IMG/VR virus record: IMGVR_UViG_3300031566_000047
Coordinates: 1-54,174 of that record
Reading direction: 5' to 3' (one strand)
Origin: a virus
DNA length: 54,174 bases
How positions within the stretch are numbered: position 1 is the first letter of the stretch; each line of letters opens with the position of its first letter. The notes beneath the pieces were generated by a model. It made no database searches and had not been told where the DNA came from. It was given only the letters and a program-made list of their open reading frames with translations. The translations under genes were made by a program, and so were the position numbers. Shown one piece after another: positions 1-54,174 of the stretch.

Positions 1-212
1 TCCGGCACGAACACCTCGCCCTTCTCGTCCGCGCAGCCGAGGGCGCGGAGAATGGCATCGACCTGGACGCAGGCCATGTTCAGCGTGAATTCATTCGTGG
101 GGTAGGAGTCTGGACCATTCTGCCTCATCTGTTCTTGACACATGGGCTTGATTGCATCTAGGGCTAGCCTCGCCAGCGCCTCCACCTGCTTGTCCGTCGT
201 CTGCTCAGTCAT
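1..212 (-). CDS. Hypothetical protein, 3' end outside window (paralogue of 863-1201)
   Basis: The gene starts with ATG at 212 and runs off the left edge, so only the first 70 residues are seen. It starts MTEQTT and reaches GEVFVP, as does the complete gene at 863-1201, which starts MTEQTT and contains an LGC..GEVFVPD segment. The two are therefore paralogues from a duplication. Its start overlaps the end of the upstream gene by 8 bases. The function is unknown, and no domain is recognised. Confidence 0.7.
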   Translation of the reverse strand, partial: MTEQTTDKQVEALARLALDAIKPMCQEQMRQNGPDSYPTNEFTLNMACVQVDAILRALGCADEKGEVFVP

Positions 213-873
213 CGCTCTTCACCTCCATCTGCCGACTGATTTCCTGAACAACCCGCTCGTGCATATCGTTCGCGGCGAGGTCAGACTCCTGGGTTATGGG
301 TCCCTCTAGCGACCACGGACTCTCGAAACTCACCTCGCGCTCAATGTTGGCCTCCCAGTAGGGCTTCTCATAGACCGCATGGAACGCCATCGTTTCGTAG
401 AAGCGTTCCAGCCCGATCTCTTCTATCTCGCCATCATCCTTGAGCCTCATGTCCCCGACCGTCGATACAACTATCCGCTTCCGCCCGCACTGGAGCAGGG
501 TGTTCCGGCGGAAGGCACAGCGACCAACGCATATGAAGTGGGCCGCCCAACCCCGTTCGGTGCGCTTGACTTTGCTCATCGCTTCGCCTCCATCGCCTCC
601 CTTCGCTCCCGCGCTCGCAAGCCTAAGTAGCATTAGCACCTGCGCCAACTCCTCGCGGGTGTGTTGGTGACCGGCTAGCCACAACTCCCGCGGCGCGAGG
701 TGTCCTGGCGCTTCCCCATCATCGCCAACCCACTCGCTTCCACAGAAGCCTGTCCTCATCGCATCCACTACCTGCGGGCCATCGTATGGCCGCCAACAGA
801 GAGCGATAGCACCCCCGGGCAGGTTCTCGCAGCAGGGACAGTCTCGACAGGTGACGACCTCCTTAGCCATCAT
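205..873 (-). CDS. Conserved phage protein, two-part (Cys-rich N-terminus plus SKVKRTERGW domain)
   Basis: 222 residues. The N-terminal third is cysteine-rich (CRDCPCCENLPG at 9-20), suggesting metal binding. From residue 99 the segment SKVKRTERGWAAHFICVGRC continues into VVSTVGDM. I recall this segment as a stand-alone small protein of unknown function in many tailed phages. An internal ATG at 582 has a good ribosome site (GGAGGC twice upstream), so the second part may also be made alone, or the two may be an in-frame fusion. No enzymatic function is assigned. Confidence 0.7.
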   Translation of the reverse strand: MMAKEVVTCRDCPCCENLPGGAIALCWRPYDGPQVVDAMRTGFCGSEWVGDDGEAPGHLAPRELWLAGHQHTREELAQVLMLLRLASAGAKGGDGGEAMSKVKRTERGWAAHFICVGRCAFRRNTLLQCGRKRIVVSTVGDMRLKDDGEIEEIGLERFYETMAFHAVYEKPYWEANIEREVSFESPWSLEGPITQESDLAANDMHERVVQEISRQMEVKSDD

Positions 874-1201
874 CGCCTCCTGTGAGGGCGCGCCGGATTT
901 CCCTCACTGCTTCTCGAATGAAACGTTCATACATCACGTCATAGGTCTTGGTCGCTCCCCCGTCTATCTCGTGCAGGATGCGGAGCGCCCTCGCCACGTC
1001 CGGCACGAACACCTCGCCGTCGCGCTCGCAGCCGAGGTGACGGAGGAACGCTTTCGCCTGTCTGGCCGCGATCAATCTCCGGTGGGATTCCCGGCCCTCG
1101 GGTGTCCGCGCTGGTGGACCCGTAGCCACAAACTCGTCAACCTCTCGCAGCAGAATGTCCTCCAACACCTCCAGCTTCTCGACAGTCGTCTGCTCAGTCA
1201 T
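863..1201 (-). CDS. Hypothetical protein (paralogue of the left-edge gene)
   Basis: 112 residues, mostly predicted alpha-helical and charged, without a recognised domain. The beginning (MTEQTT) and the GEVFVPD segment are repeated in the truncated gene at the left edge, so this is one copy of a local duplication. It overlaps its upstream neighbour by 4 bases (ATGA), as expected for translational coupling within the leftward early operon. Confidence 0.7.
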   Translation of the reverse strand: MTEQTTVEKLEVLEDILLREVDEFVATGPPARTPEGRESHRRLIAARQAKAFLRHLGCERDGEVFVPDVARALRILHEIDGGATKTYDVMYERFIREAVREIRRALTGGDDG

Positions 1202-1422
1202 CGCTTCTCCTCCATCGCTTCGATGCGCTCCACGAGGTCGGCGAGGGCGTCGGAACGGGTGCGACCTTTCGCATATTGGGGCGGACTTGCCCCGTCAGCG
1301 TCCCACGCGTCTACAATCCATCCATCCATCCATCCGGTGAGCGTTCCTATCTCTTGCCGCTTCATGCGTCCCAGTCGCCACCCGCACGCCTTCAGCCTCC
1401 GCTTCGCCTCCGCAACGGTCAT
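1198..1422 (-). CDS. Hypothetical small protein with an in-gene ATCC repeat
   Basis: 74 residues. I chose the ATG at 1422 because the previous gene stops at 1424 (one base between). A longer in-frame start at 1542 would overlap that gene almost completely. The middle, TGWMDGWIVDAW, is encoded across five tandem ATCC units (1316-1335). The C-terminal part (TRSDALADLVERIEAMEEK) looks helical. No known family is recognised. Confidence 0.6.
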   Translation of the reverse strand: MTVAEAKRRLKACGWRLGRMKRQEIGTLTGWMDGWIVDAWDADGASPPQYAKGRTRSDALADLVERIEAMEEKR

Positions 1423-1423
1423 G

Positions 1424-1654
1424 TCAGCCACGGTTAGCCCCTTTCGGCAGCAGCACGAGGGGCCGGTGTTCCAGTAGTCGATCCTTACTGTGGGCACACC
1501 ATCCCGTGTCCAGTCGCACCATGTAGTGAGGGGAACCCACAATCTCCGTTACCGTTCCCTTGAGAATGCCTCCATCGAGATTGCGGTCCCCGTGGGGGTT
1601 AATAATCTCCACCTCAACCCAATCGCCGACCGATACGCTATCCAGCCATCCCAT
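1424..1654 (-). CDS. Hypothetical small beta-rich protein
   Basis: 76 residues. The segments VSVGDWVEVEIINP, LKGTVTEIVGSPHYMVRLD and WCAHSKDRL read as short beta strands around a basic, aromatic core, like SH3-type small domains (cf. the plus-strand gene at 51806). That fold resemblance is inference from the pattern. It sits in the early operon one base before the next gene, consistent with coupled translation. Confidence 0.65.
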   Translation of the reverse strand: MGWLDSVSVGDWVEVEIINPHGDRNLDGGILKGTVTEIVGSPHYMVRLDTGWCAHSKDRLLEHRPLVLLPKGANRG

Positions 1655-1680
1655 GTTTCTCCTCCTTCGTCACCGTCTGC

Positions 1681-1989
1681 TTAGCCACTCGCCTTCTCCT
1701 CCTTTCGCATGAGAACGCCCCGATGGTCTGCCATCATCATGGCGAAGTTAGCCGCGTCTACGCACGACTTTAGGAGGTCAGCCTTCTCGCTTTCGTCTCC
1801 TTCCGCATGGTGATCTATCAGTCCAACCTTCCACTGCAATTGGTCCAAGAGGAACTGCCAATCACACTCGCGCCAGTGTATCCACTCCTCGTTGTCGGGG
1901 TCGGCAACGAGCGGGTCCTTTTCCCGCAGCCTCGCCTCCATCAACGCCGCAAACATCGCTACTTCCGGTCGCAACTTGAATTCAGCCAT
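1681..1989 (-). CDS. MazG-like / conserved phage helical protein
   Basis: 102 residues. The ATG at 1989 overlaps the previous stop (TGATG), which decides the start. The order RPEVAMFAALME...WIHWRE...LLDQL...DAANFAMMMAD matches a small helical phage protein that resembles MazG-type nucleotide pyrophosphohydrolases. The usual EAADVANFAMM is here CVDAANFAMMM, so the acidic metal ligands of MazG are partly lost and catalysis is doubtful. Confidence 0.65.
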   Translation of the reverse strand: MAEFKLRPEVAMFAALMEARLREKDPLVADPDNEEWIHWRECDWQFLLDQLQWKVGLIDHHAEGDESEKADLLKSCVDAANFAMMMADHRGVLMRKEEKASG

Positions 1990-2270
1990 CACGACTCCTT
2001 CCTCGCCTTTCGCTTCGCCGCAATCTCCTGCTTCAGATCGTCCGATAGCCCTGGAGTCCGCAACAACACATCAATGATCGACTCCGGTTCGCCGCCGCGC
2101 TGAGGGGCAGGCGTTCGCTTCTCGCGCCGCTCTCGCTGTATCCTCGCGTAGCACTCCCGCCAGTTGTGCCGTCGTCCGCAGTGAACGCACGGGGGGAAGG
2201 AGGGGGCGCGGTGCTGTTCGGTCCGTTCAGGTTCAGGCGACTCTACCCACCAAGGACGCTTGCCGCTCAT
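1989..2270 (-). CDS. Small protein with zinc-knuckle-like motif
   Basis: 93 residues. CVHCGRRHNWREC (C-x2-C-x3-H-x4-C, residues 27-39) resembles a CCHC zinc knuckle with one residue fewer in the middle. The rest is very basic (RIQRERREKR), so nucleic-acid binding is plausible. It is coupled to the replication protein upstream by a 4-base overlap, which fits an accessory role in replication. This is inference only. Confidence 0.65.
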   Translation of the reverse strand: MSGKRPWWVESPEPERTEQHRAPSFPPCVHCGRRHNWRECYARIQRERREKRTPAPQRGGEPESIIDVLLRTPGLSDDLKQEIAAKRKARKES

Positions 2271-3148
2271 CGCTTCGCCCTCCTCGCCAGTAGCGTCTTG
2301 ATACGATTCAGGTGATAGTGACTGACGATGGTCTGCAGCAGGGGGACGCTCTCGCCCCAGGCATCATCCTTGCCCGACACCGCGTAGGCAATGACTGCCC
2401 GCACTTTCTGCCAACCATCCTCGCCCTCTTTTGCGTGCTCCTTGAGTGTCGCCTTGAGTCTAGCCGTGTCAACTATCCCGATTGCCACCTTCTCATCGGT
2501 GAGGGAACGGTATCCGTCCGCGTACGCCTGAAGGCATTCCATCCAACCGGGCGGAGCCTTCGCGACGCCCGTATTTTCGGGTTCGGTTACGGCTACGGGT
2601 ACGGATACGGAGACCCCCGACGGTTTGATATAGGTTTCCGTAGCTATCGCGAACCCTTCGCGAAGGGTTTCCTCGGACACGGGAAAACCGTTGGCGCGAC
2701 AGGCTGAAGCTATGATTTCAACTTCCGTGAGGTCCACGCCCCTGCTGAGGTTGTAGCCTATCACCAGGGAGGCGAGTTCGGGGGGCTTACGGAGGAGGTC
2801 TTTCGCTGAGGCGACGAGCTTGTTGGGGCTGTCGGAGCGGTAGCCGATGTAGTTCTTGACCCACCAGTAGTCCCGGTCAGGGAACCAGGCAAGGCCGCTT
2901 ATGGGTTGGGCGGTGGCTTCCTCGACCATAGTGCGGAATCTCTTCGGGGTTAGCTTCTTGAAGTTGGCGAGGTGGCGCACGGCGTCAATGGGGCACTGGA
3001 AGAGACCGCTTGGGGTTCGCATCGGCCCCATCCATGCCCACTCAAACAGGAGGACGTGGGCGAACTTGCCCGCGAGCATCAGCGACTTGATCCACGCGTC
3101 GCCCCAAAACTTGTTGCACTCAAATTCCTCGTATCCCTCGCCTGCCAT
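2267..3148 (-). CDS. Replisome organiser / DnaD-like replication protein
   Basis: 293 residues. The N-terminal half (FWGDAWIKSL, LFEWAWMGPMRTPSGLF, PKRFRTMVEEA, WWVKNYIGY) has the layout of phage replication-initiation or replisome-organiser proteins: a winged-helix-like region followed by a WxVKNY block. A proline/valine linker (SVSVPVAVTEPENTG) encoded by degenerate 6-base repeats near 2590-2615 precedes a helical C-terminal domain (residues 200-293) of the kind that recruits helicase. It would load the host helicase at the phage origin. Its place beside methyltransferase and recombination genes supports this. The exact family is uncertain. Confidence 0.65.
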   Translation of the reverse strand: MAGEGYEEFECNKFWGDAWIKSLMLAGKFAHVLLFEWAWMGPMRTPSGLFQCPIDAVRHLANFKKLTPKRFRTMVEEATAQPISGLAWFPDRDYWWVKNYIGYRSDSPNKLVASAKDLLRKPPELASLVIGYNLSRGVDLTEVEIIASACRANGFPVSEETLREGFAIATETYIKPSGVSVSVPVAVTEPENTGVAKAPPGWMECLQAYADGYRSLTDEKVAIGIVDTARLKATLKEHAKEGEDGWQKVRAVIAYAVSGKDDAWGESVPLLQTIVSHYHLNRIKTLLARRAKR

Positions 3149-3153
3149 TCTAG

Positions 3154-3210
3154 CTATGTCTCCTGCCGCGATCTCGGAATGTCATGTGTTGGCCCGTCAA
3201 CTGTCGCCAC
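3154..3210 (-). CDS. Possible 18-residue micro-ORF
   Basis: A GTG at 3210 follows a strong ribosome site (GGGAGG, four bases upstream) and opens an 18-codon frame ending at TAG 3154, just upstream of the replication gene start. It fills the only gap between the methyltransferase and the replisome-organiser gene. It could be a leader peptide, or simply the relic of a ribosome site. No conservation can be judged here. Confidence 0.25.
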   Translation of the reverse strand: MATVDGPTHDIPRSRQET

Positions 3211-3228
3211 TCTACCTCCCTCGCCCTG

Positions 3229-3972
3229 TCATCTCGGCGGCGGTCCCACTGCCGTCACTATCCGCCGCCCGATCCACTCCGCGACCTGGGGGACGACGGT
3301 GTTGCCGAGGCATCTAAGTCTGTCCATGAGATATGGTAGCCCATCAACCACTCTTCCCACGCTGGGTTCACTCGCCCAAACCGTTCCTCTCCGATAAGCA
3401 CTTGGGTCCGTAGACGTTGATATGTAGTCGGTATGATCTCCCCACGCCCCCATGCCGCAGCCCACCGGAGAGAACCGCCCTTGTATTCTGTCGCCCCCGG
3501 CGTAAGCCACAATGAACACCCTTTGTCGTGTATGTGGCGCACCCAGGGCGCACGCCGAAAACATTCCCCATTCCGCATCGTACCCGCCCTCGGCCAGGTC
3601 CCCGAGAACTCGTCCGAACCCCAGGGAAAGGAGGCCTGGCACGTTTTCCAGCAGGATGAGTCGGGGTCGTAGATCGCGAAGGCATCGGACGACCTCAGTC
3701 CAGAGTCCCGTTCTCTCGCCTTCGATTCCCGCCCGCTTGCCGGCGACTGATACATCCTGGCAGGGGAACCCGGCACAGATGAGGTCAACGGGTTCGACTC
3801 CCTCCCATTCGACTTCTCGGATGTCTCCGTATCGTGTGACATCAGGCCAGTGCTTCTCCAGTAGCTTGACGGCGTATGAATCGTTCTCTACCTGCCATTT
3901 GCACGTCATGCCGGCTCGTTCGAGTCCGAGGTCCAGCCCTCCGATCCCCGCGAACAGGGAACCAAAGGTCAT
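3229..3972 (-). CDS. C5-cytosine DNA methyltransferase (Dcm-like)
   Basis: 247 residues. It transfers a methyl group from SAM to C5 of cytosine in DNA. Visible motifs: FAGIGG (I, residues 7-12), GFPCQ with catalytic Cys71 (IV), LLENV (VI, 107-111), QRVFIVA (VIII, 150-156), and the C-terminal RLRCLGNTVVPQVAEWIGR block (IX-X). The target-recognition region is short, so the protein is smaller than typical Dcm (over 300 residues). The ATG at 3972 is chosen because it overlaps the previous stop (ATGA); an upstream start at 3990 also exists. Likely role: protecting phage DNA from host restriction. Confidence 0.93.
   Translation of the reverse strand: MTFGSLFAGIGGLDLGLERAGMTCKWQVENDSYAVKLLEKHWPDVTRYGDIREVEWEGVEPVDLICAGFPCQDVSVAGKRAGIEGERTGLWTEVVRCLRDLRPRLILLENVPGLLSLGFGRVLGDLAEGGYDAEWGMFSACALGAPHTRQRVFIVAYAGGDRIQGRFSPVGCGMGAWGDHTDYISTSTDPSAYRRGTVWASEPSVGRVVDGLPYLMDRLRCLGNTVVPQVAEWIGRRIVTAVGPPPR
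3258..3842 (-). other. Open alternate frame nested in the methyltransferase gene
   Basis: A 194-codon frame lies wholly inside the C5-methyltransferase gene in another phase. Its blocks FSGTWPRAGTMRNGE, CSLWLTPGATEYKG and WEEWLMGYHISWTDL resemble sequences I recall from phage database entries annotated as hypothetical. They are the phase-shifted reading of conserved methyltransferase motifs (DLAEGGYDAEW; GRVVDGLPYLMDRL). It is therefore either a conserved shadow frame or a true overprinted gene. It has no clear ribosome site, so I treat it as a shadow unless proven otherwise. Confidence 0.3.
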
Positions 3973-4151
3973 GGCGGCGGTCCTAGCCACTCCGCCGCCT
4001 TGTATTCCGCCGTCTGCTCCATCGCTGTAGCGGTCCTCGCCGCGGCCCGCTCAATTTCGGCGAAGGCGCAGCCGATCCGCACGCAAGCCCACGCCGCTGC
4101 CAGAAGCAGCACCATCACCCCCAGCCAGGTTGTCCACCGGCGGAACCTCAC
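3969..4151 (-). CDS. Small single-span membrane protein
   Basis: 60 residues with one hydrophobic helix (TWLGVMVLLLAAAWACV, about residues 8-24) after a basic N-terminus (MRFRRW), so a cytoplasmic N-terminus is expected. The GTG start overlaps the previous stop as GTGA, and its own stop overlaps the methyltransferase start. The C-terminal part is a short amphipathic helix. Its role is unknown. Confidence 0.65.
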   Translation of the reverse strand: MRFRRWTTWLGVMVLLLAAAWACVRIGCAFAEIERAAARTATAMEQTAEYKAAEWLGPPP

Positions 4152-4372
4152 GGGTTCTTCTCCTTCCGGGCGGCGAGTGCGTCGATGGCAGCCCAGTCAT
4201 CATCATCGAGACTTGAAAGGTCCCTCTCGCCAAGAGCATTCCGCAGCCCCTCCGCCACCGTCTTGAGTTCCGCGAGGGCAGCGAGGGCGGCGTCCTTCTC
4301 TTTGCGCTCCCTAACGTAGCAATCTCGCATATGCTCCCATTGGGCGTGCCATGTTGTTCCGTTTGTGCTCAT
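4148..4372 (-). CDS. Hypothetical small coiled-coil protein
   Basis: 74 residues. ATG 4372 is preceded by GGAGGGAAAGAGG and overlaps the previous stop (ATGA). The longer in-frame start at 4483 would overlap the neighbour and is rejected. After MSTNGTTWHAQWEHMRDCYV comes a helical, charged stretch (RERKEKDAALAALAELK), probably a coiled coil. This is the usual form of small phage early proteins of unknown role. Confidence 0.6.
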   Translation of the reverse strand: MSTNGTTWHAQWEHMRDCYVRERKEKDAALAALAELKTVAEGLRNALGERDLSSLDDDDWAAIDALAARKEKNP

Positions 4373-4965
4373 CCTCTTTCCCTCCATAGCTCCCCTTGCT
4401 GCCCGCCCGCCTTCCGCGCCGCACCGCTCACGCCGACGCGATCCTGCCAGCGCGAGGGGGAGGGGCGGGGGACTGGTGAGCACGATGGCTGCTGCCAGCC
4501 CCCCTGCGGGTCCCCGGCGAGAGGTTCCGGGCTGTTGCTTGGCGTCGTGTGGGACACCCTCTCGGTTCTCCGGCGCATACCCGCCAACGCCGCTTCCGTC
4601 CGCTCCTTCGCCGCCTCCAGTTGTGGGTTCGGTTCTGGCTTCACGGTTCTGTCGTCTGGGTAGTGGGTGAGTCGGTGACGAAACTCCCTGCGCTCCACAA
4701 TCCGCTTGGACTCAATGCGAAATCCTCTTTTCTTTAGTTGTGCCTTCGCTCCATCCCAAGACCAACCCGCCAGCAGGCCGTCCCCCCACTCAACCTTCGC
4801 GGCATTGTATGCTGCGTGAAGTTCTGAGGATGTATGCCACTTGCCGTCGCGCAGGATGCAGTAGAGTCGCCACGGGCCACGATCTGCCTGAAGCCAACGC
4901 GCTCCGTAGTCAGCCTCATCGTAGTCAAAACAGGGGGCGGCGATGGCTCGGGAGACTTGGGTCAT
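4369..4965 (-). CDS. Hypothetical protein with a possible winged-helix segment
   Basis: 198 residues from the ATG at 4965, which overlaps the preceding stop (ATGA). Residues 33-95 (PWRLYCILRDGKWHTSSELHAAY, WDGAKAQLKKRGFRIESKRI, FRHRLTHY) have the pattern of a small winged-helix domain: a helix, a recognition-helix-like GAKAQLKKRGF, and a strand pair ending in Arg/Tyr. Such proteins occur near phage replication genes. The C-terminal 80 residues are low-complexity and proline-rich. The function is not assigned. Confidence 0.6.
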   Translation of the reverse strand: MTQVSRAIAAPCFDYDEADYGARWLQADRGPWRLYCILRDGKWHTSSELHAAYNAAKVEWGDGLLAGWSWDGAKAQLKKRGFRIESKRIVERREFRHRLTHYPDDRTVKPEPNPQLEAAKERTEAALAGMRRRTERVSHTTPSNSPEPLAGDPQGGWQQPSCSPVPRPSPSRWQDRVGVSGAARKAGGQQGELWRERG

Positions 4966-5273
4966 TGAATCTCCGGGATGTCGGCGGGCAAGTCTCCGCA
5001 GGCCGCGTCGAGCCATGTCGCCAAGCCACATAGGTTGTCCGCGTATGTCTGCCGCCGCTGGGGTGCCTTCACTCGCCCGGTAATCGTGATGTCCGCCCTT
5101 GTTCCGATCTGCTCGTGGAGTCGCATGATCTCCCCGTCCTCATTGAGGTAAGCAAGGCCAAGGAGAACGTCTCGGTGCCGCTCCGGGGTCGTGATAATGC
5201 CACCCCGCTTCAGCGAACCTACCAGAATGAGGTCCTCCTGCTGCTTGCCCTTGAGCCTGATTTGGTAGGCCAT
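4962..5273 (-). CDS. Hypothetical early protein
   Basis: 103 residues. ATG 5273 is preceded by GAGGAGGGAGAG and overlaps the stop of the preceding micro-gene (TGATG). A much longer in-frame start at 5609 covers noncoding hairpin sequence and is rejected. MAYQIRLKGKQQEDLILVGS and TRADITITGRVKAP suggest a small beta-rich fold. No family is recognised. Confidence 0.65.
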   Translation of the reverse strand: MAYQIRLKGKQQEDLILVGSLKRGGIITTPERHRDVLLGLAYLNEDGEIMRLHEQIGTRADITITGRVKAPQRRQTYADNLCGLATWLDAACGDLPADIPEIQ

Positions 5274-5416
5274 CACTCTCCCTCCTCGCACGCCGTTGCC
5301 GCCTGGTCGCGCCGCGCTTGTCGCTGCTGGTCGGCTAGGCGCTTCGCCTGCTTCAGTTTCTCCCATGCCGCAAGGCTCTCTGCTTCGAGTCGCTCGACTT
5401 CGCTCTGTTTGGTCAT
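5273..5416 (-). CDS. Small helical protein, 47 residues
   Basis: ATG 5416 follows AAAGGAGAGAGAG and opens 47 codons (MTKQSEVERLEAESLAAWEK, then a charged helix) to a TGA that overlaps the next start. The strong ribosome site, tight coupling and amphipathic helical composition support a real gene despite its size. It could act as a small coiled-coil regulator, but nothing more specific can be said. Confidence 0.6.
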   Translation of the reverse strand: MTKQSEVERLEAESLAAWEKLKQAKRLADQQRQARRDQAATACEEGE

Positions 5417-5438
5417 GCTCTCTCTCTCCTTTCGTTAG

Positions 5439-5499
5439 GGGGCGGCCCCGGCAAGGGTTAATCACTAACATGGCCAAGCCACAATACCGGGACCGCCCC
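5439..5499 (-). promoter_or_regulatory. GC-rich intergenic hairpin, copy 1
   Basis: Arms 5439-5451 and 5487-5499 (13 bases each) pair around a 35-base loop. The single mismatch on the plus strand becomes a U-G pair in the minus-strand transcript, so the structure is complete only in the RNA of the operon. It lies just before the ribosome site of the gene at 5273-5416. No U-tract follows, so it is not a simple terminator. Confidence 0.65.
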
Positions 5500-5508
5500 G
5501 CGAATGTG

Positions 5509-5748
5509 CTAGTCTTCGTCTTCGGGGTCGTCCTTGTGGATGAGTTTCGCGACCTCCGGGTGCAGAATCCAGGTGTCGCCGCTTTCTGGAAACTCAACCA
5601 AACCCTCATCCTCCAGTGCCTTCACGAACTCCGTGATGGTTGCCGAGGAGTCACCAACTCCCCGCTCTGCCACTTCCAGTCTTTCAGACAGAGCGGTGAT
5701 CCTGCCCTGCAACGCCGCCATGTCCTTGCCCATCTGATATCCGTCCAT
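5509..5748 (-). CDS. Hypothetical protein with winged-helix-like C-terminus
   Basis: 79 residues from ATG 5748 (preceded by GAAAGAGAGAGAGCG). An N-terminal coiled coil (MAALQGRITALSERLEVAE) is followed by ATITEFVKALEDEGLVEFP and DTWILHPEVAKLIH, which resemble a small helix-turn-helix or winged-helix unit. It stands between two copies of the same intergenic hairpin. The function is unknown. Confidence 0.6.
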   Translation of the reverse strand: MDGYQMGKDMAALQGRITALSERLEVAERGVGDSSATITEFVKALEDEGLVEFPESGDTWILHPEVAKLIHKDDPEDED

Positions 5749-5767
5749 CGCTCTCTCTCTTTCTCGG

Positions 5768-5823
5768 GGGGCGGCCCCGGCCCGCGGGTTCTCGCCGACA
5801 AGCAGCAAGACCGGGACCGCCCC
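5768..5823 (-). promoter_or_regulatory. GC-rich intergenic hairpin, copy 2
   Basis: Arms 5768-5780 and 5811-5823 are identical in sequence to those of the hairpin at 5439-5499, while the 30-base loop is different. The mismatch again becomes U-G in the minus-strand RNA. It sits right before the ribosome site of the gene at 5509-5748. Identical arms with unrelated loops indicate that the stem is what is kept. Confidence 0.65.
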
Positions 5824-5836
5824 GCAAGTGGACTAC

Positions 5837-6784
5837 TCACTTATCCAGTCCAAGGTCGGTCGGCGTTTCAGCTTCACCATTGCCACCGGCAGATGTTTCG
5901 GCCTCCTCTTCTGCCGGGGCACTTTCGGGGGTAGCCTTGTTCGGTCCCCGCTTCCGCTTGAGCGCGTCCTTAACGCCAGCAATGCCGCCCCGTTCTTCCA
6001 TGGGCGGTTCCTCCGTCTGGAACCACTCAGCCGCGACGCTCATGCCGTCCTTGAGCGAGGTGTATATCTTCTGGAGTCCGACCATCTGCGCCGGGGTCAT
6101 CGCGTCGAGCTTGCGCTGTAGGCGAATCTCGATCTGTTCCTTCGTCACCCCGTATTTCTCAAAGGCGGTGAGCATCTTCTTGATACCGTCGGGGGAGGTA
6201 TCCGCCTTGGCCTTCAGTGTCTCCTCGCACTGAGTGACGGCCTCCTCCACGATGTCACCGGGTATTAGCCCGAGGATGCAGGCCCGTACCCGTCGCGCCC
6301 CCTGATTGGCGGTCATCTCGTAGATGTCTCGGGGGTCTTCGAGCGCGTAGGATGTCTTCCGGGTGTGGCGAACGTGCTTCACCTTGAAGCTCCGCACCTG
6401 CCGCACGTTCCGCTCCAGGTCCCACGCATACGCCTGCATCGTGCTCTCGCCGGGGCGCTGGTCGAGTTCTCGAATCCCAAAGTCCAGGTTGCCCCAGTTC
6501 TGAGCGATAGCCTCAGCGAGGCGGATGCTCGGGCCGGTGATGTTCGTGCCACCGCGGGCGTACGTGTACATCGCCCCTTCCGCCAGTCCTGACCGCTGGC
6601 AGGCAATGAGGATGCGCTCCCTCGCGTCCTTTTCGTCGCGGGGGAACCTCTGCGCCACTAGCATCATCGCCTGTACCTCGGCGATCTCTCGCTGTGATAC
6701 CGCCGCCACGAGGGCGTCCTGCTGTTGCGGGCGGGCGGCGATACGATTCTCGCCTTCGTCGGTGAGCTTCTCTAACTGAGTCAC
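5837..6784 (-). CDS. Single-strand annealing protein-like recombinase
   Basis: 315 residues. The core (AMMLVAQRFPRDEKDARERI, ACQRSGLAEGAMYTYARGG, TNITGPSIRLAEAIAQNWGN, DIYEMTANQGARRVRACILG) is a phage family usually found beside a YqaJ exonuclease, as here with one base between genes. I infer that it anneals single strands made by that exonuclease, as RecT or Red-beta does. The GTG start at 6784 has GGGAGG upstream. The C-terminal 80 residues are low-complexity (EEEAETSAGGNGEAETP), a likely flexible tail. The annealase assignment is family and context based. Confidence 0.7.
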   Translation of the reverse strand: MTQLEKLTDEGENRIAARPQQQDALVAAVSQREIAEVQAMMLVAQRFPRDEKDARERILIACQRSGLAEGAMYTYARGGTNITGPSIRLAEAIAQNWGNLDFGIRELDQRPGESTMQAYAWDLERNVRQVRSFKVKHVRHTRKTSYALEDPRDIYEMTANQGARRVRACILGLIPGDIVEEAVTQCEETLKAKADTSPDGIKKMLTAFEKYGVTKEQIEIRLQRKLDAMTPAQMVGLQKIYTSLKDGMSVAAEWFQTEEPPMEERGGIAGVKDALKRKRGPNKATPESAPAEEEAETSAGGNGEAETPTDLGLDK

Positions 6785-6785
6785 G

Positions 6786-7700
6786 TCAGTTGCCTCCCTT
6801 CAGGAGTAGGCGTCGGCTCCCCGGCAGCGTCTTTGTGAACGACGCGTACAGGTCCGGGTGGGCCTCTCGGAATGCCTTGGGGTCGAAGCGTGAGGAGTCC
6901 TTGGCCTGCTTGTAGGTCAGCAGAACGTTGCCCTCAGCGTCGGCGAGGGTGTCCGCCTCTCGGAGGGCTTGCAGGATCGTAAACCTCGCGCCCTCTTCGT
7001 CTGCCTTGAGGTCCTGCGCCCGTTGCTTGAGAGTACGCAGGGTATTGACCGCCTCTATAGCGTCCGGCATGGCAGTCACCACCTCTTCCGTCGAGGTCGC
7101 AAACCGCTTCATCGCATCGGCGAGGTTCACCGGCTCTGGCGGGGTCTGCGCCTCCACCATCTTCCAGAATGCCGCCTCCCGCTCGATGATAAGCGCCTGA
7201 AGTTCCTCGTCGCGGGGCACTTCGTAGATTCGGAAGTCAGAGCCGGCGATCAGCAGGGGAATGTCGAACACCTCCAGGCCAGACACAATCATGTTGTGCT
7301 GACACTGAATCACGTAGACTTGGGGAACCTCGTCGGTCCCCTCATCGCCCCACTCTGCGCCGGAGCGTGAGGTCTTGATCTCCAGGCCGCGCCCGTCGTC
7401 GGTGATACCGTCGAGCGTCGCTAGCATGAAGGGATGCTCCACACTCTGCATATGCCCGTACTCATCGCCGACCGGAAAGCTCACTGTCCGCCCGGTCTCG
7501 TCGGCATACTTCTGCCGAACCACCGGCTCTAGTCTCGTACCCCACTCCATCGCGGGGGTTGTCTCCTGTTCGCCTGACAGTCCGAGCTTGTCGCACCAGA
7601 CCTGATAGGGCGTTTTCCAGGGAGACAATCCGAGCACGGCGGCAGCTTCGGAGCCGCCTATGCCGTTCACTCGCTTGGGGGAAAGCGTAGCCTCACTCAC
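6786..7700 (-). CDS. YqaJ-like phage exonuclease (PD-(D/E)XK)
   Basis: 304 residues. It has the N-terminal GIGGSEAAAVLG block and WGTRLEPVV helix typical of YqaJ-type and lambda-exonuclease-like nucleases. LDGITDDGRGLEIKTSRSG follows, with the D...ExK catalytic motif (around residues 115-130), and then a Gln-rich helix (YVIQCQHNM). The enzyme would resect double-strand ends 5' to 3' and hand the strand to the annealase encoded next. The C-terminal helical domain is extended. GTG start overlapping the preceding stop. Confidence 0.88.
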   Translation of the reverse strand: MSEATLSPKRVNGIGGSEAAAVLGLSPWKTPYQVWCDKLGLSGEQETTPAMEWGTRLEPVVRQKYADETGRTVSFPVGDEYGHMQSVEHPFMLATLDGITDDGRGLEIKTSRSGAEWGDEGTDEVPQVYVIQCQHNMIVSGLEVFDIPLLIAGSDFRIYEVPRDEELQALIIEREAAFWKMVEAQTPPEPVNLADAMKRFATSTEEVVTAMPDAIEAVNTLRTLKQRAQDLKADEEGARFTILQALREADTLADAEGNVLLTYKQAKDSSRFDPKAFREAHPDLYASFTKTLPGSRRLLLKGGN

Positions 7701-7950
7701 AAGCTTCCTTCTCCTCTCCGCCGCGCTCTAGCGGCTCGAATACGCGATCAAGCGCCCATGCCACCGCGTCCACTTCATCCTTGTGGCGGCGGGTAGCCTC
7801 CGCTTCATCCATAGCGGCGCACTCCTGCCAGTAGTAACCGCAGGGCTTGTGGCGCAGTTGACAAGTGCGGCAGAAGGCGGGTACACTTCTCTTGCCTGAA
7901 GCCGCTTCGGTCCCCACGGGGGCTGAGGCGGTTTCGCTGTTACTTGCCAT
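7693..7950 (-). CDS. Small Cys/His protein
   Basis: 85 residues from ATG 7950. After a Ser/Ala-rich N-terminus comes CRTCQLRHKPCGYYWQEC (C-x2-C-x7-C-x6-C), a probable zinc site, then an acidic helix (MDEAEATRRHKDEVDAVAWA). It overlaps the exonuclease start by 8 bases. It may be a nuclease partner or DNA-binding accessory. The function is not known. Confidence 0.6.
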   Translation of the reverse strand: MASNSETASAPVGTEAASGKRSVPAFCRTCQLRHKPCGYYWQECAAMDEAEATRRHKDEVDAVAWALDRVFEPLERGGEEKEACE

Positions 7951-8224
7951 CGTGTTTCCCTTCCGGCACGAACTCGTCGGGGCGGTCATCCCATATGCGC
8001 TCACCGCGCCCATAGTCTCCGCCTCTGCGAAACTTACCGATCACGTAGTCCATGCCTGGGTAGTTCCTGTATAGGCAAGCAACGGCACTCGCATCATCGG
8101 TTACGCCATCTTCCTCTCCGATGAATTCGATCAGGTAGTCAACCGTCACGTCCTCGCCGCTCGCGGCCCTGCCGTCGAGGATGCCGTACTCATAGGCCGG
8201 GGCGGGTTCGCGTTGGGTGGTCAT
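7940..8224 (-). CDS. Hypothetical acidic protein
   Basis: 94 residues, acidic, with the tract VTVDYLIEFIGEEDGVTDDA followed by YRNYPGMDYVIGKFRRGGDY. It overlaps both neighbours (10-11 bases downstream, 4 bases upstream). No cysteine cluster or membrane segment is visible. I do not recognise a family. Small size and position fit an early phage accessory protein. Confidence 0.6.
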   Translation of the reverse strand: MTTQREPAPAYEYGILDGRAASGEDVTVDYLIEFIGEEDGVTDDASAVACLYRNYPGMDYVIGKFRRGGDYGRGERIWDDRPDEFVPEGKHDGK

Positions 8225-8553
8225 CCCTCCTCATTCTCCTCCGTCGGTTCTGGCGGGAATCTCATAGCGAAATGGTCTACGATAGTGAGTTCGGCCCGCA
8301 GGGAAACGAGGCGCTCTGCGGCAAACTCCGGGTGGGCTGCGCCAGCCACGTCGGTGACCGCCACCGCTGGCTTTGAGTCGTAAGCGCTCACCCTCTCAGT
8401 CTCCATTAGCGCCACACGAAATGCCCCGGATAGACCGGCTGCGCTACCCATGTCCGCCACAGCCTGCTCTGGCGATGTGACCACCTCGGGGGACGAGTAT
8501 CCCCCGGCCTGCTGTGTTACGCGAACCGTGTACGTCCACTGTGGATACTTCAC
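8221..8553 (-). CDS. Hypothetical early protein
   Basis: 110 residues. GTG start at 8553, overlapping the previous stop (GTGA). MKYPQWTYTVRVTQQAGGYS and SLRAELTIVDHFAMRFPPEP suggest a beta-sheet-containing small domain with a helical middle (PEQAVADMGSAAG). No family or active site is recognised. Confidence 0.6.
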   Translation of the reverse strand: MKYPQWTYTVRVTQQAGGYSSPEVVTSPEQAVADMGSAAGLSGAFRVALMETERVSAYDSKPAVAVTDVAGAAHPEFAAERLVSLRAELTIVDHFAMRFPPEPTEENEEG

Positions 8554-8771
8554 AATCTCACCTCCTCCGTCAGTCTGGCGAGCTGTTCTGCCCGCCGCCT
8601 ACAGTGCCGCTCCCTCTCCCGGCACTCCTCCGCCGGTTCGGATCGTCGCTGGCCCTCGTAGTAGACTTCTTGGCACTGCGTCTCCACAATCGCCTCCTCG
8701 AACAACTCCGCTAGAAACGTCATCTGCTTCCGTAGTGCGGCCTCTCGTCTGCTGGCTCCCGCTTTGCCCAT
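8550..8771 (-). CDS. Hypothetical small basic helical protein
   Basis: 73 residues from ATG 8771 (AGGAGGACAGC upstream). Composition is strongly charged and helical (RREAALRKQMTFLAELFEEA, then RERERHCRRRAEQLARLTEE), with scattered Cys and His but no clear metal site. A longer in-frame start at 8978 covers the neighbouring gene and is rejected. The role is unknown. Confidence 0.6.
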   Translation of the reverse strand: MGKAGASRREAALRKQMTFLAELFEEAIVETQCQEVYYEGQRRSEPAEECRERERHCRRRAEQLARLTEEVRL

Positions 8772-8805
8772 GCTGTCCTCCTCTGGGTTTGTCGGTCGCC
8801 TCGCC

Positions 8806-8821
8806 CGGTCACCTTCGACCG
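8806..8821 (-). promoter_or_regulatory. Short intergenic hairpin
   Basis: CGGTC at 8806-8810 pairs with GACCG at 8817-8821 around a 6-base loop, directly downstream of the membrane-protein gene stop and upstream of the next ribosome site. It belongs with the other gap hairpins of this operon but is shorter, so chance cannot be excluded. Confidence 0.35.
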
Positions 8822-9070
8822 TTACTGCGCGCTCACTAGCCGCCAACTCCCATCGGCGTTCTGCGGCGGAAGGTCGCGGTCTATCATCTGCGAATACCGC
8901 TCCTCCTCCACCTGTCGCTGCGGACTTTGGAGAAGACGCGGGTTCCGAGCACACTTGCGCCAACCCTCGGCGAAGCACCAGCAGACGAAACTGATAATGG
9001 CGGTGACGAAAAAGACACTCAGCAACCGCCGGATAGAGAAGTGGATTGTCGCATCGTCGTGCTTGTGCAT
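8822..9070 (-). CDS. Small single-span membrane protein
   Basis: 82 residues. ATG 9070 is preceded by GAGGAGTGCTGAT, two bases after the previous stop. A hydrophobic helix (LLSVFFVTAIISFVCWCFA, about 15-33) follows a short charged N-terminus (HKHDDATIHFSIRR), and the rest is a polar tail with coiled-coil tendency (RQVEEERYSQMIDRD). Its place is in the early region, so it could be a superinfection-exclusion or membrane-associated replication factor. This is inference only. Confidence 0.65.
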   Translation of the reverse strand: MHKHDDATIHFSIRRLLSVFFVTAIISFVCWCFAEGWRKCARNPRLLQSPQRQVEEERYSQMIDRDLPPQNADGSWRLVSAQ

Positions 9071-9071
9071 A

Positions 9072-9749
9072 TCAGCACTCCTCGTTCGGGGGATAGGGCT
9101 TCCAGGGGACTTCGCCGGACAAGGCAACGTTGCAGCGGTAGCATTCCGTCGCGTTATGGAGAACAATACACCCACACTTTCCGCAACTCGGGACTGCGTC
9201 CTGGCGCGCCACCTTCGGCCACGTCTGCTTCTGCTTCTCCGGCAGCGGCTCTCCCGCAAGGCACTCGCCGCCCGCGTCGCGGATGGCCGCGAGAACTTCG
9301 GGAATGCCGTCCGTCGCAGCGCTTCGTGTGGCAACAGTAGTGCCGCGGGGTACCCGATAGACGCCGACGATCTGTTGATACCAGGGCGACGTAAATCGTT
9401 CCCCAACCTGAAACAGCATCGACCTCCATCCGCGGGGGCATTCGGTAGGGTCGGTTGCCAACAGCACCTTCACCGCCATCTTGCCCTTGTCGAGGCACTG
9501 CTCGGGCTTGCACGGCGGAGCTTCCTGGGCACGTTGCTTCGCGGCTTCGAGCAAGTGGTCTACTCCCTGTGCGGGACGCTTAGTGTGAGCGATTTTTAGC
9601 GCCTCCGTTATCGAGCCAGTGGGCACATGAGACCACAGCAACTCCCACAGTGCCTCTCCGCTCTCCACGTAATTGCACCCGCTCGGCACCACACTTATCG
9701 TTGCTTCACCGTCACAGAGTATGGGGTACTCGCGTCTAAGCTTTCCCAT
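9072..9749 (-). CDS. Hypothetical protein with C-terminal zinc ribbon
   Basis: 225 residues. I chose ATG 9749 with AGGAGG five bases upstream. The C-terminal CGKCGCIVLHNATECYRCN is a four-Cys zinc ribbon. Residues 85-150 (MAVKVLLATDPTECPRGW, RFTSPWYQQIVGVYRVPRGT) look like a mixed alpha/beta domain. No catalytic motif is recognised. The zinc ribbon suggests DNA, RNA or protein contact. Confidence 0.65.
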   Translation of the reverse strand: MGKLRREYPILCDGEATISVVPSGCNYVESGEALWELLWSHVPTGSITEALKIAHTKRPAQGVDHLLEAAKQRAQEAPPCKPEQCLDKGKMAVKVLLATDPTECPRGWRSMLFQVGERFTSPWYQQIVGVYRVPRGTTVATRSAATDGIPEVLAAIRDAGGECLAGEPLPEKQKQTWPKVARQDAVPSCGKCGCIVLHNATECYRCNVALSGEVPWKPYPPNEEC

Positions 9750-9763
9750 CACATCCTCCTCTC

Positions 9764-9775
9764 GCCCCCACGGGC
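9764..9775 (-). promoter_or_regulatory. Short GC hairpin before gene
   Basis: GCCC (9764-9767) and GGGC (9772-9775) can pair around four bases immediately upstream of the AGGAGG site of the next gene. It is small, but it lies in the same position relative to a start as the larger hairpins of this phage. Weak evidence alone. Confidence 0.25.
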
Positions 9776-9785
9776 TTATGACTGC

Positions 9786-10256
9786 TCACAAACGCCCGAC
9801 TGGCGGCCATGGCTGTTCGGGGGGAGTGTATTTGACCGCCAGCCGGACGAGATACGCTGCCGGGCCGCACGATGTTCCAGACGAGCAGCACTCAGAACCA
9901 TCAGCGCAGTCAGTTGTGGCGCGGCCCGACTGTTTGGTGGGTAGCCCCTCCCGGTAACGCGGGTGTGCCGACGAGCGCGACCGGGGTTGCGGGGCCATCG
10001 GTCCCCTCCTTGTGAGTATGATTGCGGCCGCGGGGCGCGAAGGGGCGTCTGATCCGAGGAGGTGACCGCGCCCCGCGGTTTGCGGCGGACTCACCCTGAT
10101 TGAGGCGCTGCAATGATGGCAGAGGGCGAGGGAGGAAAGTTCCCCGCCCCCCAGGACGGAGGCTGCGCCACCGCACAGTCCAAACCCCGCGGCCAACTGC
10201 GACCGCTTCTCTGCCGCCTGTGTGTATTCTGGTATGAGGGCCGCGGGGGTCATCAT
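9786..10256 (-). CDS. Doubtful ORF; internal start with good RBS at 9998
   Basis: A frame of 156 codons from ATG 10256, coupled to the previous stop. The composition is uneven (GGAASVLGGGELSS; ALCHHCS), and it may not be coding throughout. A second start at 9998 (MAPQPRSRSS) has AAGGAGGGG six bases upstream and would give a 70-residue protein with two Cys pairs (CADGSECCSSGTSC). I am confident that this shorter version is the better supported one, but not that either is expressed. Confidence 0.4.
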   Translation of the reverse strand: MMTPAALIPEYTQAAEKRSQLAAGFGLCGGAASVLGGGELSSLALCHHCSASIRVSPPQTAGRGHLLGSDAPSRPAAAIILTRRGPMAPQPRSRSSAHPRYREGLPTKQSGRATTDCADGSECCSSGTSCGPAAYLVRLAVKYTPPEQPWPPVGRL

Positions 10257-10453
10257 CGAGCCTCCGAGAGATGATTGCAGGGGCCGCCAGCACCCTCGCG
10301 GATGGCCTCGCCCGACGGCCCCTGAAGGGGAATCTCCACCCATGAGGCAGAGCCTGTTATTCGTTTGTCTGTTCGCAGTCCAATCATTCTGTGGAATAAC
10401 CTATTGGCGACTTGTTCCTCGACGGCCTTTCGCTCGGATGGGGTATAATCCAC
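10253..10453 (-). CDS. Hypothetical small protein
   Basis: 66 residues, GTG start at 10453, with no clear ribosome site. The N-terminal helix (SERKAVEEQVANRLFHRMIG) looks real, while the C-terminus (GPSGEAIREGAGGPCN) is low-complexity. It lies just after the HTH gene in the same direction, so it may be cotranscribed from the 10.77 kb promoter. Confidence 0.45.
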   Translation of the reverse strand: MDYTPSERKAVEEQVANRLFHRMIGLRTDKRITGSASWVEIPLQGPSGEAIREGAGGPCNHLSEAR

Positions 10454-10473
10454 GTTATATCGTAAGTGGAACC

Positions 10474-10734
10474 CTAACGCCCTCCTGCCCTCTGCGCCAG
10501 AATCTCGTCAAGCGCCTTGCGGATCGTGCGGAGTTCAGAAAGCCGGACCCCTTGAACCGCGGACTTCTCGCTGAGTCGTTCCCACAACCATTTCTCGTCG
10601 CAGTTCATGTGCCGCGCGAGCGCCGAAAAGCTAATTCCCTTCGCCCGACGCCGAGTATTCAGGGCGGTGCGGTCCCGGCGGCTCGCCAGTCGATCTCGCT
10701 TTTCTTCCATTACGGCGATTCCCTCTGTCATCAT
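10474..10734 (-). CDS. HTH transcriptional regulator, candidate lysogeny repressor
   Basis: 86 residues. After a basic N-terminus, residues 31-65 (RAKGISFSALARHMNCDEKW, LWERLS) form a helix-turn-helix of the lambda-repressor-like class, followed by a helix (LSELRTIRKALDEIL). It lacks the C-terminal domain of full repressors, so it could be a Cro-like or short CI-like protein. The promoter upstream would start transcription at or next to its ATG, giving a leaderless mRNA as for lambda cI. Divergent from the integrase, so it probably controls the switch. Confidence 0.75.
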   Translation of the reverse strand: MMTEGIAVMEEKRDRLASRRDRTALNTRRRAKGISFSALARHMNCDEKWLWERLSEKSAVQGVRLSELRTIRKALDEILAQRAGGR

Positions 10735-10741
10735 GGAGCCT

Positions 10742-10770
10742 ATTCTAAACCCTCAATTCCACGTTGTCAA
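10742..10770 (-). promoter_or_regulatory. Sigma70-type promoter of the HTH gene
   Basis: TTGACA (10765-10770) and TAGAAT (10742-10747) on the minus strand with exactly 17 bases between. The -10 ends seven bases before the ATG at 10734, so the mRNA should have little or no leader. The sequence around the -35 (CCCCTTGACAACG) recurs at 51.69 kb. Confidence 0.8.
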
Positions 10771-10821
10771 GGGGTTTTACCATGGATTTAAGAAATATTT
10801 CCGGGCGGACAGACCTTTTCG

Positions 10822-10830
10822 TGCTACAAT
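10822..10830 (+). promoter_or_regulatory. Extended -10 promoter of the integrase
   Basis: TGCTACAAT on the plus strand matches the extended -10 form (TGn followed by TACAAT). No good -35 lies 16-18 bases upstream, as usual for extended -10 promoters. Transcription would start near 10837 and give a leader of about 43 bases before the integrase ATG. The rest of the 10771-10879 gap shows nothing else clear. Confidence 0.55.
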
Positions 10831-10879
10831 GCCCCCAGTAGAAAGGGACGCAGAATGTGGCATATGAAGGCTGGATACC

Positions 10880-11860
10880 ATGCCGGGACTATCTCGTGAG
10901 GAGTTCCCCGGCGCTATCAACTCCTTTTTGGGCTACCTTTCTGACTACCGGCGCTGCGCTAAAGGGACGATACGGGCGTATGGCTACGACCTGCAGCTAT
11001 TTACGCGGTTCCTACGGCTGCGCCACGCCCAACTGACTGAGCCTGCCGAAGTCACCCGCGAGATCGTCGTGGAGTATGCCCGGGAGCTGAGCGGTGGCCC
11101 AACGACGGTTCGGCGGCGCCTCTCGGCATTGGGGTCATTCTATAAGTACCTCGTCATCACTGGGCAGATTGCCTCAAATCCTGTCTATGGGATTCCGCTC
11201 CCCCAGAAGAATCGCCCCCTGCCGAAGGCACTCACGTTGCTCGAACTTGATGCGCTGCTCCTGGCGGCGGAGAAGCCCTGGCATCGCGCGGCACTCTGGC
11301 TATTCTGCGGCACCGGGATTCGCGCGACCGAACTGGCGGAAATCCGCCTTGAAGACGTGGACTTGCAGGCGGCCACTTTACGGGTGCACGGCAAGGGGAA
11401 CAAAGAGCGCATGGTGCCCCTCTCTACTGCCGTCATCCGGGCGATCTATCAATATCTCCCCTACCGCCATCCATGGCGAACCGTAGACACCCTGCTCGTC
11501 AACGACTATGGCAGGCCTCTCACGGGCCGTCACCTCTATCAGGTAGTCAAGTCGTTGGTAAAGCGGGCGGGTCTTGAGCCAAAGTCGGGGGAGTCGCCGG
11601 ACCCCCATGCGAAGAGCATCTCGCCCCACTGCTTCCGGCATACCTTCGCCACACAACTCGTCCGGAATGGAGTAGACATCCGCACGGTGCAGGAGCTTCT
11701 CGGGCACGCGGAACTCTCTACCACGGCCCGGTATCTGGCGGTGGATACGAACCAGAAGCGGGCAGCGGTGGAGACTCTGGCAAATTCCATGCAGGGGCGG
11801 GATGTGGTATACTCATCCCTGCATGGGCGGGAAGGGGGCCATCATGCCCGAGATGATTGA
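10880..11860 (+). CDS. int: Tyrosine recombinase / phage integrase
   Basis: 326 residues, Xer-like size. The N-terminal SAM-like core-binding domain (residues 10-95, LGYLSDYRRCAKGTIRAYGY) precedes the catalytic domain. All catalytic residues are visible: Arg148 (GTGIRATEL), Lys172 (GKGNKERMVP), His250 and Arg253 (HCFRH), His276 (LLGHAELSTT) and nucleophile Tyr285. It would integrate and excise the phage DNA at an att site. It is the first plus-strand gene after the divergent regulatory region, and its 3' end overlaps the next cargo gene by 17 bases. No att site could be identified from one sequence. Confidence 0.95.
   Translation: MPGLSREEFPGAINSFLGYLSDYRRCAKGTIRAYGYDLQLFTRFLRLRHAQLTEPAEVTREIVVEYARELSGGPTTVRRRLSALGSFYKYLVITGQIASNPVYGIPLPQKNRPLPKALTLLELDALLLAAEKPWHRAALWLFCGTGIRATELAEIRLEDVDLQAATLRVHGKGNKERMVPLSTAVIRAIYQYLPYRHPWRTVDTLLVNDYGRPLTGRHLYQVVKSLVKRAGLEPKSGESPDPHAKSISPHCFRHTFATQLVRNGVDIRTVQELLGHAELSTTARYLAVDTNQKRAAVETLANSMQGRDVVYSSLHGREGGHHARDD
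11788..11825 (+). promoter_or_regulatory. Inverted repeat flanking a TATACT box
   Basis: CATGCAGGG (11788-11796) with GATG (11801-11804), and CATCCCTGCATG (11814-11825), form an imperfect inverted repeat whose centre holds TATACT (11808-11813), a good -10 hexamer. It lies at the end of the integrase gene, 18 bases before the start of the first cargo gene. It may be a promoter/operator for the cargo genes. No good -35 is visible. Confidence 0.4.
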
Positions 11861-12212
11861 CTGCCCTGGCTGCGGAGCCGCGAATTCGATCCACCGAGAA
11901 GGTTGCTTCAACTGCGGTGGCCTATTGCCGGGGACCTCAAGGGAATTCGCTTCTACCGATAGGGTACCACGAGGGGACGCGCCGGTAGCCGCCCTCGTCC
12001 TCGGCATTGTCACTCTGTTCTTCTTTGGCATCCCGCTCATAGGTCCCGCCCTAGCAATTCTCGGGATAGTCTTCGCACGGCGTTCCACCAACGGCTCGAA
12101 CCCCGGCATGGCGACGGCCGGATTGGTATGCAGTATCGTTGGACTCGTGCTTGCAGTCGCCTGGATTCCAGTCTATATCATCATATGGCAGTCGTTGCCG
12201 TTTGTCCCGTGA
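11844..12212 (+). CDS. Zinc-ribbon membrane protein (DUF4190-like)
   Basis: 122 residues. CPGCGAANSIHREGCFNCGG at residues 6-25 is a four-Cys zinc ribbon. Two hydrophobic stretches follow (VAALVLGIVTLFFFGIPLIG with ALAILGIVFA, then MATAGLVCSIVGLVLAVAWI), the GLAxAGLxxGxxGLxL-like pattern of DUF4190 membrane proteins common in bacterial chromosomes. ATG 11844 is favoured by GGGAAGGGGG upstream. It overlaps the integrase end and is followed by the pseudopilin, so it is probably cargo carried by the prophage. The function of the family is unknown. Confidence 0.7.
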   Translation: MPEMIDCPGCGAANSIHREGCFNCGGLLPGTSREFASTDRVPRGDAPVAALVLGIVTLFFFGIPLIGPALAILGIVFARRSTNGSNPGMATAGLVCSIVGLVLAVAWIPVYIIIWQSLPFVP

Positions 12213-12251
12213 ACCCCGCCGGGAAGTCACATTCTGCATAGGGGGACGGAG

Positions 12252-12782
12252 ATGCTAAGACGACGCGGCTTTACCTTGATCGAAATTCTGGTCGTTATCC
12301 TCATGATGCTGATACTGATCGCCATCGCCTTTCCGGTATTCGGGGCGGCGAAGGCGAGGGCACACCAATTGGCCTGCGGCTCGAATCTAAAACGGATCGC
12401 CGCCCTGTGTGTCATGCACTACGACATGTATAGTTCCCATCCGTCAGTCGCCGATTATGGGGTTCTAGCAGAACTGGATGGGCTAGAATATTGCCCCGAT
12501 GCTCCCGAGGACATAGACACATACGCCGACAACTGGAACCCATGGCCCGCCGACAAGGAACAACTTATAGTCGGTACTACGACTACCGTAACTGGCGCAT
12601 TTGTGCTCGCCCCAGAAGACCAACCGTGGGCCATCAATGATGCCGATGTCATCCGAACATTCTGTGAGCACCGCGGGACCTGGATAATTCTATGGTGTGA
12701 TGGCCATATCACGAGAGAGAAGAGCAATCCGCTAGAGATGGAGGGTTGGGACCCCGAAGCATACGGGAAACCCAACGCATAG
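12252..12782 (+). CDS. Prepilin-like protein with H-X9-DG motif
   Basis: 176 residues. The N-terminus MLRRRGFTLIEILVV is a class III signal peptide: prepilin peptidase would cut after Gly6 and methylate Phe7, and the conserved Glu at +5 is Glu11, followed by a hydrophobic helix to about residue 30. Near the C-terminus His140, nine residues, then Asp150-Gly151 (HRGTWIILWCDG) match the H-X9-DG motif of pseudopilins common in Planctomycetota, Verrucomicrobiota and Armatimonadota. It would be assembled by, or interfere with, the host type IV pilus or type II secretion machinery. Very unusual for a phage; most likely lysogenic-conversion cargo. Confidence 0.85.
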   Translation: MLRRRGFTLIEILVVILMMLILIAIAFPVFGAAKARAHQLACGSNLKRIAALCVMHYDMYSSHPSVADYGVLAELDGLEYCPDAPEDIDTYADNWNPWPADKEQLIVGTTTTVTGAFVLAPEDQPWAINDADVIRTFCEHRGTWIILWCDGHITREKSNPLEMEGWDPEAYGKPNA

Positions 12783-12791
12783 GGACGAGGG

Positions 12792-12816
12792 AGGCCCCGG
12801 TTACCGGCCGGGGCCT
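12792..12816. terminator. Bidirectional terminator between convergent genes
   Basis: AGGCCCCGG (12792-12800) pairs perfectly with CCGGGGCCT (12808-12816) around a 7-base loop. It begins ten bases after the pseudopilin stop and overlaps the end of the opposing HTH gene. The tail after the stem is short in T (CTTGCC on the plus strand), so termination strength is unclear, but the position between converging genes is typical. Confidence 0.6.
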
Positions 12817-12995
12817 TGCCGCGCCACCAGCTCATCTAGCGCCTTCGCGTTTCTCTTGTCGGGGGCGAACCGTCCCTTCACCCACCGATTCACCGTATAG
12901 AAGCTCACATCGAGGGCGACGGCTAGGGCCTCCAGGGAGCCGAGGCGGTCGGCGAGGGCTTGGATTCGTTCTGGCGTCCAGTGGTTAGGTCGCAT
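12801..12995 (-). CDS. Small HTH DNA-binding protein
   Basis: 64 residues from ATG 12995. TPERIQALADRLGSLEALAV followed by ALDVSFYTVNRWVKGR is a helix-turn-helix of the phage regulator type (a Cro- or YdaS-like size). The longer in-frame start at 13142 covers the neighbouring gene and is rejected. It is the last gene of the operon read from the 14.87 kb promoter, so it may give feedback on the palindromic operator there. That target is inference. Confidence 0.7.
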   Translation of the reverse strand: MRPNHWTPERIQALADRLGSLEALAVALDVSFYTVNRWVKGRFAPDKRNAKALDELVARQGPGR

Positions 12996-13191
12996 CGGTA
13001 TTCTCCTCAAACCCCGGCCCGTCGGTGGACAGGCTGAGGCGAAACGTTGTCTTTGTCGTCGCGTCAAAGTGTCCGATAGTGGTCCCATCGCAGTCCACCA
13101 GTCGGGCGAACGTATCCCCGCGCTCCAGCATCGCGGCGACACGTCTCAGAAGGCTTGCGATCTGTTGTAGTCTAGGCATTTCGTTCCTCAC
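12985..13191 (-). CDS. Hypothetical small protein
   Basis: 68 residues with GTG at 13191 coupled to the previous stop. An ATG at 13179 preceded by GGTGAGG is an equally good start. PRLQQIASLLRRVAAMLERG is an amphipathic helix, followed by short strands (ATTKTTFRLSLSTDG). It overlaps the HTH gene by 11 bases. No family recognised. Confidence 0.6.
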   Translation of the reverse strand: MRNEMPRLQQIASLLRRVAAMLERGDTFARLVDCDGTTIGHFDATTKTTFRLSLSTDGPGFEENTDAT

Positions 13192-13406
13192 CTTCGCCTT
13201 CGCGCTAGGAACTTCGCACCCTCAACAATCGGATTCCAGGCTCTCGCCATGACCGTCGCCCTGTCTCTCGGTGAGAGCTTCGCCAGCACGGGCCGCCGCA
13301 GGTGCAGCGCGCAGTCCGCGCAGATGTAGCGTTCCGAGCGTCCCGGTAGTCGGATGGGGTCCGGGCACTCCGTCCAGGGCCTGTGGCAGCGGGGGCAGGT
13401 GGTCAT
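13188..13406 (-). CDS. Small zinc-ribbon protein
   Basis: 72 residues. CPRCHRPW (5-12) and YICADC (29-34) form a C-x2-C ... C-x2-C zinc site, followed by a basic helix (LSPRDRATVMARAWNPIV) ending in ARRRR. DNA or RNA binding is plausible. ATG 13406 overlaps the previous stop. Its upstream neighbour has a similar zinc ribbon, so they may be diverged duplicates. Confidence 0.65.
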   Translation of the reverse strand: MTTCPRCHRPWTECPDPIRLPGRSERYICADCALHLRRPVLAKLSPRDRATVMARAWNPIVEGAKFLARRRR

Positions 13407-13612
13407 CGCTTGCCGCGCTTCGCGCTGCCCTGTACTTTTCGCAGGAAGGTCTGTCCAGTCGCAAGGGTGCAGGCATCGCACAGGTAGTGAGTATCTTTCG
13501 GATGGGCCTGCATAGTCGTCACCCGTCCGCAAGCCGGGCAGATGAGGTCTCGGATTTCGCGCCGGCGACTGTCTGCCAGGATAGCGTCAATGTCTAGCCG
13601 CTTCGCCATCAT
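13403..13612 (-). CDS. Small zinc-ribbon protein
   Basis: 69 residues (ATG 13612 or 13609, AGGAGAGA upstream). ICPACGRVTT and YLCDACTLA give two C-x2-C pairs, and the basic C-terminus (RKVQGSAKRGKR) suggests nucleic-acid contact. It shares the general plan of the gene that follows. It is preceded by a hairpin cassette at 13621-13694. Confidence 0.65.
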   Translation of the reverse strand: MMAKRLDIDAILADSRRREIRDLICPACGRVTTMQAHPKDTHYLCDACTLATGQTFLRKVQGSAKRGKR

Positions 13613-13620
13613 TCTCTCCT

Positions 13621-13694
13621 TTGCGCTCTCGCTCCGTCTGACTTTCCGACTCGGCCCACCTCGCGGATGGGCCGGGGCAGAGGTCAGCGCAGGA
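13621..13694 (-). repeat. Hairpin cassette, copy A
   Basis: A 74-base intergenic stretch nearly identical to 14189-14264. The core stem is CGGCCCA (13652-13658) with TGGGCCG (13668-13674). Flanks GACTTTCCG and GAGGTCAGCGCAGG are also shared. It spans from the stop of the upstream gene to the ribosome site of the gene at 13403-13612. Confidence 0.75.
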
Positions 13695-13908
13695 TAATGT
13701 CGAAAATCACCTTCGACCGCGCTGGGGCTTTGGCCCCGATGGCCCACTGCCACAGGGGATCGTCGATATCAAACCAGCTCGCGTCGGTGGCAGGAATACT
13801 TTCTTCGGGGTAAGACTCGGCATAGATAACCGCCCTTCCCGCGCCTTTCAGCCATAACTTCTCCAGAGCCCTAACAGCGGCTTCGCGAAGTGACTGCGCT
13901 TCTCCCAT
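13684..13908 (-). CDS. Hypothetical small protein
   Basis: 74 residues, helical at first (SLREAAVRALEKLWLKGAGR), then WFDIDDPLWQWAIGAK and VIFDIIL. ATG 13908 is preceded by GGAGAGAGACA. Its end overlaps the start of hairpin cassette A. No motif recognised. Confidence 0.6.
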   Translation of the reverse strand: MGEAQSLREAAVRALEKLWLKGAGRAVIYAESYPEESIPATDASWFDIDDPLWQWAIGAKAPARSKVIFDIILR

Positions 13909-13948
13909 TGTCTCTCTCCTTCGGGCTCTCGCCCTCGTCTAGCTGCGG

Positions 13949-13966
13949 ACCTCCCGAGTGGGAGGT
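13949..13966 (-). promoter_or_regulatory. Intergenic hairpin
   Basis: ACCTCCC (13949-13955) pairs with GGGAGGT (13960-13966) around a GAGT tetraloop. It lies just upstream of the gene at 13684-13908. Flanking CGTCTAGCTGC is shared with the gap before the gene at 14266-14514. Confidence 0.6.
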
Positions 13967-13984
13967 TTCGGGGTTGCCCCCTCG

Positions 13985-14176
13985 TCAGCGCAGGGAGGCC
14001 GCTAGTGTCGGGGAGTAGGCATATATGCTCCGCGGGTAATCTGTTAACCCGCCGCACACCTTCCGGTATCGAGTCCATGCCTCCGCTTCGATTCCCGCAC
14101 TCTGTCGTGCGATGGCAACGCGTACGCTTTCCAGATAATCCGTGTAGGCCTCTTCGCGATCTTTCGGTAGGGCCAT
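13985..14176 (-). CDS. Hypothetical small protein
   Basis: 63 residues. ATG 14179 and ATG 14176 are adjacent; AAGGAGAGAGG upstream favours the latter. ALPKDREEAYTDYLESVRVA and RQSAGIEAEAWTRYRKVCGG indicate a helical protein with basic and aromatic residues. No family known. Confidence 0.55.
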   Translation of the reverse strand: MALPKDREEAYTDYLESVRVAIARQSAGIEAEAWTRYRKVCGGLTDYPRSIYAYSPTLAASLR

Positions 14177-14188
14177 CATCCTCTCTCC

Positions 14189-14264
14189 TTGCGCTCTCGC
14201 GCTCCTTCTGACTTTCCGGCTCGGCCCACCGCGTGGATGGGCCGGGGCGGAGGTCAGCGCAGGA
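14189..14264 (-). repeat. Hairpin cassette, copy B
   Basis: Near-identical to the cassette at 13621-13694, with the same stem (14222-14228 and 14238-14244), two extra bases near one end, and several loop changes that do not affect the stem. It precedes the gene at 13985-14176. Confidence 0.75.
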
Positions 14265-14265
14265 G

Positions 14266-14514
14266 CTATTCAGCCACGCACAGGACTCCGCCGACTTGCG
14301 CTATTGTGGCCGGTCGGCAGTTGTAGTCCTCGGGCCGAGAGAACATCATGTGACCTTCTGGCAAGGGGCAGGGAGGCCGCTCGGCAGGAGCTTGCCCCTT
14401 CGTGGCCCGCCATGCGTCAAGAAGGGCGATATGCTCGGCCTGCTTCGTGCATTGCACAAACAACTGCCCCTCCTCTTCTCCTCTGATTCTCCGCGCCGCC
14501 TTAGCTTTGATCAT
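14266..14514 (-). CDS. Hypothetical small protein
   Basis: 82 residues from ATG 14514 (GGGGAAAGAG upstream). A basic N-terminus (MIKAKAARRIRG) is followed by EEGQLFVQCTKQAEHIALLD and PPCPLPEGHMMFSRPEDYNC, with Cys/His scattered. It ends two bases from hairpin cassette B. Unknown role. Confidence 0.55.
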   Translation of the reverse strand: MIKAKAARRIRGEEEGQLFVQCTKQAEHIALLDAWRATKGQAPAERPPCPLPEGHMMFSRPEDYNCRPATIAQVGGVLCVAE

Positions 14515-14557
14515 CTCTTTCCCCTTCCGGGCATCTCGCCCCGTCTAGCTGCTCGCG

Positions 14558-14579
14558 CAGGCCCCCCGAGAGGAGCCTG
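14558..14579 (-). promoter_or_regulatory. Intergenic hairpin
   Basis: CAGGC (14558-14562) and GCCTG (14575-14579) with inner CC/GG pairs form a hairpin in the gap before the gene at 14266-14514. The neighbouring CGTCTAGCTGC is shared with the gap near 13940. Confidence 0.5.
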
Positions 14580-14588
14580 GACCAGGAG

Positions 14589-14816
14589 CTAGAAGCAGTC
14601 TTCGAGTGTTTGCGCTGCGCCTATGGCCGTCATCCCTGCGGATCGCAGGAAGCGGATCAGCCGCTTGACCTGTTCGGGAGATGGCCGGGGACCTTCGCCT
14701 TCGCTATACATCGCGAGGGCATCGACCTCTGCTTGTGCGTGCTGGAGGTCGTCAGGTATTCCGCCAATGTCGTCGGCAAGCTCGGTAGCCACTTCGGGTG
14801 TTAGTTCTGCCATCAT
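14589..14816 (-). CDS. Hypothetical protein, first gene of an early operon
   Basis: 75 residues (ATG 14816, AAGGAGAGG upstream). Helical and acidic (MAELTPEVATELADDIGGIP; SPEQVKRLIRFLRSAGMTAI). It is the first gene after the strong promoter with palindromic operator, so it is probably expressed early or constitutively. I do not recognise it. Confidence 0.6.
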   Translation of the reverse strand: MMAELTPEVATELADDIGGIPDDLQHAQAEVDALAMYSEGEGPRPSPEQVKRLIRFLRSAGMTAIGAAQTLEDCF

Positions 14817-14850
14817 CCTCTCCTTGCGCTCTCGCCCTTCTTCTAATCCT

Positions 14851-14878
14851 AGTATACCATATGGTGACCATATGTCAA
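14851..14878 (-). promoter_or_regulatory. Strong promoter of the leftward early operon
   Basis: Minus-strand TTGACA (14873-14878) and TATACT (14851-14856) with a 16-base spacer. It shares CCTATTGACATAT and TATGGTATA with the plus-strand promoter at 51.74 kb. The spacer is filled by a perfect palindrome. The rest of the gap up to 14980 carries two direct GGGGGAAACGG repeats (14906-14916 and 14952-14962). Confidence 0.8.
14858..14874. promoter_or_regulatory. Perfect 17-bp palindromic operator
   Basis: CATATGGTGACCATATG is a perfect odd-centred palindrome (8-base arms around one G) placed between the -35 and -10 boxes. A dimeric repressor bound here would block RNA polymerase. The small HTH proteins encoded at 12801 and 10474 are natural candidates. 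Which one binds is not visible. Confidence 0.75.
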
Positions 14879-14980
14879 TAGGTTTTTTGCACAAAGATGC
14901 GACAAGGGGGAAACGGTACAGGGGGCACGAGGTTGGGCGTGGGGGCGTTTTGGGGGAAACGGGGGGAGGCGGGAAGAATG

Positions 14981-15292
14981 CTAGGCACCGCCCCCGTTGC
15001 TGCATTCCGACCACTCCGAGCACTTCTTCCGCCGGCACCGATGCCGCTTATGGCGGGTTGCCACTCGGATAACCTCGGCAAGCCCCGATACGAGGGAAGC
15101 CGCCTCGTCAATCGTGAACATGTATTCGCGGACGGCGGATTTGCCGGCAGGGATTCGACACCACTGTACTACATCGCAGGGTCGATCCGTGGGATGGTTC
15201 CGTAGCCCGAAGCACCAGGCCTCGGTCTCATCCTCGTTGATGCGCATGACGCGATAGCAGAATTGACAATCGTCAACCCTGGCGATATTCAT
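14981..15292 (-). CDS. Hypothetical Cys-rich protein
   Basis: 103 residues from ATG 15292, coupled to the upstream stop. DCQFCYRVM opens the protein and HRCRRKKCSEWSEC closes it, giving two possible metal sites. The middle (KSAVREYMFTIDEAASLVSG) is alpha/beta. No known function. Confidence 0.6.
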   Translation of the reverse strand: MNIARVDDCQFCYRVMRINEDETEAWCFGLRNHPTDRPCDVVQWCRIPAGKSAVREYMFTIDEAASLVSGLAEVIRVATRHKRHRCRRKKCSEWSECSNGGGA

Positions 15293-15741
15293 GGCCTCCC
15301 CTGTACTACGGCCCGTGCAACGATCCGCTCCACGCAGTCGAGAAACATCCCGAGGTAGCTTACTGCGTCCGCGAGTTCGTCTCCGAGTTCCCGCGCATTG
15401 TCCCTCGTGAGCCAGTCAGTACCGTATTTTGCGTGTGCCTGAATCGTTCTCTCAATAGACCTATCAGCCAGCCCACGAATAACGCCCACCAGTCGCGCCA
15501 GGTCCTCCGGCATGGGCGAACCATCAGGCAGTCGAGATAGTCCGTCCCCATCAGGTCGCTGTGCGTCGTCTCCTTCGCGTAGTCGAGACTCCACCCCTTT
15601 GCTTCGTACTCCGGCACGTCCTTCATCCACACCCGTATGAAGACGCAGTCCTTCGCATTCGCCGGCTCCACACCTCGGACAGACAAGGCACCCCTCCTGG
15701 TGAACCATGTCAACGCCGCACTCCTCGCAGGGTTCAGTCAT
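15289..15741 (-). CDS. Zinc-ribbon / MazG-like region with a probable frame swap
   Basis: 150 residues as one frame. The first 31 residues (PCEECGVDM...GCLVCPRCGAGEC) form a clear zinc ribbon, and the last 75 (ADRSIERTIQAHAKYGTDW, ARELGDELADAVSYLG) are helical and MazG-like. The middle is low-complexity. In the other frame (15360-15713) the same middle reads coherently (VFIRVWMKDVPEYEAKGW, GTDYLDCLMVRP). This suggests either two overlapping genes or a frameshift. The start abuts the phosphoesterase stop (TAGATG). Confidence 0.5.
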   Translation of the reverse strand: MTEPCEECGVDMVHQEGCLVCPRCGAGECEGLRLHTGVDEGRAGVRSKGVESRLREGDDAQRPDGDGLSRLPDGSPMPEDLARLVGVIRGLADRSIERTIQAHAKYGTDWLTRDNARELGDELADAVSYLGMFLDCVERIVARAVVQGRP

Positions 15742-16974
15742 CTATCCCGCCGCCATCCTTTTCGGCGCGTAGAACTTCAGCCACTCGTATCGTAGTCGGG
15801 TGAGCGTTGGCACTCCGTTCTCGCTACGATCATTAGCCTCTGAGTCGCCCACCTCTAGCCTAGTCATCCATCCCTCGATGACGCATCCGGCCACGTGGGC
15901 AGGAGTTGGTTTCTTTCGCATGAATGGCGTCTGCCACTGGAAACATCCTGGCTGAATAGCGACAACATTACGAATGTGGGGTAGGTCCTCGGCCTTGTGG
16001 AGGTGTCCAACGGCGACGATGTGGGGCTTATCGCCACCCTCCATATCGGCGACGATCTTCTGCGAACGATACGAAATCGCGTAAGGCGTACCACCGCTCG
16101 GATGCAGGATGTCTAGCAGGCACGGCGTGGTCGTTCCCAACCTCACCCTGGCGTCTTCGTGCCCGAGACACTTGATCGGATGCTTCGCCCCCAGTTGTAT
16201 TGCCCTGTCCTCAATCTTCAGCCCCACGTCGAACCCAATATCTCGATACCACTTCAGGTCGTGGTTTCCGAGGATGAAGTAGATCGGCAGTCCCGCCGCC
16301 ACAAACGCTTGGGCGGCACGCTCGGCTTGAGCATCGGCGTTCAGGCAATCCGGGCGCAACTCTCGGATATGCCCAGGGTAGACGCCGTTGCCATCGGTCA
16401 CATCTCCGGTATGGTACAGGGCCTGCACCTTCTCCTGGCGGCAGAAGGCGAAGAACTGAGCCACCTCTCGTTCTGCCGCATAGCTACTACCATATTGGGT
16501 ATCGCCGAAGATGCCGATCTTGAAGTGTTCGCCATAGAAGTCGTGGTCGAATGATCGGCGCTCGTGGTCGGGAGCACGCTGAAGGTTAACGTCTTCATTC
16601 GATACGTCCACATCGTACCCATCGGCCCGCGCCGCCCCTGCCAACCTCTCCACCTCGCGCGGAGGGCAGTTCAGCGCATTGGCGATGTCGATGACGGAGT
16701 GACTGGCATTCTTCCGCTTGAGGACGGCGAGAAGGACGGCATACTCCGGTTCGCTGGAGTTCACGGGGATACGCACCCGGTCGGCGCGCCGGATGCTGGA
16801 ATGCTCATAGGTGATTCCGTGGCGCCGCCAGTAACGCGCAACCGTCTTGTCCGATGTGCCGAGGGCCTGCGCCGCGCCAAGTGCCGTAATATGCTGGTCG
16901 CGAAGTTCCTGCCATTCGTCGCGCGTCAACTCGGACGGGCGACGGTTCGCTACGTCTCCTTGTGTTTCTGCCAT
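15742..16974 (-). CDS. Calcineurin-like metallophosphoesterase with N-terminal HTH
   Basis: 410 residues from ATG 16974 (GGAGGTGAAT upstream). Residues 18-60 (ITALGAAQALGTSDKTVARY) are helix-turn-helix-like. Metallophosphoesterase motifs: GDTQ (157-160), GDVTDGNG (190-197), GNHD (236-239) and VGHLHKAE towards the C-terminus. The first motif is GDTQ where many have GDxH, so one metal ligand may be Gln. It would hydrolyse phosphoesters, probably of DNA or nucleotides (SbcD/Mre11-like phage enzymes). The linked HTH suggests DNA targeting. Confidence 0.82.
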   Translation of the reverse strand: MAETQGDVANRRPSELTRDEWQELRDQHITALGAAQALGTSDKTVARYWRRHGITYEHSSIRRADRVRIPVNSSEPEYAVLLAVLKRKNASHSVIDIANALNCPPREVERLAGAARADGYDVDVSNEDVNLQRAPDHERRSFDHDFYGEHFKIGIFGDTQYGSSYAAEREVAQFFAFCRQEKVQALYHTGDVTDGNGVYPGHIRELRPDCLNADAQAERAAQAFVAAGLPIYFILGNHDLKWYRDIGFDVGLKIEDRAIQLGAKHPIKCLGHEDARVRLGTTTPCLLDILHPSGGTPYAISYRSQKIVADMEGGDKPHIVAVGHLHKAEDLPHIRNVVAIQPGCFQWQTPFMRKKPTPAHVAGCVIEGWMTRLEVGDSEANDRSENGVPTLTRLRYEWLKFYAPKRMAAG

Positions 16975-16991
16975 ATTCACCTCCATTGGCC

Positions 16992-17033
16992 GGGGGCGGC
17001 CCACCCGGAGGCGAGATAAGGCGGGCCACCCCC
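16992..17033 (-). promoter_or_regulatory. GC-rich intergenic hairpin
   Basis: GGGGGCGGCCC (16992-17002) and GGGCCACCCCC (17023-17033) pair with one C/A mismatch that becomes G-U in the minus-strand RNA, exactly as in the hairpins at 5.4 and 5.8 kb. It lies directly upstream of the phosphoesterase ribosome site. Confidence 0.65.
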
Positions 17034-17066
17034 TTGCCGTGCGGAGCGAGGAGCGGAGAGGAGTCC

Positions 17067-17441
17067 TCAGAACGTCTGGAAAATCTGCATCCCGACGAAC
17101 CCGCCGAACTTGTAGTCAGTCAATGGGAGCAGCACCAACCCCACCTTTATGGGGACGCCGAGGTCTGTCTTGAGGGAGATAGACAAACCGGGGTCAATGC
17201 GTACCGCGTCCCCTTCGGGGTGAACGATGATGTCGAAGGCAATTAGTTCCGCCACTGTCTCCCCAACGATCTTTTCGGGGAGCAGCAGAGAAATGGCTGC
17301 GCCCGCGCTCCCTGGAGTCGCGTCGAAGGGCTGCAACCAGACGGCCGTGCCTCCCGTTACCGGGAGGTCAACGCCCGCTGCCATCGCCGGCACCGCGCAC
17401 AACGCCAACACAACTACTGCCAACAGAACTGCTCTCATCAT
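17067..17441 (-). CDS. Exported protein with Sec signal peptide
   Basis: 124 residues. MRAVLLAVVVLALCAVPAMA is a classical signal peptide with an AMA cleavage site. The mature part (LPVTGGTAVWLQPFDA, KTDLGVPIKVGLVLLPLT, YKFGGFVGMQIFQTF) is beta-rich and ends in an aromatic residue, like a small outer-membrane or periplasmic beta protein. Being phage-encoded, it may act in lysis, surface exclusion or conversion. Its preceding gap carries a hairpin. Confidence 0.65.
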   Translation of the reverse strand: MMRAVLLAVVVLALCAVPAMAAGVDLPVTGGTAVWLQPFDATPGSAGAAISLLLPEKIVGETVAELIAFDIIVHPEGDAVRIDPGLSISLKTDLGVPIKVGLVLLPLTDYKFGGFVGMQIFQTF

Positions 17442-17451
17442 CTTCTCCCTT

Positions 17452-17476
17452 GGGGCGGTGTCTATGTTGCCCGCCC
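17452..17476 (-). promoter_or_regulatory. Intergenic hairpin
   Basis: GGGCGG (17453-17458) and CCGCCC (17471-17476) pair around a 12-base loop in the 38-base gap between the two exported-protein genes, right before the ribosome site of the second. Confidence 0.5.
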
Positions 17477-17479
17477 GAG

Positions 17480-17992
17480 TTATTGAGCCGCTATGGTGAT
17501 CGCAACGGTCGCGAGATTGCCCGGCAGGATTTCTTCAATCCACGCGTTCCACGTGCCCTCGCTCATGAATAGGTCTAACTGAATCGGCGGCATATCTACT
17601 GGCAGAACCTCTACCGTCACGATATTGCTCTCGGCGTATCCGCCGCCATCCCAGGTCATCGTCGCTTGATTTGAGACCGAGTATCCCGGTATCGTGTAGC
17701 CGGGCTTCTCTAACTGCCCCGAGATGGGCAGAAACCCGCCTGGGTGCGGCCACGCCCACGTGACGTTCGTTACCGCATTCGGTTCACTCGCCGGGACCTG
17801 AATCGTCCAGGTGACGGTCCCCTGTTCACCCGCCTTCAGGGTGAGTACGGTTGGGGAAACTGTCACGATGGGGTCGATACTCCCCTCGATGAGAGCGGGT
17901 GCCTTATTGAGCTTCACCTGCTGCGGCTTCGCCGCCCATACTGGTCCCGCGCACAACGCTACTACAACTACTGCTACAACCCATGTCTTCAT
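17480..17992 (-). CDS. Exported beta-sandwich protein
   Basis: 170 residues. MKTWVVAVVVVALCAGPVWA is a Sec signal peptide. The mature region (DPIVTVSPTVLTLKAGEQGT, VTWTIQVPASEPNAVTNVTW, MTWDGGGYAESNIVTVEVLP) has the alternating pattern of an Ig-like beta sandwich. It is coupled by ATGA to a small membrane protein. Export by the host suggests a surface or periplasmic role, but a virion decoration is also possible. Confidence 0.65.
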   Translation of the reverse strand: MKTWVVAVVVVALCAGPVWAAKPQQVKLNKAPALIEGSIDPIVTVSPTVLTLKAGEQGTVTWTIQVPASEPNAVTNVTWAWPHPGGFLPISGQLEKPGYTIPGYSVSNQATMTWDGGGYAESNIVTVEVLPVDMPPIQLDLFMSEGTWNAWIEEILPGNLATVAITIAAQ

Positions 17993-18129
17993 GTCGGCCT
18001 CCTGCTGTTTCGTTTGCCATCCGGCTCCTCGATCTCGGCGACCCTTTGCTCTATATCCCGCGCCATCCCGTATGCTCGGAGCGCGATATGTAGAGCCAGG
18101 ATGGCCAATGCCAGTGATGCAATAATCAT
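17989..18129 (-). CDS. Small membrane protein, 46 residues
   Basis: ATG 18129 overlaps the previous stop and the TGA at 17989 overlaps the next start, so both ends are coupled. An N-terminal hydrophobic helix (MIIASLALAILALHIALRAY) is followed by a charged tail (RDIEQRVAEIEEPDGKRN). The layout resembles small spanin-like or holin-associated proteins. The position between exported proteins fits, but the assignment is not certain. Confidence 0.6.
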   Translation of the reverse strand: MIIASLALAILALHIALRAYGMARDIEQRVAEIEEPDGKRNSRRPT

Positions 18130-18623
18130 CTAACGGCCCTCCTCTTCCGGGACGCCGTCGTTCGATACTTTTCCGCGCTGGGATGCTCGGGGATACCTCG
18201 CTTCCGCCTCTTCCGGCGTGATGTCCACGCCGCCTTGCATTGCTTCGAGCAATAGACCTTCCTGGGGTCCCAGGTCAGAAAAGGCAAATGGCAGTAGGGG
18301 CACATGACGGTGCGGAACCGAAGACGGCGCATCCGCGCCTGTAACTGCTGGAGCCAGGTGCGTAGCAGTGTCGGGCAATCTTCGGGATCGCTCCAGCATA
18401 CGTGCGCCTTCCCGGCATGACACCAGACCCAGTGATCGAGCCGCCATCCATCGTGTTCCGATGCCCGCCACCGGCGGCGAGTAGCGTGCGGGCACACCGC
18501 CATTACGGCCGACAGCCGCCGGTGTTCCTGCCGATAGATCAGGCATGATCGAAATGCCTCGCTTTCGCAGTCGGGCATCCCCAAGTCGCATATGCCGTGG
18601 CGATCTCGATAGGGGCAGGACAC
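18126..18623 (-). CDS. Cys/His-rich zinc protein, HNH-like
   Basis: 165 residues, GTG start with GGGGGAA upstream. CPYRDRHGICDLGMPDC, HATRRRWRASEHDGW and, near the C-terminus, CPYCHLPFLTWDPRKVYC (followed by SKQCKAAW) give several metal sites. The last block resembles zinc fingers found in small HNH-type or recombination accessory proteins, but no HNH active-site triad can be read. Very basic C-terminus. Confidence 0.55.
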   Translation of the reverse strand: MSCPYRDRHGICDLGMPDCESEAFRSCLIYRQEHRRLSAVMAVCPHATRRRWRASEHDGWRLDHWVWCHAGKAHVCWSDPEDCPTLLRTWLQQLQARMRRLRFRTVMCPYCHLPFLTWDPRKVYCSKQCKAAWTSRRKRRKRGIPEHPSAEKYRTTASRKRRAVR

Positions 18624-18639
18624 CGATTCCCCCGCACTA

Positions 18640-18993
18640 TCACTGGCCCTTCTGCACCGTCGTTTCCGTCACGAACTTGATGCGCCCCTCGCGCAGCTCG
18701 GCGAGGAAGGAACGCACATCGGCGATGGCGGCGGTCAACTCCTCACCCGTCTTCCCAAACGCGTCTGCAGTCGTCTGCAGTGAGTTGCAGACATCACCGA
18801 TCTTATCTAGCGCGTCGAGAGCCTGCTTGATCTCTGGCGTCAGCGTCTGGATGCTCTTCTCCGCCGCGTCCGCCGTCTGCCCCACTTCGTCGGCGGCGGC
18901 TGCGCTCCGGTTGAACAGCGCCGCGAGTCTGCCCTGGATGCCCGCCAGAAAGTTGACTATCGCGTCCTGTGCCTTATTGAAGTCGAATGCCAC
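18640..18993 (-). CDS. Coiled-coil protein
   Basis: 117 residues, GTG start. Nearly all helical with heptad-like spacing (QTADAAEKSIQTLTPEIKQA, LDALDKIGDVCNSLQTTADA). It has no membrane segment or zinc site. Long amphipathic coiled coils like this occur in tail, antiholin or baseplate-linked proteins. No further claim is possible. Confidence 0.6.
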   Translation of the reverse strand: MAFDFNKAQDAIVNFLAGIQGRLAALFNRSAAAADEVGQTADAAEKSIQTLTPEIKQALDALDKIGDVCNSLQTTADAFGKTGEELTAAIADVRSFLAELREGRIKFVTETTVQKGQ

Positions 18994-18994
18994 C

Positions 18995-19456
18995 TCACAC
19001 CCCCGCCCAGGCTTGGATCGCCGCCTGGTCTCTCGTGCTGTTGTAGAGTCTCGGGCAGGCGGGCCCGAAGATGCTCTCTATCTCGTCGAGAATCTCCTGC
19101 TGGTCGTCGATGACAACCCGGCAGCGTGACGCGCATCGGACCTTGTGCTGGATCACGGCGACACCGGGCGGGAGCATCCAGAGCGCGTCGTAATGGAGGC
19201 CAGCCCGTTCGAGTTGCCCCTGCGTGAATGACGTATCAGCCTCCCCCCGCTGTGTCCCAACGGCCAACCCACCGACCGCCTGGATAGCGTTGGCGGATTG
19301 GATGAGCCAGCCCCGCGGCCTCTGTCTCAACATTAGGAAGCGGCGCAGCCTAGCTGGCATGTGTCTCCAGAGGTCATCGAACAACACGGCCCCGAAGTGG
19401 ATTCCGCCCTGGAAGATGCAGCCGTCGAGGTTGATACCGAGAAGATACTCAACCAT
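18995..19456 (-). CDS. HAD-like protein with altered nucleophile
   Basis: 153 residues. LLGINLDGCIFQGG (5-18) corresponds to the HAD motif I (DxDG), but the first Asp, the nucleophile, is Asn9 here. KVRCASRCRVVIDDQQEILD may match motif IV. If the family call is right, the protein may be catalytically dead or act on another chemistry. It overlaps the amidase stop by 8 bases, so it is part of the lysis-region operon. The assignment is tentative. Confidence 0.5.
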   Translation of the reverse strand: MVEYLLGINLDGCIFQGGIHFGAVLFDDLWRHMPARLRRFLMLRQRPRGWLIQSANAIQAVGGLAVGTQRGEADTSFTQGQLERAGLHYDALWMLPPGVAVIQHKVRCASRCRVVIDDQQEILDEIESIFGPACPRLYNSTRDQAAIQAWAGV

Positions 19457-20009
19457 CTGCCCACCGCCTTACCGCGGAGTCCAGCATCATCGCTGTCTGC
19501 ACCGCCCAGCCCGGCGTCATCGTGTCCTGTTCCACCTGGGGATTGGCGAGATTATCGATCTCTACCAGGACTGCCGCAAGCGCCGCCGTGTTCTTCAGGA
19601 CCCCCGGCAGAAACCAGTGCCCATCCGCCCGCTTATAGGGCGCTCGCACCATTCTCCCCGCGGCGCAGTCGGCGATACATTTGGCGAGAAGAAGCGATGA
19701 TTCGCGGCGCGCCTGTTCTGGATCGTCGCCCCAGTAGTAGGCGTCCAATCCCCGCCGGATCGGACCCGCCGAATCCATGTGAATCGATAGCACTACGTCG
19801 GCCTTCGTGCGCCGCAGTCGCCACTCACTAAGGAGCTTGCCGAGTCCACTGAGGGCCCGCCGTTTGATGGCGTAGATGATGCCTGCCCCCGACATACCCC
19901 CGAGCGCGTGACCCACCCGTGTCAAAACGGTCGCTTCAGTAGGCGGCAACGGTCCCCCGAGTGTGCCGGGATCGCCCGCGCCGTGGCCGACCTCGACGAA
20001 GACCAGCAT
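19449..20009 (-). CDS. N-acetylmuramoyl-L-alanine amidase (endolysin)
   Basis: 186 residues from ATG 20009. Amidase_3 layout: VEVGHG with His9, PTEAT with Glu25, SIHMDSA with His77 and a C-terminal VEIDNLANP with Glu150, the zinc ligands and catalytic Glu. It would cut the amide bond between muramic acid and the peptide in peptidoglycan. It is preceded by a holin-like gene with one base between, a typical lysis pair. An upstream ATG at 20027 is possible. Confidence 0.88.
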   Translation of the reverse strand: MLVFVEVGHGAGDPGTLGGPLPPTEATVLTRVGHALGGMSGAGIIYAIKRRALSGLGKLLSEWRLRRTKADVVLSIHMDSAGPIRRGLDAYYWGDDPEQARRESSLLLAKCIADCAAGRMVRAPYKRADGHWFLPGVLKNTAALAAVLVEIDNLANPQVEQDTMTPGWAVQTAMMLDSAVRRWADG

Positions 20010-20010
20010 T

Positions 20011-20307
20011 TCAGGACTTCTTTCCATTCAGGGCAATCTGCCCAAGCTTCTCCAGCGTATAGGGACCGGAGATACCCCAGCCGAAGGCAGTCAGCCAGTG
20101 ACTATCCACCAGTAGGCCGACGGCCGCCCCGATCATCATTGAGGCCAGGAAACCCATTCGGAGGAGTACTTCATCACCAACCTTCTGTCGGCTCGGCAGA
20201 ATCAGGCCACCCTTACTCAGCAGATGGCGCACTAGGCCGCCCGCGCCGCCCGCGAGGAGGAAGATGCAGCATTCGATCACCGTCCGGTCCGTGCTCAGTT
20301 CAAGCAT
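20011..20307 (-). CDS. Holin-like membrane protein
   Basis: 98 residues with hydrophobic segments CCIFLLAGGAGGLVRHLL (13-30) and GFLASMMIGAAVGLLVD (52-68), then HWLTAFGWGISG. Small size, multiple membrane spans and position directly before the amidase fit a holin that opens the inner membrane at lysis. The start has GAGGGG upstream. Confidence 0.75.
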   Translation of the reverse strand: MLELSTDRTVIECCIFLLAGGAGGLVRHLLSKGGLILPSRQKVGDEVLLRMGFLASMMIGAAVGLLVDSHWLTAFGWGISGPYTLEKLGQIALNGKKS

Positions 20308-20323
20308 CTCGTTGACCCCTCAG

Positions 20324-20743
20324 TCATAGTGTTGTCTCCCGCGCCGCTGGCTTCTCTTCGACGGTGGTAAGTCTAGCGTCAAGGTCGGCAGCCGCGGCCT
20401 CGATTGCCTTGAGGCGGAACTCGGGGATGTCGGGGGTGTCGCCCTGGCCGAGGGCTTCCAGCGCGGCGAGCGCCTCGGATCGGGAACTGATATGGCCCTG
20501 GAGTTGTGCGAGGTGGGCCGCGTCCGGCTGGTCCTCGGCGACGACCTTGTAGGTGATCTTCGCCGCGTCGAGCGCGTGCGTGATCTCGTCCCGCTCCGCG
20601 GTTGTGTATGCCAGCGCCCGGCCCGCGTCGTCGTGCGGCCATTGCCCCTCTGCGCGCTCAAGCGTATCCCATTCGGCAGGTCGCTTGTACTCTATGCGAC
20701 AGACCAGCGGCTCGACTTGTCCGTCCGTCACCCGGCAGTCCAT
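20324..20743 (-). CDS. Small tail-associated protein (unrecognised)
   Basis: 139 residues, ATG 20743 overlapping the stop of the spike gene (TAATG). N-terminal beta region (CRVTDGQVEPLVCRIEYKRP) and helical C-terminus (SSRSEALAALEALGQG, AIEAAAADLDARLTTVEE). Proteins in this place often are tail-fibre chaperones or tail-tip accessories. That is context-based inference. Confidence 0.6.
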   Translation of the reverse strand: MDCRVTDGQVEPLVCRIEYKRPAEWDTLERAEGQWPHDDAGRALAYTTAERDEITHALDAAKITYKVVAEDQPDAAHLAQLQGHISSRSEALAALEALGQGDTPDIPEFRLKAIEAAAADLDARLTTVEEKPAARETTL

Positions 20744-21966
20744 TATGTGTTGTCCGCCGCGTCGGTATTGGTCCCGGCATCCGTGAGGCCAGCGGCGCAG
20801 GTGCGCCACGCGTTGTCGTGGACGCGGGCCTCTCTGACGCGGACATTGACTAGGTGGCAACCCGTCGCGAAGTCGAGCACGAGGTTATCGGCGATCTTGG
20901 CATCATCGAAATTTGACCCGGCGGCCCCCGAAGTTAGCCATATCCCAATGCCAACGTCGCCAGCGCTCACGAACGTGTTTTCATCTATGACGCAACCCAC
21001 CCAGTTGCCCGCGCCAAAGGTGTATGCTTGCGCCCCGAACCACGCACCAGGATCATCGGCCACTATGATATTTCCGCTCAATCGTACATGATTAGAGTCG
21101 CGGATATACAGGGCGCTGCAGGCTGTCCCCGCCCCGGTCAGGCGCACCCGGTTCCGCGTTACGAAGCTGCGATCAGCCGACCAGATGATGATGCAGTATG
21201 GCGTTCCGATACTCGTGCTGATGATGTGGCAACCGTCTAGTTCGCAGTCAGTCACCGCAGACAGATAAATGAGATAGGGTCCCGTGTTGCTGTTATGAAG
21301 GAACTGGCAGCGATGGAAACGATGGCGCGCCCCGCTCGTGTAGAAATAGAGGAAGCTCTTGGCATTCGGTATCGGCCCCTCAAAGTACACATTCTCGATG
21401 AGCCAATCCGAACAGCCCGATGCGTTCACGCAGTTCCCCGTCTTGCCCGCCGGAAAGATCACGCTGAGATCGCGGACCTGCACGCCGTTCTTACTCGTCG
21501 CAGAGATACAGTGGGTTGCGCCGGCAGCCGTGAAGTTCAGCACGACGCCGTCGCGGCTTGCTCCCAGGATCGCGATGTTATTGGCGGGGATCGTGATAGT
21601 AGCGGCAATGTCGTAAGTCCCGCCCAGAATGAGCACCGTGTCGCCAGCCGCGCACGCCTCGATAGCCGTTTTCGGGTCGGAGTAGGGCGCGCCGGTCGGC
21701 GCGACGATTCGGAGCTTTGCACGCGGCGCGAGGAGGTACTGACTGTGGTCGTCATTGAGGAGTGCCGTCAGCGCGTTGTGTGCGTGCGTGTGCGCGCCCA
21801 CGGCCGCCGCGGTGCGACCGTATCCGCCCGGCGCCCTGAGCGAGCTGTAGACGGCGGGGGGAACCAGAATCCCGCTGCCGCCACGCCCCATAGCAGAACC
21901 GCCTACGGCGGTGCCGAGGCGGGCGAATCTGCTGCGTCTTCCGATTTGTGCGATGGTCTGTCTCAT
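20743..21966 (-). CDS. Tail spike / right-handed beta-helix protein
   Basis: 407 residues from ATG 21966 (overlapping the previous stop). After a head-binding-like region with AHTHAHNALTALLNDDHSQY, residues 90-390 show the repeated pattern of a parallel beta-helix (YDIAATITIPANNIAILGAS, TKNGVQVRDLSVIF, NHVRLSGNIIVADD, CVIDENTFVSAGDVGIGIWL). Such spikes bind or cleave surface polysaccharide. This is a candidate receptor-binding protein. Confidence 0.8.
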   Translation of the reverse strand: MRQTIAQIGRRSRFARLGTAVGGSAMGRGGSGILVPPAVYSSLRAPGGYGRTAAAVGAHTHAHNALTALLNDDHSQYLLAPRAKLRIVAPTGAPYSDPKTAIEACAAGDTVLILGGTYDIAATITIPANNIAILGASRDGVVLNFTAAGATHCISATSKNGVQVRDLSVIFPAGKTGNCVNASGCSDWLIENVYFEGPIPNAKSFLYFYTSGARHRFHRCQFLHNSNTGPYLIYLSAVTDCELDGCHIISTSIGTPYCIIIWSADRSFVTRNRVRLTGAGTACSALYIRDSNHVRLSGNIIVADDPGAWFGAQAYTFGAGNWVGCVIDENTFVSAGDVGIGIWLTSGAAGSNFDDAKIADNLVLDFATGCHLVNVRVREARVHDNAWRTCAAGLTDAGTNTDAADNT

Positions 21967-24182
21967 ACCGGATACCAGACCGTCTCCCACTCTGTATAGC
22001 AGTCGGGCTTGCGCGGCCCCCAGTGGTGCTTGAGTCCCACTATCGCGAGTCTGTCGGCCGCGTCTATGCCGATTGTTAGGCCGGAGATATAGACGCAGTG
22101 GCGCCGTTCCGCGGTCTCGTAAGCGACCGTGCGCCAGGCGAAGATGTCGGGGTTGCGGAATCCCATCGTGTCCCAGAAGATAGTAGCGAGGTCGTTACAG
22201 TCCGCCTGCGTCACCCAACCCGCGTCCTCGAAGCGTTCCAATCGTCGGAAGCCCCGGTAGTAATCATCGGCTGGGTTGCTCTCACAGTTCACGTCGGCGA
22301 GCCAGCATGTCAGCGGCTCCCCTATTGCCGTTCTGCCGTGCGTCTCCACGCCAGTATAGGAGAAGGCATTGCGCCGGCGCGCTGCCGCCGCGAGTGCCGA
22401 AGTCGTCCCAACGATATTATGAACCGTGCCCGTATCCACGTAGCAGATGGGGCGGGTGCCGATGATACCGGATCGTAAGATGGCGAGTTCCTCTCCGCAG
22501 TACCGCGCTATGCGCTCCATAAATTCCCATGCCAACTGCCCCGGCTGCGCCTGCCACAGCGGTTCCTCGGGACGCCCCCAACTCAGAATCCAGCCCGAGC
22601 AGGAGGCGAAGACGCAGGCCGTCGTATGCCAGCCGCACTTCGCCGCGGCATGGAGGAGGGCATCTTCCGCGTCCCAGCCGTCGAAGACGGGCCAACTCTC
22701 GTCGCACTCGATCTGCCGGGTCCGCGTCGTCGCGTCGGCGATAGTCGCCCGGACGCGCAGGAGATTCGGGCGACCCGGCACCTGCTCCCCTTCCGACCGC
22801 GTGACGTAGCCAGTCAGCATGACGGCCAGCGCCTCCGAATCGTCATCATAACGCCAGCCGAGTTCCAGCTTCGCCCATCGCATGAAGAGATAGTCCGCGA
22901 ACCCCCCGAGGTCGCCCGCGTCCCACACTACGTTAAGTTCAGCATGGGAAACATCTGCCTCATCGTTCTCTACAACGTCGATACTGTCGATCATGTGGGA
23001 GTAGTATTCGGTACTGCCGGCGGAGGGCGCTTGCACGATAGGCGGCCAGTAGGCTCCAGCCGCGTAGAGTTCGGGGAAATACGGAAACTTGTAGGACATG
23101 GGGAGGTTGGCTTGCGGCGCGAGATCGCCCATGCCATCATAGGCGGTGTCGTAGCCCCAGATCGTTTCGACCTCAAGCTCGACGTTGTCGGTTCCGCGGT
23201 GATCGACATTATCAATACTCAATGCCGGATCGACGTCGGCGCCGACGAGTACCGGGACCCAGTGGCGAGTATAGATCATCGGATGATCTGCCCGGATTCT
23301 GTCGGCGTTGCGGATCGGCGAGGTGTAATAGTTCGTGGTGCTGCCCGATTCGACAACGGGATCGGGGCCGACGATGCCATGCAATCCGACGATGGCCTGC
23401 CCGCCCGTGTACTCGACGGTGATCTGGCCGCCTGCATCCGGCCAAATGTCGCCGTCGCCCTGGAAGAAGAACCAGCGGCCGCCCCCGCTAGAAGGACGGA
23501 TACCGATGCCGCCCGCGATATGCATAATCATAAGCGTCAGCGACTTCCAGGTATCGCCCTTGCGGGGATAATCCCAGCCGATATTTCCGATACCCGCGTA
23601 GCTTACGACTCCCCCCGCGAGCCACGTTCCGATGTAGGCTTCGCCGTCATGCGTGATATAGAGTTCGTAGGCGACTTCGTCCCCTGCCGGCGCGGGCGGC
23701 CCCCAGAAGACAGAGAGGTATGGCGGGTATGCTTCGAGGTCGTAGTCGTGCGGTGCTGGCATAGCGGTGAAGGACACGACGAAGTTGGGGGCTTCCGGGT
23801 GAAAGAAGGCGCTCTCGATCTGCCCGTAGGTATCAATGCACCAGAGGCCGGTCAGCGGCGCCGCTCCATCGCCTCCGCCAAACCAGAGTGGCCGTTCTTC
23901 CCAGGTCCCTATGTTCTGCGTCCACTGGTCGAGTTCGGTATGCCAGGGGTAGTGATAGGGCGTCGGGATGCTCAGGGTATACGGTCCGAGTTCCAGGGTA
24001 CTGAATGCCGGCGTTGGCGGTGTTCCGACTGCGCTACCATAGGGATAGCCAAGGTAATCCCACCACTCTTCCCAATCCGCGGCCATAGCCGAATGCCAGG
24101 CCCAGCCGGGGTCTGTGACATATCCCTCGACGCCCTTGGTATAGACGGTGAGACGCGCTATCGGAATGCAACGTTCGGGCAC
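21963..24182 (-). CDS. Large tail-tip / hub protein
   Basis: 739 residues, GTG start directly after the previous TAA. The N-terminal half is rich in Trp/Tyr/Gly and beta strands (FAWRT, GRWFFFQGDGDIWPDAGG). The C-terminal half (DAEDALLHAAAKCGWHTTAC, AQPGQLAWEFMERIARYCGE) resembles tail hub/gpD-like or minor tail proteins. Its place between the collar-like tail protein and the spike fits a tail tip protein. Precise homology cannot be stated. Confidence 0.6.
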   Translation of the reverse strand: MPERCIPIARLTVYTKGVEGYVTDPGWAWHSAMAADWEEWWDYLGYPYGSAVGTPPTPAFSTLELGPYTLSIPTPYHYPWHTELDQWTQNIGTWEERPLWFGGGDGAAPLTGLWCIDTYGQIESAFFHPEAPNFVVSFTAMPAPHDYDLEAYPPYLSVFWGPPAPAGDEVAYELYITHDGEAYIGTWLAGGVVSYAGIGNIGWDYPRKGDTWKSLTLMIMHIAGGIGIRPSSGGGRWFFFQGDGDIWPDAGGQITVEYTGGQAIVGLHGIVGPDPVVESGSTTNYYTSPIRNADRIRADHPMIYTRHWVPVLVGADVDPALSIDNVDHRGTDNVELEVETIWGYDTAYDGMGDLAPQANLPMSYKFPYFPELYAAGAYWPPIVQAPSAGSTEYYSHMIDSIDVVENDEADVSHAELNVVWDAGDLGGFADYLFMRWAKLELGWRYDDDSEALAVMLTGYVTRSEGEQVPGRPNLLRVRATIADATTRTRQIECDESWPVFDGWDAEDALLHAAAKCGWHTTACVFASCSGWILSWGRPEEPLWQAQPGQLAWEFMERIARYCGEELAILRSGIIGTRPICYVDTGTVHNIVGTTSALAAAARRRNAFSYTGVETHGRTAIGEPLTCWLADVNCESNPADDYYRGFRRLERFEDAGWVTQADCNDLATIFWDTMGFRNPDIFAWRTVAYETAERRHCVYISGLTIGIDAADRLAIVGLKHHWGPRKPDCYTEWETVWYPV

Positions 24183-26090
24183 TTAGACCTCCGCCCAGCT
24201 TCCGGTCGCGTTCGATGGCATGACGGCGCAGCGAAAGAGCCGGGAATCGCCGGCTACGTCCTGAAATCCAAAGAGCAAACTGGCATCATCGCAACGCCGG
24301 AGGCTACCCTTTGCATAGTCGGCGTCGGGGAAATCGACGGCATCCGTCTCGCACTCGATGGGGACGGCAGTCCAGTCAAACTCGCCCGCGACCGCGTCCC
24401 ACAATCCGCAGGCCTGATACCAACGATAGATACCAGCCTCATTGCGTAACCCCAATCCCACCGCCATAGCGCCCGCGGGCATCACATCCAACTCGACGAA
24501 TTCGAAGCCGTCTCCGATCACTGGTATATCTCCTGCCGGAATCCACTTCTCCCTAGTTAGGAAGCCGGTTCGTATCGGTCCCGGCGTCGGTCGTTCTATC
24601 AGGGCAACGAGAATCGTCCCCGTAAACCATGCCGCGGACAGGTCCCAAACATCGGGTGTCGCGGAGAGTGCGCTGAGGTCGGGGCTATAGTTGTCAGTCA
24701 CTCCGTCGGCGTGAATGTCATCCAGCGCAAGGCCGCCCGCATCGTCAATACCAACGCGCCAGAGGTCGGCGGGGCGGGGGCGGAGTAAACAGGTGGATAT
24801 GGGTTGGCCGACATACCGGATGAGAATAGCATCGTAGTAAGACGGCATCGTGCTTGAGGTGCTGAGACTGGGCGTGGCATTTCCGAGCGAAGCCGTCTTG
24901 CTGCCCCTGAGATACAGGGGATGCGTATGATAGTCCATGCGGCTCGGTCCGCTCGGCCCAGACAAGCATGTCATGGTCGGCCCACCAGTTCCACAGGTAC
25001 CCGTCAGGTCGTGCTCGTGATTTCCGCCCGTAGCATGAGTATGAAGCGGCGTGGTGATAACGTGGGTATGGGTAGGATTGAGAGTGCCCTCAATAGTTCC
25101 GACATTAGCGTCAGTCGCGCCCTTCAGCAACAGGCCTCTATAGTCTGGCAGGCCCTCGCTTCCGTCGCACGCGAGCCAACCGACGGGAATATCATCTGCG
25201 ATCCCATCCCAGAGGGCAAGCAATCCGGGGGCAATACGCCCGGCGGCAGACCCTTCCGCGAGATGAACACAGAGGCATCTAGGGTCCCCGGCCACTGCCG
25301 TCTCGATTCCGCAAGTCGTACCGAGTGTATTGTCCTCCATGGCCGCAATACAGCCCGTGATACTGTAAGTATGCTCGTGGCTTATCGCCATTACCGTCTC
25401 GCCCGTTCCCCTCGTAACGATTGGCGTCGATGCGCCCCACCACCCTGCCACACCCGAACCGGATGCCGTATGGGTATGAGCAATCCATCCGTGTACGTGG
25501 GCCGCCTCGGCGTGCGTATGCCCGACCGATTGCGAACTTCCACCTTCCGCACCGACAGCACCGGCGGCTGGTGTGCCCCGAAGATACCGTTCGTTCTCCA
25601 TCAGGATCGTCCAGCCGAAGGGCAATCTCGCCGCGAGGTCAGTCCAGAACATTACCTCGTCGGCAGACATAGTCGCCGCGCCGTTACTCTTCAGCCAGGT
25701 CCAGTTCCGCCAGAGCGGCAGGTGGTCATCATCAGCCAAATCGAGATCGCTGGAAGCGAGGACGGAGGTCGTAGACCCTATGCTAGCCCCGACGAGCGTC
25801 ATATGTCCGTGCAATATAGCGGGAGCATAATCGGCAAGCGGCTCAATCCAATGGTGCGTAACTCCAGGTGGTGTCACCTCGCGTAGTCCTGTACCATGTG
25901 TATGCGACCCACTCGCCACATGCGTATGCGGCGATGTATGGTTGTGCTCATCTGCCCCGCCAGTGCCGCCAGCCACCGCCGCGCCGCGCGGAAATCTGCC
26001 GTCGAGTTCCGTCACCCTACTCCAGCCAGCACCATACGGCAGGGTGTCCTGGGAGGCAACGATGATTCCAGCGGGGATGACGACGGCCAT
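24183..26090 (-). CDS. Tail protein with three collar-like, His-rich units
   Basis: 635 residues. Three units contain a WxxxG/GWLxCDG-type sequence with RGxxLRG, followed by His clusters: HNHTSPHTHVASGSHTHG, GHTHAEAAHVHGWIAHTHTA, and HTHVITTPLHTHATGGNHEH. The pattern matches phage tail-collar domains of T4 gp12 type, where HxH pairs bind iron. A beta-rich C-terminal 150 residues follows. Three metal-binding units in one chain is unusual. Likely a fibre or tail-tip adhesin. Confidence 0.75.
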   Translation of the reverse strand: MAVVIPAGIIVASQDTLPYGAGWSRVTELDGRFPRGAAVAGGTGGADEHNHTSPHTHVASGSHTHGTGLREVTPPGVTHHWIEPLADYAPAILHGHMTLVGASIGSTTSVLASSDLDLADDDHLPLWRNWTWLKSNGAATMSADEVMFWTDLAARLPFGWTILMENERYLRGTPAAGAVGAEGGSSQSVGHTHAEAAHVHGWIAHTHTASGSGVAGWWGASTPIVTRGTGETVMAISHEHTYSITGCIAAMEDNTLGTTCGIETAVAGDPRCLCVHLAEGSAAGRIAPGLLALWDGIADDIPVGWLACDGSEGLPDYRGLLLKGATDANVGTIEGTLNPTHTHVITTPLHTHATGGNHEHDLTGTCGTGGPTMTCLSGPSGPSRMDYHTHPLYLRGSKTASLGNATPSLSTSSTMPSYYDAILIRYVGQPISTCLLRPRPADLWRVGIDDAGGLALDDIHADGVTDNYSPDLSALSATPDVWDLSAAWFTGTILVALIERPTPGPIRTGFLTREKWIPAGDIPVIGDGFEFVELDVMPAGAMAVGLGLRNEAGIYRWYQACGLWDAVAGEFDWTAVPIECETDAVDFPDADYAKGSLRRCDDASLLFGFQDVAGDSRLFRCAVMPSNATGSWAEV

Positions 26091-26093
26091 CGC

Positions 26094-26312
26094 CTATGCC
26101 TTGCCCTCTACCGGGTTGCCGAGTTCGTTGATAGTCATCGGGTAGTACACGGTCTTCTCCTGCGCCTCGTCGCCGAGAATCGCCGCGGCGCGGTCCTTCG
26201 CCTCGTCGAGATCGCGCGCAAAGACCCGCACCGTCGTTACGCGCTTCATCTGTCCCTCGGGGCTCATATGTTCCGCGCACGCCAACTCAAACGACCACTG
26301 TGCCTCCGCCAC
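26094..26312 (-). CDS. Small protein after the tape measure gene
   Basis: 72 residues. I chose GTG 26312 because TAGGAGGCG is six bases upstream; the longer start at 26357 overlaps the tape measure gene. AQWSFELACAEHMSPEGQMK and RVFARDLDEAKDRAAAILGD suggest an alpha/beta minor tail or tail-completion protein. Unknown function. Confidence 0.6.
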   Translation of the reverse strand: MAEAQWSFELACAEHMSPEGQMKRVTTVRVFARDLDEAKDRAAAILGDEAQEKTVYYPMTINELGNPVEGKA

Positions 26313-26322
26313 GATTCGCCTC

Positions 26323-29300
26323 CTAGTAGTTTTGGTACGTCTCCTCGTGCTCGACATGTCGGTCCCACCATACGTCTATCGCTTCATCGGCCGTACGCTT
26401 CAGTTGCTCTTTCGAGTTCACCTCGCCGACGTTGATCACGATGCCCGGTTCATTCGCCTCGGTCGGCCTCCTCGACGCTATCCAATCGGGTCTGTCTCCA
26501 GGCGCGGGTATGTCTTCGAGCCGCCAGTCGGGGTTATCACCCAGAATCGGCGTCCGATCCATCCGCCAGTCGGGGATCGCGGCGGGGGCCGTTATCTCGT
26601 CCGGCCTCCAGTCGGGAATCTCTCGGGGCGCCCGCTCTGGAATGAGCGGAAGATCGTCAAAGGTGACGGGGATTTGTGCTCGCGCGGCCCGCAGTACCGC
26701 GGATTCTATGCGGTCCATTCCACTCAGAAGTTCGTCGGGATGCGTTGCGGCACCCGGAGGCATCCAGTCATCGGGGAGGCGGAACTCGCTTGCGAAGACT
26801 TCCTGCCCTCGGAGTCCTGGCGACGGTTGCTCCTCGTTCCATCCCTGGACCTTACTGTCATCCATCCTCGCGAGTTGCTGGAGTAACGCTGTCTGACCTT
26901 GTGCGACGGCCGCGCCGAGCACGTCCGCCCCCCTCTGCCAGTCGGGGTTATCGCCGGGCGCGGGCACATCCTGGATTCGCCAGTTCGGATTGTCGCCGGG
27001 GGTCGGTAGCCGATCTATCTGCCAGTCGGGATTATCGCCGGGCGCCTGCTCGTAAGCCAGGGGGAAGTCGCCCCACTCTACGGGCGGGCGGGCAACCTGG
27101 AAGTTGGTCTGTGCCGGCACCTCTGCCGCCTGAATCGCCACGCCGACGGGTGGGCCGAGTACATCTGCCCTCGGCCACCAGTCCGGCATATCGACCGCCA
27201 TCCGATCCTGCTCTTCGAGCGCCTTGCGGATCGCCGCGAGATCGGTCTCGGCCCGCTCCCATATCTGAAGAAGCCGAATATCCGCCGGGTTGTTACGGAA
27301 GGCCTCGACTGCCGCGCTAACTTGCCGCTCCTGCCATGCCTCCTGTTCGCGCAGGAAACCAGCGCGCGCTTCGGGCTTCCCCCTGGCCTCGGCAATGCTC
27401 GCCATAAGGCCGTATCGCTGCGCCATCTCCGCGCCACGCAGATAGCCAGGGATGCTCTTGGCCGCGTCCGCCAGAGTCCCCGCGGCTGCCCCCAGGTTGC
27501 CCGCTGCGCCGCTCAAAGAGCCCGCCGCCCCTACCAGTGCCTCTCCCCCGGTAGCGACGCCCCGTGACGCCGCAGTCAAGCCGTCAGCCTTCTCTGCGAG
27601 CTGTTGCCCCCCACGATTCAGGGCGGCGGTCGCCTCCTCTATCGAATCGGCAACGTCCCCGAAGGCCCATACGCCCTCGCCCAACTCGCGGATATCGCCC
27701 TGGGCCTCGCGCCCGCGCCCGAGTTCGAGTCCGGATACGGCCTCCCGCAGACCATAGAGCCACTCGGAGTAGGCCGCCCCTCGTTCTATCGCCGCGCCCT
27801 TCATGCCGCCGAAGAAGCCCTGGCCCTGCTCAAACCGCGCCCGCTGCTCGTCGAAGAAGGCGGAAGCGGTTGTACCCCATTCCTCGACGCTTTCGCCCAA
27901 CGCCGCCAGTCCCGCGCGCCCCGCCTCATATGCCTTGCCGGTAGCGAGGAAGCCGGTAGCCGCCCCGCCTGCCGCACCCCACGGCCCTAGTGGAGCACCC
28001 GCTAGACCTCCCGCGACCGCCCCCGCGATCTGTGTCTTCAGGGCGGCCACGTCAAGTTCCATGCCCAGGGGAAGTTTGATCGTCGTCCCTAGGCTCTTAG
28101 CCAATGTATCCAGTCGGCCTAGGACCTCCTGCACGATGGCTTGACCCACCGCGACCATCGCATCCATGAAGGTCCGCGCCCAGTCCCATATGCCCTGCCG
28201 CTGCTCAATGAGATAGCCGATAGCGCCGACGATCCGACCGATCCACATGACGACAAAGTTGGCGGCCGTGCCGACCCGGTCCGCGACGGCATCCCATACG
28301 GTGTCCCAGTTCTCCGAGAGCCAGTCGAGCCAGGTGCCGACCTTCTCGCCCGCGGCGTCCATGGCAAGCCCCACGGTATCGACGAGCCGCTGCCAGCGGT
28401 CGCTTTGGGAAATCTCTTCAGCAAGCGCGGACATCCGGTCGGCGATATCGCCTGCACCCTCCAGGACCTTCCGCACCAATCCGGCGAAACTAGAACCGAC
28501 AGTCACAAACATAGCTTGCGCGCGGGCCTTGAACCTATCCCAGGCATAGCCGACAGTAGCTGCAACCTGCGCCAGAGCACTACCAGTCGCGCCCGCCGCC
28601 TGACTAATTGCTGCCAGGTCCGACGAGAAGCTGGAAGCCTCGCCCCGCGTCAGCGACATGGCTGCTCGTAATGCCCGCATTTCCAAGCCCATGTTAGCAA
28701 GGGCCGCGGGGTTGCCTGCGGCCAGTCGATTAAGGGCGTCGATAGCGCCGGCGAGTCCCTTGGTGCGGATGAAGGTGGAGGCCTGTTCTACGCCGACCGT
28801 CCGAAGTGCGTCCGCGAACTCCTTCGCGGGATCGAGGAAGCTTAGCATAATCCGCTGGAGCGAGGTCCCGGTCATCGACGCGTCAATACCTGCTTTTGTC
28901 ATCGTCGCAAATGCCGCACCGACTTCTTCTATCTGCACTCCTGCGGCTGCCGCCGTAGCAATGGCGGGGCCGATGGCCTGGGCCAAATCTCCGAACGTGA
29001 TAATGCCGAGTTCGACCGTCTTGAACATCACATCCGAGATATAGCCAGCCTTCTCGGCAGCCATGCCATAGGCCTGAAGGGTACTAACGATCAGGCGGGA
29101 GGCGGTGGCCACGTCCGTCATACCGGCAACGCTGGCCTCAGCCGCGACGCGCACGATCTTCAGGCCTTCGGCACCCTTGAATCCGGCCGAAGCTACGTCG
29201 TAGAGACCACGGGCAACTTCGGCAGGAGCCTTGCCGATGTCGCGGGCTATCGCGAGGGCGTCGGCAGAGAGTTGGGCGAGGCTAGCGTCCGTCGTCCGAG

Positions 29301-29766
29301 TGATGGTGTTGACGTAGCGCATCATCATCTCGAACGAGGCTGCTTCCCGCGTCGATATCGTAAATGCCGCAGCCGCCGCTAGTCCCGCGATCAGGGCCGC
29401 TCGCGTGAATGCCTGGAGTGCCCTTACGCCGGTCTCGGCAATCCAGGTCACGATGCTCCGGCCGAGGTTCACCACGGCGGTGAGAATACCGCGGAACACA
29501 TCTAGGGCTCGGATTCCGAGCGCGGCGATACCGACCAGCGGTGCCCGCAGGGATACGCCGATGAACTGGACGGCCCGACCAAGCATCGAAGCGCGTCCAG
29601 CCGCCATAGACATACTCTCCCCGGCCTCGCGCATGGTGCGGCCGGCTTCCCGCCGCAGGCGCTGGACGTGATCGATAGTGCGCTGGAGCGACCCGCCGAA
29701 CTGTCTCAGCGGGCCCTCTGCGCGGTTTACGGCTTCAAGCACAACTTCAAGTCGTCTTCGTTCCAC
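26323..29766 (-). CDS. Tail tape measure protein
   Basis: 1147 residues, GTG start at 29766 immediately after the frameshifted chaperone frame ends. The TP901-type core (REAASFEMMMRYVNTITR, YDVASAGFKGAEGLKIV, VSTLQAYGMAAEKAGYISDV) lies at about 150-400, and hydrophobic segments follow. At about 1.5 angstrom per residue it would set a tail near 170 nm. The C-terminal part carries seven 14-residue PxDNPDWR-type repeats in two blocks. The protein spans the tail lumen and helps eject DNA. Confidence 0.9.
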   Translation of the reverse strand: MERRRLEVVLEAVNRAEGPLRQFGGSLQRTIDHVQRLRREAGRTMREAGESMSMAAGRASMLGRAVQFIGVSLRAPLVGIAALGIRALDVFRGILTAVVNLGRSIVTWIAETGVRALQAFTRAALIAGLAAAAAFTISTREAASFEMMMRYVNTITRTTDASLAQLSADALAIARDIGKAPAEVARGLYDVASAGFKGAEGLKIVRVAAEASVAGMTDVATASRLIVSTLQAYGMAAEKAGYISDVMFKTVELGIITFGDLAQAIGPAIATAAAAGVQIEEVGAAFATMTKAGIDASMTGTSLQRIMLSFLDPAKEFADALRTVGVEQASTFIRTKGLAGAIDALNRLAAGNPAALANMGLEMRALRAAMSLTRGEASSFSSDLAAISQAAGATGSALAQVAATVGYAWDRFKARAQAMFVTVGSSFAGLVRKVLEGAGDIADRMSALAEEISQSDRWQRLVDTVGLAMDAAGEKVGTWLDWLSENWDTVWDAVADRVGTAANFVVMWIGRIVGAIGYLIEQRQGIWDWARTFMDAMVAVGQAIVQEVLGRLDTLAKSLGTTIKLPLGMELDVAALKTQIAGAVAGGLAGAPLGPWGAAGGAATGFLATGKAYEAGRAGLAALGESVEEWGTTASAFFDEQRARFEQGQGFFGGMKGAAIERGAAYSEWLYGLREAVSGLELGRGREAQGDIRELGEGVWAFGDVADSIEEATAALNRGGQQLAEKADGLTAASRGVATGGEALVGAAGSLSGAAGNLGAAAGTLADAAKSIPGYLRGAEMAQRYGLMASIAEARGKPEARAGFLREQEAWQERQVSAAVEAFRNNPADIRLLQIWERAETDLAAIRKALEEQDRMAVDMPDWWPRADVLGPPVGVAIQAAEVPAQTNFQVARPPVEWGDFPLAYEQAPGDNPDWQIDRLPTPGDNPNWRIQDVPAPGDNPDWQRGADVLGAAVAQGQTALLQQLARMDDSKVQGWNEEQPSPGLRGQEVFASEFRLPDDWMPPGAATHPDELLSGMDRIESAVLRAARAQIPVTFDDLPLIPERAPREIPDWRPDEITAPAAIPDWRMDRTPILGDNPDWRLEDIPAPGDRPDWIASRRPTEANEPGIVINVGEVNSKEQLKRTADEAIDVWWDRHVEHEETYQNY
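26488..27047 (-). repeat. Two blocks of 42-base repeats encoding PxDNPDWR units
   Basis: Three 14-residue units (PGDNPDWQIDRLP, PGDNPNWRIQDVP, PGDNPDWQRGADV) are followed, after about 110 residues, by four (PREIPDWRPDEIT, PAAIPDWRMDRTP, LGDNPDWRLEDIP, PGDRPDWIASRRP). The conserved core is DNPDWR. The span given covers both blocks and the sequence between them. Confidence 0.8.
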
Positions 29767-30626
29767 TTATATAGGCGTCAGCCTATGTCTCCATCCCGGC
29801 CCGTCATCTTCCGGGTCCAGTCGGCCCAGAACGTGCAGGCCGCGTCCCGAACCGCTACTCGCGTTCGTATGCGACTGCCGCTGCTGAGATTCCAGCGCCT
29901 CATGTTCCGAGACCGCATCGGCAATCGCTTCTATCGCCGCCATAAGGAGCCAGGGTTGATCGGCCGTCCCGCCGGCGCAGGGCAGAAAGCCAGCCTGGTA
30001 GTGGCGGTATGCCCTGGTAGCGAGGGAGAATGCGGCGCTTTCGGCGGACGGTTCTTCGTCCGCGAGGACGCGGCGCGCCTCCTCGCGGACCCAACGCAGG
30101 AACCGCCGCTCTAGGCTTCCCCCTCGTCCCCGTCCTCCATCTCGATACCCTGGAATTCGCGGATCGTATCCCGTACCCAGTCCGTCACATCAGGACTGAG
30201 GTCGCGGAACACACTCCAGTTAGCGCCCTGCTCGCGGAAGGTCACATCCCTGCCATCGTGAATCAACTTGAAATCGACCACGGACAGGTTGACAAGAACG
30301 CGGAGCTGCTCGACCATATCCATATCGAAGCGACTATGAACCGTCTTCCTTGTCTGTCGACGGCCGCGAGGCACTTCGAGTTCGTACTTCTGCCCCGCGG
30401 ATAGGTACTGGTCGCGCTGCGTTCCCGTCCAGCCCTTCAGTCTGATAAAGTAGGTATCGCTGAGTCGGACGGTGCCATCGGAGTTGCGCCCCTCGGGCAG
30501 GTAGAACGTTTGCTCCTGCGGCCCTACGCGCATCTTGGCGACGAGGTTCATATCCTCGTCCTCGGTTGGCGGTTCCGCCTTTGTCTCCGGTGTCTCGGAG
30601 AACTCCGGCGCGTCTTCTAGTCCCAT
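29767..30626 (-). CDS. Tail assembly chaperone, -1 frameshift product (gpGT-like)
   Basis: The 171-residue frame (30111-30626) ends at TAG, but the -1 frame stays open for 117 more codons, from about 30120 to TAA at 29767, directly before the tape measure start. It has no start of its own near its beginning. A slip near GAG GGG GAA (about 30125-30117) would join them into a 286-residue protein (GSLERRFLRWVREEARRVL in the new frame). This layout is the classical gpG/gpGT arrangement. The slip site is inferred and is not a perfect XXXYYYZ heptamer. Confidence 0.7.
30111..30626 (-). CDS. Tail assembly chaperone (gpG-like)
   Basis: 171 residues, acidic N-terminus (DAPEFSETPETKAEPPTEDE), then a mixed domain (MRVGPQEQTFYLPEGRN, FIRLKGWTGTQRDQYLSAGQ, VLVNLSVVDFKLIHDGRDVT). 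It lies between tail tube and tape measure genes, the conserved place of tail chaperones that coat the tape measure during assembly. Part of the product is extended by the -1 frame. Confidence 0.75.
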   Translation of the reverse strand: MGLEDAPEFSETPETKAEPPTEDEDMNLVAKMRVGPQEQTFYLPEGRNSDGTVRLSDTYFIRLKGWTGTQRDQYLSAGQKYELEVPRGRRQTRKTVHSRFDMDMVEQLRVLVNLSVVDFKLIHDGRDVTFREQGANWSVFRDLSPDVTDWVRDTIREFQGIEMEDGDEGEA

Positions 30627-30659
30627 GAGACTCGCCTCCTAGTGTGTGATATCGCCGGA

Positions 30660-31520
30660 CTATCCATCCAGCGTCCAGTCCGTCAGCAGATATGGCATCT
30701 CGACGACGATGTCGCCGCGAGCCGGAATCTGCAGATCGGCATTCCGTGCCTTCAGGCCGTTCAGCGTCAGCGTCATAGTCTGCGCGGGGCTGACATCGGA
30801 ACAACTACAAAATGTCATAACGTGATCGGCTCCCGCTAGCAGGCAGTCCTGAAGATCGACGTCTGCATCGGCGAGAAAATAGGTCAGTGTCCCACCGATC
30901 TCTGACGGCCCTTCATCGAGAAAGTCCCATATGCGCTCAGGGTCCCTTGTCGTCACGGTCCCCGCGATCACCGGCATGGGTTCCAGGCCATTGCGGCAGT
31001 AGAACTCGAACGCCCGCAGGTCCCGCGTCTCGTCCCATGTCATCTCGAACCAGCGGTAGGCACGAGAGGAGAAGAACGACATATCACCGGGGTCGGCTGC
31101 GAGCTGTGCGACTTTCCCGCCGATCAGGTTTACGTCGGCATTCAGGCGGCCGCCGGCGTCACACCGCATCGTGATATCGCCGATCTTGCAGTCCTGGATG
31201 ATCGCGCGGTAGACATCCGCGCCCTTATGGTATCCGATCTTGATCGTCAGCCACTGGAGTTCGCCAGTGACCGCGCTTCGCTTGGCGTACTGGAGGAAGT
31301 GTGGGTCCTCTACGGCCGTAATGCTAAGGCCGACCTCCGCCAGCGTCATCCCTTCGCTGAGTTCGACGGGGTCCCAGTCACCGACCGAATAGAGCGGCTC
31401 GATACCGCTCGGCACATTCATGTGCGGCCGGTCGATAATGCCCAGGGCGGAATAGCCCACCGCAGGGATTCCCTTCGCACCCTGTGTACCATAGAAACAC
31501 CTACCGTATGCTCCCTTCAT
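30660..31520 (-). CDS. Major tail (tube) protein
   Basis: 286 residues, beta-rich (GLSITAVEDPHFLQYAKRS, AIIQDCKIGDITMRC, QTMTLTLNGLKA). It sits before the chaperone and tape measure genes and after the neck genes, the invariant place of the tail tube gene. Sequence identity to a known tube family is not obvious, so the call rests on size, fold pattern and gene order. Confidence 0.7.
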   Translation of the reverse strand: MKGAYGRCFYGTQGAKGIPAVGYSALGIIDRPHMNVPSGIEPLYSVGDWDPVELSEGMTLAEVGLSITAVEDPHFLQYAKRSAVTGELQWLTIKIGYHKGADVYRAIIQDCKIGDITMRCDAGGRLNADVNLIGGKVAQLAADPGDMSFFSSRAYRWFEMTWDETRDLRAFEFYCRNGLEPMPVIAGTVTTRDPERIWDFLDEGPSEIGGTLTYFLADADVDLQDCLLAGADHVMTFCSCSDVSPAQTMTLTLNGLKARNADLQIPARGDIVVEMPYLLTDWTLDG

Positions 31521-32532
31521 CGTCCCTGTCTCCTTGAGGGTCTATTCGCGGCCCAGGCGAGCGCAGTCGCTCAAGCGCCGCGGAAACGACCTGCGTCGGC
31601 TCTACAGCCGAAACGCAAGAACCAGGGACGTCCAACTCGCCGACCTTGCAGTCGGCATTCCAGCACGGCCAGCAGTCAAGCCCCTCGGGCTCAAGTGCTG
31701 TTACATCGTAACGCGGCCCCACAGACCCGGCCGCGGAAGTGGCGCAGAAGACGGCGACGGACGGCACCCCCAGGGCAGCCGCTAGATGCATCGGCCCTGT
31801 GTCGCCCGAAACAACAAGGTCACAAGCCGCCAGGAGCCCCGCCAAAGACCGGATATCCATCGCCGGCGGCTTTTTACAGCAGGGCAGAATCTCATCGCCG
31901 AAGCCGACGACGGCACAGCCCTCGTGTGCCAGGTCCTTCGCGACGCGCAGCATCCCGCGGTATCGCCGCGACTCCCAACCCGTCTTCATAAAGACCGCGA
32001 CGACGGGCTCGCCTTCGCGACGCCAGCCTTCGACGCCCTCCCTACCCATAGCGACTTCCTGCTCGGTAAGCGCGAAGTGGGGCCGCGCATCCTCAATGTC
32101 GAAATTCCAGTAGTCGCCGAAACAGAGCGCCGCCGGTCTCTCGGTCCGGCCCGGATGATGTTCGAGCCAGCCGTCCATGATCACGGAATGCACGGGCGAT
32201 TCCCAGTGGATACCATTCCCAAGGCCGTTTATCATCGGCGCGTAGTTCGGGTGGGTGATGATCTGGCATTCGGCCCCATTATCCATCAGCATCCGCGCGG
32301 CTGGGGTAAGGCATAGAACGTCTCCGAAGCCGGAACGCCGGCGCACGAGATACCGACCCACGCATAGTTCCTCTGCTCGTGGAATCTCTACCTGGCCAGC
32401 GTCGACCAATTCCTTCGCGAGGGACTCGGGAACTCGCGCAAGCCAGCCCTTGGACTCGTCGAAATGGACGACGCCCAGAGGGTATCGAACCTTCTGGGCA
32501 CCATAGCTCCGTATCGCGCGCATCCTTAGCAT
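31501..32532 (-). CDS. GT9 family glycosyltransferase (heptosyltransferase-like)
   Basis: 343 residues. GFGDVLCLTPAARML in the first half and SLAGLLAACDLVVSGDTGPM with HLAAALGVPSVAVFCATSA in the second are the two hallmarks of GT9 enzymes such as LPS heptosyltransferases. Near the C-terminus CWPCWNAD and GSCVSAVEP follow the usual CxPC site. It transfers a sugar from a nucleotide donor. Its place between tail tube and tail terminator genes is unusual and suggests it modifies virion proteins. It overlaps the tube gene by 20 bases. Confidence 0.85.
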   Translation of the reverse strand: MLRMRAIRSYGAQKVRYPLGVVHFDESKGWLARVPESLAKELVDAGQVEIPRAEELCVGRYLVRRRSGFGDVLCLTPAARMLMDNGAECQIITHPNYAPMINGLGNGIHWESPVHSVIMDGWLEHHPGRTERPAALCFGDYWNFDIEDARPHFALTEQEVAMGREGVEGWRREGEPVVAVFMKTGWESRRYRGMLRVAKDLAHEGCAVVGFGDEILPCCKKPPAMDIRSLAGLLAACDLVVSGDTGPMHLAAALGVPSVAVFCATSAAGSVGPRYDVTALEPEGLDCWPCWNADCKVGELDVPGSCVSAVEPTQVVSAALERLRSPGPRIDPQGDRDDEGSIR

Positions 32533-32990
32533 GATGGCGGGTTGATCTCCCTGCGGGTCGTCATCTCCAGCAGTATGGGGTCTATCTGCTCGCCATGCTG
32601 CTGAATCAGTCCTAGCAGGCGCTGGTCCTCCACGCGCCCCGGTCCGTCGCCGCCCTGTACGACGAAGGCGGCGGTCTCCCGCGTGAGGTCGAGGAGCGCC
32701 GCCATGGCGGTATCGCCCCAGGTATCGAGCAAGTCGGCGCGCCGGTCATTGTGGCCGATATCGCGGGCGATCAGGATGAGCCAATGCCATACCCCTTCCT
32801 CGACGCCGATCCCCAAGGACTCGATCTCGATAGAGGGGCCGATAAGCACCACGCAGGGTCTGTCGGGCAGGCGCCAGAGGCGGCCACGAGTTACAACATC
32901 GACCCCCATGCCCGCCAACTCTGTGCGGAGCTTGGTGAGGATCGCAGCCGCCTGTGCTGCCGTGTTAAACCCGGTTGTCAGGATCGCCAT
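32526..32990 (-). CDS. Tail terminator / completion protein
   Basis: 154 residues, alpha/beta (AAAILTKLRTELAGMGVDVV; RPCVVLIGPSIEIESLG; VWHWLILIARDIGHNDRRA). Its size and place between the HK97 gp10-like protein and the tail tube gene fit the tail terminator that joins tail to neck. No diagnostic motif is visible, so this is position-based. Confidence 0.6.
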   Translation of the reverse strand: MAILTTGFNTAAQAAAILTKLRTELAGMGVDVVTRGRLWRLPDRPCVVLIGPSIEIESLGIGVEEGVWHWLILIARDIGHNDRRADLLDTWGDTAMAALLDLTRETAAFVVQGGDGPGRVEDQRLLGLIQQHGEQIDPILLEMTTRREINPPSC

Positions 32991-32991
32991 G

Positions 32992-33540
32992 TCACCCCCC
33001 CAATCCCGTCACGAGTTGCCGAAGGTCATTCATAAAGAACGGCACATACTTATCAAACGCCGGATGCAGGTATGGCTGCGGGTGAATGCCGGGATGGATG
33101 ACCTTGCGGACGATGGTCTTGGCACCCCGCTTGCGGCTCAGTACCAACCGGCCCGTCTTGGAGCGGAACAGTGCCCGACCCGTCGCCAATTGCGTTCCGG
33201 CTCGCGCCGTAAACGCCAGCGCCTTCTTCGTCTTCGGCTTGATCTCGTAGGCCCGCTTCTGCGGCCCGTAGAGTCCGGTCCCGTACTCTACATACGGGCC
33301 GTAGTCCTCGTCGGTGCCGACCTTCGCTCGCGTCTGCTTCCCCTGCCGACTGATGTCGGTGTGGATACTGGAACGTAGGATATCCGTCGCCACGGGTGTC
33401 CGTCGCTTCGCCTCCCGCTCTATGCGGAGCCCATAGGAGCCGACTAGGAGCGATGACCGCTTCTGAAACTGGTCCGGTAGATCATCGGCCCACCTGCGAA
33501 GCTCGTCTGCCTTTTCGATTCTCACCGCAACGCCAATCAT
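32992..33540 (-). CDS. HK97 gp10-like neck protein
   Basis: 182 residues. The motif YGPYVEYGTGLYGPQKRAYE is typical of the HK97 gp10 head-tail joining family, with the usual N-terminal helix (ELRRWADDLPDQFQKRSSLL) and basic middle. It would act at the head-tail connector. ATG at 33540 overlaps the adaptor gene stop by 4 bases. Confidence 0.8.
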   Translation of the reverse strand: MIGVAVRIEKADELRRWADDLPDQFQKRSSLLVGSYGLRIEREAKRRTPVATDILRSSIHTDISRQGKQTRAKVGTDEDYGPYVEYGTGLYGPQKRAYEIKPKTKKALAFTARAGTQLATGRALFRSKTGRLVLSRKRGAKTIVRKVIHPGIHPQPYLHPAFDKYVPFFMNDLRQLVTGLGG

Positions 33541-33908
33541 GCCGGTTGGTCCTTTGATTCCCGGAGTCCGATCTCCAGCAGGTGCGGTATGTTCGGGGTC
33601 GGCCCGAGGTAGTCGTGATAGCGACTTGGGGTCCCGTTCACGAAGAAGATGCGATTCTGCCAGACGACCTTAGCGCGTTCGGGAATGACTGCATCCTCCG
33701 AGTACATGATGGCATCGCTCTCGATCAGGTAGCCGACCGGACTCTCCGTCAGAATCTTCCCATCCTGGTGAATAGCGCAGGGGTGGTCGGCGAGGTCCGG
33801 GGCATCCGGGTAACCCTCCAGGACCTGCCCATCCACTGCCTCGCCCGTATCGAGGTAGTAGATATCGGCGGTATGGGTAAGCAGTGATTGAAGTTCAGCG
33901 TCTGCCAT
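33537..33908 (-). CDS. Head closure / head-tail adaptor protein
   Basis: 123 residues, beta-barrel-like composition (TADIYYLDTGEAVDGQV, PERAKVVWQNRIFFVNGTP, PNIPHLLEIGLRE). Size and place just after the gp6-like connector agree with the head closure protein (SPP1 gp16 class). Structural call by context and pattern. Confidence 0.65.
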   Translation of the reverse strand: MADAELQSLLTHTADIYYLDTGEAVDGQVLEGYPDAPDLADHPCAIHQDGKILTESPVGYLIESDAIMYSEDAVIPERAKVVWQNRIFFVNGTPSRYHDYLGPTPNIPHLLEIGLRESKDQPA

Positions 33909-33911
33909 CGT

Positions 33912-34625
33912 CTATGCCTTGTACGCCGCCGCGGGGAGTCGGGCCGCGTCGAGGAAGTCTTTCTCTAGCGCCTCTGCCTGCTTGAACAACGAAGCGACCA
34001 TCGTTCCGATTCCACCCATATCTTTCGTGTAGGGTCCGAGAGTCAGGCGGCCGCCAGAGGCCACTACCGTCGCCGCACCGCCCGTCGCCATCACTGCCGT
34101 CGCCACCGCCTTGCCCGCCATAATGAGCAGATCGGCGTCCTCGGTCGGTACCGTATCGGCAGTAGCGTGCCATGCCGTATAGATCACCGCCAGGGTTGTC
34201 GCACTCTCCGGGCGAGGCATGATGCGAACCGTACCACCCGGCATATCCTGCTCCCACTTCGTCCCGAACTGCCGCGCCCAGTGCTCCAACTTCTGCCGGT
34301 AGATATCCACCTGCGAAGGCTGGTTGAAGTCCATAATCACGTCGCCGGCGGCCAGCGCCTCCGATAGGGTCGAGGTGTCGCCGATCAGTTCGCTCAAATC
34401 CTCTAGTGCGTCGATGGGGGCCAACTCAATACAGAGATAGCCGCCCGCGGGAAGGCTGTACTCCTCTACGTCCGCACTTACCGCAATCGTCCCAAGTACG
34501 TGGCGCGGCCGCTGCCTGGAATACATGCGGACCGCGTCCTTAACCGCCTGCGTCCACTGCGGGTCAGTCAGCCCCGCCCCGAAACCGAGCAGTTTCAGTT
34601 CCGCGATGAGTTCTACGTTGGTCAT
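33912..34625 (-). CDS. Head-tail connector protein (gp6-like)
   Basis: 237 residues. NVELIAELKLLGFGAGLTDP at the N-terminus and the helix-rich middle (AVKDAVRMYSRQRPRH, DIYRQKLEHWARQFGTKWEQ) match adaptors that sit under the portal. A terminator hairpin lies before it, so it may be transcribed more weakly or separately from the glycan cassette. Confidence 0.65.
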   Translation of the reverse strand: MTNVELIAELKLLGFGAGLTDPQWTQAVKDAVRMYSRQRPRHVLGTIAVSADVEEYSLPAGGYLCIELAPIDALEDLSELIGDTSTLSEALAAGDVIMDFNQPSQVDIYRQKLEHWARQFGTKWEQDMPGGTVRIMPRPESATTLAVIYTAWHATADTVPTEDADLLIMAGKAVATAVMATGGAATVVASGGRLTLGPYTKDMGGIGTMVASLFKQAEALEKDFLDAARLPAAAYKA

Positions 34626-34652
34626 GCGTTGGTGACTCTCTCCTGGCCATAT

Positions 34653-34681
34653 AAAAGCCCCGGCCTATATAGGTGCGGGGC
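34653..34681 (-). terminator. Rho-independent terminator or attenuator
   Basis: Read on the minus strand, GCCCCG (34681-34676) pairs with CGGGGC (34662-34657), with an inner CCTATATAGG palindrome in the loop, and is followed by TTTTAT (34656-34651). It sits between the glycan cassette and the neck genes, so it could separate the two transcripts or act as an attenuator. Confidence 0.65.
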
Positions 34682-34710
34682 CTCTCCACTATGGCGATAG
34701 CTAAAGGCGA

Positions 34711-35013
34711 TTACATACCGATTACCTGCGCGTCGATATCGTCGGGAACCCGCCGCATGATTCGTCCACACTGCCGGCACTTAAAGTCGCGAGGCTGCGA
34801 GGTTCCGGTTTCCTCGCGCGCTCTACGGTCCTGGCTCATATAGAGCCCCGTATCGCCCGCGGCCACCGGCTCGAACTGGCCGAATAGGGACGCTTCACAG
34901 GCGCCGCAGGTGTCCAGGGGCAGGTCGGTTGGCGAGGCCGTCTGCCCCTGAACGGGAGGTGAGGCGTGAGCAGCGGACGTTTTCCGCGTGATGTCTCGCA
35001 TAGTCGTCGGCAT
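34711..35013 (-). CDS. Small zinc protein, end of glycan cassette
   Basis: 100 residues, ATG 35013 overlapping the previous stop (TGATG). LDTCGACEASLFGQF (around residues 50-64) and FKCRQCGRIM near the C-terminus form two C-x2-C pairs. It follows the glycosyltransferases, but no function is known. The longer start at 35058 lies in the previous gene and is rejected. Confidence 0.6.
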   Translation of the reverse strand: MPTTMRDITRKTSAAHASPPVQGQTASPTDLPLDTCGACEASLFGQFEPVAAGDTGLYMSQDRRAREETGTSQPRDFKCRQCGRIMRRVPDDIDAQVIGM

Positions 35014-35975
35014 CAGCCCATCGCTCCCTGGAGAAACTCTCGCCAGTCCGCCTCCCACCTATCTAATCCGCCGAACTCCTCGGCCCAGGCTCGCGCGCCC
35101 AGCGAAACCGCCTGCCGCCGCGCTAGAACCCGCGTCAATGCCTGACTCCACTGCTCGACAGCCGCGTCATCCGTCGCTACCACCGGCACTGTCTCCCCAA
35201 CTGGCAGGCCATTCATCATGCCGCCTTCGATGTCGGCGAACAGTCCCACATCACTCGCCACAATCGGTAGTCCACAAGCCAACGCCTGCAATCCCGCATA
35301 GGGGCAGCCATCTGCGCGGGACGGGGAGACGAAGATGTCTCCAGCAGCTATAGCTTCGGCCTCTGCTCCGATCCCCGCCCCGATCAGTCGGAACTCGATA
35401 TCGGGCCGCCTCCTCGCGAGTGCCGCTATCACATCCCCGCCCTTCGGCATGGCGTCGCTCGGATAGATTGCGATGGGCCGTTCCCGCGCCGGATGCTGCC
35501 GCGGCTGGTACTCGTCTAGGTCCAGTCCGTTGGCGATGATCGCCGCCGGCTCGACTCCGTACATACCCTGCAACTCCCACTTGGTATAGTGGCTAACAGC
35601 TACGGTGGGTAGCCGCCGGTATTCGGCCTGTTGTATCTCGCCGAGCCGCATAGCCTCCGCTGAATTGCAGGCCAGTCCAATGCCCTTCCAGGTTCCATGG
35701 GCCACCGAGATTACCGGGCCGTCAAAGTCCACCAGTCCGCGGCCCCAGAAACCGTCCACGATAACCGCCTCAATGTCGTTCAGCGCGCCCGATGAGACAA
35801 GCCAGCGCCCTAGCAGATCAGCCGCGCCAGCCTCGTCTACTCGCGCCTTCTGCGGCATGTCCGACCACGAGTAAAGCCGCGCGCCGAGCTGCTGCTCCAC
35901 GTAATGGCCAAACAAAGGGACACCGCCAGGGTGTCCTTCGCTCCGCTTGTAGAAAGCTATGTGGGCGAGATTCAA
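35013..35975 (-). CDS. GT4-type glycosyltransferase
   Basis: 320 residues. TTG 35975 has AAGGA seven bases upstream, ten bases after the previous stop; an in-frame ATG at 36032 is an alternative. GT-B fold signs: HIAFYKRSEGHPGGVPLFGH (N-lobe), then IANGLDLDEYQP, PSDAMPKGGDVIAALARRRP and FVSPSRADGCPYAGLQALAC (C-lobe, E/D-x7-E type region), typical for GT4 transferases using nucleotide sugars. It is the last sugar transferase of the cassette. Substrate unknown. Confidence 0.82.
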   Translation of the reverse strand: MNLAHIAFYKRSEGHPGGVPLFGHYVEQQLGARLYSWSDMPQKARVDEAGAADLLGRWLVSSGALNDIEAVIVDGFWGRGLVDFDGPVISVAHGTWKGIGLACNSAEAMRLGEIQQAEYRRLPTVAVSHYTKWELQGMYGVEPAAIIANGLDLDEYQPRQHPARERPIAIYPSDAMPKGGDVIAALARRRPDIEFRLIGAGIGAEAEAIAAGDIFVSPSRADGCPYAGLQALACGLPIVASDVGLFADIEGGMMNGLPVGETVPVVATDDAAVEQWSQALTRVLARRQAVSLGARAWAEEFGGLDRWEADWREFLQGAMG

Positions 35976-35985
35976 GTGGATATCC

Positions 35986-36216
35986 TTACCAGAATAACCC
36001 TGGCGCGCAAACGGCGCAGGGGTACCAACCACAACCCATCATGCTCCGCGCCTGTCCTTCCGAAATCGCAATCACGTCCTCTCCGGAAATCCGGGGGCAG
36101 TCCGGTCGGTTGTGCAGGCAGGTATCGAACCAGCGGCGATACATAGTTCCGGTTCCCGACTGCCCCGCCTGACGAACCACCATGGCATCCCGTTTGGCGG
36201 TTACCTCCATGGCCAT
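35986..36216 (-). CDS. Small Cys-rich protein in glycan cassette
   Basis: 76 residues. ATG 36216 overlaps the previous TAA (TAATG), with GAGGAGACGAG upstream. CLHNRPDCPRI and CGWYPCAVCAPG give possible metal ligands. Function unknown. Overlap with the methyltransferase gene suggests coupled expression. Confidence 0.6.
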   Translation of the reverse strand: MAMEVTAKRDAMVVRQAGQSGTGTMYRRWFDTCLHNRPDCPRISGEDVIAISEGQARSMMGCGWYPCAVCAPGLFW

Positions 36217-36839
36217 TAGCTCTCTCGTCTCCTCATGGTAAGCAGGGTGCATCGCAGGTTCGCGGTCTCCCAATCGTCGGATGGAAAGACCGTCTCATTG
36301 ACGAACCGTATGATGTCCACCCAGTCCTCGTAATAGTCATGGATAGCCAACCAGCCGCCTGCTACTACATGCTCATGAAACCCCTCGTAGTCGCCGCGTA
36401 TCCCTTCATAGGTATGCTCGCCATCAATGAAGAGCAGTCCAATCTCTCGCTGCCAGACCTTCGCGATTTCCCTGGAGTCGGCTCGAATGGGCGTCACCTG
36501 CGCCCCCAGCCCGAAAAGGTCAATGTTGAAATCGAAGCGCTCGCGGTGTTGGTCCCCGCCCTTCAGCCCGCTTGCCGGACTATACGGTCCCCAGGTGTCG
36601 ATAGCCCAGACGTGCGCGCCCAGACCGGCCGCGGCACCCAATCCGAGCCGGCACGTCGACCGCCCGCGGAGGGAACCGATTTCTACGATAGCCTTGTCTG
36701 CGGGCACCCGCGCCGCGAGCCACGTAAGACGCTGCGCCTCATCCTCCTGTAGGTAACCCCAAACCCGTTTAGGGTGCGGGGTACATTTCAACGCCATCAG
36801 TTCGTTGTCGGGCGTCTGTGGTATCGTCGCCGTGTCCAT
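36216..36839 (-). CDS. Class I SAM-dependent methyltransferase (CmcI-like)
   Basis: 207 residues from ATG 36839 (TGATG overlap). IVEIGSLRGRSTCRLGLGAA is the SAM-binding motif I, AIDTWGP motif II, and IGLLFIDGEHTYEGIRGDYE with GGWLAIHDYYED follow, as in methyltransferases of the CmcI/Methyltransf_24 group that modify sugars. It is probably a sugar O-methyltransferase in the cassette. Confidence 0.8.
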   Translation of the reverse strand: MDTATIPQTPDNELMALKCTPHPKRVWGYLQEDEAQRLTWLAARVPADKAIVEIGSLRGRSTCRLGLGAAAGLGAHVWAIDTWGPYSPASGLKGGDQHRERFDFNIDLFGLGAQVTPIRADSREIAKVWQREIGLLFIDGEHTYEGIRGDYEGFHEHVVAGGWLAIHDYYEDWVDIIRFVNETVFPSDDWETANLRCTLLTMRRRES

Positions 36840-37537
36840 CAGTCGCTCCCGCCAAGCCATGGCACCGCCGGGGGCTTCGCAACGATCACTTCTAGCGCGT
36901 CGCAGTCCGCCGCGATTATAGAGAGCCCCGCCCTCATGCAAACCTCAAGCAGTTCGCCGGGATACCAGCGCCGGAAGTTCGCCGGCCAGTCGCCCCGGTC
37001 AGCCTCCTCGAATCGCTGCGGATAGCGCATCGCTGGAACCTGAAGCCATGCTATGCCATCGTCAGTCAGAACGCGCGGCAGGTCGCGCAGATACCGGACC
37101 ACTACCTCTCTGTCCATGTGCTGGAAGACCATGTGGGAGAAAGCAAACTGGATAGCACCATCCTTGATGGCTTCCAGCGAATATCCGCTGCCCTTTACGA
37201 GCACGACCTTCCCACCCTGCGTCATAATTGGCATCCGCTCGGCGGCCTGCCGCAGCATCTCGCCGCTTACGTCGAGCAGGTGGTAGGTCCCGACGACTGG
37301 GGCGAGATACTTGGCCGTCCTGCCGGTGCCCCCGCCGATATCGAGAACCGTCACCGCGGCACGATCCTCGAAGAAGAAATCGACCAGGCCGGCGAGATAC
37401 TTGGCGTCCCTCTGCCCGCTCTCCTCAAACCATTCGGGACTCGCCCGGTAGCAGATGGCACTCGTCGAGTTCTCTTTCGCGAGTCGGTCCCAGAGCGCGT
37501 CCATCGAAGTCCCTGGGTCCCATTTGCCCTCAGGCAT
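36839..37537 (-). CDS. Class I SAM-dependent methyltransferase
   Basis: 232 residues. VTVLDIGGGTGRTAKYLAPV is motif I, TYHLLDVSGEMLRQA motif II, and IKDGAIQFAFSHMVFQHMDR, YLRDLPRVLTDDGIAWLQVP follow. This is the small-molecule (Methyltransf_11/25) class rather than a DNA methylase, so sugar or lipid methylation is likely. It overlaps the next gene by 8 bases. Confidence 0.85.
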   Translation of the reverse strand: MPEGKWDPGTSMDALWDRLAKENSTSAICYRASPEWFEESGQRDAKYLAGLVDFFFEDRAAVTVLDIGGGTGRTAKYLAPVVGTYHLLDVSGEMLRQAAERMPIMTQGGKVVLVKGSGYSLEAIKDGAIQFAFSHMVFQHMDREVVVRYLRDLPRVLTDDGIAWLQVPAMRYPQRFEEADRGDWPANFRRWYPGELLEVCMRAGLSIIAADCDALEVIVAKPPAVPWLGGSD

Positions 37538-38501
37538 AACCTAGACCCTCCAGTTGTCGTCGAATTTCGGCCTCGTCTACCGCCCCGCCCTCGGTGATCT
37601 GCGTCAATGCTATCCCCTCTATCCGCCGTGAGGGGGCCGCATCGAGCAGGTAGAGCAGCGTGGGAGTAACGTCTTCTACACTCACTTCCAAATTCTCGAC
37701 TGGCCGTGCCTGTGGGCCCTTGTAGGCGATGATTCCGCGCCGCGTCGCCGGGTAGTTCGGCCCATGGCATAGACCCCAGCCATCCCCCTCGCGGGGTTCA
37801 TCGGTCAAATCCAGCGCATGGTCGGAAACAATGAATGTCCATTCGGGGTAGAGAGTGAACTCGAACCGCTGCAGCATCACCCGTATATCCGCCACGATGC
37901 TCTTCAGGGTCCGCTTCTGCCGGAACGTCCGATAGGCATAATGCGCGAGTCTGTCCAGGTCCGTCAAACAGAGAATGGCGAGATCGGGCTGCCCCTTCTT
38001 GAGTTCCACGAGGAATCTGTGCGCGAGTGCCCACCGGGCAGCATGGCAAGTCTCCATCAGGTCCTTGTCTGGACAGGCGAGGAAATCCCAGGAGGGCTCG
38101 CCTTGATGCGCGTAGTAGAGGTCGAGGTCGCGCCATGCCCAATCCACCGCCGCCTGCCGCGGGAATGTCCGATTCTTTTCGGGCGCGGGATACCCGCAGA
38201 CGAGAAGCCGCCGCACCAACCGGGGCGGGTACGTGAAGGGCACATTGATCGCCACCGTTTCCATATCCGCGGCCGCGAGGTGGTCCCATACATAGGGCGG
38301 CCGCTTCAGGCCCTTAAGCATTCGCGGCTGTGGGACGTGCGGGATACCATGCCCCTCCGCCGTCAACCCCGTGAAGATGCTCGTCCAGGCGGGACCCGAT
38401 AGTGCATGCGGGGAATCCAGAACGCCGGTATGGAAGCCGTCTTCCTCCAGCCAGTGCCGCCAGTCGTAGGAGTAGCCGTCAATGCCTACTACGAGAATCA
38501 T
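37530..38501 (-). CDS. Alkaline-phosphatase-superfamily enzyme
   Basis: 323 residues from ATG 38501 (ATGA overlap). ILVVGIDGYSYDW opens the fold with metal ligand Asp8, and ALSGPAWTSIFTG provides the nucleophile Thr40. TDLDRLAHYAYRTF, WTFIVSDHALD and WGLCHGPNYP supply the other metal ligands. It resembles type I phosphodiesterases and phospho-transferases. It could add or remove phosphate groups on glycans. Exact reaction is unknown. Confidence 0.8.
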   Translation of the reverse strand: MILVVGIDGYSYDWRHWLEEDGFHTGVLDSPHALSGPAWTSIFTGLTAEGHGIPHVPQPRMLKGLKRPPYVWDHLAAADMETVAINVPFTYPPRLVRRLLVCGYPAPEKNRTFPRQAAVDWAWRDLDLYYAHQGEPSWDFLACPDKDLMETCHAARWALAHRFLVELKKGQPDLAILCLTDLDRLAHYAYRTFRQKRTLKSIVADIRVMLQRFEFTLYPEWTFIVSDHALDLTDEPREGDGWGLCHGPNYPATRRGIIAYKGPQARPVENLEVSVEDVTPTLLYLLDAAPSRRIEGIALTQITEGGAVDEAEIRRQLEGLGYA

Positions 38502-40600
38502 GCCTGCGCCCTCCACTGCGCGACCCTTGCGCGGAATACCTTATCATCAGCGAGCGCCCTCTCCCGCGTACCCTCGGGCCGTCTGCCACCTGGAGCGAGG
38601 AAATGCCAGGCGAGGGCCTGGGTGTCAACGAGTAACTTCTTCTTACCGAGAAGGTGCAACCTAACGCTCGCATCGGATTCTTCCCGCTGTCCGAACCGGC
38701 TATAGCAATCCGCGAACCCGCCGACCTCCTGGAGCGCACTCGCCCGATACATCCACGTCGAATATAAGTGTTCGCACTCCACGACCGCCTCGTCGGAGAA
38801 CTGCCAGAACTGCAGCCTCGCATGGCCGGCCAGCAGATCGGCCAGCGTATTCGTCATCCCTCGCTTGGTGGCAAGAGGGCCGTATTCATGCAGGACTCCA
38901 TCGCTGTGCATGGGATAGCAGCCGCCGACGGCCCCGACTTCGGGTTGGTTATCAATCAAGCGGTAAAGACGCTCTATGAAATCCGGTCGGGCTGGCAGAA
39001 GGTCGTCGTCAATTCTTAGGACGAGATCGGTCCCGAGATGTTCTAGCGCGATTTGATGGTTCGGACTGGCACCCCTTCCCGAACCCTGGACTATATCGCA
39101 CGGGATACCGCTCTGCTCCCAGCGCTCGACCATCTGTTTGACGGCGGAATTGTCTCGTAAGGTTGGTTCGCCATCATTCACGATACAGATGGCATTCGGG
39201 CGCTTCGTCTGCACGTAGAGCGCCGATAGTAAGATCGCGAGGTATCCCGGTCTATCTCTCGTGGGGATACCTACGCCGAGCGTTTCCATCCCTGGCGGAC
39301 TGGGGGCGCCGAGAACCGCGGCACCGCTGGATTTCGCGAGTGGAGTCCCTGGAACAGACTCGCGGACGGTTTCGGGTCCTCGGCGCTCCTTCAGTCCCAA
39401 GACATCGGCGATACCGCGGGCCATGCGCGCATATGTGAATCGCTGCCGCAGGTCCTCGGCGATCTCCCTCTGTTTCAACTCGTCGGGCGACTCCTCGAAT
39501 ACCCGCCGCATCCAGTCGGCGACGTCCGCGAGGTCGGGTTCGGCCCACAGCGGCCTTTCGTCAGCCTCATAGAGACCGAGGTTGTTGTTGCTCGGGGCCA
39601 TCATGTAGGGGAACAAGTGCGCGTTCTCATCTGTAGCATATTCGAGTTGCCCGCTCCACCCGGTAGTACCGAGTCGGCAGCCGCAGGCCAGCGCCTCCAA
39701 TCCCGTCAAGCCGAACCCTTCGACTCGTGCTGGCGCGAGATACGCGCCGTGCTGCGCGGCGCGCCGGTAGAATGCAGCAACTTCGCTATCCATCCATGGC
39801 GGTTGTGAATTGCCCATGCCCATCTGATATATATACTCGACCCGCGGTGCCTTACTGCCGAGTCGCTTCCGCCATTCGGCAATGATCTCCCGGCACCAAG
39901 CATCGCGGCCATAGTCGTAGTTCTTGACTACGAGCAGAACTTTGTCGGAACGCTTGAATGCCTGCCCGTAAGCCTCCAGCGCGACATCAACGCCCTTGCG
40001 AGGCGACATAGCGCCGACCATGGCGAAGATGAATGAGTTGCCGCCAATATCCATAATCGGACCGTCAGGACAAAACAGCGATGTATCGATTCCATTCGGA
40101 ATGACCCGCAGGCGGTCCTCCGATACCCCTGCCGCACTCAGGGCATCTCGCACGGCACCGCTTACGCAGATGTTCCCCGTGAAGTGCTCTAAGAAGTACG
40201 CGACGTGATTACGTGGCGCGATGCTATTGTCGAAATGAAACCATGACCAGGAACCGGACGGCCCCTCGAATGTCCCCGCGTTGCAGAGCAGACTCTTTCC
40301 TATCGGGGGCTGGTCACGATTTGCTCGCCACGTCTGCCGGTCCACCGAGAAGCCCATGCGTTGCAGTGCCAGAGTGACTTGCCGTGAGAGTGTGCAGAGG
40401 GAATGCCCACAACCCGGCATACAGGGGGTTCGATAGAGCGTCATATTCGATGTGGTCGGATCGTCGATGACCTCTACCGAGGACCCGAAACCGCCTAGTG
40501 CGTTAATTGGCAGAACCGTTGTCTCGCCCGCGCGAATCAACCAAATGCCCGAAAGCTGATCGACCCTGGACGTATTTCGTACCTTTACCGTTTCTGACAT
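38498..40600 (-). CDS. Bifunctional glycosyltransferase (GT4 + GT2)
   Basis: 700 residues from ATG 40600 (GGGAGCC upstream). The first ~400 residues are GT4-like (VIPNGIDTSLFCPDG, AMVGAMSPRKGVDVALEAYG, YLAPARVEGFGLTGLEALAC). A linker leads to a GT2 domain from about residue 440 (LGVGIPTRDRPGYLAILLSA, NDGEPTLRDNSAVKQMVERW, LVLRIDDDLLPARPDF with the DDD metal motif). Two transferases in one chain probably add two sugars in sequence. Immediately downstream of the capsid gene, separated by a strong hairpin. Confidence 0.88.
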   Translation of the reverse strand: MSETVKVRNTSRVDQLSGIWLIRAGETTVLPINALGGFGSSVEVIDDPTTSNMTLYRTPCMPGCGHSLCTLSRQVTLALQRMGFSVDRQTWRANRDQPPIGKSLLCNAGTFEGPSGSWSWFHFDNSIAPRNHVAYFLEHFTGNICVSGAVRDALSAAGVSEDRLRVIPNGIDTSLFCPDGPIMDIGGNSFIFAMVGAMSPRKGVDVALEAYGQAFKRSDKVLLVVKNYDYGRDAWCREIIAEWRKRLGSKAPRVEYIYQMGMGNSQPPWMDSEVAAFYRRAAQHGAYLAPARVEGFGLTGLEALACGCRLGTTGWSGQLEYATDENAHLFPYMMAPSNNNLGLYEADERPLWAEPDLADVADWMRRVFEESPDELKQREIAEDLRQRFTYARMARGIADVLGLKERRGPETVRESVPGTPLAKSSGAAVLGAPSPPGMETLGVGIPTRDRPGYLAILLSALYVQTKRPNAICIVNDGEPTLRDNSAVKQMVERWEQSGIPCDIVQGSGRGASPNHQIALEHLGTDLVLRIDDDLLPARPDFIERLYRLIDNQPEVGAVGGCYPMHSDGVLHEYGPLATKRGMTNTLADLLAGHARLQFWQFSDEAVVECEHLYSTWMYRASALQEVGGFADCYSRFGQREESDASVRLHLLGKKKLLVDTQALAWHFLAPGGRRPEGTRERALADDKVFRARVAQWRAQA

Positions 40601-40619
40601 CCGAGGCTCCCGGAATGTA

Positions 40620-40648
40620 GGGGAGGGCGACAGATCGCCGCCCTCCCC
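40620..40648 (-). promoter_or_regulatory. Strong hairpin between capsid and glycosyltransferase genes
   Basis: GGGGAGGGCG (40620-40629) and CGCCCTCCCC (40639-40648) are perfectly complementary, 10-base arms around a 9-base loop. No T-run follows on the minus strand, so it looks like a transcript-processing or stability element rather than a terminator, and it may set the capsid:enzyme ratio. Confidence 0.7.
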
Positions 40649-40686
40649 ACTCATTGCGTCAGTCAGTCCAGTCGGTACCGTTCAGA

Positions 40687-43600
40687 CTACCAACCCACGC
40701 CCTGAACAGCCGGCTGGCAGGTGACGGTCGCAAGGCTGTTGCCTACGACCTTGGAGTAGCCGAAGCGGCTCATCACCGCAACTGTCTCACAGAGGGTATC
40801 CGGGTTGACAAACGCCGGAGCGGTGTAGAGCGGAATGAACGGGCAGTAGACCATGCCCGAGTCATACCAGTCCGCACCCTTGCGCCCAACGAGAATCAAC
40901 TCGGTGGGCCAGAAATCGGGGTCGGCACCGTAGACCTTGTACTTCGGCTGTCCGTCCAAGGTCCCAACGCGGTTGATACCGACTTCCCACTCGGCGGCTT
41001 CCGCGTCTACGGTCGTTGCCGACCAACTCTCTAATCGCATCAGTCGAATCAGCGCGTTCGACCCGGCGACGGCCCAATTCGTGCGGGCGCGTCGCTGCGC
41101 CCGGACAAGGCCATCTGCCTGCAGGATGTGCCGGTAGAGTTCCTTCTGCCAGGTGCCAAGTTCGACGTAGCCGGCAGCCGGCAGGAGACAACCGAAGTTC
41201 ACATTGCCGGCGGTGACGTTACCAGCCGGGTCCGCGGCGGTTCGCATGGTATTCATGAGCAGGGCGACCACCTCTCGGGCGATCTCGTCTGCCATGAAGT
41301 TGACCATCTCCGCCTCGATAGCGATACCGTGGTCTGCCCGCAGGTTCTGGCGGACTTCACTCGACCACTGCGCCCGCAACTTCTTCGTGTCCATGGTGAT
41401 ATCAGCGTGAGTCAGGCTGAGCTTCACCTGCGGTATAGTGGCCTGTTCAGAGACGTACTGAGCGTAGTCAGAACAGAACTCGCCCGGAATAGCCGGGTTG
41501 CCCAGCGTCGGGTCGTAGAGGAAGTCGAGGAAGTGGACCACGCCGGTCGACTTCGTCATGGGCTGAACGCTCATCAGTTCCATAACCCACTGGAGACGCG
41601 CCCACACCTGCCGGATGATCGGCAGGACGTAAGGCACCGTCTGCGCGACGTTCGTGGTGCCCGTCCATTCGAGCATAGCGAACTGGGGCCGGTACTGCCG
41701 TAGGTTCGCCATCAGGTAGTTGGGGTACATGCGGATCACGTTTTCCACCACCGTGCGGAAGACGTGATTCGGGTTGCCGGGGTGGTACCCGTGGAAGGGG
41801 GCATCCCCGCCCAACGCCCTCGCAACCGGGTCGTCGGGATCGGTGGAACTGTGCAGGCCATTGTCGGGAATCCCCTCGCACAAGAGATCGAGAACTTCTT
41901 CGCGGCTCTCGGGGAGGAAGCGCGGGGAAAGTACGCCAAGCTGGAACTCCTTGGCGCGGTCCTCGCGGCTCTTTTCGGGGGTGGAAGCGACGTGGGCGGC
42001 GGTAATACCCATTCCGCCCGGACGGTTGATGATCAGCAGGCCGATCTCCTGAAGGGTGCGCTCGGTACGCTCATAGGTCGGCTGAAGCTGGTCGACTTCC
42101 GTGACCTCCGCCAACCTCTGCTCCATGAGCTTGCGCGCTGGCGGTTCCCATGCCTTGACCTCGTCGGTCTCCATGATCGCCGTGGTAGCGAGCTTGAGGG
42201 CCGCGGCCTTCTCCTCAGCCTTCTTCTCATCGGCCTGGCCCTGCACGTAAGTCGTAACGACTTCGGCTAGGCTATCAATACGCCCGGACATCTCACTAAG
42301 TTTGTCCGGTTCCTTCGTCTCCGTCTTCGGCTTGGGCTCTTCGCCGTCAACCTTTGGCGGATCGGCACCCGCGGCAGGCGGGTCGCCTTTCGTCTCCATG
42401 AGGACCTGTACGCCGGCGGTCGTGCCCTTGGCGACGGCCTCCTGGATGAGCTTCTGCAACTCTTCTGTGGTCATTTCGTCTAGCACCTCGTCGATGGTCT
42501 CTCCAGGAACATCACTCGACGAGGGAGCCGAAGCGGCTGCCGCAGGCTGACCGTCCCTCTCCCTGAAATTGCGAACGCCCGCGACCTCATCGCCCTCGTG
42601 GGCGGCAGCGCCTAGGACGAAGTCCCAGCCGCCGAGGTTCGCGAGCGCCGTCTTCTCATCTACAATCTCAACTGTTTGTCCGTCTCTTACCTCCGTAGTC
42701 GTGATAGCGGCAGTGCGCGAACTCACCTGCACCGGAACGCCGTTGCGGACGAGCCGCTGCACATCAGCGCCTTTGCTAGTGTTGATAACGTCCGTCGCCC
42801 CCAGCAGGTGATTGCCTTCGAGCCGCAAGTCCCGCCAGGGGGTGCAGACCGTATCCATAAGCCGGGGCCGGCCGTCGGCAGGGTGGTCACCCTCGCCGAG
42901 CCACCGCTTCGAGCGGGCCGTGCCCTCCTTCGACTCCGCGACGATACTCTCAAAGAGGCCCTTGGGGTAGACTCGCCCATTCTTCGTGGGGGTGTCCGCA
43001 ATACCGAGCAGGCATTCCACCGTCATAAGGTGGTCGGTGCTGCCCGCGGTCGTGGTCGTGTCCTTCTCGGCGACGATTCGGACGGGGGCGGTGTAGGTTT
43101 CGAGGAGTTCAGTCGTCTCGGCTTGCGCTGGAACATCGCCGGCGAGGGTCGCTTCGCCGTCGCCCGCCGGGGGTGCCGTGCGAATCGCTTCGGCGTCGTC
43201 AACGCGCAGAACGGCCCGCACCTGGCGAATGTCCTCCAGGGATACCGTGCCGTCCTCGCCTCGCTTCCATGCGGCCCGGTAGAGCTGCCCCTGGCCTCCA
43301 CTGACGACCACGCGGTTGCCGAACGTGGCCTCCAGGCTCGGCCCCCACTCTTCCTCCGACCCGAAGGACTGGTAACCGTCCTTGATCGCCTTGCGGATGT
43401 CCCGCATGTCGGCCTCATAGCTGCCGTCGATGCGAACGTAGACCTCCATGAGGGGCGACGTCTCAGCAGGCACCGGAAGGGCGGGGAACTCTTGCCCGTC
43501 GTCCATCGCGTAGATTGAGGCGCGGGCGTCCGGGAAGGCCTGCTCCCTCACCTTTCGCGGTGTCTCCATCACGACGGAATCCGCCTGCTCCAGGAGGATG

Positions 43601-43824
43601 CGCAACTCGGTAGCGCCATCCTCGTCGCCGCGCTCCAATGCCGCGCGAATCTGTGCCTCGATGCTGTCCCTGACCTGGGCCATGTCTAGCGTCTCCCCTG
43701 CCGCTTCCTGCGGCGTCTTGCCGTGTCGCTTGTGGTACGCGATGGCGCAGATGCGCTTCGCGTCGGCCAGGGACTTCCCGGATTTCTTTTCGCTCGCCAC
43801 GCAGGCGAGGTATTCCTTGGGCAT
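40687..43824 (-). CDS. Fused prohead protease - scaffold - major capsid protein
   Basis: 1045 residues from ATG 43824 (AGAGGCGAT upstream). Residues ~250-410 resemble T4 gp21-type proteases: NGRVYPKGLFESIVAES, GEGDHP with the likely catalytic His314, and VQVSSR with Ser368/369. Residues ~410-600 are charged and Lys/Glu/Pro-rich (EEPKPKTETKEPDKLSEM) like a scaffold. The C-terminal ~430 residues look like a gp23-type capsid protein (FIPLYTAPAFVNPDTLCETV, SRFGYSKVVG). The N-terminus (YLACVASEKKSGKSLADAKR) is an extra domain. One polyprotein carrying all three functions would need to cut itself. Confidence 0.8.
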   Translation of the reverse strand: MPKEYLACVASEKKSGKSLADAKRICAIAYHKRHGKTPQEAAGETLDMAQVRDSIEAQIRAALERGDEDGATELRILLEQADSVVMETPRKVREQAFPDARASIYAMDDGQEFPALPVPAETSPLMEVYVRIDGSYEADMRDIRKAIKDGYQSFGSEEEWGPSLEATFGNRVVVSGGQGQLYRAAWKRGEDGTVSLEDIRQVRAVLRVDDAEAIRTAPPAGDGEATLAGDVPAQAETTELLETYTAPVRIVAEKDTTTTAGSTDHLMTVECLLGIADTPTKNGRVYPKGLFESIVAESKEGTARSKRWLGEGDHPADGRPRLMDTVCTPWRDLRLEGNHLLGATDVINTSKGADVQRLVRNGVPVQVSSRTAAITTTEVRDGQTVEIVDEKTALANLGGWDFVLGAAAHEGDEVAGVRNFRERDGQPAAAASAPSSSDVPGETIDEVLDEMTTEELQKLIQEAVAKGTTAGVQVLMETKGDPPAAGADPPKVDGEEPKPKTETKEPDKLSEMSGRIDSLAEVVTTYVQGQADEKKAEEKAAALKLATTAIMETDEVKAWEPPARKLMEQRLAEVTEVDQLQPTYERTERTLQEIGLLIINRPGGMGITAAHVASTPEKSREDRAKEFQLGVLSPRFLPESREEVLDLLCEGIPDNGLHSSTDPDDPVARALGGDAPFHGYHPGNPNHVFRTVVENVIRMYPNYLMANLRQYRPQFAMLEWTGTTNVAQTVPYVLPIIRQVWARLQWVMELMSVQPMTKSTGVVHFLDFLYDPTLGNPAIPGEFCSDYAQYVSEQATIPQVKLSLTHADITMDTKKLRAQWSSEVRQNLRADHGIAIEAEMVNFMADEIAREVVALLMNTMRTAADPAGNVTAGNVNFGCLLPAAGYVELGTWQKELYRHILQADGLVRAQRRARTNWAVAGSNALIRLMRLESWSATTVDAEAAEWEVGINRVGTLDGQPKYKVYGADPDFWPTELILVGRKGADWYDSGMVYCPFIPLYTAPAFVNPDTLCETVAVMSRFGYSKVVGNSLATVTCQPAVQGVGW

Positions 43825-43842
43825 ATCGCCTCTATGAGTCAC

Positions 43843-43942
43843 CACGCCCGGCCAAATAGAAACCCCCCGGTCTCTCTCGGCCGAGAACGAGGGGTGATGA
43901 AGCTTCACGGCCTGCCGCTAGCTAGGCGGCTGACCGGGCGTG
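43843..43942 (-). promoter_or_regulatory. Structured leader upstream of the capsid gene
   Basis: CACGCCCGG (43843-43851) and CCGGGCGTG (43934-43942) pair to close a ~100-base region. Inside lies GCCGC (43914-43918) with GCGGC (43926-43930), 7-base loop, and a CTCGGCCGAG palindrome. It ends 19 bases before the capsid ATG. It could tune capsid translation. The 140-base gap 43825-43964 has no other gene. Confidence 0.5.
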
Positions 43943-43964
43943 TTATTCGCTTTGTGCTCTCGCC

Positions 43965-44159
43965 TCAGTCCAGAAAGATCACTCCGTCAGGGCCAGCCTG
44001 CACCACAGTCGTATGAGAAATGCGGGGGTCGTCGGGCTCTACGGCAGACATTCCCGCATAGCGATAGTTGCCGCCGCACATGTGAATATGCACTGCGACA
44101 ATCGCCTTTCCGGGGTGCAGTTTCTCCTGGATTTTTGTCTCGTCCCATGTATTCCTCAT
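43965..44159 (-). CDS. Hypothetical small protein
   Basis: 64 residues from ATG 44159. HPGKAIVAVHIHMCGGNYRY has a His/Cys cluster, followed by PRISHTTVVQAGPDGVIFLD. It lies in the head operon before the capsid leader. It might be a small capsid decoration or assembly factor. No family known. Confidence 0.55.
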   Translation of the reverse strand: MRNTWDETKIQEKLHPGKAIVAVHIHMCGGNYRYAGMSAVEPDDPRISHTTVVQAGPDGVIFLD

Positions 44160-44170
44160 GCTCTCGCCTC

Positions 44171-44368
44171 CTATATGCTCTCCGACTGCTCCGTTAGCCG
44201 TTCGGCCTTGTTCGCCTCCAGCAGCGGCCGCACTGCATCGCCAACGTGCAGGGTGACCGTATACCCGTCTACCGCCTTCGCTACGGACATGACCTCCACG
44301 CGCCGCCCGCTCTTGCGGCCAATGATCTCAGCCGCCTCTTCGGCGATACGCATGGCCCTCTCTAGCAT
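44171..44368 (-). CDS. Hypothetical small helical protein
   Basis: 65 residues from ATG 44368 (GGGAGGCGAGG upstream). AMRIAEEAAEIIGRKSGRRV forms a helix, then VDGYTVTLHVGDAVRPLLEA. The longer start at 44479 lies inside the head protein gene and is rejected. Position suggests a head accessory factor. Confidence 0.55.
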   Translation of the reverse strand: MLERAMRIAEEAAEIIGRKSGRRVEVMSVAKAVDGYTVTLHVGDAVRPLLEANKAERLTEQSESI

Positions 44369-44378
44369 CCTCGCCTCC

Positions 44379-45446
44379 CTATCCCTGCGGATACCGCGGC
44401 GCCATCGGAGTCGGCAGGGGCGTGATCGCGCCCGTCCCGGCCAACGCCTGCGCCCGCAGTCGGTCCAAGTCATCCTCACTCGCTACAGCATCGCATTCGC
44501 AGTGCGGATGAGGTGTCGGCGGCAGTTCCCGACTCCCTACCGGGTAGCGCCTGCCCGCCCGTATAGCACACGTCGAGCAGGGCCGTGGACCGCATATCCA
44601 CTCCAGCATCTGTATGCCCGCCGCCAGGTAGGTCGAGCGTCGTCCCTCCATCCGCGCCCGTACCGCCTCCGTCCGCGCTATTCGCTCGGCTTCCCACCCT
44701 TCCAGGTTGTCCCATACTCCCCGGAGTTCGCTCCCCATGTCTGCCGCAGACATGCCCTCGTCGAGTCCCGTTATCATCGCCTTGCGAATCTCGACCTGCC
44801 ATTCCATCGGCACGAGCTTCGTCAGCCTGTCGCCGTAGTAGCCGGCGTACTGTCCCATCTCGCCGACCGCCGCCGGGTCTTTGAGCAACCAATCCTCGGC
44901 GAACCCCAACTGCGCCGCGGCCTTACTCGATCCGTTCTTCATTGCCTCCTCGAAGGCGTTTCGAAAGCCCTCGCGGAACTGTCCGTCCAGGTTCTCCGGC
45001 AACTCTATGGACTGCATCAGCACCCTCAGCGAACTCGTCGAGTCCTCGGCCTCCAGCATCGCCTTGCCCCGGAGTTGTGCCGCCAGGTTCTGCTTCTCCG
45101 TATCGTCCAGGCTCCGCAGGTTGACGATCCTCGCCCGCCACTCCTTGCGGACGAATCGCTGCCTCTGCTCCGGCAATCCAGCCGCCCGACGCCACTGCTC
45201 TCGCTCCCGTTCGACGGCAAGGTCCGCGTCGAAGGTGTCTCGTATCAACGGCACGAGCAACGACGGTTCCGGCGGCCGGTACCGCTGCCGGAAGGAGACC
45301 TCCCACTTCCGAGCGAATGACTGGACGACTCGCAAGATAGGAAGCCGCCCCGGAAGGGCATTCGCCGCCTCAAGCAGGGCCAGGGTAGTTGTAGCTGCCC
45401 GCACCGCTAGGCGCAGGTTCTCGCGCCTCTGCGTTACCGCCGTCAC
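44379..45446 (-). CDS. Head morphogenesis / minor head protein (Mu gpF / SPP1 gp7-like)
   Basis: 355 residues. The C-terminal ARTEAVRARMEG, WICGPRPCSTCAIRAGRRYP and PPTPHPHCECDA are the hallmark of the Mu gpF/SPP1 gp7 family. It is packaged inside the head next to the portal. The GTG start at 45446 overlaps the portal gene by 77 bases. Confidence 0.85.
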   Translation of the reverse strand: MTAVTQRRENLRLAVRAATTTLALLEAANALPGRLPILRVVQSFARKWEVSFRQRYRPPEPSLLVPLIRDTFDADLAVEREREQWRRAAGLPEQRQRFVRKEWRARIVNLRSLDDTEKQNLAAQLRGKAMLEAEDSTSSLRVLMQSIELPENLDGQFREGFRNAFEEAMKNGSSKAAAQLGFAEDWLLKDPAAVGEMGQYAGYYGDRLTKLVPMEWQVEIRKAMITGLDEGMSAADMGSELRGVWDNLEGWEAERIARTEAVRARMEGRRSTYLAAGIQMLEWICGPRPCSTCAIRAGRRYPVGSRELPPTPHPHCECDAVASEDDLDRLRAQALAGTGAITPLPTPMAPRYPQG

Positions 45447-46947
45447 CCTCTAGCTCCTTGTTCGCGAGCACCAATACCGCCTCCAATATCCCCTGCAGTG
45501 ACTGCGCGCGCCGGCCCAACTGTTCCTCTGCCGCCCCCGCCAATTGCTCGCCTAAGTCCCCGAGCCAGCGCTCCTTCTCGTCCTCGGTAAGGCCCATGTA
45601 GTGATCAGCCACCATCTCAAGCGGGACTTGCAGGAAGTTCGCGATGATCTGCAAGGTCTGTGCCCGCATGTACTCGATCTCGGCGTTCTGCTTGGCGTCC
45701 GCGGTTGAAATAACCGGGAACTCCAGGGCGACTGGGTTCTTGATTGGGTCGTATCCCCGCAGGATGAGATGCAGGGTAATCACGATGTTGTGCCCATAGG
45801 CCAGCGACTTCTGCATGCCCCGAATCGTGCGGGCGAACTGGATATCCTCGTAAGAGATGTTGCCGCTGCCGATAGCGGCCCTCGCCGCCTCCGCGCCACC
45901 GAGGTTCAGGTAGCGCATGGGAACGCCTAACCGTGCCAGGACAATCCCGCGATGGTACTCTACGTCCCGAATGACCTGGAGCTGTACGTTCGCCGGGGTG
46001 AGAAGCTTAGGTCCCGCGTCGGGGTAGTCCTTGCCCACGTAGGGCACGTAAAAATCCTGCGTGACTTCCGTCGGGTTGTCCCGTGTACTCGTGCCCTGGG
46101 TGGCCGAGAGCACCCGTCGACGCATCAACTTGTCCGCATACCGCTTGACTGCCGCCTCCTGGTCATCCCGGCCCATCTTCTCGGTTACCGGAACCCTATG
46201 GACCATCCGGTCCATGGCCCGCTGCCGCCGCGCCTGGACCATGTCATCTTCCATCGCGGCGAGCCGCATGTACTCCCGTTCGCACCCCAGTATGCCCCGG
46301 CCGTATGCTTCGTCGGGGTCAATGGGGTAGGTATACTGCACGACTTGCCACTCGGCGAAGGGTATCCCGCTACCGTCCTGCTTGTAGTAGGGGCGCTGCT
46401 CCCAGGGCGGGTCCTGCGGCAGGCCCCTATCATCCAGCCGCCGCCATATCTGATGCTCTGGCAGAAGCTTATACCTCACCACACGGCCACCAGCCGGGTC
46501 GAGTACTGGCTCCCTCATCTCATTTCCGTGGGTGGCGAGGCGCCGAGCTATCCCGTTGCTTGACTCTCGGAGCTTGATCGCATCGCAGAGAAGTTCTACC
46601 TCCTCAGTTATTCGGTCTTCCTCGCACCGCACAAGAAACGCATTCCGCGCATCGCCCTCGTCCTCCGGTGCCGTCGCCACATCCGCGATCACGTCGAGCG
46701 CTTTGCCGATGAGCGCGGATTCATCCGCCATACGCTGGCGAATCGCATGCCGCTCCTGTCGGTTCCGACTCATCCGCCAGGGTCGCGTTAAGGTACTAAT
46801 CAAATCGGCATCGAGGAGACCAACCTCGCCAGCCCCTAGCTCCGCGGGTACGCCCGCAAGCTGGTCAACCGTCGGGCCGAAATATGGAGACAGCGCCTTC
46901 GCGAGGCGCTGCCCGATTCGCTGTTGAATTGCGGAGATCAGTCTCAT
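45370..46947 (-). CDS. Portal protein (T4 gp20-like)
   Basis: 525 residues. IWRRLDDRG, EWQVVQYTYPIDPDEAYGRG, GGAEAARAAIGSGNISYEDI, FARTIRGMQKSLAYGHNIVI follow the order of portal proteins and particularly T4-like gp20 (EDIKFAKFI-type helix near the clip). It would form the dodecameric DNA entry ring. It lies between terminase and head morphogenesis genes, the usual order. Confidence 0.85.
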   Translation of the reverse strand: MRLISAIQQRIGQRLAKALSPYFGPTVDQLAGVPAELGAGEVGLLDADLISTLTRPWRMSRNRQERHAIRQRMADESALIGKALDVIADVATAPEDEGDARNAFLVRCEEDRITEEVELLCDAIKLRESSNGIARRLATHGNEMREPVLDPAGGRVVRYKLLPEHQIWRRLDDRGLPQDPPWEQRPYYKQDGSGIPFAEWQVVQYTYPIDPDEAYGRGILGCEREYMRLAAMEDDMVQARRQRAMDRMVHRVPVTEKMGRDDQEAAVKRYADKLMRRRVLSATQGTSTRDNPTEVTQDFYVPYVGKDYPDAGPKLLTPANVQLQVIRDVEYHRGIVLARLGVPMRYLNLGGAEAARAAIGSGNISYEDIQFARTIRGMQKSLAYGHNIVITLHLILRGYDPIKNPVALEFPVISTADAKQNAEIEYMRAQTLQIIANFLQVPLEMVADHYMGLTEDEKERWLGDLGEQLAGAAEEQLGRRAQSLQGILEAVLVLANKELEGDGGNAEAREPAPSGAGSYNYPGPA

Positions 46948-46955
46948 GCTAACCC

Positions 46956-48446
46956 CTAGACGTAAATCTCGAAGGCCTCCGCGTACTGGCTAACTTCCTG
47001 CCAGAATGCCATCACTACCGCGTCGCCATCGTCTGTCGAGCGCCCGAGTCTCTTCTTAATATCATCCTTGCTCTCCACCTGAATCTTCCCGCCCGACAGA
47101 ACCCGCCAGTGTGGTGCGGTCAAATCGCCAATCAACAGATCGTCGGGACGCAGGGCAATGGGCCGCCCCGATGCAGGATCGAGTATCTCCCGCATTCCCC
47201 ACCAGGCCGCGCTCCGCTTGTTCGCGAACCCGAGTTCACCCGACCTGTCCTTGGCGTCCGTTCCCTCCGAAGCATTGAAGGGCTCGACCGCGAGGCCCTG
47301 TTCCTTCAGCCGGTCGACCACGCCCGCCCCTATCCCAATCACGTCCACGATAGCCTTACCATTGTGCGCCTCCAGAATTCCCGCCACCGCCCCGGTCGTC
47401 GCCATGGTATCCTGCTTGGAGAAGCGACGAAGCTCCTTGATCGCGTCACCATGCCGTAAGGCAATGACGCTCATATCCGCTCCCGACCGCGCCACGTCCA
47501 CGCCGCAACAGGTGAAGGGGTCCCAATCATCTGCGTCGTTGTGCTCCTTCCACCGCTCGTTCGCCGCCTCTACCCAGGAGAGCGGAATCACGCCATCCTC
47601 TTCCGACGAGGCGAACTCGCCCAGCACGCGGTTCTGGTAGACGGCCGAGTCCTCGCCCCACTGGAGCTTGCGCTGATCTGCCCACTCCTGGGGAACTCGC
47701 CTCGCTGCGATACATTCTGCGAGGGTCACATGCCGTACCCACCAGTCCTCATAACCCGGCTTGCGCTGGTGAATCTCGTAGAAGCGCCCCTGCGGTTCGC
47801 CCGGAGTGCTGATTGCCAGGGCGTAGCAATCTCCGCTTGCCAGCGCACCCTCGGCCGCGTCCCATGTCGCCGGCGGGATCGCCTTCGCCTCGTCAAACAC
47901 GTAGAGGAGCCGGTCGGCGTGCGCGCCCTCGATGAGGTCCGGCTTATCGCTCGCCGCGGAGAATGCCTCGCCATGGCCGAGCTTCAGCATGAGCTGTAGC
48001 AACTCCGTCCGTTCGTCAAACCGGCCTCGCCCGACCCGTTCCCACCTCAGCCGGCGCGTCCATTTGTGCAGTTCCGGGGCGAGATAGTGGCTCAGTTGCC
48101 GCCAAGCACTCGCCGTCATTACAGCCTTCCAGTCGCCCTCCATGTGATCACGGGTGAGCGCAAACCAGAGCACGACCCAGGCCGCGAGTGCTGTCTTTCC
48201 CGAACCATGGGGGGACCGGATCGCCGCGCGCCGTCTCGTCGGAAGTTCTTTCAGCACCTCAAGCTGATACGGGGTCGGCCCTTCGCCCTCGGCCCACTCG
48301 AAGCACTCCAAAACGAAACGGTCGGGGTGTTCCCCGTAGATAACCGCGAAATCTTTGGCCAACAACACGTCAATGCCCCCGAGCAGGGCGTCTATGGCCT
48401 CGGGCCTGCCGCGAACCACCTCCAGGATATCAGGGGGCGCGGTCAC
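46956..48446 (-). CDS. terL: Terminase large subunit
   Basis: 496 residues. ATPase: Walker A SPHGSGKT (78-85), Walker B LLYVFDEAK with Asp185-Glu186, and a coupling STPGEP region. Nuclease: GVDVARSGADMSV and, near the end, DDGDAVVMAF supply acidic metal ligands. The motor packages DNA and cuts concatemers. GTG start overlaps the upstream gene (GTGA). Confidence 0.93.
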   Translation of the reverse strand: MTAPPDILEVVRGRPEAIDALLGGIDVLLAKDFAVIYGEHPDRFVLECFEWAEGEGPTPYQLEVLKELPTRRRAAIRSPHGSGKTALAAWVVLWFALTRDHMEGDWKAVMTASAWRQLSHYLAPELHKWTRRLRWERVGRGRFDERTELLQLMLKLGHGEAFSAASDKPDLIEGAHADRLLYVFDEAKAIPPATWDAAEGALASGDCYALAISTPGEPQGRFYEIHQRKPGYEDWWVRHVTLAECIAARRVPQEWADQRKLQWGEDSAVYQNRVLGEFASSEEDGVIPLSWVEAANERWKEHNDADDWDPFTCCGVDVARSGADMSVIALRHGDAIKELRRFSKQDTMATTGAVAGILEAHNGKAIVDVIGIGAGVVDRLKEQGLAVEPFNASEGTDAKDRSGELGFANKRSAAWWGMREILDPASGRPIALRPDDLLIGDLTAPHWRVLSGGKIQVESKDDIKKRLGRSTDDGDAVVMAFWQEVSQYAEAFEIYV

Positions 48447-48904
48447 TTAGACTCCCTCAGCAAGTCGCGGACCTCGTTCAATGCTTCGTTCTTGTGCCTA
48501 CGGGCATCTCGGGCAACTGAAGCCGCAATGTATCTCCGGTGATCCTTCGGGAGGCGATTATGCGTCTCGCAGATAAATAAGAAATCATCAGCATCCACCA
48601 ACTCCCGCACGGCCTTGCGGAACGCGCTGCTTTCTTTGCGAGCGTCTTCTCCCAACTCCGTTTCCAGAATTGACTCTATGCTATCTGCCAATAGCAGCTT
48701 GCCCGCATGGAGGCCGTCTTCGTAGGACTCCACGGCACAGTTCTCGCAATCTGGTTCCCGCACGGCCTCGTGGAGGGGGTCGGGTATATCCCGCGTTCGA
48801 TTGGCGACAGATGGATCGGTCTCCCCAATTTCAGGATGCTCCGCGAGGAGTTTCTTTCCCGCGGCTATGTCTGCCTCGGTCACGGAACGCCGCTCCTCTC
48901 TCAT
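48443..48904 (-). CDS. Hypothetical protein between terminase genes
   Basis: 153 residues, highly charged and helical (EADIAAGKKLLAEHPEIG, EDGLHAGKLLLADSIESI, YIAASVARDARRHKNEALNE) with one Cys pair (CENC). It overlaps both terminase-side neighbours by 4 bases. It could be a terminase accessory protein. No family known. Confidence 0.6.
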   Translation of the reverse strand: MREERRSVTEADIAAGKKLLAEHPEIGETDPSVANRTRDIPDPLHEAVREPDCENCAVESYEDGLHAGKLLLADSIESILETELGEDARKESSAFRKAVRELVDADDFLFICETHNRLPKDHRRYIAASVARDARRHKNEALNEVRDLLRESK

Positions 48905-49614
48905 CTCGCCTCCCCTGGCTTCCCATCCAGCCCGATCAGTTCTTCCCGCAGCGCCAACAGTCCGCCAATATCCATGCCCAACAACTTGCCCGCCAGGATG
49001 TTCGCCAACTCCTGCGCCTTCCGCTCTGCCGTCTTCGGCTTCCCGTCATCGCCAGGTTGGTCGAGCTGCGCGACCCGGTAGAGTTCGGAGCCGATCTTCA
49101 GCCCGTCGCCCACGAGTTTCACGAGGTCGAGTATGCCCGGAGTTGTCATCTCTGTCCGATTGAACTTATCGCCATCCACGACCTTGACTCGCCTAAGTTT
49201 CATCTCCGCTAGTTGTCTCGGGTCTTTGAGTACTGCCAGAATCTGCCCCGCGAGTAGTCGGGCGATGGTGCGGAGAGCGATGGCCTCCTGGGAGAGGAGT
49301 TCCTGCTGGAGGATGTGGTCGGCGGCATGATCTTCGCGTGCCTTCGCCTCCGCTGCAAGCTCGGCCTTGCGCCGCTCATACTCCTGGTACTCATCCCATG
49401 CCCGCGCCCGGTCATTCCAGTGCCACTGCGCCGCGAGCGTACGCCAATACTGCCAACTCGGTTTGCGGCCTTTCTGCGGGAGTTTCACAATATCGCAGGC
49501 CTTGCGGACCGACCGCTCGGGGCCGAGGTTGCGGTACTTCAGGAAGCGCCTGAAGCATCGCATAGGCTCGTCTGCCCGCCTCTCCCACGGCTGTCTCTGC
49601 GCGGCCTCACCCAC
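48901..49614 (-). CDS. Terminase small subunit-like protein
   Basis: 237 residues. PMRCFRRFLKYRNLGPERSV and SWQYWRTLAAQWHWNDRARA, WDEYQEYER form an N-terminal HTH region with the aromatic RYRWxxRAxAWD-type motif typical of small terminase-like proteins in tailed phages. The C-terminus is helical (ILAGKLLGMDIGGLLALREE), probably for oligomerisation. Recognises the pac/cos site. Context beside the large subunit agrees. Confidence 0.75.
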   Translation of the reverse strand: MGEAAQRQPWERRADEPMRCFRRFLKYRNLGPERSVRKACDIVKLPQKGRKPSWQYWRTLAAQWHWNDRARAWDEYQEYERRKAELAAEAKAREDHAADHILQQELLSQEAIALRTIARLLAGQILAVLKDPRQLAEMKLRRVKVVDGDKFNRTEMTTPGILDLVKLVGDGLKIGSELYRVAQLDQPGDDGKPKTAERKAQELANILAGKLLGMDIGGLLALREELIGLDGKPGEAR

Positions 49615-49888
49615 GTCCGTTCTCCCGTCTCGCCACGAACCGCTCGTGCACCACGCAGAAGTCGCTGCCCTCTATCGCGGGTCTCCGACAAGGCTTGCCA
49701 GTGGAGATCACGAACCCCTCACATCGCCTGCGCGTCTCTCGTGGCGGCCGGCGTAGTCTCCGACTCCCGATCCCCTGCACGTCCAGCAACCTCTCTACCC
49801 TGTCCAAAGTGGGAGCAAACGCCTCTGGCGCATATCCCGCCATGTCTATCTGTCGCTGCCAGAGGGCGCCGAGGGTGAGGTTAGGCAT
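49607..49888 (-). CDS. Small Cys/His protein
   Basis: 93 residues from ATG 49888 (or GTG 49894). CEGFVISTGKPCRRPAIEGS followed by DFCVVHERF is the RCxxxTxxGxPCxxPAxxGSxFCxxH pattern of small zinc proteins common near phage packaging genes. Function unknown. It overlaps both the methylase and small terminase genes. Confidence 0.7.
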   Translation of the reverse strand: MPNLTLGALWQRQIDMAGYAPEAFAPTLDRVERLLDVQGIGSRRLRRPPRETRRRCEGFVISTGKPCRRPAIEGSDFCVVHERFVARRENGRG

Positions 49889-51152
49889 GGACACGCACCG
49901 CCTTGTCGCCAGTCAGGTTCTCCCAGCGGGCGAGTACAACGTCACAATACTTAGGCATGATCTCGCAACCGTAGGCTATGCGCCCCGTCTGCTCCGCGGC
50001 TATCAGGGTCGTGCCCGAACCGAGGAAGGGGTCGAGGACGGTATCGCCGGAGTCGGTACACGCTAGGATATACTCCTGCGGTAGGCCCACCGGAAACATG
50101 GCTGGATGCCCCATGTCTCGGCCGATATGCGGAGCGTGACGAAAGACGGTGCCTAGCGGCCGATGCGTTCGCACCTCCTTCGGTTTTGCCCGCTCAAGGG
50201 TTCCGTCTGCTTGCCGGTTCGTTATGCCCGTCCTGGTACCGGGTTCCTTGTTCTCAACCGTCAAATGGAGGTCTCTCCTCGCTACGCCAAAGACGAAGAC
50301 CCACTCATGTTCTATTGGGAACATCGCTGTATTCTGCGCCATACTCCACGGCTGTAGGCGGTCCCATACGTTCCAACTCAGGAGCTTCATGCCCGCCGAC
50401 TCAGCCGCGGCTATATACTCATCCCAGTAACGCACCACGGCGTTCTCGCGCCGTACTATGCCAAGGTTCACCGCCTGCATCGCCGTGTATGCCGCCCACA
50501 CCGGCAAGAAGCCCGCGACGTGCGACACGTCAAGGTCGGCGTCTCCCCCGTATTCCCTCGCATCCATGTAGGGCGGAGATGTGAATAGTAGGGGCGCACG
50601 CCCTGTCCCCATAAGCCCGGCCACCGCCCCCGCGTCCGTACTATCCCCGCACATCACCCGATGCTTCCCCAGCGCCCACACCTCCCCCGGCTGGACCCGC
50701 GTCGGCCCCTCCTGCGGCTCGGGGATCTCGCCCTCTTCGGGCACAGGTGTCGGGTTCGCCGCTTCCAGTTCCGCCAGCAGCTTCCCCAACTCCTCCGGGT
50801 CGTACCCCGCCATCTCCAACTGCCCCACGTCCTGGAGGGACTTCAGGAGGTCGGTCAACGCCTGCGGGTCGGGTTCGGCCATCTGCGCGCTGCGGTTGTC
50901 CATTACGAGGAACGCTTCCGGGTAAGGCCCGTCGTAGACGTGGCAGGCGATCTGCACCCAGCCCTCAGCCTTCGCCGCCTCCCACAGTCCATGCCCCGCC
51001 AATATCGTCCCATCCGGCTGAATCACGAGGGGCTTCTGAAGTCCGTGCGTCCGCAGGCTTTCCCGCAGGACCGCCATCTGCGGCTCAGGATGCCGCTGAT
51101 AGTTGCTGGGGTGCGCTTTCAGGTCGGCGATTGCGCGCTGCTCGACGTTCAC
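49881..51152 (-). CDS. ParB-domain DNA methyltransferase
   Basis: 423 residues from GTG 51152 (GGGGAGG upstream). ParB-like N-terminal domain (residues 1-100, LKAHPSNYQRHPEPQ, ILAGHGLWEAAKAEGW) is fused to a beta-class N4/N6 methyltransferase: TSPPY motif at 191-195 and DPFLGSGTTLIAAEQTGR with the SAM pocket near the C-terminus. Such ParB-MTase fusions are common in phages and act on adenine or N4-cytosine in DNA. It likely protects the genome against restriction. Confidence 0.9.
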   Translation of the reverse strand: MNVEQRAIADLKAHPSNYQRHPEPQMAVLRESLRTHGLQKPLVIQPDGTILAGHGLWEAAKAEGWVQIACHVYDGPYPEAFLVMDNRSAQMAEPDPQALTDLLKSLQDVGQLEMAGYDPEELGKLLAELEAANPTPVPEEGEIPEPQEGPTRVQPGEVWALGKHRVMCGDSTDAGAVAGLMGTGRAPLLFTSPPYMDAREYGGDADLDVSHVAGFLPVWAAYTAMQAVNLGIVRRENAVVRYWDEYIAAAESAGMKLLSWNVWDRLQPWSMAQNTAMFPIEHEWVFVFGVARRDLHLTVENKEPGTRTGITNRQADGTLERAKPKEVRTHRPLGTVFRHAPHIGRDMGHPAMFPVGLPQEYILACTDSGDTVLDPFLGSGTTLIAAEQTGRIAYGCEIMPKYCDVVLARWENLTGDKAVRVHA

Positions 51153-51250
51153 CCGCGCCTCCCCGTCAGGCTCTTCGCCAGGTCTTTCCTTGCCTGCTTC
51201 ACAAGCGCGGCCGCCAGCCGCCACGGGCCCTCCTCATCCCTGATTCGCAT
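51149..51250 (-). CDS. Small basic protein, 33 residues
   Basis: ATG 51250 to TGA 51149, overlapping the upstream gene by 17 bases and coupled to the methylase start (GTGA). Composition is basic and helical (GPWRLAAALVKQARKDLAKS). Coupling at both ends supports expression, though a 33-codon frame could occur by chance. Confidence 0.45.
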   Translation of the reverse strand: MRIRDEEGPWRLAAALVKQARKDLAKSLTGRRG

Positions 51251-51497
51251 ATGCTAGCCCCCGCCTCCTCGCCAACTCCCGATTCGCCCGCGCGGTTGCC
51301 CGCCGGTGCCGGCGTCGGTGCTCGTTAGGGGAGATCGTGTGCAGCAGACGCGCGAAGCGCAGGTAGCGCGCCACGCGCTGGATATCTCGTTCGGCCACAT
51401 GCCGAGAATAGGTCTGAGGAGGCGTGGCTTTCCGGTAATCACGGATGGGGACTTCGGGGGTTTCCCGGCCCAGGCCCACTTGTCGCGGGTCCTGCAT
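51234..51497 (-). CDS. First gene of the late operon, hypothetical basic protein
   Basis: 87 residues. YSRHVAERDIQRVARYLRFA and RRRHRRATARANRELARRRG are strongly basic and helical, suggesting DNA or RNA binding. ATG 51497 has only a weak ribosome site. As first gene of the long leftward head-tail operon it could be a regulator. An alternate frame over the same bases (51254-51538) looks less protein-like. Confidence 0.55.
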   Translation of the reverse strand: MQDPRQVGLGRETPEVPIRDYRKATPPQTYSRHVAERDIQRVARYLRFARLLHTISPNEHRRRHRRATARANRELARRRGLAYANQG

Positions 51498-51734
51498 GGT
51501 ATTCCGTTTAGCCGGCGTTCTCGTCGTTTCGGCTCCACAAAGCGAAACCGGCCCCTGGGTCCAGGTTCGGGATGATCAGTCCCTACCTCGACTCAGACGC
51601 CGGCTCATATGCGCCAGCTCTTCCCCCAAACCCACAGGGCCAGGGGCTCGGTTGTCCAAATGACCGTTACCACGGCTCAGGCGGCGTTGTCAAGGGGTTG
51701 TACAGGGGTCGCCAAACTTTTTTTGGAAACCCTA
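51498..51734. other. Divergent regulatory region
   Basis: A gene-free stretch between the late operon and the plus-strand promoter. On the minus strand CCCCTTGACAACG (about 51684-51696) repeats the -35 region of the 10.77 kb promoter but lacks a good -10 17-18 bases further (GTAACG or TAACGG). A hairpin GTTTCG (51526-51531) with CGAAAC (51543-51548) lies closer to the late genes. A late promoter needing an activator would fit. Confidence 0.4.
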
Positions 51735-51762
51735 TTGACATATAGCTTAGGTATGGTATAGT
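51735..51762 (+). promoter_or_regulatory. Sigma70-type promoter for the plus-strand genes
   Basis: TTGACA (51735-51740) and TATAGT (51757-51762) with a 16-base spacer. It shares CCTATTGACATAT and TATGGTATA with the promoter at 14.87 kb, but without the palindrome in the spacer. It drives the two plus-strand genes at 51806-52452. Confidence 0.8.
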
Positions 51763-51805
51763 AGGTTAGACGCTAGACGAGGGCGAAGGCCCGAAGGGAA
51801 GGAAG

Positions 51806-52189
51806 ATGGAAGCGACAATGAGAGTGGGCGATGTTGTAGTGCCGAAATGTGGAGACCCGGAGAACGAGGTCGGATATACCGGCAGGGTGGTAGCGATAAT
51901 CCCAAGTCCCGGCGCGACCTACCCTCCGCAAATCGAGGTGCGATTCCCCGACGATCACTCCGACTGGTGGAGAGAAGACGAGTTGACGCCCGCCAAGGCC
52001 ACAATGAAGATCACCATGGCAGATCAGCGGTGGGAGAAGATAGAATCCCAGCTCCCCGCTGAGGAGCGAGGGGAGTGTGGGGAGTGTCACGCAGAACCGC
52101 TCCCGGCGACGTACTACCTGCTTGTAAACGGGGCCGCCACCATCTGCCCCAACTGCTACCGCCGACTGGAGAGAGACGGAGGTCTCTAA
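51806..52189 (+). CDS. SH3-like plus zinc-ribbon protein
   Basis: 127 residues. ATG 51806 has GGGAAGGAAG just upstream. The N-terminal half (MRVGDVVVPKCGDPENEVGY, TGRVVAIIPSPG, YPPQIEVRFPDDHSDWWRED) is an SH3-like beta barrel. The C-terminal half CGECHAEPL ... ATICPNCYRRL is a zinc ribbon. A nucleic-acid- or protein-binding role is inferred. Expression from a strong early promoter suggests a regulator or takeover protein. Confidence 0.65.
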   Translation: MEATMRVGDVVVPKCGDPENEVGYTGRVVAIIPSPGATYPPQIEVRFPDDHSDWWREDELTPAKATMKITMADQRWEKIESQLPAEERGECGECHAEPLPATYYLLVNGAATICPNCYRRLERDGGL

Positions 52190-52239
52190 CCCCCCCGGTG
52201 GGGTGGGGCGCGGGAGAAAGAGAGGAGAGAGGAGCGTCC

Positions 52240-52452
52240 ATGCCCAAACCCGACGATCTGTCCGACGCTGCCCGCCGCCTGGTGAAACAATCCCACGCCG
52301 CGCAGAAGAAGAAACACGGGAACGGATATAGCCAGGAGATGATGCGCCGAGGACGAAAAGGGGGCTGGCCCAAGGGCCACCCGAGGAAGAAGAAGCAGGA
52401 AGGCCCCGGTGATGAGCCGGGGTCTTCTCTCAGGCTACCCGCACCCCTTTGA
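52240..52452 (+). CDS. Small basic protein
   Basis: 70 residues from ATG 52240 (GAGAGAGGAGCG upstream). Very basic (VKQSHAAQKKKHGNGYSQEM, MRRGRKGGWPKGHPRKKKQE), a plausible DNA- or RNA-binding protein. Its 3' end contains a terminator hairpin and overlaps the end of the convergent minus-strand gene, so the last ~16 codons may be partly cut short on some transcripts. Confidence 0.55.
   Translation: MPKPDDLSDAARRLVKQSHAAQKKKHGNGYSQEMMRRGRKGGWPKGHPRKKKQEGPGDEPGSSLRLPAPL
52404..52422. terminator. Bidirectional terminator at convergent gene ends
   Basis: CCCCGG (52404-52409) and CCGGGG (52417-52422) with a 7-base loop, followed by TCTTCTCT on the plus strand and CCTTCCT on the minus strand. It serves both the plus-strand pair and the operon from the right end. 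Its sequence closely resembles the terminator at 12792-12816. Confidence 0.65.
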
Positions 52453-52603
52453 GGGGCCGCCTCCCCAGGCGCATCATCTCCGGACACCTATAGGCCCAGT
52501 CGAGTATCTCCGTCCAGTCCGCGCGTTCCTCCATCCCCGGATGATTCCGGCGGATACGCTCGCGGCGTTGCTCAGATGTCTCCCGCTGCTTCTTCTGGCG
52601 CAT
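52430..52603 (-). CDS. Small basic protein, 57 residues
   Basis: ATG 52603 to TGA 52430, overlapping the upstream gene by 32 bases. RQKKQRETSEQRRERIRRNH is basic and helical, followed by WTEILDWAYRCPEMMRLGRR. It ends eight bases before the terminator. Its composition looks protein-like, but the long overlap and size leave doubt. Confidence 0.5.
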   Translation of the reverse strand: MRQKKQRETSEQRRERIRRNHPGMEERADWTEILDWAYRCPEMMRLGRRPLKGVRVA

Positions 52604-53087
52604 TGTCGGCCTTTCCCGCCTCCTTCTCCGCGTTCACGCAGCGGGACTCCGCGGCGTGTATCATCTCTAGGTCCGTGACCCGTCCGCGCGCATTGCACTC
52701 AGGGCAGATCGTGTCACCGCCGCCATAGGCCAACATATGCCGACCACATGAAGAACAGACCCTCTCCGATACGGCTATGCCTCGGTCGGTGAGGATGGAT
52801 CGCTCCGACTCCAGTTCCGCGACCCGCTTCTCCGCGGCCTCGGCACGGGCGCGCTCCTCCATCGCCCTCTGCTCGGCCGCGTCCGCACGCTGGCGGTACT
52901 TGTTCCGTTCCTGGTGGTAGCACCCACAACGCGCACTTGCTCGCTGCCATCGCTTACGCCATCTAGAGGCCCGCTCATGTGCCCGCCGAAACAGCGATTG
53001 TCTTTCGTCATCGCCACCTGCCGCCTCCCAGTCGGCACGCGCTGGTTTGGGAACCCCTGCCCATGTCGTCCGGTCACATTCACTCAT
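52572..53087 (-). CDS. Coiled-coil protein with zinc ribbon
   Basis: 171 residues from ATG 53087 (GGAGTGAAGG upstream). The N-terminal 100 residues are charged and helical (RADAAEQRAMEERARAEAAE), a coiled coil. CSSCGRHMLAYGGGDTICPE (followed by C) is a zinc ribbon. The combination resembles phage DNA-binding accessory proteins. Function unknown. Confidence 0.65.
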   Translation of the reverse strand: MSECDRTTWAGVPKPARADWEAAGGDDERQSLFRRAHERASRWRKRWQRASARCGCYHQERNKYRQRADAAEQRAMEERARAEAAEKRVAELESERSILTDRGIAVSERVCSSCGRHMLAYGGGDTICPECNARGRVTDLEMIHAAESRCVNAEKEAGKADNAPEEAAGDI

Positions 53088-53090
53088 CCT

Positions 53091-53276
53091 TCACTCCCTC
53101 CAGGCCAAGTCGCCGGGGCATATCCCTTCCGCCTCGGCAACAGATAGGTCGCGGCCAGTCAAGTAGGACAGCAACGCCAATACAACGCGCCGCGTCCCAT
53201 CTGGTTCCTCGGCAGATACATCCTGTAAGGCTACCAGAACGACAAGCGCCATCTCATCCAATCGGCTACTCGCCAT
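53091..53276 (-). CDS. Hypothetical small protein
   Basis: 61 residues. MALVVLVALQDVSAEEPDGT and RRVVLALLSYLTGRDLSVAE are helical with hydrophobic faces. ATG 53276 overlaps the previous stop by 11 bases. No family is recognised. Confidence 0.6.
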   Translation of the reverse strand: MASSRLDEMALVVLVALQDVSAEEPDGTRRVVLALLSYLTGRDLSVAEAEGICPGDLAWRE

Positions 53277-53457
53277 CGCTCTCCCTCTCCCTGAAGTGCT
53301 CGTCGCAGGCGGGGGCGCGCTCAGACCGAATCACCGGAACGAGCGACTTCCTCCGTTCTGGCGTAAGTATACAGTGGCCCACCCAGAAGCCGAGGTAGGA
53401 TATGCGGAACTTCGCTTCCCACGCCGCGCACTCGCCGCAGACGCGCTGTTCAGGCAT
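53266..53457 (-). CDS. Small Cys/His protein
   Basis: 63 residues from ATG 53457, overlapping the previous gene by 8 bases. RVCGECAAWE, GHCILTPE and CDEHFRE give the C-x2-C ... C ... C-x2-H arrangement of a common phage small protein type. Unknown function. The longer start at 53583 is inside the neighbour and is rejected. Confidence 0.65.
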   Translation of the reverse strand: MPEQRVCGECAAWEAKFRISYLGFWVGHCILTPERRKSLVPVIRSERAPACDEHFRERESDGE

Positions 53458-54174
53458 CGTCGCCCTCGATGCTAGCCCAGTCAATGACGCGTTCGCAGTT
53501 CGGACAGGTCGGACTGGACTTGCGTCCCGCATCATTGCCAAGGTACTCCCCGCACCCGCAGTAGAACAGGTCCCCCTCGGCAATACGCTGCCTCCCCGCC
53601 AATTGGTGAATCCGCAGTATCTTCGCCTTCGCCTTCGGCTCCGACTCGACGCGGCGGATGGCGTAGTATCGTTCGGGCAGCGACAGGTCTGTAATCACGT
53701 CATCCCCGAAGAAACAATACGCCTCCCCTGAAGTCAATCGCCGGCAATCGCCAGTCCCTCCCCCCTTGGGGATGACATACCAATCTGTATCCAGTTCCCC
53801 CTCAGACTTAGGCCAGACCCCCACAACCCGCTCCCCCTCCCGCTCCTTCCGCAGGCGCTCATTCTCGCTCTCCGCCTCCACCTGAGCACGCGCGGCTTCT
53901 GCCAGACCGACCTCCCACTCGTGGCAGCACTCAGTACACTCCTCCTGCCGGCGGGCGTGCTGGGCGCGGGCGGCGGCGATGGCCTTGCTCCAGACCTCAA
54001 TGGGCACCAGACACGCGGCCCCCGCTTTCTGGTCCTGGCGCAACCCGGCAAGGTATTCCTCTGCCAGCGACATCAAGTCTATGTCCAACAAGCCACCATC
54101 ATCCACCGCGTCCCCCTCGGGCGCGGCGTCGGGGGTTGGTTGCTCCTCCACCTTCGGCTCGATGGGGCGGATGG
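53450..54174 (-). CDS. Hypothetical zinc protein, 5' end possibly outside window
   Basis: At least 233 residues. GTG 54151 may be the start, but the frame stays open to the window edge with a similar proline-rich composition (IRPIEPKVEEQPTPD), so the true N-terminus may lie beyond. It has coiled-coil (ARAQVEAESENERLRKE) and mixed regions (DTDWYVIPKGGGTGDCR) and a C-terminal zinc ribbon (FYCGCGEYL ... CPNCERV). First visible gene of the right-end operon. Function unknown. Confidence 0.6.
   Translation of the reverse strand, partial: IRPIEPKVEEQPTPDAAPEGDAVDDGGLLDIDLMSLAEEYLAGLRQDQKAGAACLVPIEVWSKAIAAARAQHARRQEECTECCHEWEVGLAEAARAQVEAESENERLRKEREGERVVGVWPKSEGELDTDWYVIPKGGGTGDCRRLTSGEAYCFFGDDVITDLSLPERYYAIRRVESEPKAKAKILRIHQLAGRQRIAEGDLFYCGCGEYLGNDAGRKSSPTCPNCERVIDWASIEGDDA

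Follow-up and report, generated by a model that had tools for sequence, protein, structure and literature searches.

A gp21-type protease, a scaffold-like segment and a gp23-type capsid protein joined in one reading frame of a probable siphovirus

A single gene in the window, the 54,174-nucleotide stretch of an IMG/VR virus record analysed here, encodes in one chain an N-terminal part, a gp21-type serine protease, a scaffold and a gp23-type capsid protein, a domain order that matches the T4 gene order 21-22-23. The product is probably a self-processing, single-chain precursor for head assembly. The domains, their order, a conserved catalytic triad and a genuine open frame in several viruses are directly legible in the sequences, confirming at this level both the reality of the fusion gene and its domain reading. 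The gene and its parts are:

40687-43824, minus strand: whole fusion gene (N-terminal part, S77 protease, scaffold and gp23-type capsid protein; 1045 aa)
43540-43824, minus strand: residues 1-95, conserved helical N-terminal module
43117-43539, minus strand: residues 96-236, hypervariable module
42535-43116, minus strand: residues 237-430, gp21-type (S77) protease
43099-43107, minus strand: predicted cleavage site LLE242/T (slash, cut) at the protease N-terminus, with E242 invariant in a 40-sequence alignment
42885-42883, 42723-42721 and 42624-42622, minus strand: catalytic triad H314, S368 and D401, placed by alignment to gp21 homologues
41929-42534, minus strand: residues 431-632, scaffold-like segment, net acidic
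42472-42489, minus strand: candidate internal start, with GAGGTG (42489-42484), 9 nt and the ATG of Met451 (42474-42472)
41875-41928, minus strand: residues 633-650, start of the capsid propeptide
40690-41874, minus strand: residues 651-1045, gp23-type (HK97-fold) capsid protein

The frame runs from an ATG at 43824 to a TAG at 40689-40687 without an internal stop, in exact agreement with an earlier reading made from the letters alone (the sequence-only reading), which had described a single uninterrupted frame of 1045 residues at these coordinates; an alternative GTG start at 43908 would yield a product of 1073 aa. Since the source is a metagenomic contig, and the capsid gene is separate in relatives, we considered whether an assembly artefact could have fused separate genes. 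However, the same open frame recurs in four other IMG/VR contigs, each with a different metagenome id, at identities to the window fusion of 100% (L001), 82% (L002), 87% (L004) and 91% (L003, a fragment at a contig edge), and a search of related phages also recovered the fusion in a second, divergent clade. When the window is compared with L002, divergence is mainly synonymous, with synonymous to non-synonymous codon changes of 49:15 in the protease, 36:14 in the scaffold and 79:22 in the capsid segment, which indicates coding selection along the whole chain, junctions included. The assembly error that the sequence-only reading had named as a possible refutation is thus contradicted by independent contigs, and its probability appears negligible. 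We found no second S77 or Gp23 gene within the window, no NCBIfam model matching the fusion chain, no match to the fusion in a plasmid collection and no description of an S77-Gp23 fusion in the literature searched.

The gp21-type protease and gp23-like C-terminus that the sequence-only reading recognised on either side of a charged scaffold-like middle agree with both Pfam and PHROGs, but this description had passed over an N-terminal part of ~236 residues, so that the borders now lie at ~237-430 for the protease proper, ~431-632 for the scaffold and ~633-1045 for the capsid precursor. The fusion chain matches Pfam Peptidase_S77 (PF03420; E 3.8e-9, 36.8 bits against a curated cut-off of 27) and the PHROGs head maturation protease (phrog_207; E 6.2e-22), as well as Pfam Gp23 (PF07068; E 3.8e-38, 132.3 bits against a curated cut-off of 24.4) and the PHROGs major head protein (E 2.8e-34). 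These library matches constitute the independent domain evidence; the profiles built here include the window sequence, and their E-values are therefore not independent. Structure prediction, proposed earlier as a check, returned the expected T4 proteins as top matches, namely gp21 for the protease model (5jbl; E 3.5e-4, probability 1.00; pLDDT 58.7, pTM 0.33) and, by Foldseek, gp23 for the capsid model (E 1.5e-13, TM-scores ~0.44, pLDDT 56), although low model confidence (mean pLDDT 56-59) limits the fold matches to modest support.

The protease domain is divergent, with 22-28% identity to gp21 homologues and GEGDHP in place of the usual GELDHP motif, features that could be expected of an inactive domain with a purely structural or targeting role, in which case the head would be matured by another protease. 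Yet all three triad residues, H314, S368 and D401, occupy columns that are invariant in the alignment of gp21 homologues, the domain is under purifying selection, the window contains no other S77 protein, and a matching cleavage motif is enriched within the same chain. Loss of activity is therefore very improbable.

This motif enrichment lies in the scaffold. T4 gp21 cuts after L/I-X-E (PMC9026906), and residues 431-604 of the fusion chain, 32% of which are charged, contain ten [I/L]xE sites, compared with 2.99 expected from shuffles (P 0.0002), whereas ten control motifs ([IL]E, [IL]..E, [IL].D, [VM].E and others) showed no excess in the same residues. T4-type scaffolds display the same enrichment, and the capsid core has a single [I/L]xE site, which is missing in L002. 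At the protease N-terminus, LLE242/T aligns with the L-x-E motif that opens many gp21 homologues and corresponds to LIE9, a site described for T4 gp21 (PMC9026906). The excess of [I/L]xE, together with its absence for the control motifs, makes self-processing likely: the fusion chain would be a substrate of its own type of protease, and the self-cleavage inside the prohead suggested by the sequence-only reading is likely on the same grounds. The other clade of triple fusions has little or no such excess, and its cleavage specificity may differ. Homology between the scaffold and those of relatives has only marginal statistical support (shuffle P 0.002 to 0.43); in a whole-profile comparison, the protease aligned and the scaffold did not.

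Residues from ~633 onward align, with marginal statistics, with the N-termini of the relatives' capsid proteins, placing the ancestral scaffold/capsid gene junction at ~631-637. Shortly downstream, LPE639/S and LCE650/G align with LLE/S and LLE/G of giant-phage gp23 homologues. The mature capsid protein is predicted to begin at G651, or at W720 given cleavage after M-L-E719; W720 is the best-placed mature N-terminus, yet it requires Met rather than Ile/Leu at P3. In HK97, the delta domain drives prohead assembly. By analogy, the scaffold would act in cis with the capsid domain to build the prohead, after which the protease would cut behind [I/L]xE motifs: at LLE242/T to free itself, at as many as ten positions to break up the scaffold, and at LPE639, LCE650 and perhaps MLE719 to trim the capsid propeptide.

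Upstream of the protease, the first ~46 residues match phrog_32268, a family of unknown function that includes gene 168 of Thermus phage phiYS40. Residues 96-236 differ strongly in L002 and L004, even though the window and L004 hardly differ from the protease through to the C-terminus. This module (43117-43539) is swapped between near-identical viruses (window, L002 and L004). Its L004 version matches phrog_19463, represented in Salmonella phage 9NA by gp38, which is encoded two genes ahead of the major head protein. In the second triple-fusion clade, the N-terminus carries a ChaB domain.

Capsid assembly requires few proteases and many capsid subunits, as illustrated by the T4 copy numbers of ~100 gp21, 576 gp22 and 960 gp23 (PMC5694885). 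The sequence-only reading held that a polyprotein forces 1:1:1 synthesis. This claim is not established, since the in-frame ATG of Met451, which sits at the border of protease and scaffold behind a ribosome-binding site, would allow an excess of scaffold-capsid protein. With in-frame starts ranked by how well the sequence ahead of them pairs with the 16S tail, the top Shine-Dalgarno start was the border ATG in 16 of the 19 protease-scaffold genes whose ranked lists were read (L107 tied); their border-start sequences include aaggaggtagcgacATG. An automated count limited to ATGs found the border start to be best in 16 of 20 genes, against 4.07 expected, although these genes are related and do not represent 20 independent trials. 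For this count, the border was set at 45-90 residues past the catalytic Ser, and Met451 lies 83 residues past S368; the border starts of the window, L199 and L204 were assigned by eye from the ranked lists. Met451 ranks third of 60 starts in the window, behind Met857 (in the capsid core) and GTG696, and it is conserved in L002-L004, but its site is weaker than the border sites of the relatives. Among the other triple fusions, the border start ranks first of 72 in L201 and, as a GTG, second of 77 in L208, and it is the best ATG in Virus Rctr41k. A reduction in synonymous change near Met451 was not significant in a comparison that comprised three distinct sequences only.

If translation also began at Met451, a nested 595-aa scaffold-capsid protein without the protease would be made, and full-length chains would form a minority that doses the protease, similar to the herpesvirus UL26/UL26.5 arrangement. 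We consider the chances of such a product to be about even: the border start is conserved in relatives and weaker in the window, so that a forced 1:1:1 ratio may be avoided. A rough estimate of prohead filling, which assumes T=7 and uses general background values for the radii and for P22 and HK97, favours the nested product, giving ~62% of the prohead volume for full-length chains only and 19% for synthesis from Met451, as compared with ~24% for the P22 scaffold. The same dense filling speaks against a strict polyprotein that lacks an internal start and delivers protease, scaffold and capsid at 1:1:1 to be sorted by self-cleavage, as do the T4 ratio of gp21 to gp23 and the retention of the border start in relatives. 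Conversely, the frame is open end to end, there is no ATG, GTG or TTG at the ancestral scaffold/capsid junction near residue 633, the Met605 site is weak and that of Met451 moderate, and L231, another triple fusion, lacks a usable border site. On balance, a Gag-Pro-like mode in which each capsid subunit enters the prohead together with a T4-type protease and a scaffold of its own seems unlikely; if it did apply, assembly would depend entirely on self-cleavage for emptying an interior that is packed very densely. Still less probable is a separate gp23-like capsid precursor of 441 aa starting at Met605. This residue is conserved in L002-L004, and one alignment matches it with the gp23 start, but its Shine-Dalgarno energy is only -2.2 kcal/mol, and an alignment with relatives puts it in the tail of the scaffold and the beginning of the capsid part near residue 633. 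Met605 was therefore rejected as the capsid start.

The statement of the sequence-only reading that T4-type phages encode these proteins separately holds for those examined, comprising T4-like, cyanophage, jumbo-phage and Flavobacterium phage records as well as the 69 loci from a first IMG/VR scan in which a separate protease ORF was found. This first capsid scan was filled with T4-type loci; a closer profile, derived from an alignment using L098, reached nearer relatives. Many of these (L113-L118, L098, L107 and many of L192-L212) have the protease and scaffold in one ORF followed by the capsid gene, and in L115, L117 and L118 a TAATG overlap couples the two. In the nearest relatives, the protease and scaffold are fused and the capsid gene is still separate. 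The triple fusion thus probably arose when a protease-scaffold gene became joined in frame to the adjacent capsid gene. Complete fusions also occur in L201, L202, L208 and L231 (985-1189 aa), with both S77 and Gp23 matches above cut-off, and that of L231 comes after a terminase and a T4-type portal. In a quick tree of capsid domains, the triple fusions nest within the protease-scaffold group as one clade (support 79), which allows for a single origin.

Several loci showed further peculiarities. The S77 protease ORF of L228 (2763-4616; 618 aa) appears, by eye, to contain an intein-like insert directly after the catalytic DHPE, L235, L239, L232, L233 and L236 carry a tandem pair of Gp23-type capsid genes (~640 and 631 aa), and the capsid gene is spread over two adjacent or overlapping ORFs in L106 (7770-9462) and L224 (5906-7849), due to a frameshift, a sequencing error or a real split. 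Upstream of its fusion gene, L208 has a 1077-aa ORF (2-3232) that resembles RHS/YD-repeat proteins by eye.

The domains themselves are ordinary. It is rare for all three of the T4-type parts to be fused, but the arrangement is not unique, given the clade of L201, L202, L208 and L231, Rctr41k and MD8. Virus Rctr41k gene 30 (KX853513), annotated in GenBank as 'putative phage capsid protein and protease', likewise combines an S77 protease, a scaffold and a distant capsid domain in one gene (871 aa) and shares the border ATG with a ribosome-binding site. However, its capsid part is missed by Pfam Gp23 and weakly matched by the profile built here (E 7e-8), and its N-terminal part is shorter and unlike that of the window. 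Protease, scaffold and capsid in one gene have already been reported for other families. They were proposed for gp5 of Pseudomonas phage MD8 (693 aa), whose protease was matched to the lambda protease/ClpP type and whose capsid part was matched to phage Mu (PMC8508860), making it an analogous triple fusion that is not of T4 type, with a protease unrelated to that of the window. Protease-capsid fusions are also known from Arthrobacter AM/AU/AN phages and Rhodococcus RRH1 (PMC5513430) and from thaumarchaeal proviruses, in which S78 or chymotrypsin-like proteases are fused to HK97-like capsid proteins (PMC6563490). All of these share a protease-capsid gene with the window, but none is described as T4 type. 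Compared with T4 itself, the window shares the domains, their order, the triad and a cleavage motif enriched in the scaffold, whereas T4 has three separate genes, and the window combines tape-measure and siphovirus-like tail genes with a MuF neighbour.

Nesting of the kind suggested here for the relatives and Met451 also has precedents. In lambda, Nu3 is nested in frame in C. An overlap of these two genes has been cited before (PMC8508860). In herpesviruses the scaffold gene UL26.5 is nested in frame within the protease-scaffold gene UL26 (PMC12474303), and the herpesvirus protease and gp21 have structural elements and catalytic residues in common (PMC5694885). Both systems keep the capsid gene separate, whereas the nested product of the window would include the capsid. 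The T4-type head module thus occurs in three arrangements, as separate genes, as a protease-scaffold gene with an apparent nested start, and fully fused, so that protease dosing can be compared across relatives. An internal start codon may set the amount of protease made, and the start at the protease/scaffold border resembles the UL26/UL26.5 arrangement. The nested-start pattern of the relatives may be a more general result than the fusion, which is a further variant; one deposited record (Rctr41k) already names a similar gene. In addition, gp21 autocleavage is described as a major gap in the understanding of T4 head maturation (PMC9026906), and a single self-contained chain would offer a simple system for testing it.

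The surrounding genes place the fusion in a head module of mixed character. Portal, MuF-like protein and large terminase all lie upstream of it:

46956-48446, minus strand: terminase large subunit (phrog_2, 4.4e-40)
45370-46947, minus strand: T4 gp20-type portal (PF07230, 1.9e-21)
44379-45446, minus strand: MuF/SPP1 gp7-like minor head protein
26323-29766, minus strand: tail tape measure protein

A search with 20 further ORFs of the window identified the tape measure protein, a minor tail protein and connectors, and no tail sheath was found among these 20, on a contig that may be incomplete. The tape measure and minor tail genes, together with the absence of a sheath from these ORFs, suggest that the virus is probably a siphovirus carrying a T4-type head module, although the separate genes 21, 22 and 23 that typify such modules are represented by one chain in the window. 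The juxtaposition of a T4-type portal with a MuF-like protein (44379-46947) is an unusual combination of head modules. Further upstream, ahead of the small terminase gene, lies a gene for a 447-aa protein with ParB-like and DNA methyltransferase domains (49881-51224). Directly downstream of the capsid gene, the window encodes glycosyltransferases (35013-40654), and at the equivalent position L098 (9112-11748) encodes proteins resembling those of CMP-sugar/sialic-acid synthesis, as named by eye.
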